Shown here in pieces: positions 1-64,000 of a stretch of DNA of 64,000 nt. A model generated the notes under the pieces. That model was not told where the DNA came from. It made no database searches and was given only the letters and a program-made list of their open reading frames with translations. The stretch spans positions 36,537,924 through 36,601,923 of the forward strand of contig NC_068570.1 of assembly GCF_025698545.1 (NCBI RefSeq), in the 5' to 3' direction. The position numbers were made by a program, and so were the translations under genes. Every line of letters begins with the position of its first letter. The first letter of the stretch is position 1. This stretch comes from Gossypium raimondii. Taxonomy: Eukaryota > Streptophyta > Magnoliopsida > Malvales > Malvaceae.

Positions 1-1040
1 GCACATTGAGTGGATGATGAGTGGAGGTTGCAAAAAAGGATTATAAATTTTTGCCTATATCTACTCAAGCCCTTGAAAAATGTCTTCGAGATTGAAGGAT
101 TGAGAGGGTCTTCACTATTACGATTGATAATGCATCTGCCAATAGTGTTGCCATTGAATATTTGAGAAAGAAATTGAATCATTGGAATGTTTGTGTTACA
201 AATGGAAAATTTATGGTTATGAGATGTGTTGTACACATTCTTAATCTCATTGTGCAGTACGGTATTAAGGATGCTTCTGTGTCTGTGGATCGAGTTAGAT
301 ATGCTGTGAGGTATATAAGAGCATCATCATTGAGGTTGAAAAAATTCAACAAATGGGTAAAAGAATAAATGATAGATAGTAAGGCTTAATTGTGTTTAGA
401 TCTGCCTACTAGATGAAACTCAACATATATGATGTTAAAGGTGGAAAAAAATATGAGTTTGCATTTGAATCATTTGTACGTGATTATCATAATTTTTTTT
501 CTTAACCTTACTGCTAGAGATGGAGTTCTTATAATTGATGATTGGGAAATTGTTTGAAGAGTTATAAAAGTATTAGAGTCTTTTTATCATCTGACACTGA
601 AGGTGTCCGGATATTTGCATGTTACCTCTCATTCACTTTTTGAAGTATTGATGGATGTGCATTGTCTTTTTTATGGGTGGCAAGATTGTGGAGATCTAGA
701 CATAATTTCTATGACTTCCAAAATGAAAGTTGAGTATAATAAGTATATTAGAAAGCAAATCTAAGTTGGATAGATATTTGGGTGATGATGATGAAGTAAA
801 CAATTCAAGCTTATTTGATTTATTATTGTGGTAGAAAATGAACAGTCCTAGATTCTCTGCTCTTACACAAATGGCTTGAGATATTCTTGCTATTCCTATC
901 TCAACAGTTGCCTCAAAAAGTGCATTTAGCACATGTGAATGTGTTCTCAATAGTTTTAGAAGTTCTTTAACTCCTTTCATGGTCGAGGATTTGGTTTGCA
1001 CATAAAATTGGCTTCAGAAATCTAATGATGTGGATTCTTC
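1..1040 (+). pseudogene. hAT (RICESLEEPER/BED-zinc-finger type) transposase remnant
   Basis: Conceptual translation in shifting frames recovers the order expected of a plant hAT transposase. The catalytic-core segment ITIDNASANSVAIEYLRKKL lies near 120-180, followed by CVVHILNLIVQYGIK (about 225-275), which holds the conserved C..H.LNL motif. The hATC dimerisation domain lies at about 760-1010, with LDRYLGDDDE, ILAIPISTVASKSAFS and LNSFRSSLTP. In-frame stops and frameshifts separate these blocks (for example after KKFNKWVKE at 368 and inside the hATC domain), so no functional protein is encoded. hAT transposases cut and paste DNA using an RNase H-like DDE core. The start of the gene lies outside the window. 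Confidence 0.75.
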
Positions 1041-1715
1041 CAATGTATAAAATAAAAATTCCAATGGCTTTTGCTACTCTAACCGTCCCGACCACAATTT
1101 TTCCTTTTTTCTAGGCATTTCATTTCGCCTTGAAATAAGAAATTGTATTGATAATAGGTATCAAAAAAAGCATATTAACTAAAATAAAAGAGTAAATAGA
1201 AATGGATAAATAAATAGTGGGTTCCATCGTTTCTATGGTTACTTCTTAAACGGTGAGGTCCTCTCTATACATCGGAGCTCGTTCCTTCATTTAATTGGTA
1301 ACTTGTGCAGTTCACACTTTTCGGCTCTACTCATAAATTTTCTAGTAATAGATCTTTCACAACGAGATTTATCTTCTACAGTAACGGTATGTAAGGATGA
1401 AGATTAATTAGGCAGCTGACTCTGTTAGTTCGTTCTTTGTAAGAGTCGAAGCATAATCTTTTTTCTTTTTAAATAGGATTTTCCCCGCTTAATGGATAAG
1501 CATTTGCTAACAATGGGAATTTTTTTCTCATCTTAAATTCCAAGATTGGATTTGTGCCAATGGAAACCATAAATTTCATACACAATAGAAGGATATGGTA
1601 GATCTATCTTTTTTAGATAGTGAACGGACAAACCCCATTCTATTCACTGGTACGGATCATTGATACTAAAAAAGTTGTTTCTTTTTTCTCAGCCCATGAT
1701 CTGAACAAGTCGCAC

Positions 1716-1829
1716 ATACACCCTAGTACATGTTCCTCGACGCTGAGGACATCCCCCAAGAGCAGGGGATTTCGTGACATTTCTAATTGGTTGTCTTGCA
1801 TTTCTAATAAGTTGTTTAATAGTTGGCAT
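1716..1829 (-). pseudogene. rps12: Plastid rps12 5' exon (exon 1), nuclear copy
   Basis: The minus strand from ATG at 1829 reads 38 uninterrupted codons starting [14 protein letters not shown] and ending RRGTCTRVY, the full plastid rps12 exon 1 for small-subunit ribosomal protein S12. It is followed directly by GTGCGAC (1715-1709), the 5' end of the group II intron that is trans-spliced in plastids. In the nucleus no trans-splicing partner or plastid promoter is expected, so this is a passenger copy. The exon looks uncorrupted, which suggests a fairly recent transfer. Confidence 0.85.
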
Positions 1830-2031
1830 ACTGAATCATATACATAATAGACTGGTTTAGATCAATCCTAACCAGATGGTTTTGAATTACTTCTTTTTCT
1901 ATTTAATAGATTAATAAAATATTAACCCCTTAGGCTTAAGTTAAGAAGGAAAGGAAGAAGAGGGATTAAATCAATCTTAATTAAATTGTGGATTGGTGTT
2001 AAATTGTTACTATTGCTATTTGTTATTTAAC

Positions 2032-2080
2032 TTATTTAACCGCTACAAGATCCACCATTCCATGAGCTTGGGCTTCTGTT
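2032..2080 (-). pseudogene. clpP: Plastid clpP 3' end fragment, nuclear copy
   Basis: The minus strand encodes EAQAHGMVDLVAVK followed by a stop at 2034-2032. This is the last stretch of the plastid ATP-dependent Clp protease proteolytic subunit. The match stops at about 2080, where hAT sequence resumes, so only about 16 codons of the last exon are present and the rest of clpP was never included or was lost. It lies about 200 bp upstream of rps12 exon 1 on the same strand, as in plastid genomes. Confidence 0.8.
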
Positions 2081-2392
2081 TGAAGATTATGTTGATGAAC
2101 TTCAGACCATGGAAGATGGTAATATATAAATTTTAATTTATAAAATAAGCTTTTGTGTTATTTATATTAGCAAACATTCCCATAATTTAACCAACACTTT
2201 TGTTTTTAAATTTGCTAGACTTATCCAAAATACTTGAAGATCAAGAAGGTAATATACTTAACATTAGTTTATAAAGTTAAATGTTTATTTAATTTAATTT
2301 TGCAATCTTTTATCATTTAAATAACTCATTCAATACTTTTACTAGATGTTTCAAGATTATCAACGGTGTTTGAAGCACAAGAAGAAACTTAA
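2081..2392 (+). pseudogene. hAT transposase C-terminal tail in three mini-exons
   Basis: Right after the plastid insert the hAT reading frame seems to resume as three very short exons with GT-AG borders. These are about 2081-2118 (DYVDELQTMED), 2219-2248 (LSKILEDQE) and 2346-2392 (VSRLSTVFEAQEET then stop). The joins are phase-consistent, each creating an Asp codon, and the acidic tail fits a continuation of the SNDVDSSN sequence before the insert at about 1020-1040. This reconstruction is an inference from splice signals; no transcript is available. Confidence 0.5.
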
Positions 2393-2700
2393 ACTATTCT
2401 ATAATGGTTTCTAAAGTGATGTGTTATTGTTATTAGTTTGGTGTGTTATTGTTGCTGGTTTTGGACTTTTGTTGTGTTCTTTTTTCTTTTTCTTTTTTAG
2501 ACTGGTGTAGGTTTCTGTTGTATTTTGGACTTTTGCTTATGTTTGAAGCACAAGAAGAAACTTAAATGATTTGATTCAATTCGAATTTCATCTCACTCGA
2601 CTCGATTCGATAAAATTTCAAATTGAGTTAGGATGATAAAATAATATTCGAAAAATCGATTAACTCGAAAATTTTTGATTCGATCGAATGTTCACCCCTA

Positions 2701-4089
2701 GCTTCGACAACGAATGTGACACACCGTAATTCAGACTCGATGATCAGGTAGAGTATTGGGCTGTTACACACTGCACTTCTTTTATATATTTAATTGCATT
2801 TTTTAAGCTCTATTGCATGTATGTCGGGGTGTAGTCAAGTTATACATTTTAATTTTTTTCTAATTTAAAACCAAATAAAAATGTTATTAATTAAAAACTA
2901 AATTCAAATTGTATAAAATATAATCAAATTAAACTTTATGGATCATGATATAATTTCTAATTTTTTTAAATAGTTTATTTTAGTAAGTGAAACAATTATA
3001 GAGATTAAATAAATTGTATTATTAAAAAATAATAGAATAAATTAAAAATCCAACTTCTTAAAAAGTTTAATGAAATAAATTTTGTATCTTAATATTCTAC
3101 TTAAATCTATGATTTTCGTCATCATCTTTCATCTCGATCTTCTTATTTAATCTATTGTTATCTAGATCTGCCACGGTCAATTTTTGGTTTAGCCGACCCA
3201 TTGACAGATCTAATATTCTTTGATTAATATTACACTTTTGATGCAATTAATTTCTTTGGAGTTGCAAATTACTTAAACAATAATAAAAAATTGAAGATAT
3301 GTATTAAATTATAAGTATAATACTAATTAGAAAAACAATATACAGTAGAAATAAAATTAATAAGAAAATACAATTATAAACTGAAGCTTTCAAATTAGAG
3401 AATCATAGGAAAATGAAAAATGTGAGTTCAAAACAAATTTAGTATAATATGTATTATAAACTAAATAAATGTGTGATGATGATGAATGAATATTATAAGT
3501 TTATCTCATCATTGATTAAATTGATTTTCATTACTTTCCGTGTCTTTGTCATTTGACTACGAGTTGAAATTTTCTTTTCGAACAATCATTATTTTAGTAC
3601 TCCATTATTTTTAGACACATCAAACATACCAATAAAATAATTTTCATTTATTTAATGTTGTTATAATGATAAATCTTAATTTCAATTCATATATAACTAT
3701 AACACTAATTAAATCATAATTGATTAAAAATAAAATATTTTAATAATTAATATAGTCAATTGTGTAGTTGAAACCAATAAGAACTCTACAAAAAATTATT
3801 TATATGATTTAATCTATTATTTTTATAGATGATTTTATCTATTTCTATCCAAGTGTCCTAAATGGAAGCTTGTTTGTTTATTATTGCTTTATAAGGGATC
3901 GAAATGCTAAAAATCAACACAAAAAATCAAATTTGTTATTCTTAGAAAGGGATAGGAATCAGTAAATTTACAGTTTATACAGTTCTTTTTGTTGCTATGT
4001 ATACATGAACCAAAGAATTTCTGAATTTCTAGACAAAGATACAAAAAAATATGCAATGCAAGTACTTAGTAAGTACCCATCTTCGAACT
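2701..4089. other. AT-rich intergenic DNA, no gene seen
   Basis: I see no convincing coding sequence or structural RNA. The stretch is rich in short A/T runs. The last 200 bp are probably the 3' flank or UTR of CRK-A. Confidence 0.5.
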
Positions 4090-4656
4090 TCATCGAGGAT
4101 CTAGTTCAAAAATGGAAGCTTCATTGACTAAGACTTGAACGGTTTCTCGTTTAGATTGATTGGAGAGTGAGGATGACTCAGACTTCGTTTCTGTCTCCAT
4201 GGTGGAATGCATGGAAAATGCAGGTCTCGATGGCACTGGAAGAGACATGGAATAGCTACCAAGCATGAGAACCACAGAGGCCATGGTTGGTCTGTAAGCA
4301 ATATTGTCTTGAACACAAAGCAACCCAAGATGGATACATCTCATTATTCAATTCTGGAGCAATCCCTCAGGATTGGATCTACTACTTCTAAAGCAGTTCC
4401 TTCACTCCAGTTTCTCCATGCCTGCAAAAGTCGAGGAATATGAACTTATATTCTGTTTTAGCAAGTTCTAATGCAGTAATACCATAACCACAGTATGCAG
4501 CTTACATGGGTTAGAAGAGAGTCTCCCACTTCTTGGTTGGAGAAGCTACTGATTTTTTTACCACTAATGATTTCCAAAACCAACACTCCAAAGCTGTAAA
4601 CATTGGATTTAACTGAATATTGTCCATGCCATGCATACTCAGGAGCCATGTATCCA
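4090..4656 (-). pseudogene. CRK-A, exons 6-7 (C-terminal kinase lobe)
   Basis: Exon 6 (4656-4506) encodes [20 protein letters not shown] and on to GDSLLTH, the activation-segment APE motif and kinase subdomain IX. Exon 7 (4421-4090) encodes AWRNWSEGTALEVVDPI, then MRCIHLGLLCVQ, and a Ser-rich tail ending FELDPR. Exon borders are GT-AG. Two lesions are visible. One base is missing near 4345 (the expected RNEIMRC reads as a stop), and the invariant subdomain IX Asp is Asn (SNVYSFG for SDVYSFG). The other exons of the gene lie 13 kb away at 17572-19625, displaced by the Tat retrotransposon at 4723-17491. The CRK family acts at the plasma membrane in stress and immune signalling; this copy is very probably dead. 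Confidence 0.8.
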
Positions 4657-4717
4657 CTGCGGACAAATAAATCTTAATGAATGAATTTAAATGGTAGCTA
4701 ATCCCCTAGAAGAAGTG

Positions 4718-4722
4718 CTAAT
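4718..4722. repeat. Target-site duplication CTAAT of the Tat element
   Basis: CTAAT directly precedes the left LTR (TG at 4723), and an identical CTAAT at 17492-17496 directly follows the right LTR (CA at 17491). This fixes both ends of the insertion. Confidence 0.9.
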
Positions 4723-5499
4723 TGTTAACACCATTTTTTTGATGAAAAACGAGGTCGACTTGGATTTTGAAAATGAAAACGAAAAAGACGGGAGTCGCCA
4801 CCAATCCTTTTTAATGAGGTGTGATTGGATCACCTCGAAAAGTGGTTGTTTTTAATAAACGGTTTGATTTTATTAAAACAACGATTTTGGTCCACGAAAT
4901 TTAGAAAAACAGGTTCGGGAGTCGATTACGTATGAGGAAGGATTAGCACCCTCGTAACGCCCAAAAATAGGTACCTAGTTGATTAGTTAATATCTTGTTG
5001 TCAAGAATTGAAAACTTTGAAGAATTTTAAAAATACGATCCTTGTATTAAAATGTTGAAGATGTTTGAGGAAAGGGGCATATTTCACGTTAATCGAGGAA
5101 GAGAATCATATCCAGTATGTTAGGACACAATGTCTCGAATTCCCGATGCGCGAATGAATGCCAGAAATTTAAAAGGTATTTAGCTATCTCGGATTTAAAA
5201 AAGGGATCACGACCAGTAAGTTAGAACACGATCTTTTTTATTCCCGAGATCATTTAAAACTTGAGTTTGAAAAGATTCGTGTATTTAAATTTATTGTGAA
5301 AATCGAAACCCAGTAAGTTAGGGTACGACCTTCCCAAATCTAAACACGAGATTTTGCTTATTCAAATAAAATCATAATTTATGCATCAAATAAAATTAAT
5401 CTAACACAAAATAAAACACAATGTCAATATGCGAACAAAACAAAAATGAATACGATGATGTAGCATAAATAATATGAGTAATAGCAATGAAAATAAATT

Positions 5500-6217
5500 A
5501 GGTAAAAGGATAAACCAATAACATACAAAATAACAATGCATATAAGGAAATAAAATTAAAACATTCATTCAAAATAATAATGAAAATATAAATAAAGAAA
5601 TAAATAAAGAAATGAATAAGGCTATAAAAATATAAAAGATATATATGTGTATATATACATAAAATTATGGAGATATATGAAAGCATGTATATATAAAAGT
5701 ATGTATATATATGTATACTTTATATATTTATGTAAAAAAGAACAATGTACGTATAAATATATTATATAAATGAATTCACGTGTATTCATATATATATAAT
5801 GTAAAATATAAAACATATGTACATATTTTAAAATAATTATATAAATATATATATATATATATCAGTAAGTATATACATATATGTATGTAAATTAAAATAT
5901 GAAAAGTATATACATATAGGTATATATATGAATCATAAAATATAAAATATATATATAAAATACATATTTTAAAAATATGAAGAATATGTAAATATATATA
6001 TAAATATATATGAAAATAAAATACATATATAGATATGTATATGGATATGTACAAAAATTATACAATATACATAAAAAATGTAGGTATGTATATATGCATG
6101 TATAAATAAATTATAAAAATAGGTATGTGTATATGTATATATATATATTACAAAAAAGTATGTATATAAGTATATATATATAAATATATAAAAAATATAC
6201 GTATATATAAAAGCAAT

Positions 6218-6260
<43 letters not shown>

Positions 6261-6270
6261 TGAAATTTAT
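5500..6270. repeat. TATATG-rich low-complexity block and (AAT)n microsatellite in the LTR
   Basis: About 700 bp of TATATG/TATGTA-type sequence ends in an AAT run (about 6217-6260). The right LTR carries the same block at 15460-16250 with a shorter AAT run. Long open frames here read only as Tyr/Ile-rich strings and are not genes. Confidence 0.85.
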
Positions 6271-7131
6271 TAAGAAAATAAACAAAATAACAAAAGACTA
6301 AATTAAAATTTTAAAACAAAATTCGGGGTTAAATCATAAATAAGTTAAAGGGGAAGGACTATTCTGAACGCGCATGTAACATGGAGGGACTAAAAAGAGA
6401 ATTTAACATTTCCTCCAAAATGACGTCGTTTCAACGGGGGCTAAATTGAAAACACAATAAATTTCTAGGTAAAATTTAAAGAAATTAAAAGAACCTAATT
6501 TAAAAAGTATTAAAAAGCTGAAGGGCTAAACGTGCAATTAGCCCTTCCGTCAAAAACACACGGATCCCCTAAGGCAGGCGGGTCGGGTCGGTCCGATCCA
6601 AGGCAAAACGGCGTCGTTTTGGGCGTTTTGGAGATGGGCCAAAACGGCGTCGTTTCACACTTTCAAAAATTTCCAAAAAATTTCATTTCCCCCTCTTTTC
6701 AGAAAAACAAATCCGAAAATTCTCTCTCTCTCCCCCTTTCTTCTCCCCAAAATCCGGCCAGAGGATCGGCCGACCACCGCCGCGCCAGTCACCGGCGACG
6801 GCACCACCGTCCGCGGTGGCCAGAAAGTGCAAAAAAATTTTCTTTTCGACTTTTTGGCTCCCAAGCCTGGATCTGAGGTCTACAGACCAAAAAGGTAAGA
6901 AAGTTTTAATTTTTTTTTGTTTGTTTTTTTTATATACGCAGAGAAAAAATAAAATAAAAACTAAAAATAGATCTCAAACAAAAAGAAGAATCACCTTAAA
7001 CGTTTATTTTTGTTTTTTATCATCTGAAATATTCGTAAAAAAGGGAAAAAAAAAACCCCACGTTAGAAAGGTTTCAATCGGTTTTTATACCGATTTCAAA
7101 ACAAAAATCCCCCCATTTTACATTTCCGAAT

Positions 7132-7146
7132 GGCTTTTATATAGCC
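7132..7146 (-). promoter_or_regulatory. LTR TATA box in a palindrome (3' LTR copy)
   Basis: GGCTTTTATATAGCC reads GGCTATATAAAAGCC on the element strand, a TATA box within inverted GGCT/AGCC arms. The same arrangement occurs in all the Tat-type LTRs here (17135, 20732, 33427, 62128). Confidence 0.55.
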
Positions 7147-7481
7147 ATTTTTTTACATATTTTTCTTCATCTTTTTTGCTTTCTGTCGCTTCTTTCTAAT
7201 TTTACAGGTGCAAGTGGCGGCCGGCGCAGCAGTGGCGGTGGCAGCCAGCAGGGAGGTAAAAGGCCCTAGGTGCGGCGTCTAGGGTTTAAAATTTTTTTGT
7301 TTTTTCTGTTATGGGCTAGGGTTTAGAGAATTGGGCTGAAATTTTAGGTTGTTGGGTTTTAAATTTTGGGCCTGTTATTTGGGTTTGGTTTGGTTGGTTG
7401 GTTTAGGGTTAATTGGGTCTGGTTTTAGGTTAGTGGGCCTGGTTTGATTTGGTGAGGCCCGGGCTAAATTTGAGCTGTACA

Positions 7482-7499
7482 GCTGCCTCTCTTTGCTTC
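7482..7499 (-). other. Polypurine tract of the Tat element
   Basis: On the minus strand GAAGCAAAGAGAGGCAGC abuts the 3' LTR. It is purine-rich and in the expected place to prime plus-strand synthesis. Confidence 0.6.
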
Positions 7500-7889
7500 A
7501 TTGTCGTGTAACGGGAATGAAGCAAAGACTAAGAAAGACCAAATTTGTCCAGTCTTACCGAGTCTGGACTTCTCTTGATGCTTATCTTCAAGTAGCTTCA
7601 TTCCAGTCCACTGTGTATTGTTGCTTCGATCCATTCCACTGCACTTCAGAGAGATGCGTCTAACTTGAAGTTTCAATCTTCTTCGCAGCAATTTCAGGGG
7701 GACGAAATTTGTGGTTTTAGTCTGCTCCATTGCAACGTCATGGAGATAAGGCTGGATGCGATCTGCTCTACTGCAACTGCAGAGAGATAAGTTCTGTGGT
7801 TTTAATCCGCTCCACTGTAACTTCAGAGAGATAGGATTGGCTTCTTCTGTCTGCTCCATTGCAACTTCAGGGCGATAAGACTTGCTATC

Positions 7890-8830
7890 TTCAATCTGTT
7901 CACTGAGGAGATAAGATTCGTCGTTGCGGCTTCAATCTTTTAATTGCAATGTTGGGAAAGCAAGATTCGCCATTGTGGCTTCAATCTATTCCATTACATC
8001 GCCAGGGAAGTAAGATTTGCTGTTGTAGCTTCAATCTATTTGACTACAATGTCGGGGAAGCGAGATTCACCATCGTAGCTTCAATTTGTTCCACTGCACC
8101 CCTAGAGAAATGAGATTGCAATGTCGGGGAAGGAAGATTTGCCGTTGTAGCTTCAATCTATTCCACTGCATCACCTGGGAAGGTAAGATTCGTCGTTGTG
8201 GCCTCAATCTTTTAATTGCAATGTTAGGGAAGCGAGATTCCTCGTTGTGGCTTCAATCTGTTCCACTGCACCACCTGGGAAAGTAAGATTCACCATTGTG
8301 GCCTCAATCTTTTAATTGCAATGTTGGGGAAGTAAGATTCACTATTGTAGCTTCAATCTGTTCAACTGCACTGCCTGTGAAATAAGATTCGCCGTTGTGG
8401 CCTCAATCCTTTAATTGCAATGTCAGGGAAGCAAGATTCGCTGTTGTAGCTTCAATCTGTTCAACTGTACTGCCTGGGAAATAAGATTCGCCATTGTGGT
8501 TTCAATCTTTTAATTACAATGTCGGGGAAGCAAGATTCGCTATTTTAGCTTCAATCTGTTCAATTGCACTGCCTGGGAAATAAGATTCGCCGTTGTGGCT
8601 TCAATCTTTTGATTGCAATATCGGGGAAGCGAGATTCGCCGTTGTGGCTTCAATTTGTTCCACTGCACCACCTGGGAAAGTAAGATTCGCCGTTGTGGCC
8701 TCAATCTTTTAATTGCAATGTCAAGGAATCAAGATTCACTGTTGTAGCTTCAATCTGTTCAACTGCATCGCCTAGGAAGTAAGATTCACCGTTGTGGCTT
8801 TAATCTTTTGAATTGCAAACTATGGTTTCT
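7890..8830. repeat. Tandem repeats in the Tat 3' untranslated region
   Basis: About eight degenerate units of roughly 118 bp, each made of two related halves of about 59 bp. Each half carries AAGATTCGCCGTTGTGGC or a close variant, then TTCAATCT and either TTTAATTGCAATGT or GTTCCACTGCA. More diverged units extend left to about 7560. Tandem repeats between pol and the 3' LTR are known from Tat/Ogre elements. Confidence 0.8.
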
Positions 8831-10189
8831 TCGATCTGCTTCGCTGTCAGTACAGGAAGGCAAGATATGCTATCTTCATTGATCTGTTCTCTGGGGAACA
8901 TGACCTGTATAATCCATTTGATGGACTTATTTATGCATAGTGTTTAGGATGTCATGATTAAAATGAATCAAAATTTCCTAACTAGATGTGTATGAATGAT
9001 ATTTGCATGAATACAGAATGTCATGAGAATGATCCATTTTTAATGTTTGAGTTGTTATTGCTCATTATTTTATCACTGATTTGTTACAATGCCTTCTTGC
9101 TCGGCTGGCATATCCAAAGAAACATTTAATCAGATTGCCCCCACTGTAAACCTCCAAGTTCAATCCACTGGATGCAAAATTTGAACCATCTTTCTCCCGC
9201 TGTAACCCAAGGGTAGAAAGATCTGGCCTTTTCTCGATCCTCTGCTATCACAATTCAAGGATACAGAATGTGAAACTCTTTGGTCTCCTACACCATTCCC
9301 AATGTGTCATACCAAATGTTTATGCACAATTGTAAAATTTTCTTCTCCGAAAAAACCTCTTCTTATCACTCGATGATCCTTGCTTGTTTGTTCATTGAAG
9401 CCTTGTCACCAACACGACATTTGGTCATTTTGCTCAGTCAAATGTTTTGACAACAAAATCTGAAAGGATAGTCTTTAACTTAGACCCTTCCTTCTTAGAT
9501 ATTTCACCCTTTAAACTTGGTGTATTCTAAACAATAGTCCTGTTTCAAGTTCCTATATTATTTAGAAACTCCTAGAGTAATATGCAAAACTTCCCTTGTG
9601 AATGTATTATTAGTCCATTAATCATTATTCTAATGCAACATGCTTGCAAAAAGAATATAACGATGGATAAAATATAATTAATTTGAGAGCATAGCCCGAA
9701 GTGGATAAATTATCAATGATAGTAAGAATAAAAAGAGAATTAATTGGGAACACGTATCTTGAAAAGGAATGAAGAATTCCAAGAATAACAAATTCAATAT
9801 AAATAGTATAAAGACTAGGTGCCCCAGATATCGCAGCTTGAACTTCTCTGTACAAAATTTCTAAAGACCATTCTGAGTTTGACATGTGTTTAGGAGATCT
9901 ACATTACTTTGTCGATGCCCCAAGATGTCGCCTTACCCTTTCCTGTTGATTCAGGTATAGCAAGATCACCACATGCCCCAATCTGATCACTTCATGCCCC
10001 ATTCTGATCAATTTTGAGCCATTCTTTTCGAGTTTTCAACTCAAATCCCCTTTGGCCTAAGGTGCCCTTTGCGGGTTTTCCCCTTAGCCTCTCCATTTTT
10101 ACTTTTTCAATTTTTCATTTTTCATTTTTTTTATTTTCATTTTTTTGTTTGACTCAAAGTGCCCTTTGCAGGTTTTCACCTTGGTTCTT
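8831..10189. other. Non-coding 3' internal region of the Tat element
   Basis: No gene is recognised. From about 9960 to 10190 there are repeats of the segment that follows the integrase gene in each pol copy, containing GCGGGTTTTC and ATGCCCCATT. Confidence 0.5.
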
Positions 10190-12120
10190 CCTTCTTCTTT
10201 AAACGAAGTGTTTCTTAACTGGATCTGAGTTTATAGGATTGGCAATCTCACTCAGGATCAGTGCTTCTCTGAAAATGGTCTTCTTTACAACATAGGGACA
10301 TTCCCGGTTTGGCATTCATTTCCCTTTAAAATCCTTTTATTAAGGAAGAATCTTTTTCAACATCCAGCCCTCTCGTGGAATTCTCTGAGACGAGCCTGTT
10401 TATTATGGGCTCATATAATTTATTTATGGTACATCCGACCCTGATGAATAGCTTTTAACCCTTTTCCTAGGGCCAACTAATCACATCGCGATTGGATCCC
10501 TCTAAAAAGCAATGAGGGGATTTTAATAGGTAAAACTACCTCAATCCTGTAAACCAAAAAGAGAGGTGTTGCCCCAGTACAGATGTTCGACAAGCAATGA
10601 GGGCAAATGATAATTTCTCATGCCAGTCCTTGTTCACCTCTAGGTAATTCGGTGACAAAACGTGGTGTCTGTTTCTAAATTGATTTCAGACCTCAGTTAT
10701 CGTGCTATCATTTAAGTTTAATGCATTTTCCAATACCATCCTCTCTGAAATTCTGTATCGGTATAGGATGACCTTGATCCATGAAGTAGCCTCTCAAAAA
10801 ATGAAACAATGTCCATTAGAAGTCTTCGATAATGGTGATGTCCATGCCCCATTTTGCTCAAAATTTGAGTCGCCCTTTTTCGCGTTTTCAACTCAAATCC
10901 TCTTTGGTCTCAAGGCGCCCTTTGCGGGTTTTCACCTTGACCTCTTCTTTTTCTTTTTTTCTCTTTTTTTTTTGAATCTGAACTTATATGATTAGGCATG
11001 TCCTTGTTATCCCTTCTGATCAAGATTAACACTTTTCATATATGCCTTCCACATAAGATCCTTCCCAGCTTGGCATGAGGTTCTTTTTGTATGGGAAGGA
11101 TCTTCTTCAATACCAGGTCCTTCTCATGAAATTCTCTAAGGCGAACTTTTTTGTGAGCTCACATCGTTTGCTTTTGGCACATTTGACCATGATGGATAAC
11201 TTTGAACATTCCTCTTCGATTGGGATTGGATCCAAAACTCAGAGAGAAAGAATCTTGTCTTCAATAGGCAAAACTGCGATAGGCCCAAGAGAACGGCATT
11301 GCCCCGACAGAGTTTTTTTTTAGGACCCAAGACACCCTTTGTGGGTTTTCACCTTGGTTTCTTCCTTTTCAGGTAAAATACTTCTTGACTGAATTTGAAT
11401 TCACCAGATTGGGCAAGTCTTTGGCATCCATCTCGATTAATATCAGTGCTCTTCTAGAACAGGTCTTTTTTACAATATAAGGTCCTTCCCAATTTGGCAT
11501 CCACTTTCTCTAGGATGAATCTCTTTGTCGTAAGCTCATATCATTTGACCATGACGAGAAGCTTTTAACATTTCTTAAACCAATGGGTCAGGTGTTGCCC
11601 CGGCAAAGGTCCTAGTCGGCGTTTGATGAACATAGAGGGTGAATGGTAACTTCCTTATACCAATCTTTACATGTCTCGGTCATCTTTCTCACGATCTTTT
11701 TTTTTGTTTTTTTGTTGCCTACGGCATCTGATATTTGAACAGACTAAAAACTTTTGACATTGTCCCCTTTTTTTTTGCATTCTTCATCGACGCTTGATTT
11801 TTTTTGAAAGGAATTTAATGACTTTGACCTTGTGACATTGGTATATGAAGCAGCTTCCACTCACTTAGTAAAGTAAACGACGGCTGCAAAGATGAATTGT
11901 TGACCGTCATAAATTTTTGGCAAGATCGGCTCAATGACATTCATGCCCCACATAGGGAGAAGTTGTGGATTCCAATGATTCTTTATAGGGTAGAATCTGT
12001 TTTTCATCTTGTTCTACCATCCTCAGTAAGTCCGAAGATAGACTACAATCTCTGTCATCTTCAAAGTCGTGAGATCCCTCTAAACACATGTCTCGCTTAA
12101 AAAGAGATTCTGAGTCTGTA
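10190..12120 (-). pseudogene. Tat pol remnants: start of RT region fused to integrase, with repeated integrase 3' ends
   Basis: The minus strand begins with an acidic pre-RT segment (DLLRMVEQDEKQILPYKE, about 12020). It then jumps at about 11945 into the integrase core (FIFAAVVYFTK, then VEAASYTNVT), so the whole RT-RNase H region is missing. Integrase sequence then appears three times. Copy 1 (about 11945-11370) runs from the core to MPNWEGPYIVKK and NSVKKYF. Copy 2 (about 11320-10985) runs from GATPF through FHEKDLVLKKILPIQKE to MPSWEGS. Copy 3 (about 10855-10190) runs from the core through KDWHEKLSFALIACRTSV to NSDPVKKHF. All are interrupted by stops and frameshifts. Integrase would insert the cDNA; none of this is functional. 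Confidence 0.75.
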
Positions 12121-12502
12121 GCAATGTCATTCATGTCGTTGATATTCAGGGACCTATTATAGGTACAAAAGAATATACAAAGAATATATGAAGTTATGTA
12201 CAATATGATTATGAATGCAATAATAATTTGGAAGAAAGAATAAAAGAATAAAAATAACCATTCATAAGAAATGAAATAATATTGGTTCAAAAAGATCGCA
12301 AAGATGCATTCCAAAAAATAATGACGTTCAGACATGAGCCTATTTCACAAAAGAGCTCTTATTGCCTCTAGGCTAAAAGCGACAAGTGTGTTCTGAATAT
12401 TACTCTGAGTAAGCTCTAAATACTATAGGGTTCTCTTCTACAGTCTAATTATTCAGAACACTCCCAAGTTTAGAAGGACGAATATCTAACAAAGTCCCTT
12501 TT

Positions 12503-13528
12503 TCAGTTGTCTTTATGCGTGTCATTGATGTGAACACTTCCCACCATCTCTTCATTCATCGCATTCCCTTTATTATCCGTATGATTGAGTTGCGGGTTTT
12601 CTGTGATGAGTGAATCCTCAAATTTGACAATGCCCATATTGATAAACCTTTCGACTAGCCTTTTAAAGGCAGTGCAATTTTCTATAGAATGCCCCGTAAT
12701 TCTCGCATGATAGTCACATTGCGCATTTGTGTCGTACCATTTGGGGTACGGAGGTTGAAAAGGCTTCAAGTAGAAATGTGAGACATCATATGCGTCAAAT
12801 AAACTCTGATACAGCTCTTGGTATGACATTGGGATCGGTGTAAATTAGGACTTCTTAATGTTTTGCTTTGTGCTAGATTCTTGTCTTGAGGGGATCTGAT
12901 GGCCAGTAGCAACCGACCTTTGCTGACCTGCTATAATCGGCTTTAAATAACCCTTGTTATATTTACCCACATTATTCACCTCATTTTTCTTCTTCCTCGG
13001 GACCTTTGAAGTATTGTCTTGGGAGTTCCACTCTTGCCCTTTCCGTTTGTAACGATCTTCAAATCGTTTTGAGAACTCTACTCTCACCTGTTTTGTTTCC
13101 GCTAGATCATCAATGACAACAGGATCAGTTAGATTTCCCCTAAGATTGGAACCTGAGCCCGTCGCGAAATTCACCGGTGTCGAGGTATTGGTCTGGTATT
13201 GTGGTCGGATGTTAACAGTTACCCTTTGTGGATATGTGTTTGGTTGTGCTTGGATGTTTGTTGGGGTAAGGTCTGGAAGATATGCAAGACCTTCATTATC
13301 ATTCTCAAAGTGGACCACTAGGTTCTTTCCTTTTTCTAACCTCATATCCAATAACTGGGTTAACTGGCTCATCAAATTTCTTTGGACTTCTACCATCTGA
13401 TCCTTCATATCTTGTTGAAATTTGGCCAATTGCTCTAGCATCTGTATTTGCATCTGCTCTAATCTCTCCAACCTTTGGTCCATTCCTTTAGTTTCTGTTC
13501 GGGTACCGCAAGAATGTTGGTTTTCCAA
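12503..13528 (-). pseudogene. Tat gag remnant
   Basis: An open frame from 13528 to 12845 (227 codons) starts MENQHSCGTRTETKGMDQRL and has a Gln/Met-rich, probably coiled-coil N terminus, LTDPVVIDDLAETKQVRVEF mid-way and a basic C terminus. After one stop (about 12845) the same frame continues as MSYQELYQSLFDA to about 12503, with a Cys/His cluster CDYHARITGHSIENC that resembles the region after capsid in Tat gag proteins. The usual large gag core between these blocks appears to be missing, inferred from length and from memory of related elements. Gag would form the particle; this copy cannot do so alone. Confidence 0.7.
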
Positions 13529-14655
13529 ATTTGCTGAAATAATTTTACCTAATTAGGGTCACTTTGTGAAAATCTAATGCATATGATGCAATGTAATGCA
13601 AATGCATGAAATGAATGTAAAAAAGAGACATTGATTTTTTGATTCAATTCTATTAGAAGAACTTTACTAGAAAACAAATCTCTTTACATAAAGCGGATAT
13701 ATATATACGGCTTTGCCCTTATATTCCAAGTCAATGATCCTTTTCTTCATTCGAGCGTTAAGATAAATCTCACGAACTCTTCAAAAGGAATGTCTCTTCT
13801 ATCTCCCTTTTGCTTGATCTAGGCCGCAACTCGTTGCTCACTCATCTTTGTGACGCTCGTTGGCTTCTCTTTAAAAAAGTTCGGCGGCTCTTGAATAATC
13901 TTTATCATCTTGAATTCTCAGGTAACGGAGCAATGGTCGTGTAGTCCTCCATTAAACTATTATCCTTCTCTTATCACGTTTTCTTAGACCATATTCAGAC
14001 AACCGTATTATTATCCACTTTATCAAGAAACTCATTTCCTTATGACAAGCTCTCTATTTAACAACCGAACGTAAATCAACACCTCTTTTTATGATGAAAA
14101 TGCAATGCAATCATACAAAAACAAAAGAAAACAGGTTAGTACAAAACAAAAGCAAGCAAGAATAAATAGAACCCTTATTCGGGTGACCACTAGGGGTTTG
14201 AAGTGGTTCTACCTAGGGTAGGCTCTTAGGTTCACTACATGTGGTTCAGCTCTAAAGCAAAGGTACCCGAACCAGCAGATTCCTCGATCCTCACCCATTA
14301 TAGGCTCATGTGGACCGAGTTCGGTTCAGGGGAATACATTTCCCTATGGCTGCATGGAGATGAAAATCTCACGAAGACATAGGTACGGATGTACCCTGAA
14401 AGCGATCCACTATCCTGCACGGAGGTGAAAACCTCACGAAGGAGTAGCTTCTCACTCCCACTTAAAAAGGTGTGACCAACGGTCATGCAATGCAATGTAG
14501 AAAGATATAAAAATTTAAAATACAAAACATGATGAAAACTATAACTCAAAACAAATGAAATGCAATGAAAGAAACGTATATTTAAATCAAATTTTCAACT
14601 TTCGACAAAAAGACAAGAAATAATCAACTCGTGGCTTGACTCTCTTATTTTGGGT
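13529..14655 (-). other. Tat 5' leader, untranslated
   Basis: Between the primer site and gag about 1.1 kb has no recognisable coding sequence. It includes two similar segments, ATGGAGATGAAAATCTCACG (14354-14373) and CACGGAGGTGAAAACCTCACG-like sequence near 14420. A long leader is normal for this lineage. Confidence 0.5.
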
Positions 14656-14673
14656 CCCCAATGGAGTCGCCAA
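14656..14673 (-). other. tRNA primer-binding site of the Tat element
   Basis: Two bases inside the 5' LTR, the minus strand reads TTGGCGACTCCATTGGGG. This is the type of primer site I associate with Tat/Ogre elements. The tRNA was not verified. Confidence 0.6.
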
Positions 14674-14675
14674 GC

Positions 14676-16216
14676 TGTTGACACCATTTTTTTAATGAAA
14701 AACGGGGTCGACTTGGATTTTGAAAATGAAAACGAAAAAAACGGGAGTCGCTACCAATCCTTTTTAATGAGGTGTGATTGGATCACCTCGAAAAGTGGTT
14801 GTTTTTAATAAACAGTTTGATTTTATTAAAACAACGATTTTGGTCCACGAAATTCAGAAAAACAGGTTCGGGAAGCGATTACGTATGAGGAAGGATTAGC
14901 ACCCTCGTAACGCCCAAAAATTGGTACCTAGTTGATTAGTTAATGTCTTGTTGTCAAGAATTGAAAACTTTGAAGAATTTTAAAAATACGATCCTTGTAT
15001 TAAAATGTTGAATATGTTTGAGAAAAGGGGCATATTTCACGTTAATCGAGGAAGAGAATCATTCCAGTATGTTAGGACACAATATCTCGAATTCCCGATG
15101 CGCGAATGAATGCCGGAAATTTAAAAGGTATTTAGCTATCTCGGATTTAAAAAAAGGATCACGACCAGTAAGTTAGAACACGATCTTTTTTATTCCCGAG
15201 ATCATTTAAAACTTGAGTTTGAAAAGATTCGTGTATTTAAATTTATTGTGAAAATCGAAACCCAGTAAGTTAGGGTACGACCTTCCCAAATCTAAACACG
15301 AGATTTTGCTTATTCAAATAAAATTATAATTTATGCATCAAATAAAATTAATCTAACACGAAATAAAACACAATGTCAATATGCGAACAAAACAAAAATG
15401 AATACGATGATGTAGCATAAATAATATGAGTAATAGCAATGAAAATAAATTAGGTAAAAGGATAAACCAATAACATACAAAATAACAATGCATATAAGGA
15501 AATAAAATTAAAACATTCATTCAAAATAATAATGAAAATATAAATAAAGAAATAAATAAAGAAATGAATAAGGCTATAAAATATAAAAGATATATATGTG
15601 TATATATACATAAAATTATGGAGATATATGAAAGCATGTATATATAAAAGTATGTATATATATGTATACTTTATATATTTATGTAAAAAAGAACAATGTA
15701 TATATATATATGTATACTTTATATATTTATGTAAAAAAGAACAATGTACGTATAAATATATTATATAAATGAATTCACGTGTATTCATATATATATAATG
15801 TAAAATATAAAACATATGTACATATTTTAAAATAATTATATAAATATATATATATATATATATCAGTAAGTATATACATATATGTATGTAAATTAAAATA
15901 TGAAAAGTATATACATATAGGTATATATATGAATCATAAAATATAAAATACATATATAAAATACATATTTTAAAAATATGAAGAATATGTAAATATATAT
16001 ATAAATATATATGAAAATAAAATACATATATAGATATGTATATGGATATGTACAAAATTATACAATATACATAAAAAATGTAGGTATGTATATATGCATG
16101 TATAAATAAATTATAAAAATACGTATGTGTATATGTATATATATATTACAAAAAAGTATGTATATAAGTATATATATATATAAATATATAAAAATATACG
16201 TATATATAAAAGCAAT

Positions 16217-16247
<31 letters not shown>

Positions 16248-17491
16248 TGAAATTTATTAAGAAAATAAACAAAATAACAAAAGACTAAATTAAAATTTTA
16301 AAACAAAATTCGGGGTTAAATCATAAATAAGTTAAAGGGGAAGGACTGTTCTGAACGCGCATGTAACATGGAGGGACTAAAAAGAGAATTTAACCTTTCC
16401 TCCAAAATGACGTCGTTTCAACGGGGGCTAAATTGAAAACACAATAAATTTCTAGGTAAAATTTAAAGAAATTAAAAGAACCTAATTTAAAAAGCATTAA
16501 AAAGCGGAAGGGCTAAACGTGCAATTAGCCCTTTCGTAAAAAAAGCGGATCCCCTGAGGCAGGCGGGTTGGGTCGGTCCGATCCAAGGGAAAACGGCGTC
16601 GTTTTGGGCGTTTTGGAGATGGGCCAAAACGGCGCCGTTTCACACTTTCAAAAATTTCCAAAAAATTTCATTTCCCCCTCTTTTCAGAAAAAAAATCCGA
16701 AAATTCTCTCTCCCCCTTTCTTCTCCCCAAAATCCGGCCAGAGGATCGGCCGACCACCACCAAGACCGGCCGGCATGGGCACATGGCGACAGCGTCGCCG
16801 TCATGATGGCGGATAGTGCAAAAAATTTCTCTTTTCGGCTTTTCGGCTCCCAAGCCCGGATCTAAGGTCTACAGACCGAAAAGGTAAGAAAGTTTTAATT
16901 TTTTTTTCTTTTTTGTTTGTTTTTTTTATATACGCAGAGAAAAAAAATAAAAAAAAATAAAAACTAAAAATAGATCTCAAACAAAAAGAAGAATCACCTT
17001 AAACGTTTATTTTTGTTTTTTATCATCTCAAATATTCGTAAAAAAGGAAAAAAAAAACCCCACGTTACAAAGGTTTCAATCGGTTTTTATACCGATTTCA
17101 AAACAAAAATCCCCCCCATTTTACATTTTCGAATGGCTTTTATATAGCCATTTTTTTACATATTTTTCTTCATCTTTTTTGCTTTCTGTCGCTTCTTTCT
17201 GATTTTGCAGGTGCAAGTGGCGGCCGGTGCAGCAGTGGCGGTGGCAGAGGGTGGCGGCCAGCAGGGAGGCAGAAGGCCCTAGGTGCAGCGCCTAGGGTTT
17301 GAATTTTTTTTTTTTCTGTTATGGGCTAGGGTTTAGAGAATTTGGCTGAAATTTTGGGTTGTTAGGTTTTAAATTTTGGGCCTGTTATTTGGGTTTGGTT
17401 TAGTTGGTTGGTTTGGGGTTAATTGGGTCTGATTTTAGGTTAGTGGGCCTTGTTTGATTTGGTGAGGCCCGGGCTAAATTTGGGCTGTACA
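14676..17491 (-). repeat. Tat element 5' LTR (right in window)
   Basis: This 2816-bp LTR starts TGTTGACACC and ends GCTGTACA in window orientation. It differs from its partner by point changes, a shorter AAT run and a private tandem duplication of about 50 bp (ATACTTTATATATTTATG unit twice, about 15655-15745). As the minus-strand 5' LTR it would hold the active promoter. Confidence 0.9.
17135..17149 (-). promoter_or_regulatory. TATA box of the Tat 5' LTR
   Basis: GGCTATATAAAAGCC on the minus strand. It is the only TATA box in this LTR outside the low-complexity block and is conserved among the window's Tat-type LTRs. Transcription would start about 30 bp downstream, near 17105. Confidence 0.55.
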
Positions 17492-17571
17492 CTAATGCTT
17501 AAGATCTTTGAGTTTTAGATATCACAAAGTTAACAAATAACATGTAGAAACAGATCCTTCTAAATGCTTAC

Positions 17572-18687
17572 TAGGTCCCAACGACTTTTCTTGTGTCAGC
17601 CCGAGTTTGATCAACCGTAAACAATTTCGCCATTCCAAAATCTGAGATTTTAGGATTCATCTCTTCATCTAACAATATGTTGGTTGTTTTTACGTCGCGA
17701 TGGATGATTCGGTATTGAGAATATTCATGAAGATAAAGAAGTCCCTTAGCTATTCCGTTTATAATTTTGTACCTCTTCGTCTAGCTTAGTAGCGAACGCT
17801 TTACTGAATCTGTGATTAATCATGAATTTAATAGTAATAACTAGAGATTATCAACTTTTCACCTCTATAGCATGACTTGAGTGGCATTCTACCAAATATA
17901 TTAAACCATACCGAATATAAAGTTGTCAAGGCTTGAGTTAGGCAGAAACTCATAGATGAGAACCCTTTCTTTTTGTTCCAAGCTAAAACCAAGAAGCCTA
18001 ACCAAATTCCTGTGTTGTAGCTTCGCCAATAACATCACTTCATTCTTGAATTCTTGTTGTCCTTGTCCCGAATTTTCAGACAGCCTCTTTATAGCTACTT
18101 GCCGTCCATCCTCAAGCTTACCTTGATAGTATTTGTAACAAAGAACAATGATAGAAAACACCAACTTTTATTTCCTATTATTTCTTGGAAGCCATCAAAC
18201 TGGAGGGTTCACTTTCATATATTTATCAATTTTCCAAATCTTAAATTACCTTATAAACAGGACCAAATCCACCTCGTCCCAGTATGTTTGCATCCGAGAA
18301 GTCTTCTGTTGCAACTCTTACTGCATCAAAGTCAAATTGCAACGATTCTACACGGGTCTTGGCATCTGCAGGTTAACACAGAACGAATTAAGGCTTGTGG
18401 TTAAAGGCAGGGAGGTCTCATGAAAAAAAAAAAAAAGTTATAACAAATGAAAACAAGAGGAAAGCACTTGCAAATTTTTTGCTCATTTTTATTTTCTAAA
18501 GTATAAAACCATGCTTAAACATTGGAAGAAGTACATCAAAAGAGAGTAGAGGACCAACTTACTTTGATCATCCTGCTTGGGTTTCGCGATCCTTTTACGG
18601 AGAATAGCTACTGCAAGTATGACAAGTAGATGACAATTGGAACAATGATAATGACTAGGGTCTGGGATGAACGGTGGTCACCTTCCT
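17572..18687 (-). pseudogene. CRK-A, exons 2-5 (membrane segment and N-terminal kinase lobe)
   Basis: Exon 2 (18687-18563) encodes SSQTLVIIIVPIVIY, a transmembrane helix, then RKRIAKPKQDDQ. One base is missing near 18628 between them. Exon 3 (18365-18250) encodes FDFDAVRVATEDFSDANILG and the glycine loop GRGGFGPVYK. Exon 4 (18121-17912) encodes [20 protein letters not shown] with the ATP-binding Lys, then [11 protein letters not shown] and [16 protein letters not shown]. Exon 5 (to 17572) encodes [22 protein letters not shown] and VVGT, with about two bases missing near 17790. Introns have GT-AG ends. Catalytic Lys, HRD and DFG are all visible, so the kinase was once complete. Confidence 0.85.
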
Positions 18688-18785
18688 CTGCACAAGCAAC
18701 AACTTTTCATTTACATCAATTTCTTCCTGAAACCAGCATGCCGTCTAGCAGATCGGTAGTTACCTTTTTTGATTGTGTTCACCGA

Positions 18786-19625
18786 CTATGGCGGAGGACT
18801 AGCAGCTGGGGGTGGAGGACTAACAGGTGAGGGTGGAGGAGACAAGGATGGAGCAGTAGTAGAAGCATTGGGTGTATAAAAAGGATACAAATCCCATTGG
18901 AAATAACAGCTAGGCCTCTGAACATAACCTCCTTGCTTCCCATGACAACAGCTTTGATATGTACTGACGGATTGCCTGAGGCAGAAATCACAAATGATCT
19001 GTGATAAATCTGGAGTGCACTGCATTTGTGCATGTATCTTTTGGAAAAATCTAAAATATGCTTCCCCAGTTGCATACTTAAGAGTAGAAGAGCCGTTGGA
19101 AGCCTTTTGCACCACACTGTCCATCAAACTCTCCCAGACCGTATCAAATTGTGTTAAGTTAGATGTGATTTCACCGGTATTATAGACTGCCTCAGGGGGA
19201 TCTAGCTCCAGGGCTCCATAAAACGAGCGATCTGCATAGTGTACATGACATGGTTGCCCTTCCCATGAAAGGGCTTCCTTCTGGTTGGGGCAGTTAGCTA
19301 TGAGGTTGTGAATTGTAGAATTGACACATTTATAACAATCGTCTGGAGTCGAGTCTCCCCTGCACATAGCAAGAGTGTCGGAGTTTTGGCCAATACTGGC
19401 AGTAAGGAAACCACCTTTTGCAGAGGCATTAGACGGGAGAGAAGCAAGAATAAGGTCCCGGTTCTTACCATATGTGCTATTTGTAGAGAAATTACCAGTG
19501 TCATAGCATTTTAGGAGAGCCTCAACAAGAGTGATGCCGATAAGGAGATGGGAGAGAATTGAAGAAAGAGCTGTAAATTTAACCCACATTTTGAGGTTGT
19601 ATAATTTGAAGGAAAGGAAACCCAA
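18786..19625 (-). pseudogene. CRK-A, exon 1 (secreted DUF26 ectodomain)
   Basis: About 280 codons. The likely start is Met13 (19589), MWVKFTALSSILSHLLIGIT, a clear signal peptide also present in CRK-D; the upstream ATG at 19625 is in frame. Two Gnk2/DUF26 modules follow, each with the C-X8-C-X2-C signature: CRGDSTPDDCYKC (module 1) and CTPDLSQIICDFC (module 2). Several NxS/T sites and a Pro-rich stalk (SPPPSPVSPPPP) come before the membrane exon. The frame ends in a TAG (18788-18786) about 20 bases before the expected splice donor (AAAAAAG/GTAACT), where CRK-D reads through. If translated, exon 1 alone would give a secreted DUF26 protein. With the other lesions, the locus reads as a pseudogene. 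Confidence 0.85.
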
Positions 19626-20381
19626 AAGAAAGAAGTGGGAACTTATTATTCCAGATTTTTCATGGCAGAGAAGAGGTGGGGGATTGAGTTGGAGATAGAG
19701 TCAAAGAGCGCCAATTAAAGCTAAAGGTCTTGAAGGTTTTAAAGGAAACTTGGTTTGTAATGCCTGTCTCTCACCTGCGTCTAGAAATGGAAAATATTCT
19801 TTTAATTGAGAATTTAAACTATTTTATTTTATTTTATTTTATTTTATTTTAAGTTAATACATTAAATTTTTATTTAATTCTATTCTTCTAAATTATTAAT
19901 ACAATTATTGATATAGTATTATTTTATATTTATATATTGTATATATAAATAATTATATTTATCCAATATAAAAATAAATTGATGTATTTATTTAAATATG
20001 TATAATTAAATCAAAATTAAATTTTCTACCATACATTTGAACCAAAATTTGAGTTTTACGTGTATAATTACACCAAATAAAATTCATGTATACAATTACA
20101 CATTAAATCAAAATTCATATATAATTGTAAGATTTTCTCTTTTAATTTTGTATATTATTATTAATTTCAAATTATCTATTGCATTATTACATACTTATAT
20201 TTTAAATAAGTAGTTTACATAAGTATATTTGTAGTAGAATTGAAATATATTTATCATTCTAAATAAGATGTATTTAATTTTTTTTTTAAATTTAAATTTA
20301 TTTATTTATTTTAATTTTATACATATTACATATATGTTTAATATTAATTTCAAGTAGATATCTTATTATTTAATAGATATT
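19626..20381. other. CRK-A upstream region, paralogous to 32689-33128 and 35858-36220
   Basis: No gene. Contains a (TTTTA)n run at about 19821-19855. The sequence matches the CRK-B upstream region closely, showing tandem duplication of the spacer. Confidence 0.7.
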
Positions 20382-20731
20382 ATAATAGCTCAATTTTGTC
20401 CAGACAAAAATAAATAAATAGAAATAATAGAGTCCATTAACAAAAGTCCATTTACAAAATCCTAAATACCCAATACACCTAAGTCCAAGCCCAAAAAACC
20501 TAAACTAATCAAAAAACCCTACATCCCTTATGCACCGTTGCTCCTGGCCATGTCAGTGAATACGTCACCTGAGGATTGCCTCCCTTGCCATCGTTTTACC
20601 AAAATGGCAAGGGTACGACTCCCTATTGTCGTTGAACACCATCACGACCTGCAAGAAGAAAGAGACAGAAACAGTAGCAAAAACAACAATAAAAAAAGGG
20701 AAAATAAAAATGAATATTTTGTAATATGTTC

Positions 20732-20744
20732 GGCTATAAAAGCC
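20732..20744 (+). promoter_or_regulatory. LTR TATA box GGCTATAAAAGCC
   Basis: Same palindromic TATA arrangement as in the other Tat-type LTRs, about 350 bp from the LTR start. Confidence 0.5.
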
Positions 20745-21953
20745 ATAACAACACATGTATCTTTTTATAGACAATCGAAAGAGAAATACAGAAAGAAACT
20801 ATAACAGTTTTTTTTAAAGGTATCTTTTTTTTTATTTTTTTCGAATATTGCATATATATATATATATAAAAAGAATACGAAAGGTTTGTTTTTACCTCTA
20901 TTGTCGTCGTCGAAGTCTCTTATGGCCTAGAAGGCTGCCGAACCCTTGGGGGTTCGCCTAAGGCCGCGTCGGAGGATGACTAGAAACCGAAAGGGCCCTT
21001 TTTTGTTGTTGAACTTTGACCGGGGCTAGGGATTTTGACCCCAGATTCGAATTCCCTAAAAGATAGGGACAAAAAGGTATTTTTTTGCGATCTTCGGCCA
21101 TCGGAGGCGGCGGTCTTTGGTGCCGATGATCAGTGGCCACAACGAAGACTAGCCAACACCAGGGACGGATATGGAAGGGACGAGAAAAGAATAGAGGCCT
21201 AATTTTTTTAAAAAAATGAGTTTAGAAATGATTTTTTTAGAACTTTTTGGTATATACAAGGACCAGGATACGACGTCGTTTTGGCCAGGCTTTAGAAGCC
21301 CCAAAACGACATCGTTTTAAACACAACCCGATGACCCGAACCAGATTCCCTTAGGATCCGTGCGTTTTCAAAGGGAGGGTCTAATTGCTTCTTTGACCCT
21401 CCCGCTTTTTTGTTATTTTACAATTTCGTCCTACAGTTTATTATTTAATTTCTATTTTTTCCCTTTTATTTTACTTTTGTACAATTTAGTCTCTTAACCC
21501 ACTGTTGACCCTCTGAGGGAAGGACACGTGTAATATGGGTGGGATAACTACCCATTTGGTTCTTGTTCCTTTTCGCATGCTATATTTTAGTCCTTTATTT
21601 TACTTTATTTATTTATATAATTCATACTTTAAATTTCATTTAAATTTCCATTTAATCATTCATTTATTTAATTTCACCCCTTTACTTACTTTTTTTTAGC
21701 ACTTAAAGTTTATGTTGTTCATATTCCCTTTTTTTTATGCGTTTTTTAGTTGGTTATTACATATTTTTATTTATTTATTTATTTATTTATTTTGGTATTA
21801 TGATAGTGATATGACTATTGCTATTAGTATTATGAATTAATATTATTATTATAGTTGCATTATTATTATGATCTTTATTTATTCATTATTTATCATTTTA
21901 ATATTGATATTTTGCCCACATGGCTATTTTATATTATTTTGCCATCACTATAT

Positions 21954-22419
21954 TAGAGGTGCTCATGGGCCGAGCGGCCCGGCCTGGCCCGACGGCCCGC
22001 CCAAAATATGGGAGGGTTTGGGTAAAAATATAGGCCCGAAATATGGGCTTGGGCAAAAAAATAAGGCCTGTTTAGAAAATGGGCCGGGCCTCGGGCACCA
22101 CTTTTTTGGCCCGGGCCCGGCCCGGCCCGATATAATAAATATATATTTTTTAATTTTAAAATATTTTTAAAATACTTTTTTTAATTTTTTAAATTTTAAA
22201 ATATTTTTAAAATACTTTTTTAATTTTTTTTAATTTTAAAATATTTTTAAAATACTTTTTTTAATTTTTAAAATAAATTTTTAGTATTTATTAAAAATGG
22301 GTCGGCCAGCCTGAGCTTATGATTTTTTTCTCGGGCCGGGCTTGGGCAAAATTTCAGACCCATATTTCGGGCCGGGCCGAAATTTTTTATGGGCCCGGCC
22401 CGGCCCATGAGCACCTCTA
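21954..22419. mobile_element. hAT-type MITE
   Basis: Terminal inverted repeats TAGAGGTGCTCATGGGCC and GGCCCATGAGCACCTCTA are bounded by a perfect 8-bp duplication CACTATAT (21946-21953 and 22420-22427), the hAT hallmark. The arms are strikingly GC-rich (GGCCCGGCC repeats) around an AT-rich centre with a tandem TTTTAAAATATTTTTAAAAT-type repeat. No coding capacity. Confidence 0.93.
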
Positions 22420-22576
22420 CACTATATCATGTATCATGCTTAAATATATTTGTCCATTTTCATATTATACCCAAATAAGTTAAATGCACATAGCTCTAAA
22501 TGTTACATTGATTTTTACTCGATGCATAAAAAAGATAATTTTAAAACCGAGGCAGCATTCTTTATTTAGAAATTCG

Positions 22577-22745
22577 AGAAGTTGTGCCCTAACTTATGGG
22601 GTTCGACTTTCTCTTTGAACCTAAATAATCGAACATCCTTTTTAAAACTAAAAACACATAAGATTTAAATAATAATTAAATAATGATCAATCTTATTTTC
22701 GAGGGTTTGAGATGTCGTGCCCTAACTTATGGGACATGATCTTTT
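22577..22745 (+). other. Two LTR stem-loops with a UAACUUA loop
   Basis: At 22577-22613 and about 22709-22745, arms such as GAGAAGTTGTGCCC and GGGGTTCGACTTTCTC pair around TAACTTAT. See the finding on covarying hairpins; the same structures occur in every Tat-type LTR here. Confidence 0.5.
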
Positions 22746-23132
22746 TGTTTTGGTTACCTCGAGATAAAAAGGCCTTTTTCATAAGTTCTAATTCAGTTAG
22801 CAATATTTTAATCAAATAACATCATGGAAAAAGGGATCGCATTTTAAATTCTCTTCGGATTCTCAATATTCGACACCAAAACATTAAGTAATCAACTAGG
22901 TACCAATTTAGGGCGTTATGAGGGTGCTAGTTCTTTCTCATACGTAACCGACTCCCGAACTCATTTCCTAGATTTTGTAAACCAAAAATCATCATTTTAG
23001 TAAACCTAATATTTTATTAAAATGACTAAGTTTTGAGGTGATCCAATCACACGTAATTAAAAAGGATTGGTGATGACTCTATTTTCATTTTTTTTTAAAT
23101 AAAAAAGTTGATTTCTAAAAAGGTTTCGACCG

Positions 23133-23680
23133 ATGTTATTTTCACAATGCTTACTTTTGTTCTAAATACATTCTACATGCATACATATATGATAGAATTA
23201 CTAATTAATATAATTTTCCTCATTAAATTTAAGCTCACCAATTAATATAATTTCTTTTTAGTAGACATTATCCCACTTGAAAAGTTATAAAATAAATTTT
23301 TTCTTATTTGAATAAATTTAAAAAATGTAGAGTGCAGTGTTATATAACATAAAATCTTAAATATTTTTATTAATAATTTTAATATTTAGAGTTATTTAAA
23401 TTATAAAAGTATTTACTTTTCTAAACTTTCTAGGTTTTCACATTTTAAATCTACATTTATTTTATTATTTAAGTATTTGTTTAACAGTTAATATTATCAA
23501 AATAGTTTAATCTTTTAGATCTCCTCGCTCGTTTTGGTGTTGAAAATGGTACTACTATTGGAGGTGGATGATAATGAGGCCCTAGGGGTCCCCCACAAAA
23601 TTTAAAAAATTCTTTTTAGACCTTAAAAATATAATAAATTAGAGTTAGGCCCCTTCAAAAAATTTGAAAATTTTCATTAA
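23133..23680. other. Duplicated CRK spacer, segment 1
   Basis: Closely matches 36221-36767. No gene recognised; several (A/T)-rich CTTAAAA-type runs. Confidence 0.7.
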
Positions 23681-24169
23681 GGGTCCGTTTGTTTGCCAGT
23701 AAAATGTTTTCCGTAAAATGATTTCTGGAAAATGTTTTACTTTTCTGTAAAATGATTTACTGGAAAATATTTTCGTGTTTGGATGAATCTGTAAAATATT
23801 TTCATTGTTTGGTAGATTTCGAAAATATTTTCCGGAAAAGTTGTTTTACATATATTAATATATATTAATAAATTTTATATTTTAAATTGTTTTTACATAT
23901 ATTGCAATGATTTATTTATAATAATACTCAATTATTAAGCTACAATATTAACCGTCATAAATTGAAAATAACTAATATCAAATAAATTATTTGTAATTGT
24001 GTTAAAAATAAAAAACAAGGATTGAATAATTAAATTAGCTTGAAACCACAATGAATACTAGAAATTAATAATATTATCTAAATACATAATTAGTAGTACA
24101 CCACATAGTAACAACATTGTCCAAGTGCATAATATTACACCACATAAAAGTATCAATATCTTCAACCTT

Positions 24170-24303
24170 GAGAAAATTTTTGAAGCCAAATTTTTTTATA
24201 CTTCTTACTTTTAACTAAAAAAGCTTTAGCCTCGGATTCATGACTCACTAGATAATCAAACACAGAACACAAGAAGTCATCATCAAATCCTTCTTCCTCC
24301 ATC
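24170..24303 (-). pseudogene. Fragment resembling the C-terminal part of a Myb/SANT-like protein
   Basis: The minus strand reads FDDDFLCSVFDYLVSHESEA followed by KAFLVKSKKYKKIWLQKF, a helical pattern I associate with the C-terminal half of plant Myb/SANT-like proteins that partner Harbinger transposases. It is short, has no clear start or stop, and could be a captured fragment. Assignment is tentative. Confidence 0.3.
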
Positions 24304-25030
24304 GACATCACTTGTTCGTAAAGCTAAAACTGAAGCCACGACTCCGACAATTGCCATTTGATGTTGATTACGATCCATCTACACAAAATAATGCCACACA
24401 AATATATGATCACTACAAAAAAATATGCAAGATTTTCATAAGATCACATAAAGTTACCATGACTAAAAGTGCATACATACATATCAAGCTAATTATAATT
24501 GCATAATAATTTTTTGAAAGTACCACTTAAAATATATTGATCATAGTTAATACAATACTTCAATAAATAATTTTTTGAAAGTACCACTTAAAATTTTTTT
24601 TAACTCTCCTTATCAAACCAAATGGTTCAAAATCCACAATTCTAAATTGCTTAAAAGCTTAAAAAACCCAAAAAAACAACAAAAACCCACTGGAACTCAA
24701 GTTTTTTGAGAATCAAAAAACTATACATAGAATTTTGATATATCTTACTTCAGGGTATGATTTCCAATCAACACAACCATCAGATTATAGAAATGAAAAA
24801 ATTCAAGCATCTTTGCTAAGAATCTAACCAAATACACACATCAAATCAGCATCGAAAAATCAAGCTTAATTCTATGAACTTATCAAACAAATTTCAAAGA
24901 TAGATCAAGGTTGACAAGCATAAAATCCAAATAAATCAATCATCTCAACTTCATTTTGAGGAAAATCAACAAGCAGCTATCCCAAAATAAAAGCAAAACA
25001 CAAATTTTAAGGAAACAATACATTACCATG

Positions 25031-25549
25031 CTTAAAAGCACATAAAGCAAGCAGGACATGGAAATCAAGCAAAGGAAACAACTCCACATTATTACAAGTA
25101 AAGAAGCCGAACCTAATCTGCTACACGATTGAAACCCTCTCACTAAACAGATCAATCTTTTTTGTTATTAATACTTGTGTATGAACAGGTGTTGCAGGAT
25201 GACAGTGAAAGAAGGAAGAAACTGAATCTTCTAAAATATGAAGCTATATGCTACTCATCAGAATTCTCAGTTAGTTAGGCTTTATTTTTCTATATTAAGT
25301 TATTTCAGTAATGCATCAAGGACTAGAAAACTGGAAAGATGTTGCAAACCATGAATAAGTCTTGCATCAGACAATTGTGAAATTTTTTTGAAAGGTGCTA
25401 ATTGTTTGTCATTTAATCTTGCAGCTCAAGAGGGAATTAACACTTAAAAGCACATAAAGCAAGCAGGACATGGAAGTCAAGCTAAGGAAACAACTCCACA
25501 TTATTACAAGCAAAGAAGCCGAATCCAATCTGCTACACGATTGAAACCC
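25031..25549. repeat. Direct repeat of about 107 bp inside Harbinger element 1
   Basis: The segments 25031-25137 and 25443-25549 are nearly identical (both start CTTAAAAGCACATAAAGCAA and end CTACACGATTGAAACCC) and are 305 bp apart. Confidence 0.85.
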
Positions 25550-26752
25550 ATTTGTACTCTGGAAAAAATGGAACTAAATACAGATCCTTGGGGTATTTCT
25601 TCTTGTTCAAAAATGGTAATTATAGACAAAATATAAACCCTTTTTTCATCATTTAAGTTTTAGAGTTTCAGATTTAGTCAATTATCTGGTTTGTTCATAT
25701 GTTGTATAGCTTTGTTCTACTCAACTCGGTATTGAATAATCGCAATTTTTAAACTTCCATTCCTTTAAATTTTTTTTCTAGTAACTAGTATCCACATAAA
25801 TAAGTATGTTTTAATATAGGTAAACTGACCATAATATCGTTCGACTAATTAATTAATATATGGAGCTAGCCTTATTGATACTAACCTCTTAGCAATGAAG
25901 CAAAGCAACATCTTGTAACACGATTCAAGTAAGCAATAACAAATTGGGGTTTGAACTAATCAAAAACAACAGCAGCTTTAAATTAAAGACAACCACAATA
26001 TGGAAAGCATCAAATTTTTTAAAGGAGATGGAAACAAAAATTGAAGGCAACACAATGGCTTTCAAGGAGCATGGCAGCGGCTTTAAGAACGGCAAGTAGT
26101 TGATGTTTGGATGGATTGGTACGATAAATATGGATGAAATTGCAGTAAAAAGAAGCAAATTTGAGGGATGATCGGCACTTAACAGCAGTGAATTGGAATG
26201 GAATTAGTGGCAATTTCATCGAGAAACTGTGGCCCCCTTTGTAAAAAAGAAAAAGAAAAAGAAAAAAGGAACTATGACTAGCGTTAACATTAGGGATTTT
26301 GGAACTGACGAGACATGAAGAAGTTCAAGCCATGGTGCTGGAATTGAAGTTGTCTCAACCAATTGCAAGCAGCTGTTTGTTGACATATATTGGAAGACAG
26401 AAGGGGAAACCAGAAAGAACAATAAAAATTCCCAATTGCAAGCTACCAGAAAGGGGAAGACAGAAAATGGATACTTACAAATCGACGATGGGCCAACTTT
26501 GGGATGTTTAGATCCTGCAAATTCGTGAGGGGAAGACAGATTGACGAAGGAGAAGGACCGAAGGAGGGAGGGATTTTCCGGAAAATGTCTTACGGAAATG
26601 AAATTGGTAAGACATTTTCCCTAAACTGAGGCCATTTTACCCGTGTCTTGGAAAACATTTTACAAGTGTAAAATGTTTTCAGGCTTCCAAACACCGTAAA
26701 ATTAGGAAAACATTTTCCGTAAAATGTTTTCCTGCAAACAAACGCACCCTAA

Positions 26753-27514
26753 GTCTTTCAAAAAATTTAAAAATTTTAATTAGATCCCTTAAATTTTTTT
26801 TGTTGGTTCTCATTAAGCCTTTAAAAGTTTTAATTAAACCTACCAAAATTTTTAAATATTCTCCTTAAATCCTCCAAATTTTTTTTGAAATTTTAATTAA
26901 ACCCTAAACTTTTAATATAAAAATTCAACACTGACTATCAGCGGCAATGGAATGATTTTTCTACTGTTCTCACTAATTTTGAAGTTCCTTTGGTTTCATT
27001 GATCATACTATACTACGTGCTTGTTATAGGCCAGTTTTTCAGAATCATTGAGCTAGTTAATACTTAATACAGTAGATTGTGATGGGACTCCAGCCCCTAC
27101 TTTGCATATGGAAAGCATTGATAATTTGATTTTATTTGAACCACATATAGGACAATAAGTAAGAACGTTGGTTTTTAGAATATTCAAACCTTATCGAGGA
27201 AGTATGTCCGAAATTGAAACCTCTTTTTGATGTTGGATTTTGGAATCACCAGAGCTACTAATTGTGTAATGAGATACTTCCATGTTTCTTCCTTTAGGAG
27301 GTTGAAGTTGACAGATAATAAAGTCCAAGGAACTTGTCTTTCGGGTTTTATTTTTTGACTTGGTCGAAATAGCAAAGTGGTGAAATTAATTGTATCCAAG
27401 AAAAAAAAACGAAAATTGTACCTTTTCATCCATACTCGTTGAAAAGTTAGTTTTTAACAAATAGACTCCTTTTTGGTAATGAAATGATTTTCCCACCGTT
27501 CCCACTTTGAACTT
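26753..27514. other. Duplicated CRK spacer, segment 2
   Basis: Matches 36768-37420 joined to 45491-45640. A weak minus-strand frame (27184-27429) is not supported as a gene. Confidence 0.6.
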
Positions 27515-28706
27515 TGATGCTCACTAAATTAACTATAAATACGATAAAGTCAAACGCACTTATCAAACAATAGTATAGCCATGATGAGTAGAGAATATCG
27601 TATCCACGAGGATTAAAAGTATTAGTAATTACTATTTTTCTATTATTTAGCCGACAATTTGGGGTGATGTGTTTTAATCCAAATTTACTAAACTAATTTA
27701 ATTAAGAATAGACAATACCCAAGAAAGAATCCACCTAGACTTCATATTTTATTATGAATCTGAATTAAACGATTTATTCACTGGTCTTGATCTGTAGAAA
27801 TCCCTAAATTATATTAATATCTCTTTCGAGAGTAAGAACAATTGACTCTAGGTTGATTAATTGAAATCTCTTTCTAATTAAAACCCCTATCATCGCATTA
27901 ACTTGCCGATAGATTTATGTAGTCATATTTCTAGAATTGCATGCAATTCTACTCAATTATGCTAAATCTACTCTTAAACAGAAACTTTTGCTCCATTGAA
28001 TTAACCACATTAAACATGAATTAATATCCTGGAAATATTAAAACAAGAAATAAACATGCATAATTGAAAACAAGAATCAAATATTTACGCGTAAAAACAA
28101 ACATTAAATAAAAGTATTCATCATAGGTTTCATCCTCTCTAAGTATCTAGGAAATTAGTTCATAATCGTAAATAGAAATATCTCTAAGTCAGAATAACCA
28201 CAAGACATAAAGAAACTTAATAAAACTTCGAAAGAAATTAAAAGGAGATCTTCGATCTTGATGAAGATCCGTTTTCGAGTTGATACCGATGGCATTATTT
28301 GAGTGTTTTCTTCGATCTTCTCCGATTGCCCCCTTATGTCTTCTTCTAATTGGTATTTATAGACTTTAGAATGCTCGGAAAGCCTAAAAATTAGATTTTT
28401 CTGTGTATTTGGGAAGTAGGATACGAAATCGACACAAGCTAGAACATGGGCGTATCTCCAGCCCATGTGGCTCACACGGGCGTGTACCCAACCCGTGTGG
28501 AAATGCTCAGGCCGTGTGACTCCTTAAAACAGTTCTATTTGTCCGATTTTGGCTTGTTTTTTGCTTATTTCACTTCCAAATGCTCTTCTAAGTATAGAAA
28601 CAAGAATTTAAAGAATTAGGAGTATCAAATTCACCAATTTGCATAATTAATTATCCAAAAACGCATTAAGAATAGGATTAAAATATGTTACTTTGGTAGC
28701 TTATCA
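27515..28706 (-). repeat. Solo LTR, probably Athila-like gypsy
   Basis: TGATGCTCAC...GCTTATCA (1192 bp) interrupts the duplicated spacer; copy 2 (about 45620-45640) lacks it. Flanks AACTT (27510-27514) and AATTT (28707-28711) are a 4/5 target duplication. In the minus orientation it begins TGATAAGC, like the TGATAAC start of the LTRs at 51025 and 56592. It contains CACACGGGCGTGT and CCGTGTG motifs at about 28470-28525. Confidence 0.75.
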
Positions 28707-28918
28707 AATTTAAAAAATCAGTTTCATTCATCCAGTAAACTCGACCATTTTTCATACCTTTTTGTCATTTATTACATATATATATATATAAAAGATCAAT
28801 ATAGTAAAGTCGGAAGAACATCTCCCTGTGTTTTGCTAAAAGAGCGGCTTAACAAAATTTTTAGAATCTATCATATCTTTATAATAGTGAAAAAATTGAA
28901 GATGAAATGACTAATCAA

Positions 28919-29411
28919 TCACCAATGTGACATGTTTGAAATCGTAACTTCATTAATAGAACATATTTTATCACTTGAATTGGGTTGAATTGATTCTGCA
29001 ATAAAACGTCCAACATAAAATGCAGGTTTCGCTGGTAGAGGAACTGTTATGGTGTCGCTTCCTAACATTGCAACCACGGTTGACATAGTTGGTCTGTCTG
29101 CCGGATCTGATTGCACACACAATAACCCAATTTGGATGCATTTAAGCACCTCATTAGGCACACTCGACTCAACAAGATGCTTATCCAGTAACTCCATTCA
29201 TTCTCCGTTGGACCATAGTTTCCACGCCTAAAATTCTTACTTAGAATTAGCGTAGTATACATAACATGGTATTAACCTATTATTTAAATTTTGATGGGAT
29301 AAGAAAACATACAAAAGTCAAGAGGCTTTTACCGCATTCTGAAAGATGAAACCCATTATTCCTTTTTCCACTTATAATCTCTAGCAAAAGGACACCGAAA
29401 CTGAAAACATC
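28919..29411 (-). pseudogene. CRK-B, remnants of kinase exons 6-7
   Basis: Exon 7 (29227-28919) encodes AWKLWSNGE, a stop (TGA where CRK-C has GGA), then MELLDKHLVESSVPNEVLKC and on to NEVTISNMSHW. Exon 6 (29313 up to about 29411) keeps [20 protein letters not shown] to SLLTF. At about 29411 the sequence switches, inside the GATGTTTT of the exon, to copia integrase. The rest of exon 6, exons 2-5 and the 3' part of exon 1 are missing. It is nearly identical to CRK-C exons 6-7, including the intron between them. Confidence 0.85.
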
Positions 29412-30135
29412 TCTTGATTCAATAAAATTATTAATTGAAATTGAATCATTTGGTTCAATGACCATGAACCTATAGCCTTGCTATTATGTGCATAACCTAT
29501 AAATATGCATTCAATTCCTCTTTCACCTAACTTTTTACGTTTAGGTGTTGGAACTTTGACAATAGCTTTACAACCCCAAACCTTCAAATAATTAAGGTTT
29601 GGTTTCCTTTTCTTCCATTGTTCATAGGGGGTTATTTTAGTTTTCCTTATTAGGAACTCTATTCAATAAATAACACGCTGTTAGAATAGCTTCTCCCAAA
29701 AAACGTTGTCCAAGACCTGAATATGATAACATTGAATTTAGCATTTCAATCAAGACTCTATTTTTTCCTTTCAACTACATCATTTTGTTGTGGTGTGTAA
29801 GGGGCTGAAACTTGATGGGCAATTCCAATAGATTCAAAATAACTTGGATTATAGTATTCTTCACCTCTATTCGATCTTAAGCACTTGATAAATAATTCAC
29901 ACTGAAGTTCAACTTCAGATTTATAAACTTTAAATTTATCAAGTGCTTCATCTTTTGAATGCAATAAATATACATAAAAATATCTAGAACAAACATCAAT
30001 AAAAGTAACAAAATATTTCTTTCCACGTAATGTAGGAGTATTATGCATGTCACATAAATCACTATGTATCAAATCAAGCAATTTTGTTTTCCTTTCAACC
30101 TTAGGGAAAGGGTTTCTTGTAATTTTAGTCAACAT
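29412..30135 (-). pseudogene. Copia integrase, partial
   Basis: Open 30135-29758 and continuing in other frames to 29412. It encodes LLDLIHSDLCDMHNTPTLRG with the first catalytic Asp, IDVCSRYFYVYLLHSKDEAL, and APYTPQQNDVVERKK with the catalytic Glu. The second catalytic Asp, normally in LRSDRGGEY, reads LRSNRGEEY, so the active site is broken. The downstream part ([39 protein letters not shown]) ends at the fusion with the kinase exon. This would be the DDE enzyme for cDNA insertion. Confidence 0.8.
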
Positions 30136-30163
30136 ACATGTATTGCATTTTTCAATATTATTA

Positions 30164-30949
30164 TTAAAACAGAATTAAATCTAACTTATACATGTCATTC
30201 AATTTTCTATAATTCAAATTACCTAACCTATAATGCCACAAACAAAAAGATTCAACCATATAAGCAGAAATAGTATTATTATTATTATTAATATTGAGTT
30301 TGAACATATTCTCATACATATACCCTTTCCCCACAAAAATTCCTCCGTTAGACAAAATATACTAATTTGCCTCAAAAACAAGTTTGAAACCAAACTTATT
30401 CAACAGACTTCCAGACACTAAAATCTTCCTAACTTCTGGTACATAATATACATCATTTAAGGTTAAAACCTTTCCAGAAGTGAATTGTAGTTCAGCAGAC
30501 CTTTTGCCTTTGATTGTTGCGGTGGAAGAATTTCCCATGTACAAGACATTGTCATTTTCACATTGTGTGAACTTTGTGAACATACTTTTGTCTTTGCACA
30601 CATGTTTGGTTGCTCCGATATCAATCCACCATGTATTATCATCTTGTGCCATATTAATTTCAAATACCATTGCAACAAAATTTTCGTTATTATCAACCTT
30701 AGAAGATGATTTCTTCTTTAAAAATTGACATTCATTCTTGAAATGTCTCGGCTTTCCACAATGATAGCATGAGCCCTTTTGTTTCTTTTTGAACTTAGGT
30801 ACTCTGTTAGTTTGTTTGAACTTTCTCTTGAATGGTTTAGTAGTTTGTACTTCCTCCGTAACATGCACTTTGACAATTTTAGAATTTAGGTTCTGATCTT
30901 GTTTTCGATATTCTTCTTCAAAAATGAAGATGATTTGCCAAAGCCTCAA
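30164..30949 (-). pseudogene. Copia gag zinc knuckle, protease and pre-integrase
   Basis: The frame 30949-30362 has a basic region, the zinc knuckle CYHCGKPRHFKNEC (CX2CX4HX4C) and a retropepsin-like segment WWIDIGATKHVCKDKSMFTK, with IDIGAT where copia elements usually have DSGAT, then FTSGKVLTLNDVYYVPEVRK. A second frame (30355-30164) gives the pre-integrase domain with FCLWHYRLGNLNYRKL. In live elements these form one polyprotein; here frames are broken near 30360 and 30160. The Asp-to-Ile/Asp shift in the protease site may also be inactivating. Confidence 0.75.
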
Positions 30950-31524
30950 GAGATATTTTCTCTTTCTTATGTTTTAGACTTCCTTTAAAGTCTTTCCAAG
31001 ATGAAGGAATTTTTTCTATTATGGAGGATACAACAATAATTTCATCCATTTTCATATCATATTGCTTGAATTGATTCAGCATCTTTTCAATATCATGGGA
31101 TTGTTCCATAACAGAATGACCATCAACCATTTGATAATTATTGAAAGGACTGACAAGAAATTTCTTACTTGCAACATCTTTGGTCATGTATCTTGTCTCC
31201 AATTTGTCCCATAATTCTTTAGCGGTGACCTCATTTTGGTAGGTGTCGAACAAACCATCAGATAAACCATTCAATATGTGGCCCATGCACATGTAATCAA
31301 CATTATCCCATTTTTTCCTTTCTCGAGTTACAACAACAGATTCGTTATCATTCTCTTCAGGTCTTGAAGTATCAAAAACAAAAGCAATCTTCAAAGTTGA
31401 TAATAAGAAGTGCATCTTTTTTCTGCCATCATCGAAAATTGCCACCATCAAACCTATCAAGTTTGACAAAGTTGAAAGCTAACTCCCTTAGCATTCCACT
31501 TTCATGTGTTGTGGTAGTCATCAT
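30918..31524 (-). pseudogene. Copia gag (UBN2-type)
   Basis: The likely start is the tandem ATG at 31524/31521 (MMTTTTHESGMLREL), followed by FNFVKLDRFDG. A frameshift leads into WQKKMHFLLSTLKIAFVFDT. Then come RKKWDNVDYMCMGHILNGLS, KELWDKLETRYMTKDVASKK and KKEKISLEALANHL, the gag polyprotein pattern of plant Ty1/copia. It lies right after the 5' LTR with a leader of only about 20 bp, and no recognisable primer site is seen. The frameshift near 31460 disables it. Confidence 0.8.
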
Positions 31525-31542
31525 GAAATATAACCTTAAAAT

Positions 31543-32164
31543 TGTTAGTACAAATCTCCAGTGAAGAAAATCTCGAACACACGGACGGAACTCGAATAGA
31601 AAAAGAAGAAATAGGACAAGGCTCCAAGGCGTGTATCAAGTCACTATCTTTAAGGTTATATTTGCCCCCACCTATTTTTGGTGTGCAAATGAGTTCCAAG
31701 CAAATTAACCTCGAGGATACAATGAAGCCAATGACTATTTGCGTTTTGCACTGATGAGAATAGCCCACTACACACTAAGCAATGTATGACAATAAACTCA
31801 ATTTCTATAAAGGATTTCTGCAGTAATACTTTATAAAATAATCTAATAATATTAGAAAGGGAAGGAAGGAATGAAAGAATATTAGAATTTGTTGGTGTGT
31901 TTTCTAAATGAAATCCCATTCCTATTTATAGGAATTTTCATATCTCTTCATAGAGACATCTTTCATCAATAGGTGTCTTTCTAAATAATAATGTCTTTAA
32001 AATAAACACATAATTATTTATTTAATATTATAACCATTCAAATAATATTATTTAAATAGTTATAATTCTTTTTCAAAAAATCAAATAATATAACTTTTTT
32101 GATTAATTACACTCATTCATTTATAGTTATTGGAACACTATAAATATTTGAAAATGTTTCAACA
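31543..32164 (-). repeat. Copia 5' LTR (622 bp, inner end probable)
   Basis: On the minus strand it starts TGTTGAAACATTTTC at 32164 and probably ends GTACTAACA at 31543. The 3' LTR is lost, so the inner end is not confirmed by comparison. Confidence 0.6.
31923..31930 (-). promoter_or_regulatory. Copia LTR TATA box
   Basis: TATAAATA on the minus strand within CCTATAAATAGGAATGGG, about 235 bp into the LTR; a typical plant TATA box position. Confidence 0.5.
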
Positions 32165-32688
32165 TACTTACGAGTAGAAGGGTCGTTGGAAGCCTTTTTC
32201 ACCACACTGTCCATCAAAATCTCCCAGACCATATCAAATTGTGTTAAGTTAGATGTGATTTTACCGGTGTTATAGACTGCCTCAGGGGGATCTAGCTCCA
32301 GGGCTCCATAAAACAAGTGATCTGCATAGCGTACATGGCATGGTTGCCCTTCCCATGAAAGGGCTTCCTTCTGGTTGGGACAGTTAGCTATAAGGTTGTG
32401 GATTGTAGAATTGACACATTTATAACAATCGTCTGGAGTAAAGTCTCCTCTGCACATAGCAAGAGTGTAAACTTTGTCAGAGTTTTGGCCAATACTAGCA
32501 GTAAGGAAACCACCTTTTGCAAAGACAGTAGATAGGAGAGAAGCAAGAATAAGGTCCCAGTTTTTTTCCATATGTGCTATTTGTAGAGAAATTACCAGTG
32601 TCATAGCATTTTAGGAGAGCTTCAACAAGAGTGATGCCGATAAGGAGATGGGAGAGAATTGAAGAAAGAGTGTAAATTTAACCCACAT
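32165..32688 (-). pseudogene. CRK-B, exon 1 5' portion (DUF26 ectodomain fragment)
   Basis: Starts with MWVKFT at 32688 but loses one base near 32670 relative to CRK-A, so the signal peptide is read out of frame until a compensating change near 32570 (KNWDLILASL). From there it matches CRK-A closely: CRGDFTPDDCYKC (first C-X8-C-X2-C), SWEGQPCHVRYADHLFYGAL and ITSNLTQFDMVWEILMDSVV. It breaks off at about 32165 where the copia element enters, before the second DUF26 signature. The locus's kinase end is at 28919-29411. Confidence 0.85.
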
Positions 32689-33128
32689 TTTGAGGTTGTA
32701 TAATTTGAAGGAAAGAAAACCCAAAAGAAAGAAGTGGGAACTTACTATCCCAGATTTTTCATGGTAGGGAAGAGGTGGGGAATTGAGTTGGAGAAAGAGT
32801 CAAAGAGCGCCCATTAAAGTAAAAGGTCTTGAAGGTTTTAAAAGTCAGACGAAACTTGGTCTGTAATGCCTCAGTCTCTCACCGGCGTCTAGTTAATGGA
32901 AAATATTCTTTTAATTGAGAAATTAAACTATTTTATTTTATTTTAAGTTGATATAAGTGTAATTGCATATAAATTTTTATTTGATTTAATTCTTGTAAAT
33001 TATTAACACAATTATTGATATAACATTATTTCATATTTATATATTGCATACATAAATAATTATATTTATCAAATATAAAAATAAATTGATGTAATTATTT
33101 CTTTAAATGTGTATGATTAAATTTCTAT
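32689..33128. other. CRK-B upstream region (duplicated spacer, copy 2)
   Basis: Matches the CRK-A upstream region 19626-20050. No gene seen. Confidence 0.7.
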
Positions 33129-33426
33129 TGTAGAAGCCCAAATTTGCTGGCCCAAAAAAATAAACAAATACAACCCAAAACAAAAATAAACCGTTAACCC
33201 AAATCAGGCCCAAAAATTAAAAACCTAGCCCACAGCATTAACATTTTCAGCAGAAAGGCATAGCAAACCCTAGCCTCAAGCTAGCCGCCGCCTTTGCCCA
33301 ATGCCTCATCGCGCATGCCTTCTGCCACCACCGTCGGCCTCGTCTGACACCTGCAGAGAGGAATGGATGCAAAGCAACAGAAGAGTACAAAGAAGTAAAA
33401 AAGATGAAAATGAACAGTTGTAATTC

Positions 33427-33439
33427 GGCTATAAAGGCT
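33427..33439 (+). promoter_or_regulatory. LTR TATA box GGCTATAAAGGCT
   Basis: Same position and arms as in the other Tat-type LTRs, with one changed base. Confidence 0.5.
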
Positions 33440-35210
33440 GTGATTCTATCGTTGTAATTTTTTTACGAACATCCATCAATAAATCGTAAATCAAAAACTG
33501 AAGTTCCAAAAAGGTTGTTCTTCTTTAAGAAACTGTTCTCTTCAGTCTCTTTTTCATAATTTTTTCTTCTTTTATTTTATTGCAAGTTTATTTTAAAGTA
33601 ATTAAAAAAATAAAAAAAGAGAAAAGAAAAGGGTTACCTGAACCGGCCTTCAGGCCCGCCGTTGATGGTGCTTCACCGTCGCCGGATGTGGGTTTGGAGA
33701 GGGGCCAAAGCTTTTCTCTTTCCCTTTGCTTCCGTGTTCCATGGCCTCGAACTCTGAATGCGCTTCAATGCGCCGAGAGGAGGCGTCCTCGTATGGCTCC
33801 GGCCACCGAGCAGTGGAGGCGCGACAGCGGCGGGGTTCCTGGTCTGGAACCCTAGCAGAGAAAAGGGAGTCTCCCTTTTTTTTTTTTGTTCTTACGTTCT
33901 GTGCACAAAATGAAACAGCAGAAAAGAAAAATAAAATTTTAGCATTTATATCATTTGTAAAACGGCGCCGTTTGAGGGAGGGAGACCTGAGCATTCTTAC
34001 CCTAATGGGTAATTTTCGCATTTGGTCCCTCCAATCCTGCGGTGCATTCGACGCAACCATTTATTTTACTTAATTTCGGCCACTAAATTTTGTGCCTGCT
34101 CCAATTTAGTCCTGTGCAGACTGACGCGCATAAGGGACGGGGAAAATTTCACAATCGGTCCCCCATGTCCTCAGCGCAATTTATTTCGGTCCCCCTAGCC
34201 ACCTGTTTCATGTATTTGCAGTTTAAGACCCGTTTTTTTAATTCTGTTTCAACCACATCCTTAATACGTTTAATTTTTTTTTATATATGCTATTTTATCA
34301 TTATTTGTTTTAAGCCTTTATATTTATTATTTATTTGAAATTGTTTTTGCATTAAATTTTTTATATATTTTTTTAAAACTGTTTCTTTTATTGTGTAAGA
34401 TTTTCTTTTGTATATTGTTTTATTTTAAACTATTTTAGATTGACTAGTATTTATCTCGAGTTTTTATTTTATTTATTTATTTATTTGGTTTAAATTTATA
34501 TATTATCATCTTATATATTATTATCTATATTAAAATAATTTAATATTAATAATTTCAAATTGTTCATACATTTTATAATATATATATTTACGTACGTACT
34601 TTTCATTCATTATAAATATATACTTTTTATATTTTATATTTCATATTTTTATATATATAGATATACGTAAATATACACATTTTAATTCATATATATATAT
34701 ATGTACTTGTACATGCTTAAATATATTTTTCATATTTTATAATTCTTATATACTTACATGTATGTATACATATTTTACTTCACATGCATATATTTTTATA
34801 TTATTACAATTTGTAAATATATACACATACATACATATATTCTATTCTTAGTTTTATTTATTTGTTTCATTGTCTTGGTGTTTTGCGTGATGTTTACCTT
34901 TTCTTATTACGTGTCTCCTATTTTCATCTTATTTTATTTTGTGTTGCTTCATTTATTGTTGCTGCAATTTAATTATCAATATCACATCATTATTATTGTT
35001 GTATCCCATTATTTGTCTTTTAAATATTTAGTCCCCACGGTTACTTTACATTATTTCACTATTATTGTATCTTACATTATGTTTTAGAAAAAACATATTT
35101 GTTTGCTTCCATACGATGTTTAATAAACTAAGCATATGTCATGTTAAATATCACGATAGTTTCATCAAAAGGAAAATTTTTCAAAATGAGGTAATGTTTT
35201 GCTTTTGGAA

Positions 35211-35490
35211 AATCGAGAAAATGTGCTCTAACGTGCTGGGTTTCGATTTCTCGTTCGACCAAATAGCCAAATAGCCAAATATCCTTTCAATAATTTCAAA
35301 ACGAGGCAATGTTTTGCGTTTGGAAATTCAAGAAAACGTGCCCTAACGTGCTGTGTTTTGATTTCTCGTTCGACTAAATAGCCAAATATCCTCTTAAAAC
35401 TTCAAAGTATGGTTTCATTAAACTATAAGGTGATCTTGGTTTCGATGGTTAAAAGTATCGTGTCCTAATGTGCTGGATGTGATATTCCTT
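35211..35490 (+). other. Three tandem LTR stem-loops
   Basis: Three hairpins at about 35211-35254, 35320-35365 and 35446-35490 have CTAACGTGCTG or CTAATGTGCTG loops. The third has about 12 pairs (AGTATCGTGTCC with GGATGTGATATT, counting G-U pairs). Confidence 0.5.
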
Positions 35491-35857
35491 CGGAGCAAGA
35501 GAATCTTAAATTTCAATTCATGTTATCCGAGTTTCTTTTAAGGATCGTATTTTTAAAACTCTTCAAAGTTTTTAATTTTCGACACTAAGACACTAATTAA
35601 TCAACTAGGTACCAATTTTGGGCGCATCGAGGGTGCTAATCCTTCCTCGTGCGTAATTGACTCCCGAACCCATATTCTGAATTTCGTAGACCAAAATCGT
35701 TGTTTTAATAAAGATTAAATCGTTTATTAAAAACAACCACTTTTCGAAGTGACCCGATCACACCTCATCAAAAAAAGATTGGTGGCGACTCCCGTTTTCA
35801 TTCTATTTTCAAAGTCCAAGTCGACCCCGTTTTCTCCCAAAAAAAATGGTGTCAACA

Positions 35858-37417
35858 TCTACTATACATTTGAACCATAATTTGAGTTTCACGTATATAA
35901 TTGTACCAAGTTAAAATTTATGTATGCAATTACACATTAAATCAAAGTTCATGTATAATTTTAAGATTTATCCCTTTTAATTTTGTATATTATTATTAAT
36001 TTCAAATTATTTGTTGCATTATTACATACATTTTAAATAAGTAGTTTACAAAAGTATATGTGTAGTACAATTGGAATACATTTATCATTCTAAATAAGAT
36101 GTATTTAACCGTTTAGTTTTTTTATTTAGATTTAAACTAATTTATTTATTTTAATTTCACACGTATTGCATATATGTTTAGTATTAATTTCAAACTAGAC
36201 ATTTCATTATTTAATAAATGTTATTTTCACTATACTTACTTTTGCTCTAAATACATTCTACGTGCATACATATGTGATAGAATTACTAATTAATATAATT
36301 TCCTCATTAAATTTAGGTTCACCAATTAATATAATTTCTTTTTAGTAGGCATTATCCCACTTGAAAAGTTATAAAATAAATTTTTCTTATTTTGAATAAA
36401 TTTAAAAAAATGTAGAGTGCAGTGTTATATAACATAAAATCTTAAATATTTTATTAATAATGTTTAATATTTAGAGTTATTTAAATTATAAAAGTATTTA
36501 CTTTTCTAAACTTTCTAGGTTTTCACATTTTAAATCTACATTTATTTTATTATTTAAGTATTTGTTTAAAAGTTAATATTTTCAAAATAGTTTAATCTTT
36601 TAGATGTCCTCGCTCGTTTTGGTGTTGAAAATGGTACTATTATTAGAGGTGGATGATAACGAGGCCCTAGGGGGTCTCTCACAAAATTTTGAAAATTCTT
36701 TTTAGACCTTAAAAATATAATAAATTAGAGTTAGGTCCCTTCAAAAAATTTGAAAATTTTCATTAAGTCTTTCAAAAAATTTAAAATTTTTAATTAGATC
36801 CCTTAAAATTTTTTTGTTGGTTCTCATTAAGCCTTTAAAAGTTTTAATTAAACCTACCAAAATTTTTAAATATTCTCACTAAATCCTCTAATTTTTTTAA
36901 ATTTTAATTAAACCCTAAACTTTTAATATAAAAATCCAACACTGACTATCAGCGGCAATGGAATGATTTTTCTACTGTTCTCACTAATTTTGAAGTTCTT
37001 TTGGTTTCATTGATCATACTATACTATGTGCCTGTTATAGGCCAGTTTTTCAAAATCATTGAGCTAGTTAATACTTAATACAGTAGACTGTGATGGGACT
37101 CCAGCCCCTACTTTGCATATGGAAACCATTGATAATTTGATTTTATTTGAACCACATATAGGACAATAAGTAAGAATGATGGTTTTCAGAATATTCAAAC
37201 CTTATCGAGGAAGTATGTCCGAAATTGGAACCTCTTTTTGGAGGTTGGATTTTGGAATCACCAGAGCTAGTAATTGTGTAATGAGATACATGCGTGTTTC
37301 TTCCTTCAGGAGGTCAAAGTCGACAGATAATAAAGTCCAAGTAACTTGTCTTTCGGGTTTTCTTTTTTGACTTGGTCGAAATCAAAGTCTACCTTGAGAG
37401 TAGCAAAGTGGTGAAAT
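35858..37417. other. Duplicated CRK spacer, copy 2
   Basis: Aligns with 20023-20381, 23133-23680 and 26753-27390 of copy 1. No gene recognised. Confidence 0.7.
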
Positions 37418-37912
37418 TAAGGGCTCCTTTGGATTGAGGCAGTGAGGCAGTGAGGCACGTTTTGAAGGAAAAGATGGTGCCAAACTCACTGCTGTGTTGT
37501 TTGGTTGAGGGTGTCAGTGCAGTGAGGTTTCTTTTCAAACACACCGATCGGTGATTTTCACCGGAGAAAATAGCAAAGATGGAGGCTAAACCGAGCGATT
37601 GACATTATAATGCATAAAAATAACCTTACTTTTATTTATTATTTTACCATTTTATCCTTAAAATTAAGTTAATTTCATTCCCAAAATGCAAAAACCCGCT
37701 CTTCAATTGACAAGAACAAAACTCCACCACAACAAAGAAAGGACTCTTAAAGAAGCTATATTTTCTACTCATCCTATCAATCTTGTTCTCAACTTTGATC
37801 CGTAAGTGAAAACCCTTCTTTTCTACTCTATATATGTGTTTGAATTGTATGAAAGTAGTTTCATTTTTCCTTTAAACACAAATCCATATGTTCTTTCTCC
37901 ATTATTTTTTAC

Positions 37913-38047
37913 CTCTACTTGCCATTGAAGAGATTGAACATAATTGATGATTTCATTCAGCATACCAGCTTTGTCTGTGATTTTGTTACATCCTGGTACT
38001 AAATCTTGCAGATACTTCATTCTTTCACTGATTTTCTCCCTTCTAAC
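37913..38047 (-). pseudogene. Captured bHLH transcription factor exon
   Basis: Exactly 45 codons between AG (acceptor, TATATAG) and GT (donor, GAG/GTAAAA). They encode [20 protein letters not shown], then [20 protein letters not shown] and QWQVE. This is part of the basic region, helix 1, loop and helix 2 of the CIB/BEE-type bHLH group. The arginines of the DNA-contact motif and the dimer interface residues are still readable. No other exon of the donor gene is next to it. It lies in the opposite orientation to the transposase and can only be a fragment. In the relatives I remember, an intron often splits the loop after GCNK; here the two parts are joined. Confidence 0.85.
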
Positions 38048-38285
38048 CTATATAAATCAACATAATTAAAACATTATTATCTAATGAAAGAGACATGATA
38101 AAATAAAAAAACAAATCAGTATTAATACCATTCATATTCATGTCTCCAGCAATGCTGTATTCATGTCTCAAACCTTCAAAAACTAAAACTATAAAAAATA
38201 AAACAAAGCACAACTAAACAAACGAAACAACAAAAGCTTGTAGTAATATGAACAAGTTTAGCAGGTTTGCTATATGACTTCATGC

Positions 38286-38492
38286 CTAACACAAGTTCAT
38301 CGTGAGGGGGTTAGTATCATATACCATATACCATATATCACAAGCATATATGATCTTATAATTCCTTCTTTTATCGAAGGGAATTTTTGGTACTTTGGGG
38401 AAGAAAGAAATCAAACAGTCAAGGCCTGCATCACCTAATAAAAGGAATTGTATCCCATTCCTCTTAGCATCAATCCAACCTACTAGGTGCAA
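38286..38492 (-). pseudogene. Unidentified fragment between captured exons
   Basis: An open minus-strand frame contains VGWIDAKRNGIQFLLLGDAG and FPKVPKIPFDKRRNYKIIYA. I do not recognise it. It lies between the bHLH and SAR1 pieces in the same orientation, so it may be a fourth captured fragment or element sequence. No function is proposed. Confidence 0.25.
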
Positions 38493-39001
38493 GAAGATAT
38501 TATCATTAAAAAAATAAAATTTGCATATTCATAATTAACTTGAACAAATGACTAAACAACTATATGTACAAATTCATTTTGGAATATTATCATTAAAAAT
38601 AAAATTTAATAAAAAAGCTATGAAAGTTATTAAAATAAAATTATTAATGATTATTAATAATTTCTAAAATATATCAAAATATAAAAAATGCTAAAACTAT
38701 CCCAAAACGATTTCAATCACATAGGTAGGTTACAGATTCATCCATACCGTTAAAAGATGACCTATGCTCTGTAAAATATAACAAAATTCTCTCATCACAA
38801 AATTACAGCAAAAATATGGGTATACAACCAAGCAAATATGTATATGGGCAAAATTTTGCTGTCTTTTGAGTTTTTTCACCATCCAACCATCCATTAACAT
38901 GTTTCTTATTAAACTGGTGATAACAATTGATTAATACTTGAATTTTTTAGTTGGTTTCTTATTGAAAAAATATATATACACACATACATAAATGCAAATA
39001 C

Positions 39002-39133
39002 CTTGGCGTAATAGTCCTTCCAGACCCTACGAGCAATCTGATAACAACCAAAATCAAAGGCCTTGAATTTGATCATTCCTATGCTTAGTTCTTCCGATGT
39101 TGGGTACTGTGTTGGCTGATGCTGAACTAGTCT
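39002..39133 (-). pseudogene. SAR1: Captured SAR1 GTPase exon
   Basis: Exactly 44 codons with intact splice borders (TTGTAG/AGACTA and GCCAAG/GTATTT). They encode [20 protein letters not shown], then [20 protein letters not shown] and YYAK, an internal exon of SAR1, the small GTPase that starts COPII coat assembly at the ER. The switch II DLGGHxxAR motif is damaged (DFGCYQIAR), removing the conserved Gly-His needed for GTP handling. The nucleotide-binding P-loop exon and the C-terminal exons are not present nearby. The retained intron flanks show capture at the DNA level rather than through a processed RNA. Confidence 0.9.
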
Positions 39134-39707
39134 CTACAATTTTCAAATTCCAATACTCCTAAATACTTGTCAGAGATTAGTGTACAAGTATCCACCCGGT
39201 AGCACTATTAGATAATTTCAAAGGCGAATTTATTTTTTTCTTTCCAACCAAACTGCTTAAATCCTATGGAAAGATAACTGTTTGTAATTTGTGGAGAATA
39301 TTTGTCATCTTTCCCCACAGGTAGGTAGAATATTATCTACGGCCTTTAACAAATAAATTTCACAACTACTTCCAAAATTGAGATTTTATATATAACAAAT
39401 AGGAAGCAAGGATTTTTTTTTCTTCCTTTTCCTGAAAGAAGTATCAATTCAAAAAGTAGGAGAAATGGATAACATAAAGATTGAACCCATTTAAATAAAA
39501 CAGGAAACAGAATTTGAGATTTTATTAGAAAGAATGGATCTGGGTAAGAAAACACTTAAAAGACAACATATCCAGGTAGAACAAATCTGAGTCTGGGTAA
39601 AATAAACGACATATACACAGCAAAGTAGAAAATATGCTACAGAACATAACTAAGTGTAGACTGATGTCAAAAGGTATTGACACATTGTACAAGCAGTATG
39701 TAAGTGA

Positions 39708-40739
39708 TCATATATCCATGTTATCAAATATTTCACAATCTTCCTCGTAAGACAAGTAGTCAGCAGCAAAACCATCAACCACTAAGTTACTGCAAGAGAC
39801 AATATATGGTAATGAGGCATAAAGATAATCATGGAAGCTTGTACATAACTATAAATATCACAGAGCACAATTAGACCCACCTTAAGCAGCAAAAGCTTAA
39901 ACTCACTACACGCTTTAGTTTCCTATTGTAGAAGAAGAAACTGAATGACTATCTCGCAAATATAACTCCACAAAGATTCTTGAACAATTATGGCCCATCG
40001 ACTACTCACTAAAGTATTAATATAATACACACTTACATTGATCATTTCTCCGAAAGCGGATCGCATCGTAGTCTGGATTATAACTATAAATTTTGCACTC
40101 CGAGAGTTTCACAACCTGCATAACCGGGTATTTAAAATTACCAGCTGCTGAGACTTGCATTTAGTCATTTCGAACTTACACTCACCTAATCTAGAGCCTT
40201 ATAAATCATTTTGAGGAGTGAACTACCCCCATATGCCTCGATCCATTCCTATCAATGATGTAAAGCAGAAACTTAAATGCGAACACGTTGACTTATTTAA
40301 GGATAAAACATACCACAATTGAATGAAAACTAGTTATCGCTCTTCTCACATACTACAAACCACCATCAACAGCATCAACATCTTCCCCCAAATCCATCTC
40401 TTTCACCCCGAATGACATGAACACAACACACCATTGGCCCAAAGTTTTATGAGTCTGATTAACTCCCAAAAAAACTGATGAACATACAAATTTTAGACTA
40501 AAATCACTTAAGTTATATTCATAACTAGCATAAATACCACAAGAACAGGAGATATGATAGTGCAACAAGAGTAACTGTAAGTTAATATTAGAGGAAATGC
40601 ATATTCCTTCTCTCACAAATGTGCCCAATAATTTTTTGATATCCAATGTCAAGAGAATAAATGAATACTTATGTCAATACCTTCGACGCTTCAAGCATGT
40701 TGGTATCAAAAATCTGTTTAAAAGTATCCCAGCTTTCCT
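39708..40739 (-). pseudogene. MAF1: Captured MAF1 gene fragment (five exons)
   Basis: Five exons with GT-AG borders and introns: 40739-40681 (ESWDTFKQIFDTNMLEASK), 40248-40186 (EWIEAYGGSSLLKMIYKALD), 40115-40037 (VVKLSECKIYSYNPDYDA), about 39950-39881 (FFFYNRKLKRVVSLSFCCL) and 39789-39708 (NLVVDGFAADYLSYEEDCEI to DNMDI and stop). This is the C-terminal part of plant MAF1, the repressor of RNA polymerase III transcription, including its natural stop. Lesions: Glu codon to TAG at the end of the second exon (40188-40186), a one-base loss in the third (DADP lost). The N-terminal exons are absent. Confidence 0.9.
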
Positions 40740-42279
40740 CTGTTAAGAACTAGTGTGCTTTAACTGCACTGGAACCACATCACCACATGCAATATCATAA
40801 TATAAGAGAACCATATAAGACACACATGAATGTCAGTATAAAGCATTCAATAGAACAAATAAGACTTGAATTAGACACAATCAAACCCATACAAGACACA
40901 CATGAAGCCACTGAAAGCATAAACACCATTCCCACCCTGAATTTTCAGCAGTTGGAGCATCCAATGAGGATACCAAACAAAAATTTTGCTGCAAACTCAG
41001 TAGCGTGAAAGTAGAACATAGAACCACTGGATTTGATACAATTTCAATATAACAATCCACAAATCTATCAACATATGAGGAATTGAATATAACCAATGAC
41101 TCATACTTTTTTTAGCAAAGCTAGGAAAGATCCATGCCTACATATCTTTTTATAAAAAACTCCATTAATTAATCCACAAAAATTTACATAAAAAATGAAT
41201 ATGATTAAATCTAACAAATTATAATAGAGATCAAAACATATTCACCAAGTATTATTCACAAAAATATAACAGAAAAAGAAGCATAAATGAAAAACTGCCT
41301 TGCTCCTATATTAAAATCACATTGAATTTCAAATAATCAGAAAAAAAAGTATCAGAAAAAAAAGAGAGAATTAAACAAAGAAAGAAGCGAACTGACCTAC
41401 ATAATCTCCAAGGAAGCCATAATCGGTTAGTTTCAATCTTTGAAGCCTAATGGATTTATTTTGCCTACGCCAATATTACAAAGAATGAAAGAGCTTTTCT
41501 TTCTTTTTTTTCTCCCCTTGGTGGCTCCGCCGAGTCAAATTCCTGTGAATTACACGTGTTAATTTTATGCTTCTTTGAACATAAACATTTTATCTGTTTT
41601 ATTATTATTCTTTTTTGGCATAATAACCTTTTTAGTCCTCCAACTTTAGAAGAAAATTTATTTGAGTATTTTAATTTATAGTTTTTGTCAAATAATTCTA
41701 AAATAGATAAAAAAAAATTAGCATTTTTTAATTTTATTGACATGCATACATGTAAATTACCACATAGAAAACTCATATTAAATAAACATATCAGTGCTTG
41801 TAGCCAAAGGCCCAAAGGCCCTGTATTTATTTGGCAGAAACATGAAGAAATTGTATTGTAGATAGATTTTTAAGCAATAAACGTGAGCCAATGGTTCTTG
41901 CAGATTTTTTCTTTAATTTTATTAGTTTGCCCTAGAGACTTAAGTCTGATATCCATATAAATATGTCTTCTGTCCAAGAGAATCAGAAATGGAGTAAATA
42001 TGAGACTTGAAAATTATATTTTTGTTGCATTCATTTTCCCTTTTTCCATTAAGTTGAAGCTTCAATTAAGGTGCCAATTTTTTTTTGGGTGTGGCTAGAT
42101 AAAGATTAGCATTGGGAGACGTCTAAAATAACTTATAGACTATATATGTTCTCTATGCTTCTTGGTGAATGCTAGCACATTGACTGAATTATATCAATGA
42201 CAATAGATGGTAAAGACACGAAATTTTGTGGACGAAGATAGTAGCTTAGCAACAAAAGTTGTTTGGGATGATAGCTGAC
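40740..42279. other. Interior of Harbinger element 2, no gene recognised
   Basis: Between MAF1 and the Myb-like gene I find no recognisable exon. Short frames at 40787-41008 and 41465-41815 have no family resemblance I can name. Confidence 0.5.
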
Positions 42280-43336
42280 GTTGATATTTTGTGAACTTTG
42301 CGTGAATGAAGTCAATGCTGGTAATAGACCGACAACTCATCTAAACTCAAAAGGATGGGAAAATGTCATTGCTTTTTTTCAAGTAAAAACACAAAAAAAT
42401 TATGGAAACCTCAATTGAAAAATAAATGGGATACATTAAAAAAGGAATGGAGGTTATGGAGGGAGTTGCTTAAGAAATCTACAGGTATTGGATGGTGTCC
42501 ATCTAAAAAGACGATCGATGCTACGGAAGAATGGTGGGCTGCAAAAATACAGGTTAGTGTTAACTTTATCATTATTTTAATGCATAAAGTTTATTGAAAT
42601 TAATAATTTACAATTATAAAAGTCTTAGTATAACATTTAAATTTAACATGTTATGTAGGAAAATCCTGATTTTAAAGGATTTAAGAAGAAAGGAATTGAA
42701 CCACGATTGAATGAGTTAATGTGGCAAATGTTTGGTGGCATTGTAGCCACTGGAGAGAACGCATGGGCACCTTCGTCTGGTGTTCTTCCAAGTGGGGTTC
42801 CTATGGGAGATGATGCACCTAATGAGGGATTTGGTGATTCAGATGAACATAGTAACGAGAATGAAGGTATTCCTCCTGATGAGGTACCATCAAACCCTTT
42901 TCATGAAATCCCTGATCGAAGAAAGCAAACACTTGGGGTTGTACATGGTAAAGGAAAAAAATCAAGTTCAAGTAGAAAATCATCAAGAAATACATTAACT
43001 ACCCATATTGAGAAATTGTGTGAGAGCATGTCTAGTCCAAGGAAGTCAGTGAATGAAATTATTTTTCCACACTCTCAATATACTATTTCAAATGCAATAG
43101 ATGCTTTGCGTGCTTTGGGAGATGAAATTCCAAAAAAAGATGAACTATACTATTTTGCCACCAAAATGTTCCAAATACCGGTGAAACGAGAAGTGTTTTT
43201 GAACTTAGATCCAGATGATAGGGTTTGGTGGCTTCGACGTGAGTATGCTGAACAAAATCCAATTGCATCATTTTCATCATTGGTAGCAACATCCTCATTT
43301 CCCTTCCAACCATACCATCAACCACCTCCACCATAA
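42280..43336 (+). pseudogene. Harbinger Myb/SANT-like DNA-binding protein
   Basis: Exon 1 (about 42280-42552) encodes FCELCVNEVNAGNRP, SKGWENVIAFFQVKTQKNYG, then after a one-base loss near 42400 NKWDTLKKEWRLWRELLKKS and IDATEEWWAAKIQ, a Myb_DNA-bind_3 domain. Intron 42553-42658 has GT-AG ends. Exon 2 (42659-43336) encodes NPDFKGFKKKGIEPRLNELM, an acidic linker, a Ser/Lys-rich segment KGKKSSSSRKSSR and a C-terminal helical region ending QPYHQPPPP. In PIF/Harbinger systems this second protein carries the transposase into the nucleus and to the element ends. It lies just upstream of the transposase on the same strand. The frameshift suggests it is not made. Confidence 0.85.
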
Positions 43337-43511
43337 GCTCCGTAGAATTATTATTGTAATATAACTATACTACTTTTTTATATGTAAAACTAATGTATGC
43401 TACTTTTTATGTTTGGTATTTTTATGCTGTGCTTTTAATCAAGTTTCTGTGTTGTATAGAATGTCACGAGATTTTAAAGGATTTATTTTCATTTGATCAC
43501 TTTTTCAGGTT

Positions 43512-44949
43512 ATGGATGAATTTAACAATATGTATAATAGTTTTGATATGAATTATGATACCCCTGAATTAAGTGAAGAAGCTCAACGAAGAATAGCCAC
43601 AATTGTTACCCAAGTTGAGAACAACAGTTATCATGAAGAGGAAGAATATGTGTTAAGCAGTGTATTGGTACACCATGAAACTTATTTCACTATGCAACCG
43701 CGTATGGATTGAAATTATATAGGTCAAATGTGGGTGGATGAAGTATTAAAAGGGCACGATGATCGTTGCATGAATAGTTTTAGGATGCCAAAAGATATAT
43801 TTCACAGCTTGTTGCATGATTTGCAAACAAATTATGGCTTAAAGAATGGGAAAGTATCGACGATGGAGAAGTTAGCATTATCATTATACATTCTTGGAAA
43901 TAGAGAATCAAATTCAAATGCAACAGAGCGCTTTCAACGATCTGGGGAAACTGTTAGTCGAATTTTTACTGATATGTTGCATATATTTGCTCGAATGGGA
44001 ATAGACACGATTAAACCCACTGAAGGTCAATTCGAGGAAGTACCGAACCATATTCGACATGATACAAGATATTGGCCTCACTTTAAGGTAAAATTTACAC
44101 ACTCTTTATATTTTTAAAATATAAATTATTTCTAACTTGTATCTCATTACTTGTATTTATTTTAAAGGATTGTATTGGGGCCATAGATGGAACACACATA
44201 AAAGCATGTATTTCGCCTTCTTGTCAAATACCTTATATCGGACGGAAAGGTGAACCAACTCAAAATATTATGGCAGTTTGTGACTTCAACATGTGCTTTA
44301 TTTTGCATTTCCTGGTTGGGAAGGAACATCACATGATAGTAGAATTTTTTTGCAAGCACTTAGAAAACAAGAGTTGAAGTTTCCACACCCTCCACCAGGT
44401 TGAACTTTAAATTTTTAATTACTTTTTACATAAAAAATTAAAATTTTTAACTTATTTTTAAACTTGATATTATGTTTTACTTTTTTGTAAGAAAATATTA
44501 TCTTGTGGATTCAGGATATCCACAAATGGCAGGTTTTCTAGGTCCGTATAGGGGGAACGATATTATTTACCTGATTTTCGTCGAGGTAATCATCAAGTAT
44601 CTGGAAAAAAAGAAACCTTTAATCATGCCCATTCTTCGTTACGCTCTGTGATTGAACGAACATTTGGAGTGTGGAAAAAAAATGTCCAATATTAAGAGAT
44701 ATTCTAAGTTATTCATTCAATAAGCAAGTTTTAATAGTTATTGCATCAATGGTTTTGCATAATTACATTCGAAGACATGCTTCGTCAAATGATGAGGATT
44801 TTCGAGAATTTAAGAATATACCCGACATGCCAGTCTCTTCAAGCCAGTTTGACAGAGGTGAATCGAGTTCTTCTAATAGAGAAAGTGACCTTGAAATCAT
44901 GATGTTAAGGGAAACCATTGCAACTAGTTTAATGAATCCATATTTGTAA
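43512..44949 (+). pseudogene. Harbinger (HARBI1-like) DDE transposase
   Basis: Three exons: 43512-44087, 44168-44398 and 44492-44949, all with GT-AG introns. Visible blocks are GQMWVDEVLKGHDDRCMNSF, LALSLYILGNRESNSNATER, the first catalytic Asp in IGAIDGTHIKAC, AFPGWEGTSHDSRIF, the second Asp in YYLVDSGYPQMAGFLGPYRG, and Glu in SLRSVIERTFGVWKKKCPIL, with a C terminus ending TSLMNPYL. Lesions: a stop in exon 1 (43709-43711), a one-base loss near 44305 and a one-base gain near 44553. The enzyme is a DDE_4 nuclease that moves the element. All catalytic residues remain readable, so decay is recent or mild. Confidence 0.9.
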
Positions 44950-45490
44950 AAACATTTTGTATCATAACCTAATTTCTAGTAATAATGAAACTTGTTATGT
45001 CTTATGCTACTATTTTTTTATTAAAATTTATCCGTTTAGATACTTTAAAATTTGATCCAAGTATAATGTTACTATTTGTAAAAATAATATTTAACATTGT
45101 TATAAAAAATATTTAACTATAAAAATTAAAATAATTATCATTTTATCTAATAAATAATTTAAATTAATTATATAATTCATTAAAATATTGGAAGATACAT
45201 TTTAATATTTTATTAAATGAATTTATAAATTCACATATTTTAATAATTTTAAAAATTTAAATAATTTAAAAACTTCTATTATATATCAATTCTAATCGAT
45301 GTCCTTAATAGTCATTTTATTCTCACCTCACACTTCTACAATTGCGTTTGAATCCAAACACACACTCCACCACTTGTTTCTAATCTCACCGCCACAAGTA
45401 TCCAATCTCACCGCCACAGTAACTAATCTCATCGCCACCGCTGTTTTTAACCTCACCGGAGGCAAACACACCGCCCATCCAAACTAGCCC

Positions 45491-45842
45491 TAATTGTATC
45501 CAAGAAAAAGGAAACGAAAATTGTACCTTCTCATCCATACTCGTTGAAAATTCAGTTTTGAACAAATAGACTCGTTTTTGCTGCTCTGTCTTCGGTAATG
45601 GAATGATTTTCCCACCGTTCCCACTTTGGATTTGAAAAGTCAGCTTCATACCAGTTTTTTCATACCCCTTTGTCATTTACTACATATATATCAAAGTTCA
45701 ATACAGAAAACTCGGAAGAACATCTCCCTGTGTTTTGCAGGAATGTTGCAGAACATTTAGCTAAAAGAGCGGCTTAACAAAATTTTTAGAATCTATCATA
45801 TCTTGTAATAGTGAATAAATTGAAGATGGAATGACTAATCAA
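45491..45842. other. Duplicated spacer and CRK-C 3' flank
   Basis: Continues the alignment with copy 1 (27391-27514 and 28707-28918). Probably includes the CRK-C 3' UTR. Confidence 0.6.
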
Positions 45843-48800
45843 TCACCGAGGTGACATGTTTGAAATCGTAACTTCATTAACAGAACATATTTTATCACTT
45901 GAATTGGGTTGAACTGATTCTGCAATAAAACGTCCAACATAAAATGCAGGTTTCGCTGGTAGAGGAACTGTTATGGTTTCGCTTCCTAACATTGCAACCA
46001 CTGTTGACATAGTTGGTCTGTCTGCCGGATCTGATTGCACGCACAATAACCCAATTTGGATGCATTTAAGCACCTCGTTGGGCACACTCGACTCAACAAG
46101 ATTCTTATCCAGTAACTCCATTCCTTCTCCTTTGGACCATAGTTTCCACGCCTACAATTCTTACTTAGAATTAGCGTAGTATACATAACATGGTATTAAT
46201 CTATTATTTAAATTTTGATGGGATAAGAAAACATACAAAAGTCAGGAGGCTTTCTGAAAGATGAAACCCATTATTCCTTTTTCCACTTATAATCTCCAGC
46301 AAAAGGACACCGAAACTGAAAACATCAGATTTGACAGAAAAAAGTCCTTCCATAGCATACTCGGGTGCCATGTATCCACTGTTGTCGTTCATAAGAAACA
46401 GTGAAGAAAAACTAAATCAAAATTAGATAATCATAAGAAACTTTACAAACATGAACTGATTTTCAATGTATATCAATCACATATCAGATACTCTCGGTAA
46501 CAAAACCAAGTTTTGTTTCTAATCACTAACCATGAAACATACTAAGATTCATTACTTGCATGGGGTCCTTCTAGTTTATATGATATTGATGTAGAGGACA
46601 TATTTCTCAGAACTGGTCGATGAATATGGATAAGTTGAAGTTGGCAACAACTAATGGTGAAGAAATAAGTAGATGTAACCCTGTAAGCTTATGAGTTAAT
46701 AAGTTGGGAAGAACCAATTAATAGACTTACTATGTTCCGACTACTCTATTTGTATTTGCTTCATTCAGATCTCGGCCAAAAATTTTTGCCATACCAAAGT
46801 CCGAAATTTTCGGATTCATCTCATGGTCAAGTAAAACATTACTTGCTTTAAGGTCTCTGTGGATAATTCTAAGACGAGAATCCTCATGCAGATACATGAT
46901 ACCTCGGGCAGTTCCTTTAATAATATTGAATCGTTTTTGCCAAACTAGTTGGGCAGGCAAACTCGAATCTGACAAATGCTCAAGAAGGAGAGAAAAAGAA
47001 ATGACAAGTTAAATATTCAAATTTATTTTGTGTATGTATAAGATAATGTTGTTATTTAAAGGTTGAAGGATCAAACCGAATAGGAACACGTCAAGGCTTT
47101 TGTTGGGCATGAATTCATATACAAGCAACTTTTCGTTTTTCTCTAAGCAGCATCCTAAGAGCCTCACAAGATTCCTATGCTGTAATTTGGCAATTAACAT
47201 GACCTCATTCTTGAACTCAAGCAGCCCTTGACCAGAAGTTCTTGAGAGCCTTTTAACTGCAATTTCTTTTCCATCCGCTAGTGTGCCCTACAAATTAACA
47301 TATTAACATGCATTTTTTCTTAACTACGTTATTTTAGTTCCTAACCATAATTACCTTGTATACAGGGCCAAAACCACCTTGTCCTAGCTTATTTCATCAC
47401 AAAAATTATTGGTTGCTACTTGTAAAATATTCAATTGAATTGAAGGAAACTCCTGCGACCTTCCTATATTTTGTAGATCAAAATTTTCGCTTGAGTTCCC
47501 ACGAGGAACACTTCCCATTACCAAGTCAAGTAATCGAACTTCTTGGCCTTTATCCTCTGTAATAAAACAAAATGTGATTGGCTATAAGATTATAACATAA
47601 ATTTGTAAATGCCAGCATGATCTAATAGTGCATACCTTGAACGTTTCTCCTTCTCCAGATAAAGAAACCACAAGAAGAAAACAGAGCTAGTCCTAGAGTA
47701 GCTGATAAGCTTGTACCAAGTGGTATCCATATTGGTTTGTTTTGTTTCGTTTCATCTGATAATTTTTTCCCAGAAAAAAGAGATCTTATCATCAACTCGT
47801 GGAAGGACACGTAACAAGAAACACAAAAACTCAACTAGCCTTAGCAAGAGAGCAAAGCTTGCAACTCATATAGTGGAAGATTGTTTAGACTAGATACTAA
47901 GTGTGCTGGCAACCATATCTACTTAGGCTGAAATGAATACAAAAGAAGATGGCTAACTAAATCCAATCAAAGGAGCCGATCCTTTTATTGATTGGCTAAC
48001 CACTTACTCAACAGTCGAATTGACTATTCTTTTGTTGCAACAAATGATCTTGCAGTGTTTTTGTTTGAATCAAATGCAATCAGAGATGAAGAGGATGAGA
48101 AGGATTGAGAAAAGGAGCTGTGGTTAAGTCGTTGGCTGTGAGGAATGCTGGATTCAGAAAAGACGGCTCTCAAACCATATTAGAGATTGAATGAATAGAT
48201 GGTTTCCATGTTCCAATTTGGTAATTTTTATTACATCAATTTACTTACGAGTCATCTAGCCATACTTACCTTTTGTAAATGTATGTGCAGGAGATAAAGC
48301 AGCAGTAGTGTTAGGTCCTACTGTATAGAAGCGATGCAAATCCCAGCGGAAATAACAGTTAGGCTTCTGAACAAAACCACCTTGCTTCGCTCGGCAACAG
48401 TCATCATGGGTTTCTGTGGCTCGCTTTAGGCAGGTCCAACAATGTTGCCGTGATAAATCTGGGGTGCATTGCATTAGTGCATATATAGTTTGAGATTCTG
48501 TAAATTTTGCTTCCTCAGTTGCATACTTAAACTTAGAAGAGCCGTTGGAAGCATTTGTCCTCATACTGACTACCAAACGATCCCAAGCCATTTCAAATTC
48601 TGTTAGTACGTCCGATTTGATGCTTTCATTGTTATGAGCTGCATCCGTGGGTTCTACCTCCAAGTTTCCAAAAAATGGGCGATTTGCATAGTGTACAATA
48701 CACGGTCGTAAAACTGCCAATGAAACGGCTTCTTTCCAGTGAGGACACTTAACTCTGAGATCATTAACCGAGGAACTGACACAAATATAACAGTCATCTT

Positions 48801-49068
48801 TAATTAAGTCTCCTCTGCACATCCCAAGAGCGTAAGCTTTGTTGGAGTCTTGGCCACCAGTGGCTTCAAAGAAACCACCATTTTCAGAGACTTTGTGTGG
48901 GAGAGAATCGAGAATATAGTCAAGGTTTTTTCCATATGTACTGCTGGTTGTGAAACTACCCGAGTCATTGTAGCACCTAAAGCTTTGGTAGGTTAGATTG
49001 ATGCCTGCAAAATTTTCCATATGAAAGCTTTCGTTAAGGGGTTTTTCTTTTATAAATTGGCTAAACAC
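45843..49068 (-). pseudogene. CRK-C, cysteine-rich receptor-like kinase with seven exons
   Basis: Exons: 1 (49068-48270), 2 (47755-47636), 3 (47556-47355), 4 (47287-47077), 5 (46968-46731), 6 (46378-46237), 7 (46151-45843), all GT-AG. Exon 1 has two DUF26 modules (CRGDLIKDDCYIC; CTPDLSRQHCWTC). Exon 2 encodes the membrane helix IWIPLGTSLSATLGLALFSS then WRRR. Exon 3 encodes the juxtamembrane part and glycine loop, exon 4 has IAVKRL and [11 protein letters not shown], exon 5 [10 protein letters not shown] and DFGMAKIF, exon 6 [10 protein letters not shown] and SDVFSFG, exon 7 LKCIQIGLLCVQSDPADRPT. Defects: a one-base loss in exon 3 (about 47390) just before the glycine loop gives a stop, and the N terminus (MFSQFIKEKPLNES) lacks a signal peptide. 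It is the best-preserved kinase here; the frameshift should be checked for assembly error. Confidence 0.88.
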
Positions 49069-51024
49069 TTAGTCAGCAGTGGAACTGACTTTCTTTGTTC
49101 CAACAAATGAAAAACATAGGAAAGCCTCAAATTTTTTGTTTGAATCAAATGCAATCAGAGACGAAGATGAGTGCTGGATTGAGAAAAGAAGGCTCTCAAA
49201 TTGGATGAATATTTGGACAAATTTTGTAATTTTGCAAGTCTAGGATATCAGATAACTACGAGAAATAATTACAAATTAGATAACAATAACAGTAAGTTTT
49301 GGTTGCTTATAGACGTTAAGCTCTTTCGGAATGATACCTATTATCTCCATCTCTATCTGTTACCAACTCAAAAATTATAAATAATATTGATAATTTCTAA
49401 AATTATTTATTCATCCTAATTTTTATTGCCATTAATATTAGATTTCATTTTATTATAATAAAATGTTAGTTATTTTATTACCATTAACATTAAAATCCTT
49501 ATTAAAGTAAAATTGTTTTATTATTATTTAATTTTTATAATTACATTGATAAAATAAACTGAAATTTATTTATTAAACTAAAATACAAATTAATTTTAGT
49601 GGTTGAGACTCTTCTAATTAAAATTTTATAAAATATTAATTAACTTAATTTTTAATTAATTAATTTAGTAAATTTTGTTGAATAATCTCATTATAGGTTT
49701 TGATTGTATCTGTTTTTTTTTACACAATGTCTAGAACTACCCATAGTTTCTTTCCAACCCATAAATTAGAGTATAATGCATTTCAGCATACTCGAACCTT
49801 TCCTCATACATTAGCAATAATGTTCATGTCAATCGAATTAAGACTCCATCGACATTAATTTAATAAACGGAAAAAAATAACTTTCACATGACATAATAGT
49901 TTTTCATGTAGCTCTAAGTTGCATGTTATATATTTTATCACACATGCAAGAATTATTTTAATTATTGTTAATATTATTAATTATGTATAGAGATAGAATT
50001 TATTATGTTGAAAGGTCATAGAAAAATAATTCTATAAAATTATTTACATTGTTAAAATTTATTATTATTAAATTTTAAATTATTTATTCTCTATTTTTTA
50101 TTTATCACATATATCTTTTTTTGTTTTGGAATTTAGATAACAACCAATAAATCAATTATTATATATTTACTTTTTATTAATTGAACTGCTATTTATTTTG
50201 AAGATTATGGACGTAAATAATGAAAATAAATTGAATGTCTGATTATTTCTTTTTAGATCTTTATTTGATAGGGATTAAAAATATAAAGTTTTGTATTTAT
50301 AAAGATTTGAGTTCAATTTTGTGACAATTGGTAGAGTGAGGATTAATCAATAGTTGAGGTAAAAACACGTTTATAATGAATTTGAATATTGTTAAGCATG
50401 AATGGTTGTTAATAAAATGAGGAGAGAATGAGAAATTTTCAAAATTATGATAGTCTTGGTGTACATTGTGTGAGATTGATGAACAGAATGACTACTGTAT
50501 GAGATATTAGAGCTTAAAAGTCCTATTCCAGGGAAATGGTGATGGCCAATTTTTACACTTTATGTGAAATTGATGAGCAAAAAATTAAGTGATGGGATAT
50601 TAGAGACTTAATTGTTGTTTGAACTAAGCCGGGAGGAAAGCATGTAATTGAAGTTTTGCAATTGAGCCTAACTCAATGAATTTTTATAAACGAGAGTTTG
50701 TGAATTTATTAATTAGAGGAAGATAGTTGTTTCTTGATGCACTATTCATTACATTTGACCATGGAAGTTGTGGGAAATAGTTAAAGGAACAAATTTATTA
50801 TGGTATGGAGTTTGCTATATATGTTTCGTTATTGTATTTAATGAGGTGAAGATTATGGCAGAGTTGGTGTGGAAAAATCAAATTTATTCATGGTTAGATG
50901 ATTAATTTTTTTATTTCTTTCTTATAATGATTTATTAATCAAAACACATATACAAATAAAAATAAAAAGGCTTGTAATAGTTTAAACAAAGGGCAACCCT
51001 TTAAACATTCAAACAATACATAGC
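49069..51024. other. AT-rich intergenic DNA, no gene seen
   Basis: No coding sequence or RNA gene recognised. A short segment (about 49290-49340, GCTTATAGACGTTAAGCTCT) resembles 58333-58370 downstream of CRK-D, a trace of another duplication border. Confidence 0.5.
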
Positions 51025-52358
51025 TGATAACACTCTAGAATAACGTATTTTTATGTATTAATTATGTATTTATTCTGAGTATGATCCTGCTAATTTGAGC
51101 TATCTATGATCTTTTATCTCATAGGGACTAAATTTGAGGCTAAAGCAAAATTAAAGGCCGAAAGTGTGAATTTAGAGATAAAATGGGCCAATGAGCGACA
51201 CAAGGAAAAGTTGGTGCCAAAAGTGCAAGCATGGAGGACACAGGGGTTGAAATGCAAAAAGAAGAGATTTTATTCTATCAAACTCTATTTTAATTATATT
51301 AGGATAATTAATATTAAGATAATTATTAAGAATTATTTAATTTTAGGATTTTATTTTATTTATCTTTATTTATCTTCAATTAAATGTATTTATCTTTTGA
51401 GAATTTAAGTTGGATTAGACTATCTACCCTAGCACTATAAATAGGGGGTGAAGCGACTCAAAAGAGATCGATCTTTTTCTGTAAACACTCTCTCCCCAAA
51501 AGTCTAGGCTTTTGTTCTTTTCATATTTCCTTTCAATAAAATCTCCATTTTTATTATATTTATTTTCTTTTCCACCACAACTATGAGCCACTAAACCCAT
51601 CTAGCCAAAGGTTGTCGAAAATCCTCAAAAGGGTTCATGAGGCTTAAAATCCGTACTTAGCCTTCACAACGAGTATTCATCGTTTCTCCACACTACGGGG
51701 CTGACGCTTCCGTCCATGTCCCTTAAGAAGTAAGCTTTTCAACGTATGTAAAGGCAGCCGCTTTGTATGTTTTGGAAAGGTTGCACAGTCGGTTCGTTAG
51801 CTTACTGCATCAGAGGTTGGCGAGCCCAAGAGAAAAAATGGCGTAGGATTCGCCATTGAGAAGCGTTGATCTAGCATAAGACGATCCTATAGAAACGATT
51901 GTTGGCTAGAATCAGGTTCTACCAAATCGTAAGTCTAAATCCTTGGAGCTGGTGGTCGTAGGTGTCCTCTTCCACTATAACTGACTTATTCGGTTTGAGA
52001 AGGATCATCTAAAAGCCGAGGATTGAACCCAAGGCAGAACGAGACAACTGGAGGCTGGAATCTCCCATAAAAATTTTCTTTCTCTCAACTCTATTTTTAA
52101 TTTCTCGAATTTTCGATTCAATATTCTTAATTCTGTTTTTATTTTATTTTTCGTTTCCAGATCCAAACCTTTAATTCTGTTATTTTATTATTTTTTTTCC
52201 AGGAACGCAGGTTTTCTTGGGCAAGATTCTGTCTGAGGTTTCATGGAACAAGATATTGTGCAAATCCAGTCCCTGAGGATTTGACCCTATTTCCCTTTTA
52301 CTATTCTTTTTCATTATTTATTAGGGATAGGATATTATTGGTGCTTTCAACAACCGCA
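51025..52358 (+). repeat. Athila-like 5' LTR
   Basis: Starts TGATAACACTCTAGAATAAC and ends CTTTCAACAACCGCA. TATA-like CTATAAATAGGGGG at about 51435 is a plausible core promoter, with AATAAA at about 51535 for processing. Confidence 0.9.
51435..51449 (+). promoter_or_regulatory. Athila LTR TATA box
   Basis: ACTATAAATAGGGGG in the 5' LTR; the 3' LTR has CTATAAATAGAGG at about 57000. A classic plant TATAAATA box. Confidence 0.6.
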
Positions 52359-52365
52359 TCAAATT

Positions 52366-52383
52366 TTGGCACCGTTGCTTGAG
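52366..52383 (+). other. tRNA primer-binding site of the Athila-like element
   Basis: TTGGCACCGTTGCTTGAG, eight bases after the LTR, resembles the TGGCGCCGTTGCCGGGG primer site common in plant gypsy elements, with a few changes. Confidence 0.65.
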
Positions 52384-52461
52384 ATATGCGCTCAATTCAG
52401 AAATTGAGAAGACTGTTAGAGCCAATCGCAAGGAGACAAATTTACGAAAAAACAGTCAGCG

Positions 52462-53640
52462 GTGGTTGGAACTAAAAGTAACCCACCACTAAAAATCGAA
52501 GCCGACGACGAAGCTGAGTCTAGGGTTAACGAAAACCCTTCTCGAACACTTGAAAGTAAAAAAGTAGAAGTCAACTCACCAGAAGAAGTGCTTAACGCTA
52601 GGGTTAACGAAAACCTGAATCTAGCAAACCAACCAATGGCTCAAACGATCCGACAACTGGCCAAAGTTCCAACAGAACAACCACCATTGTGCATCGCGTA
52701 TCCTACTGTGGATACTAATTTTGAGTTAAAGTCAGGTTTAATCCAGTTACTGCCAACTTTTATTGGGTTGCAAAATGAAAATCCCCACGAGCATCTGAAA
52801 GAGATTCATATGGTTTGTCTTAGCATGAAACCTTATGGGGTAACTGAGGATCAAATTAAATTGCTTGCTTTCTCTTTCTCCCTAGCAGATTTCGCTAAGG
52901 AATGGTTATTTTATTTACCCCCTGGATCTATTACAACTTGGGCTAATTTATCTCGTTTGTTTCTGAACAGGTTTTTTTCCAGCGTCTCGAGTAGCTGAGC
53001 TAAGAAGAGAGATCGTTAGAATAAAGTAAAAAGAAGCTGAGTCCCTTTACGATTATTGGGAGCGATTTAAGAAGTTATGTGCAAGCTGGCCACAATATGG
53101 TATAATGGAGCAATCTCTCTTCCAATACTTTTATGAAGGTTTGAAGCCCATGGAGATGAATACGGTAGACGCCGCTAGTGGAGGAGCATTGGTCAACATG
53201 ACTCCCCAACAAGCGAGAGACTTGATCTCTATGATGGATGTAAATTCTCAGCAGTTCTGAGCCAATATTGAACCCCCTAGAAGGGTTCACCAACTAAGTA
53301 ATTCAACCTTAGAGGATAAAGTTGATAGACTTACTAATACGATGAACTCTCTTATTGCAGAAAAAGTAAAGACAGCTCGGTTATGCGGAATATGTGCTAC
53401 ACGATCATACAACTAATGCATGTCCCAGTTTGTATGATGATACCACGGCCCATCTAGATTCTGTAGAAAATTTCCCTGGGCCACCACAAAGTCGATACGA
53501 CCCCTACGCTAATATCTACAACCCAGGGTGGAGGGACCATCCTAACTTAAGTTATAAGGCCAATCCACGAAATAACCAGCCATACCAAAATCAGTTTCCA
53601 CAGCAGCCGTAAGGTTCATGTAATTTTCTAGAAACCATGA
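52462..53640 (+). pseudogene. Athila-like gag
   Basis: An open frame at 52462-52998 encodes a polar N terminus, then NFELKSGLIQLLPTFIGLQN, HEHLKEIHMVCLSMKPYGVT and LPPGSITTWANLSRLFLNRF, the retrotransposon gag core. A frameshift at about 52975 moves the frame; the sequence continues with ELRREIVRIK, a stop, then EAESLYDYWERFKKLCASWP and MTPQQARDLISMM to about 53270. The gag C terminus follows in broken frames to about 53640, with a Tyr/Pro/Asn-rich segment. It would form the particle shell. Stops at several points make it non-functional. Confidence 0.85.
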
Positions 53641-54048
53641 TCAAAAGTTAGTAGCTAATGTTTCTGATTTTTAATAGAAAACTCTTAATTTCCAAAAAGA
53701 GACGAAGGATTTCCAACAGAAAACTGAGGCATCCATTAGAGAGTTGACCACATCGATCGAGAAATTGACCTTTCAAGGGAAACTACCGTTGCAAATAGAA
53801 CCAAACCCTAGACAAAATGCGAATGCAGTGACATTGCGAAGCGAAAAGGTACTGGAACCGATTTCTGATAAGAATCTTGGCTAAGAAATAGTCCAAAAAA
53901 ACCCAAGAAAGATAAACAGGTACGACCGAAACCTCTATTACCTAAAATTTAACCTCTATTTCCAGAATGATTCAACCAGTGTCGACGAGGTAGAGAGGAC
54001 AAGAAAATCCTCAAAACATTTAGGAATGTTGAGATCAACATTTTACTG

Positions 54049-55101
54049 TTGGACGCCATTAAGCAAATACCACAGTTTGCTAAATTTCTTAAAGAGCTTT
54101 ACACCAACAATCGAAAATTAATATGTAATGAAAGGGTGAATATTGGTGAGAATTTATTTGCAGTGTTACAGCAGAAAATGCCGGCAAAATGTAAGGATAG
54201 GGGCATGTTTGTAATACCATACAAAATAGGCCATCTGAGAATTAAAAAGGCTATGTGTGATCTAGGGACTTCTATAAATGTAATGTCATATTCTATTTAT
54301 GAATCACTTAACGCGGTTTTTTTGACAAAAACAAGTGTTATCATTCAATTGGCGGACATGTCTGTTGTGCATCCAAAAGGAGTCCTTAAGGATGTTTTGG
54401 TAAAAATTAACGAGTTCATTTTCCCTGTAGATTTTTATGTGATCATAATAGAGGATGATAGCACTCTTGGATCTTCAGATCACCTGCTGGGTCGACCATT
54501 CCTTAGTACAACTAGTACTAAAATTGACGTTCGAAGTGGAACTCTCACGATAGAGTTTGATGAGGAGATCGTAAATTTTAATGTCTACGACGCCATTAGC
54601 CATCCAAGTGAAATCTTGAGCGTAAATCGTATCGACATAATTGACTCTTTAGTGGAAAAGAATTTTGAGTCAATTTATGAAGATAATTCTGAACTTGATG
54701 AATTTGAATTTGTTAATGAGTTATTATCTCCAAATACTAAACTATTACCTTTTGTTATACAGGCTCTAGAGTTGGAAGAAATTCACAATGATGCCTACGA
54801 GAATGTTCGTATTTATAAAGACATGACAAAGTTGTTTCACGATAAGAGAATAGCTTAGAAGCATTTTTCGGTAGGACAAAAAGTTTTACTTTATAACTCT
54901 GTGTTAAAATTATTCCCAGGTAAGCTTCGATCACGATGGCAATGACCTTTTATTGTTACTAAAGTGTTCACACATGGAGCGATTGAAATAGAGAGTGAAG
55001 AATCTGGAAAGCAATCCGTAGTCAATGGCCAGCGGTTGAAGCCGTTTTATGAGAATTTTCAAGCCCACATGGTTGAGAAAATCAATTTGGAACGACCATA
55101 G
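54049..55101 (+). pseudogene. Athila-like protease joined in frame to integrase C terminus
   Basis: The open frame 54049-54858 encodes LKELYTNNRKLICNERVNIG, then a retropepsin-like domain with the active-site motif CDLGTSINVMSYSIYE, LADMSVVHPKGVLKDVLVKI and SSDHLLGRPFLSTTSTKIDV. After about 54765 it reads LELEEIHNDAYENVRIYKDM, which belongs to the integrase C-terminal region, with no RT, RNase H or integrase core between. After a stop at 54856 it continues FSVGQKVLLYNSVLKLFPGK, VVNGQRLKPFYENF to about 55101. The in-frame joint points to an internal deletion of about 3 kb in an ancestor. Function is not expected. Confidence 0.85.
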
Positions 55102-56591
55102 AACCAATAACAGCGTCGAGCTAACGACGTTAAACAAGCGCTTGTTGGGAGGCAACTCAATTTTTATTATTTATTTATTTATTTATTTTCTTTACTTTAT
55201 TTATTACTTTATTTTATTTTATTATTTATTACTTATTTGGATATTAATAATTTTTTCTTCTTTTGCTTAGATAAAACAGAGCGAAAATGCGAAGAAAACC
55301 GTTGAGCAATGCTTAGAGCGTATTGAGGCCCGACTTGAAACCTTTGGCCAGCAACTGACTGAGCTCATTGCCATCATATGCGATCGACAGTAACAACACG
55401 AGGATTTTTTTCTAAACTTTTCTACCTATTTATTTCTTTTCGTCCACATTGAGGACAATGTGCTTTCAGTAGAGGGGATGTACTCTTCGTTATTACTGTA
55501 ATTTTTTGCTGTGATTTTAGTTGCTGTTGCTGTGATTATTTTTGGCCTGAGGCTCTATTTTGTCCATATTTATTTAGAATCTCCTGCCCTTTTTCATGCC
55601 CAAGATTTTTACCAAGAATTGCCTACTGTTTGACTTACAAACATGATTCTTGTTTTCTGAAGAAATTACGGATTTTCCATAATTGATGTCATCTCCACTG
55701 TTTTATTCTTATTAGGCTAAAAATAATTGTGATTCATAGAGTTAACTTTATCTTGCTTTTCGTAAAATTAATCAAGTTTAATACAAAGTGGACACTTAAT
55801 AAGTTTGCATGCTAAAATATGTTCATGACTATTAAGGTAATTACTGAAACTTATTTTTGACACTTGATTGTTTTTCTCTAAAGTCCTCATGAAAAAAAGT
55901 TATTAATAAAATGTCATTTAATGTTTCCATGGTTATGAGTGCAACTTAAAAACGTGACTGACTGAGTAACCGAGGTAGGGTGCTTGGGTTGTCATCCTAT
56001 TTCGCGTCAAAAGGTTGTGTGACGTGTTACGTAAAACTCCGCTAACCAAAATTAATTTTTAAGAACATGTTGGGCTGAGTAACCGAGGTGAGGTGCTTGA
56101 TTGTTATCTCTCTTCGCGTCAAAAGGTTCGATGTGTTCTTAAGAAAAAAATTATAATAAATTAGGAGTCTGTTGGGCTGAGTAACTGGGGTGGGGTGATT
56201 GGCTGTTATCTTTCTTCGCGTCAAAAGGTTTAGTATATTCCTAAAGCATAAAAAATGTAAATAATAAATAAATCAAAATCAAAATAAATAAAAAAGAAAA
56301 AAAATATCATTTGGGGACTAAAGGAGGAAACAAATAGGGTGTCTTGGTAGGTTTGGTAATTTACCTAATTTTCATTAAATAATTCAAGTCGATTCTAATT
56401 TTTGTGTGTATTAATTGGAAAACTTTTTTTGTTTTACTTAAAGCAAGTTTAGGGTTCTCTTTATTTTTCATATGCATTTTTGACTGATTTTTATAAAACT
56501 TTGGAGTGGTATTTCTTTTATGGCAAAATCTAACTTTCACAGTAGATAGGAAACATACTTGAGGGCAAGCATGGGCTAAGTAGGGAAAATT
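55102..56591 (+). other. Athila-like 3' untranslated region
   Basis: About 1.5 kb without coding sequence. Includes AT-rich TTTATTTATT runs (about 55160-55250) and the repeat described next. Confidence 0.6.
55955..56240 (+). repeat. Three tandem units in the Athila-like 3' region
   Basis: Three degenerate copies, about 100-120 bp apart (starting near 55960, 56073 and 56175), share CTGAGTAACCGAGGTGAGGT and TTCGCGTCAAAAGGTT. Confidence 0.8.
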
Positions 56592-57920
56592 TGATAACAC
56601 TCTAGAATAACGTATTTTTATGTATTAATTATGTATTTCTTCTGAGTATGATCATCTAATTTGAGCTATTTATGATCTTTTATCTCATAGAGACTAAATT
56701 TGAGGTAAAAGTAAAATTAAGGGCCAAAAGCATGAATTTAGAGATAAAATGGGCCAATACGCGACACAAGAAAAAATTGGTGCCAAAAGTGCAAACATGT
56801 AGGACACAAGGGTTGAAATGCAAAAAGAAGAGATTTTATTCTATCAAACTCTATTTTAATTATATTAGGATAATTAATATTAAGATAATTATTAAGATTA
56901 TTTAATTTTAGGATTTAATTTTATTTATCTTTATCTATCTTCAATTAAATGTATTTATCTTTTGGGAATTTAAGTAGGATTAGACTATCCCCCTAGCACT
57001 ATAAATAGAGGTGAAGTGACTTAAAAGAGATCGATCTTTTTCTATAAACACTCTCTCCCTAAAAGTCTAGACTTTTGTTCTTCTCATATTTCCTTTCAAT
57101 AAAATCTCCATTTTTATTATATTTATTTTCTTTTCCACCACAACCATGAGCCACTAAACCCATCTAGCCAAAGGTTGTTGAAAATCCCCAAAAGGGTTTA
57201 TGAGGCTTAGAATCCGTACTTAGCCTTTTCAACGAGTATTCATTGTTTGTCTGCACTACAGGGCTGACGCTTCCGTCCATGTCCCTTAAGAAGTAAGCTT
57301 TTCAACATATGCGAAGGCGGCCTCTTTGTATGTGTTGGGTAGGTTGCACAGTCAGTTCGTTAGCTTACTGCGTCAAAGGTCGGCGAGCCCAAGAGACAAA
57401 ATGGCATGGGATTCGCCATTGAGAAGCGTTGATCTAGCATAAGATGATCCTACAGAAGCGATTGTTGGCTAGAGTCTGGTTCCACCAAATCGTAAGTCTA
57501 AATCCTTGGAGCTGGTGGTTGTAGGCGTCCTCTTCCACTATAACTGGCTTATTCGGTTTGAGAAGGATCATCTAAAAGCCGAGGATTGAACCCAAGGCGG
57601 AATAAGACAACTGGAGGCTGGAATCTCCCATAAGAATTTTCTTTCTCTCAACTCTATTTTTAATTTCTCGAATTTTCGATTCAATATTCTTAATTCTGTT
57701 TTTATTTTATTTTTCGTTTCCAAATCAAAACCTTTAATTCTATTATTTTCTTATTTTTTTCCAGGACCGCAGGTTTCCTTGGGTAAGATTCTGCATGGGA
57801 TTTCACAGAACAAGATATTGTGCAAATCCAGTCCCTGAGGATTTGACCCTATTTCCCTTTTACTATTCTTTTTCATTATTTATTAGGGGTAGGATATTTT
57901 TAGTGCTTTCAACTACCGCA
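56592..57920 (+). repeat. Athila-like 3' LTR
   Basis: 1329 bp, TGATAACACTCTAGAATAAC to CTTTCAACTACCGCA, nearly colinear with the 5' LTR with scattered differences. Confidence 0.9.
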
Positions 57921-57925
57921 ATAGC

Positions 57926-58457
57926 TAGCCAACAAATTTGAAACTTTAATAATAATAACTCTCTGATTACCTACAATGAAAAGGCAGAAATAAAGGTTCA
58001 AAAACCTTTAGGCTATAACCTTATCCAACCTATGTGCCTTAGTGTTGGTGACCTTTAGGATAGGAATGATATCCCATCTTCTACCCGGTCCAACATCTGA
58101 CCTTTTTTACTTTCGTATATATCGTTTTATTTATATAATTTATATGAAAATATATATGTAAACATAATATAAAATTTATTAAGTTATGTTTAAAAATTAA
58201 AAATCTTATATATCATTATTATGTATTGGAAATTTTGATCAATTAATTATTTGAATCCATAATATGTTTTGATATTTTGAATTGAAAGCATTTTTACTGA
58301 TATAATTATTTTAATTTAATATATAATATATTTGCTTATAGATGTCAAGCTCTTTTAGAATGATACCTATTAGAATTAATTTTCTTTGAAAAGATGCATA
58401 TTTTAGTTTTAATTTAATTCAATTTACTCACGAGTCATGTAGAAAATGCTTACATAC
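57926..58457. other. CRK-D 3' flank, no kinase exons
   Basis: The first 80 bp after the splice donor resemble CRK-C intron 1 (TTTACTCACGAGTCAT compared with TTTACTTACGAGTCAT at about 48240). Further left, 58333-58370 matches the upstream flank of CRK-C instead. No exon 2-7 sequence is present. Confidence 0.6.
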
Positions 58458-59262
58458 CTTTTATATCTGGGGGAGGAGGTGGAGGAGATAAGGATGGCGG
58501 AGATAAGGATGGGGCTGCAGCAGTAGAAGCATTGCGTTTATAGAAAGGATACAAATCCCATCTGAACCAACAGTTAGGCTTCTGAACATAACCTCCCTGC
58601 TTTCCACGGCAACAGCTTTCATAGTTACTCACGGATTGCCTTAGGCAGGAATCAGAGTCCTTGTGTGATAAATCTGGAGTGCACTGCATAAGTGCATGTA
58701 TCGTTTGGAATGCTGTAAAATTTGCTTCCCCGGTTGCATACTTAGTAGAAGACCCGCTGGAAGCCTTGCTCACCACTCTGTCCATCAAACTCTCCCAAAT
58801 AGTATCAAATTGAGTTAAGTTGGACGTGATGTCCGCCGTATTATAGCCTGCATCAGTGGGTTGTAGCTCCAGGATTCCGAAAAAGGGGCGGTTTGCATAG
58901 CGTGCAAGACAAGGAGGATCACCTCCCCATGAAAGGGCTTCTTTTCGGTTGGGACAGCTAGCTATGAGGTCCTGGATTGAGGCATTGAGACATGTATAAC
59001 AACCGTTCGGAGTAGAGTCTCCTCTACACATACCAAGAGCGTAAATTTTGTTGGAGTCTTGGCTGATACTGGCAGTAAAGAAACCACCATTTGCAGAGAC
59101 ATTAGGTAGGAGAGAAGCGAGAATAAGGTCTCTGTTTTTGCCATATGTACTATTAAGGGTGAAATTACCAGTGTCATAGCATCGTAGGTTAGCGTCAACG
59201 AGAGCAATGCCGATAAGCAGATGGGAGAGAATTGAAGAAAGAGCTTTAAGTTTAATCCACAT
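58458..59262 (-). pseudogene. CRK-D, DUF26 ectodomain exon without kinase
   Basis: 268 uninterrupted codons from MWIKLKALSSILSHLLIGIA (signal peptide, likely cleaved near DANLRCY) through two DUF26 modules to a Pro-rich stalk, ending at a good donor (AAAAG/GTATGT). Module 1 keeps CRGDSTPNGCYTC. Module 2 reads CTPDLSHKDSDSC, with the middle Cys of C-X8-C-X2-C replaced by Ser, so a conserved disulphide or fold element is altered. Reading past the donor adds Gly-Met and a stop, so an unspliced message would encode a secreted two-module DUF26 protein of about 270 residues, like CRRSP proteins. It is either a truncated CRK or an accidental CRRSP. Of the four loci it has the cleanest exon 1. Confidence 0.75.
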
Positions 59263-59799
59263 TTTGAGATTCTATAATTTCAAGGAACCAAAATCGAGAA
59301 AAAAGAAGTGGGAACTTAGTATTCCAGATATGTTTCGACAGAGATGGGAGTATTTGTGTTTTGGTTGCCTTGCCTGGAGTGGGAGAAAGATTCAAGAGCG
59401 CCCATTAAAGCAAAAAGATTCAGTCCATGCTAGGAAGCTTGGTTTTCGGGTTATCTTTTTGACTAATCCAAGTCAATGTCTACCTATCAAACAAAATTTC
59501 GGAAAAGAATTTCGCTTAATTCATTGAAAATAATGCAAACATAATGAAAAATCATATATGTTGAATTGGATGGTTTTGTTTTGAACATTCAAACTCGTTT
59601 TCTGTGGTACGTATTTTGCCACAGTTCCCACTTCCTTTCCAAGTTTCATTTGCTTCTTTGAATTTACTACCTGCCTGTCAGAGTAATTACTCTGGTTGGG
59701 CTAATTAGTGCTGGGCTTTTTTACTTAAATAATTCAAAAAATATAAATATTTACAAAAATAATTAAGGTTGAAAAACTATAATGAAAATTACATGAAAT
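59263..59799. other. CRK-D upstream region
   Basis: Shares short segments with other CRK upstream regions (TTTTCGGGTTATCTTTTTGAC, about 59430; compare 37350). No gene or clear promoter element identified. Confidence 0.5.
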
Positions 59800-60400
59800 C
59801 TATAGTGTCGAGCGATACTAGCATTTCGGTGGCTGGCACCAAAGTCAATCACCGTGTAATGATTGCTTGCTGATTGGGTTGGGGTTTAAAAAAATATTTT
59901 TTTTGGTGCCGACATTGCAATGGCCGATACCCGTTTGTATTTCTGGGTCTACTTTTTGAAAAATACGGGTATTTCTCGGTTTGAAAAAAAATATTTTTGA
60001 TTAGGTGTCAGCGTTTACATGGTCGGTACCAAAAAAAAATTCAAATATTATTTCGGTATTTTTTAGTGTTGGCACCCGTGGTAGGTAAAAAAAAAAAATT
60101 GGTCCCGTGTTTCTCAAGACCGAGACCCGGGTAAGAAAATAATTTATTTTTGGTATTGGCCTTCCCTTTGCCGGCATCGGTTATTTTTTGCTGGGAAAAT
60201 ATTTTTAAAAAAATAAATATTTGTGTCAACCTTCTAGTTGTCGATAATGGTATTTTGTCAATAATATATATATATATATATATTTGGTGTTGGCTTTCCA
60301 TCTGTCGGCATCCATGTTTGAAAAAAATGAAATTTTTTTGGGGTGCCGACTATCTTCGTTGCCGGCACAGATAGGCTGTATATTGATTTTTTTTTATGTT
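59800..60400. repeat. Degenerate tandem array around (T)TGCCGGCAC(C)
   Basis: At least six diverged units of about 60-120 bp contain variants of GTGCCGACATTGCAATGGCCGATACC: pairs of GTGYCGRC and GCCGRYRCC half-sites separated by about 10 bases, with poly-T/A spacers (for example 59917-59930, 60170-60180, 60286-60310, 60342-60370). No gene. Confidence 0.6.
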
Positions 60401-60641
60401 TTGGTTGAGGTTTTTTTTTTTACATTAATAGTTTAAGAGAAAGAAAAAAAAACAAAGAAATATCAGTGTTTTGTTGTGAAGGAAACAAATTTTGTTGATG
60501 ATGAATAGCCAGATGTTAGTGTCAATTCAATAGAGAAATGGTAAATACAACTGAAGAAGGTTGTGTATTTCAGAGTCGCAAAAAAATGAGAATGAGATTC
60601 AATAAGCATGTAATGCTGGTGGAACTAAAATAGAAGATCAA

Positions 60642-61755
60642 TGTTGTAACACCCCTAACCCATCTTCGTCGCTGAGTTAGGTTATAGAGTATTACAACAC
60701 ACATCAGAACAATTACTAACATTTAACTATTCAAATATCAAATTAAATAACAAAAATCAAATTCAAATGTTATTCATAACATAAATACGATTATTGACCT
60801 TAAATCGGACATACAGAGCTTTTAAAAAATAATACTAATTTGAAACAAAACTGAAAGTTTTAGGAAAATTTAAAAATTTTAAAAACAAGGGTCACACGAC
60901 TATGTCGCAGGATGTGTCCCAAACTGTGTGACACATTGACTTGAAACACACGATCGTGTAAAACGACCATGTGCAACACATTGCCGTGTGACAGCCCATG
61001 TCCCAGGCCGTGTGCCCCTAATTTTTCCTTCAAATGTAAGTTTACCGAAATGTGCTTACTTGAACATCAAACAAATTATTTACCAACAATTAAACATATT
61101 CAAAACACACTTGAACAAGCCCAAAACATGCCAAAATCATCTAACTTAAGTGCCTACCCAACGTGTCTTCATTGACACCACAATTCAATTAACAAACTTA
61201 TCCACAAATCATATCAAATAAGTTACATTCTAACCCATGAGTTCATACATAAAAACACATACCAACTTACCATGTTATTTTACCTATTCATATTCAATCC
61301 TACCACAATGTAAACATTTCCAAATTATTTATATCAACTAACCAAACCCAAGGTTATATGCACACTTCATTCCAACACAAAAGGCATAGACATAAGTGGT
61401 CTAAAACCAAGCTTAAACATCTTTCCATCACCCAAATATGAACACATAGAAATATGTACTCAACTTAAATACAAAACACACCTATTACATGACAAGTTCC
61501 ACGCTATAATTGAATTTTTATACCATGAACAAACATATTATTAACCAAAAGCATACATTCATCGCACAAATATAGAACATACCATTTGTAGTAAGTACTT
61601 AAAACATGTACAAGATACTCTTATTACATGTCACATATCCCAAAAATAAATGTTTTCAAAATCTACCAAAAAAAGTTTGGATAGTGTGACATTCATGTTG
61701 ATCCAATTGCCCGATTCCATAAAATGTTATCTACAAGGAAACAGGAAAATATAGT
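60642..61755 (+). repeat. LTR fragment, probably Tekay/Del-type gypsy
   Basis: Starts TGTTGTAACACCCCTAACCC with CGTCGCTGAGTTAGGTTATAGAGTATTAC, a pattern I associate with chromovirus LTRs of cotton. Contains CACACGAC, CCGTGTGACAGCC and CCGTGTGCCCC motifs (60890-61020). It is cut at 61755 by a Tat-type LTR. Confidence 0.55.
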
Positions 61756-62127
61756 TGTATGAGCCCAATTTAGCCCGGGGCTCATAAGCAAACCAACCAA
61801 AACCCAAGCTACCATAAACCCAAAATCAAAGCAAACAAACTTAAACCCCAAAGCCAACTAAATTAAACCCATTACATACAACAGACCCAAGACCAAATGG
61901 CCCAAAAAAATAAAAAAACCTAATGGCCCAGTGGCTCAATACCCTAAACAGAAACAAAAAAACCTAGCTTGCTGCCGCCGCGCATTAGCCACGCTGCCTC
62001 CTTGCACACGTCAGCACCTCTGTACACAGTTGGCCTACGACCCTCGTACCTGCAAAACAAACGCGCAACAACATAGAGGCTGACAAAAAAAATAGCAGTA
62101 GAAAGAAGAAAAGAATGTTGTATTTTC

Positions 62128-62140
62128 AGCTATAAAAGCC
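62128..62140 (+). promoter_or_regulatory. LTR TATA box AGCTATAAAAGCC
   Basis: Same palindromic arrangement and location as in the other Tat-type LTRs. Confidence 0.5.
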
Positions 62141-63546
62141 ACGAAACTGCTATGTATATTTTTTACAGACACAAAAAAACTGTACAGAGATCGAAATAGC
62201 AATAAAAAATAGAAAACTTTTCAGAGGTAGTTGTTGTTTCATTTTTTTTATTTTTCATTTCGATTATTTTATTTCATTTTTTTTAAAAAGAAGGGAAGGA
62301 AACTTACCTAGGTCGCCTAATCCACTCACCACCAAAGGCCACGCTGAAAAAAGAGGAGAAACAAAATGTTTCTTTGTTGCTCCGCCAGGTTTGGCAAGGT
62401 TTTCAAATCCTTGCTCCACGGGTGACGGACTTCAAACAAGTTTTTTTTTGTGCTCTTCAGCCACCATGGACGGTGGCGTCGTCACCGACGACCGATAGCT
62501 GCCATGGTGGCCAATGGCCGGAGTCATGGTCGGATTTGGAGGGAAGGGAGAGAGTATTTTGAGTTTTTTTTAAAAGAAGAGGGGAAATGAAATTTTTGAA
62601 AAAAAATTGGCCTTTATAAAGGATTGAAATGGCGTTGGTTTGGGCTTTAATCCCAGTGGCCAAAATAATGTCGTTTCACCCTAGGATCTGCGCGTTGCCC
62701 AACTCGCAAGGGGGATCCGTATGTTTTTTCTGTTATGGGCTATTTACGCCCCTGGCCTTTCCGTATTTTCAATTTGTTTTGATTTAGTCCTTTTGTGTAC
62801 TTTTTTATTTTAAATCGAACCATAGAATTTGTTTAGCTTTTCAAATAAGTCCCTGGCTCGTTGATCCCCTGGGGAAGGGACGCATGTTCAGGGATTGGAT
62901 TTATTGCCCATTCGGCCCTCGTATCTTTGTGCGCATTTCATTTAGGCCTGATCCTTTTTTCTTTCCTTTTAAATTCTTCCCTTTAATTTTATTTTAATTT
63001 TGATTCTATCCTGGGTCCATTTAACTTTAATTTTTTTTACAAACTGTTTTGTTTGTTATTTTGTTATTTTTTATTTGTTTAGTCCTTTTTTAATCAAATG
63101 CCTTATTTATTTACTTTATTTACTTAATATTTCCCTTATTTCGTTTTCACATTTTTTATTTTGTATTTTTTATTTTACTTTTACTACTCTAAATATATAT
63201 TTCAATTATTATAATTATTGTGGTCGTTACTTATATTATTATTGTTATTATATTATCATTTGCATTATTATGAGTATTATCGTTTTGCGCTTTAACTTTA
63301 TGATTTATTAATATTAACGCTACGTATGTTATATTTTATTATGCACATTATGTCATTGTTACTTCAAATGCATGTTACACTATCATTATTAGCCACATAT
63401 GACCCTTTCAAAGTTTTAAATGATTTGTTTTAAAGCATAATCAAATAAACTACACATATATTATTTTTAGATATTTCATCAACTTTCACCCAAATTCATA
63501 AAAAGGGAAATGTTTTAAAATCGAGTATTTTTGCAGTTTGGAGAAT

Positions 63547-63721
63547 CGAGAAATCGTACCCTAACTTACGGGGTTTCGATTTTCTCGTTAAACCTAAATA
63601 GCCAAATATTCTTTTAATTCTTAAAATACGTGAATTTTCAATAAAAATTAAAGGTAAGCTTATTCTCGAGGGTTCAAATGTTGCATCCTAACTTACGGGA
63701 TGTGGCATTTTGTTATCGTGG
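63547..63721 (+). other. Two strong LTR stem-loops with TAACTTACG loops
   Basis: 63547-63587: CGAGAAATCGTACCC pairs with GGGTTTCGATTTTCTCG around TAACTTACG. 63676-63721: AAATGTTGCATCC pairs with GGATGTGGCATTT around the same loop, 13 pairs counting G-U. Confidence 0.55.
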
Positions 63722-64000
63722 GACAAGAGGGCCTTTGATGCTCATTTCAATTTAGTTCAAGCATTTTTTTAAATTAGCATTAATAAAAAAGGATCGTATT
63801 TTGAAATCTTTTCAAAATTTCAACTTTCGACACTAAGACATTAAGTAATCAACTAGGTACCAATTTTGGGCTTATTAAGTGTGCTAATCCTTCCTCGTGC
63901 GTAACCGACTTCCGAACCTGTTTTCTGGATTTTGTAGACCAAAAATTATCGTTTTAGTAAATTTAAACTTTTATTAAAATGATTAAATTATGAGATGATC

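Follow-up and report, generated by a model that had tools for sequence, protein, structure and literature searches.

A PIF/Harbinger element of Gossypium raimondii with antisense pieces of several host genes between its left end and ORF1

The window analysed here is a stretch of 64,000 nt of Gossypium raimondii DNA (GCF_025698545.1, NC_068570.1, 36,537,924-36,601,923, forward strand), to which all positions refer. Positions 37421-45490 form a single TAA-flanked PIF/Harbinger element (Table 1). As the first-pass annotation had proposed, its terminal inverted repeats (TIRs; GGGCTCCTTTGGAT and GGGCTAGTTTGGAT, identical at 12 of 14 nt) bound one unit, which recurs at other sites with target-site duplications (TSDs) of its own; TAA or TTA flanks match on both sides in eight of the nine copies with both ends readable, the exception being L040 (left borders of minus-strand loci were shifted by one base by eye). 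Besides the 3-bp duplication and the short TIRs, the assignment to PIF/Harbinger rests on a second ORF with a Myb/SANT-like domain (Myb_DNA-bind_3, PF12776, at 5.9e-11 in the window) and on a DDE_Tnp_4 transposase, which is recognised through the siblings L039 and L040 (PF13359, 1.4e-6 and 2.2e-6); in the window itself the transposase is split into four pieces, none of which had a match in the Pfam search. The two plus-strand genes that had been described at first pass are thus present, and the layout is indeed that of a near-autonomous element, but according to the lists of open reading frames both ORF1 and the transposase are interrupted in all four complete copies read (the window, L039, L040 and L041), none of which carries the intact pair of an autonomous element.

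Table 1. Features of the element and of its host-gene pieces in the 64,000-nt window
Feature	Position	Strand	Basis
Left target-site copy TAA	37418..37420	.	matching TSD on both sides in 8/9 copies checked
Left terminal inverted repeat	37421..37434	+	12/14 nt match the inverted right end
Putative leader exon end, splice donor GTAAGT at 37802-37807	37740..37807	+	exon status inferred
bHLH gene piece (exon 37913-38047 and intron)	37876..38138	-	Pfam HLH 1.8e-6; 87% to L073 over 37906-38065
Probable 5' flank of captured bHLH gene	38143..38445	-	inferred: directly follows the bHLH start codon in L039
SAR1 gene piece (exon 39002-39133 and flanking intron)	38676..39168	-	Pfam Arf 1.6e-11; 93% to SAR1 gene L031
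Piece of PP2A-type phosphatase gene without recognised coding exon	39165..39540	-	95.2% to L030 333-706
MAF1 gene piece, exons and introns	39545..40894	-	94.8% to MAF1 gene L017 1501-2850
20-nt junction filler	40895..40914	.	first 12 bases and preceding 8 repeat 40811-40830
Piece of PP2A-type phosphatase gene (intron, end of exon 1)	40915..41427	-	94.6% to L030 1501-2017
PP2A-type phosphatase 5' flank	41422..41776	-	88.9% to L030 2358-2713
Putative leader-intron splice acceptor AG	41902..41903	+	invariant in aligned copies
ORF1, Myb/SANT-like, with intron, broken in window	42207..43336	+	Pfam PF12776 5.9e-11; reading frames
PIF/Harbinger transposase gene, interrupted in window	43512..44949	+	DDE_Tnp_4 in siblings L039, L040; split frames
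Right terminal inverted repeat	45477..45490	-	pairs with left TIR, 12/14 nt
Right target-site copy TAA	45491..45493	.	same TAA as left side

The minus-strand bHLH, SAR1 and MAF1 pieces that had been recognised earlier are borne out by the matches in Table 1. Pieces of a PP2A-type phosphatase gene had been missed, so that the claim of several unrelated donors, all antisense, stands with four donors instead of three. Introns are kept in the captured pieces, in agreement with the proposed capture at the DNA level, but a capture cut exactly at splice sites has to be abandoned: homology to the SAR1 donor extends past the exon on both sides (38676-39168), and in L039 the bHLH match runs on through further bHLH exons as a longer, multi-exon capture. 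Because the longer piece in L039 is contiguous with its relative, the bHLH form in the window is a later deletion. The bHLH gene L073 differs at 45% of synonymous and 4% of non-synonymous sites, and therefore fits a paralogue of the donor better than the direct donor itself. For SAR1, the comparison covered L031 and L062-L064, with four further SAR1 matches outside elements set aside; a K-to-M change is common to the element's piece and L031 and absent from the three other genes, and this, together with the 93% identity of L031, removes L062-L064 as donors. The MAF1 gene L017, a further exon of which matches Pfam Maf1 at 4.1e-7, is preferred with 95% identity over L072 (C7:13193957; 75-79%). 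The MAF1 piece stands in place of an expected stretch of about 795 bp of phosphatase sequence that includes an exon, and between the phosphatase pieces at 40915-41427 and 41422-41776 most of the PP2A-type coding exon 1 (a 341-bp donor stretch) is gone. L041 and the window differ around this exon, which requires a second PP2A pick-up or an exchange between copies and counts against the explanation favoured below.

The cargo block (3,851 bases) occurs genome-wide in six complete copies including that of the window, the other five being 94-96% identical to it, and in two deletion derivatives, an arrangement too often repeated to be due to chance. The family has 154 left-end candidates; genome-wide, the first 380 bases of the element gave 40 scored matches, not all of full length, and in 31 of these 40 left ends an ORF1-side segment follows on the same strand at 2.2-5.0 kb from the left end. 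Sibling elements hold further pieces in the same bay between left end and ORF1, derived from PDS5, a carrier protein and copper amine oxidase; the composition of the cargo differs between siblings, and the subsets are joined at different points.

Donor loci can very likely be assigned by sequence comparison for five modules, namely SAR1 (L031), MAF1 (L017), PP2A-type phosphatase (L030), carrier (L076) and amine oxidase (L075). As read, these five loci are dispersed over C3, C4, two distant sites on C12, and C1, and are not arranged in the order of the element outside any TIR pair, the arrangement that had been named as contradicting a capture. None of the five showed a match to the left end or the genes of the element; L030 alone matches its right end, in two stretches of 36-38 nt in the AT-rich part. 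Raw mismatches to the donor, with shorter partial rows omitted, are 33-36 of about 949 for SAR1 in L025 and L039 and 18-23 of about 508 in the majority of the remaining copies, 52-82 of about 1,353 for MAF1, 14-19 of about 375 for the PP2A-type phosphatase, 11-30 of about 641 for the carrier and 12-19 of 554 for the amine oxidase. Since these ranges overlap, the capture times are left unordered. A candidate donor locus for PDS5 lies at C6:60196239.

The antisense modules may be located in a leader intron of ORF1. The GTAAGT of its putative donor is unchanged in 17 of 17 distinct copies aligned and the AG of its putative acceptor in 14 of 14 (window included in both), but as 103 of 133 and 127 of 163 columns, respectively, are also invariant there, the conservation of GT and AG does not stand out from its flanks. 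All seven identified gene modules are antisense to the element's genes (two-sided sign test, 0.016, which presumes seven independent captures and leaves out three cargo stretches without assigned origin). Should further copies confirm it, this uniformity would point to transcription of the element as a filter on which cargo survives.

The pick-up of host genes by cut-and-paste transposons is debated: in one model neighbouring insertions fuse, while the other invokes the faulty repair of gaps. At the 20-nt filler, 40887-40906 equals 40811-40830, 76 nt apart, with one mismatch (chance 215 of 19,954 random 20-mers; 304 of 19,581 by the longest exact match of 14 nt), and 9 nt of a second filler recur about 50 nt further along in the MAF1 donor (95 of 39,045); these statistics (1-2% and 0.2%) are modest and come from hand-chosen junctions. 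The junctions of L040, where carrier and amine-oxidase pieces stand in place of MAF1/PP2A parts, show overlaps of 1 to about 7 nt by eye, in A-rich DNA. Microhomology or short fillers at several junctions, two of the latter apparently copied from nearby, point to break repair with template switching. L040 also comes close to a donor piece filling a gap with both outer borders unchanged.

We therefore consider it probable that a leader-intron bay, template-switch capture from host genes and mobilisation in trans together account for the element and its multiplied cargo. The region between the left end and ORF1, probably the ORF1 leader intron, would be a bay tolerant of foreign DNA, in which breaks would be repaired by copying unrelated genes through template switching. 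Intron-bearing pieces of host genes would replace earlier cargo or be added to it, and the element would then move, probably on transposase provided in trans, multiplying its cargo in the process. Antisense pieces would survive because the splice and poly(A) signals of sense pieces would spoil the expression of ORF1.

In the fusion model, two related elements insert close to each other, and after loss of the ends that face one another the intervening host DNA becomes internal. For Pack-TYPE elements this route has been put forward across all DNA superfamilies, PIF among them (PMC8903248), and the left border of L039 is directly adjoined, head-to-tail, by the right end of another Harbinger element. 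For the window's family such a fusion seems unlikely to us: pieces that stem from different chromosomes abut directly, no element end being seen at their joins, and within the bay one piece takes the place of part of another; moreover, the two fillers resemble nearby donor sequence.

Selection for the cargo, in which the antisense pieces and the PP2A-type 5' flank form a chimeric gene or a source of antisense or small RNA useful to host or element, would fit the common direction of all identified modules with the phosphatase 5' flank upstream, and the exon lengths, 132 nt for SAR1 and 135 nt for bHLH, each divisible by three. The ratio pN/pS, moreover, is 0.38 to the donor and 0.54 among themselves for SAR1 fragments and 0.40 among themselves for bHLH fragments (44 and 45 codons for the SAR1 and bHLH sets), and values below one count against a decaying cargo without function. 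Siblings nevertheless differ in their cargo, exons have been lost, and stops and gaps are present (among 13 distinct SAR1 fragments in elements, three have a stop and two internal gaps), and we hold such selection to be quite improbable; most likely the cargo is without function and decaying. An effect on Pol III control, COPII traffic or bHLH signalling, speculated on at first pass, is hypothetical. Even more doubtful is a variant in which, the bay being the leader intron, antisense copies of host housekeeping genes (MAF1, SAR1, PP2A-type and others) are part of each ORF1 transcript and the antisense-only arrangement is an adaptation. If true, small RNAs against the element would hit the host donors too, and the element would be costly to silence.

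The restriction of the cargo block to one interval could also reflect a second mobile element, already bearing gene pieces, that entered a plain Harbinger element. We give this very little credence, since none of the 16 inverted-repeat pairs listed for 36900-46000 (minimum 14 nt) has its arms at the block borders and since siblings hold different subsets with different joining points. An artefact of assembly or annotation is contradicted by the six block copies with their different flanks, five of them 94-96% identical to that of the window, and can practically be dismissed.

That a Harbinger element with such cargo is unusual, as had been suggested at first pass, is not supported as far as its kind is concerned, since there are precedents. 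The closest is grapevine Pifvine-3 (Benjak et al., 2008; PMC2528002), a PIF element whose additional 5' region, up to 3.5 kb long, consists of host exons and introns. Both have ORF1 and transposase, with exon/intron cargo between left end and ORF1 that is common to several copies; the text on the PIF elements of that paper gives no capture order, junctions or orientation. The process is thus already known, and the window holds a well-preserved, layered example. Its capture history is still largely legible in one genome through the very likely donors, the intermediates, the segments replaced and the fillers at junctions, so that both capture models become testable at each junction, in a PIF/Harbinger family with a recognisable transposase gene. 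Pack-PIF elements, among the Pack-TYPE elements, likewise hold host coding DNA within PIF/Harbinger ends (Gisby and Catoni, 2022; PMC8903248), and the window element, too, has host gene fragments between TIRs that are multiplied by transposition. Pack-TYPE elements, however, are defined there as non-autonomous, and the search pipeline files elements matching a transposase as autonomous (PMC8903248). With its recognisable though broken transposase gene, the window element acts like a Pack-TYPE element but falls outside this definition, and its family would go uncounted, belonging to a class excluded by design from the published counts. Gap filling with microhomology has been inferred as a capture route for animal Pack-TIRs, although chiefly where an element is present as a single copy, multicopy elements being explained by a replication-fork model (PMC8277862); the main text of that paper yielded no occurrence of "Harbinger". 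The Harbinger-type Turmoil-1 of C. elegans combines a transposase with two closely spaced host coding pieces that are unrelated to each other, from which its authors tentatively infer a hotspot, but it is an animal element with one complete copy and eight fragments, and its pieces lie in 760-bp inverted repeats (PMC2572040).

As proposed in the first-pass annotation, the element is bounded by inverted repeats and TAA and carries host-gene pieces; these lie in a bay between its left end and ORF1. The captured genes are more than the three initially named, since pieces of a PP2A-type phosphatase gene also lie in the block, perhaps overlooked because they are almost entirely non-coding. The name PP2A is our reading of the peptide, and Pfam gave only weak phosphatase matches, under the curated cut-offs (PF00149 and PF16891, 0.001; PF00149, 0.007). 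Of the two plus-strand element genes, ORF1 is Myb/SANT-like (PF12776 match in the window copy), while the transposase gene is assigned by DDE_Tnp_4 matches from two sibling copies; the window's own transposase pieces gave no DDE_Tnp_4 match in the Pfam search. According to the ORF lists, both frames are broken in all four complete copies read (the window copy and siblings L039, L040, and L041), which leaves the element near-autonomous in layout only. The 21-bp tandem repeat near its right end could be a set of transposase binding repeats.

Features of the window (coordinates 1-64,000)
Feature	Position	Strand	Remark
PIF/Harbinger element	37421-45490		TAA at both borders; 14-nt inverted repeats, 12 identities
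bHLH piece	37876-38138
Probable 5' flank of bHLH	38143-38445
Cargo stretch, origin not identified	38452-38675
SAR1 piece	38676-39168
PP2A-type phosphatase piece	39165-39540
MAF1 piece	39545-40894		followed by filler
PP2A-type phosphatase, second occurrence	40915-41427 and 41422-41776
21-bp tandem repeat	45380-45438		2.7 copies
Related open frames	18786-19700, 32113-32610, 48256-49068, 58450-59271	minus
Kinase-like frames	near 46204-47008
Copia-type gag-like remains	30362-31478	minus	by eye
Gypsy-type gag/protease-like remains	52420-54858	plus	by eye

Further copies were found elsewhere in the genome (751 Mb, 281 contigs; all matches seen lay on contigs C1 to C13). With the left block (3,851 bases) as query, 75 matches were obtained; among the 40 of 99 candidates scored, at least six were complete copies, namely the window's and five others at 94-96%, and two were long deletion derivatives. 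The left end (first 380 bases) gave 154 candidates and the right end (last 491 bases) 1,532, with 40 scored in each search; for 31 of the 40 scored left ends, an ORF1-side segment follows on the same strand at 2.2 to 5.0 kb. The roughly tenfold excess of right-end candidates suggests that many family relatives may have other left halves. Target duplications (TAA or TTA) agree in eight of nine copies with both ends readable, the exception being L040. At L039 171-421, another Harbinger right end adjoins the left end of L039, one TAA apparently being common to both.

Very likely donor genes could be located for five modules. The SAR1 donor (L031, C3) has SAR1-type exons along its whole length, is 92-95% identical to most element fragments (86% with many gaps for sibling L014), and has in common with them a K-to-M change absent in three other SAR1 genes read. 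The MAF1 donor (L017, C12) matches at 94.8% across 1,350 bases and continues beyond, and the PP2A-type donor (L030, C4) matches at 89-95%. Sibling bays hold other cargo: L040 contains a mitochondrial-carrier-type piece (donor L076, C1, 96.4%; two of the donor's peptides match at 2e-4 and 1.3e-3, below cut-off, a third without match) and a copper amine oxidase piece (2.2e-23; donor L075, C12, 97.6%), and a PDS5 piece occurs in L039 (2.2e-12) and L074 (8.9e-6), with a 96% locus on C6 as candidate source. Bay stretches without identified origin also occur at L039 3335-4032 and L036 2302-3354. At the five donor loci, over stretches of 1.2 to 4.4 kb, nothing matched the element's left end or genes; only L030 resembles the AT-rich portion of its right end, at two places of 36-38 nt, taken as chance. 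The best bHLH relative, L073 (87% in the exon region, 72-82% elsewhere, varying with scoring), appears to be paralogous to the actual donor gene.

Comparison of the copies indicates how the bay changed. In L039 the bHLH piece is contiguous with its relative through several exons, and the window form, which misses that part between 38138 and 38143, is therefore a deletion. Elsewhere in the bay, MAF1 has replaced a phosphatase-gene segment of about 795 bp that includes an exon, and in L040 the carrier and amine oxidase pieces occupy the place of window 40524-40978 and 41222-41485. The MAF1/PP2A exon 1 arrangements of L041 and window 40894-41427 are not interconvertible by deletion alone. At the junctions, adjoining pieces either share a few bases (1 to about 7 nt, judged by eye) or have a short filler between them. 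At the MAF1/PP2A junction, 12 of 20 filler bases look copied, because 40887-40906 repeats 40811-40830 with one mismatch (215 of 19,954 random window 20-mers match likewise within 300 nt); a 14-nt exact match at this filler is attained by 304 of 19,581 random 24-nt stretches. At 39541, 9 nt recur about 50 nt on in the MAF1 donor, which 95 of 39,045 random 12-mers equal. These features fit a break inside the bay, repaired through template switching with insertion of donor pieces, better than fusion of neighbouring elements, even though L039 does adjoin another Harbinger end. Capture models are reviewed in PMC13317346.

GTAAGT at 37802 and AG at 41902-41903, which flank the bay, are unchanged in 17/17 and 14/14 distinct copies, window included, so the bay may be a leader intron of ORF1; this is only suggestive, since most surrounding aligned columns are invariant too (103/133 and 127/163). 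All seven identified gene modules lie antisense to ORF1 and the transposase gene (two-sided sign test, 0.016, presuming independent modules and leaving aside three non-orientable stretches without identified origin); sense-oriented pieces would presumably disturb ORF1 expression and be lost. Among 13 distinct SAR1 fragments, three have stops and two internal gaps, with pN/pS of 0.38 against the donor and 0.54 among themselves (44 codons); mutual comparison of 18 distinct bHLH fragments gave pN 0.032 and pS 0.080. Such values are too few to claim selection or its absence, and the cargo is most likely functionless.

Contrary to the initial supposition, the layout is not unusual in kind: grapevine Pifvine-3 has the same one, cargo region included (PMC2528002). 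Pack-PIF elements have been described in a study that classes elements bearing a transposase as autonomous (PMC8903248), and animal parallels exist (PMC2572040; PMC8277862). Among the open-access PMC papers listed, no title or abstract described such a family in cotton. The element itself is located inside an array of receptor-like-kinase-type frames, of which the four related minus-strand ones resemble, by eye, the extracellular domains of cysteine-rich receptor-like kinases.
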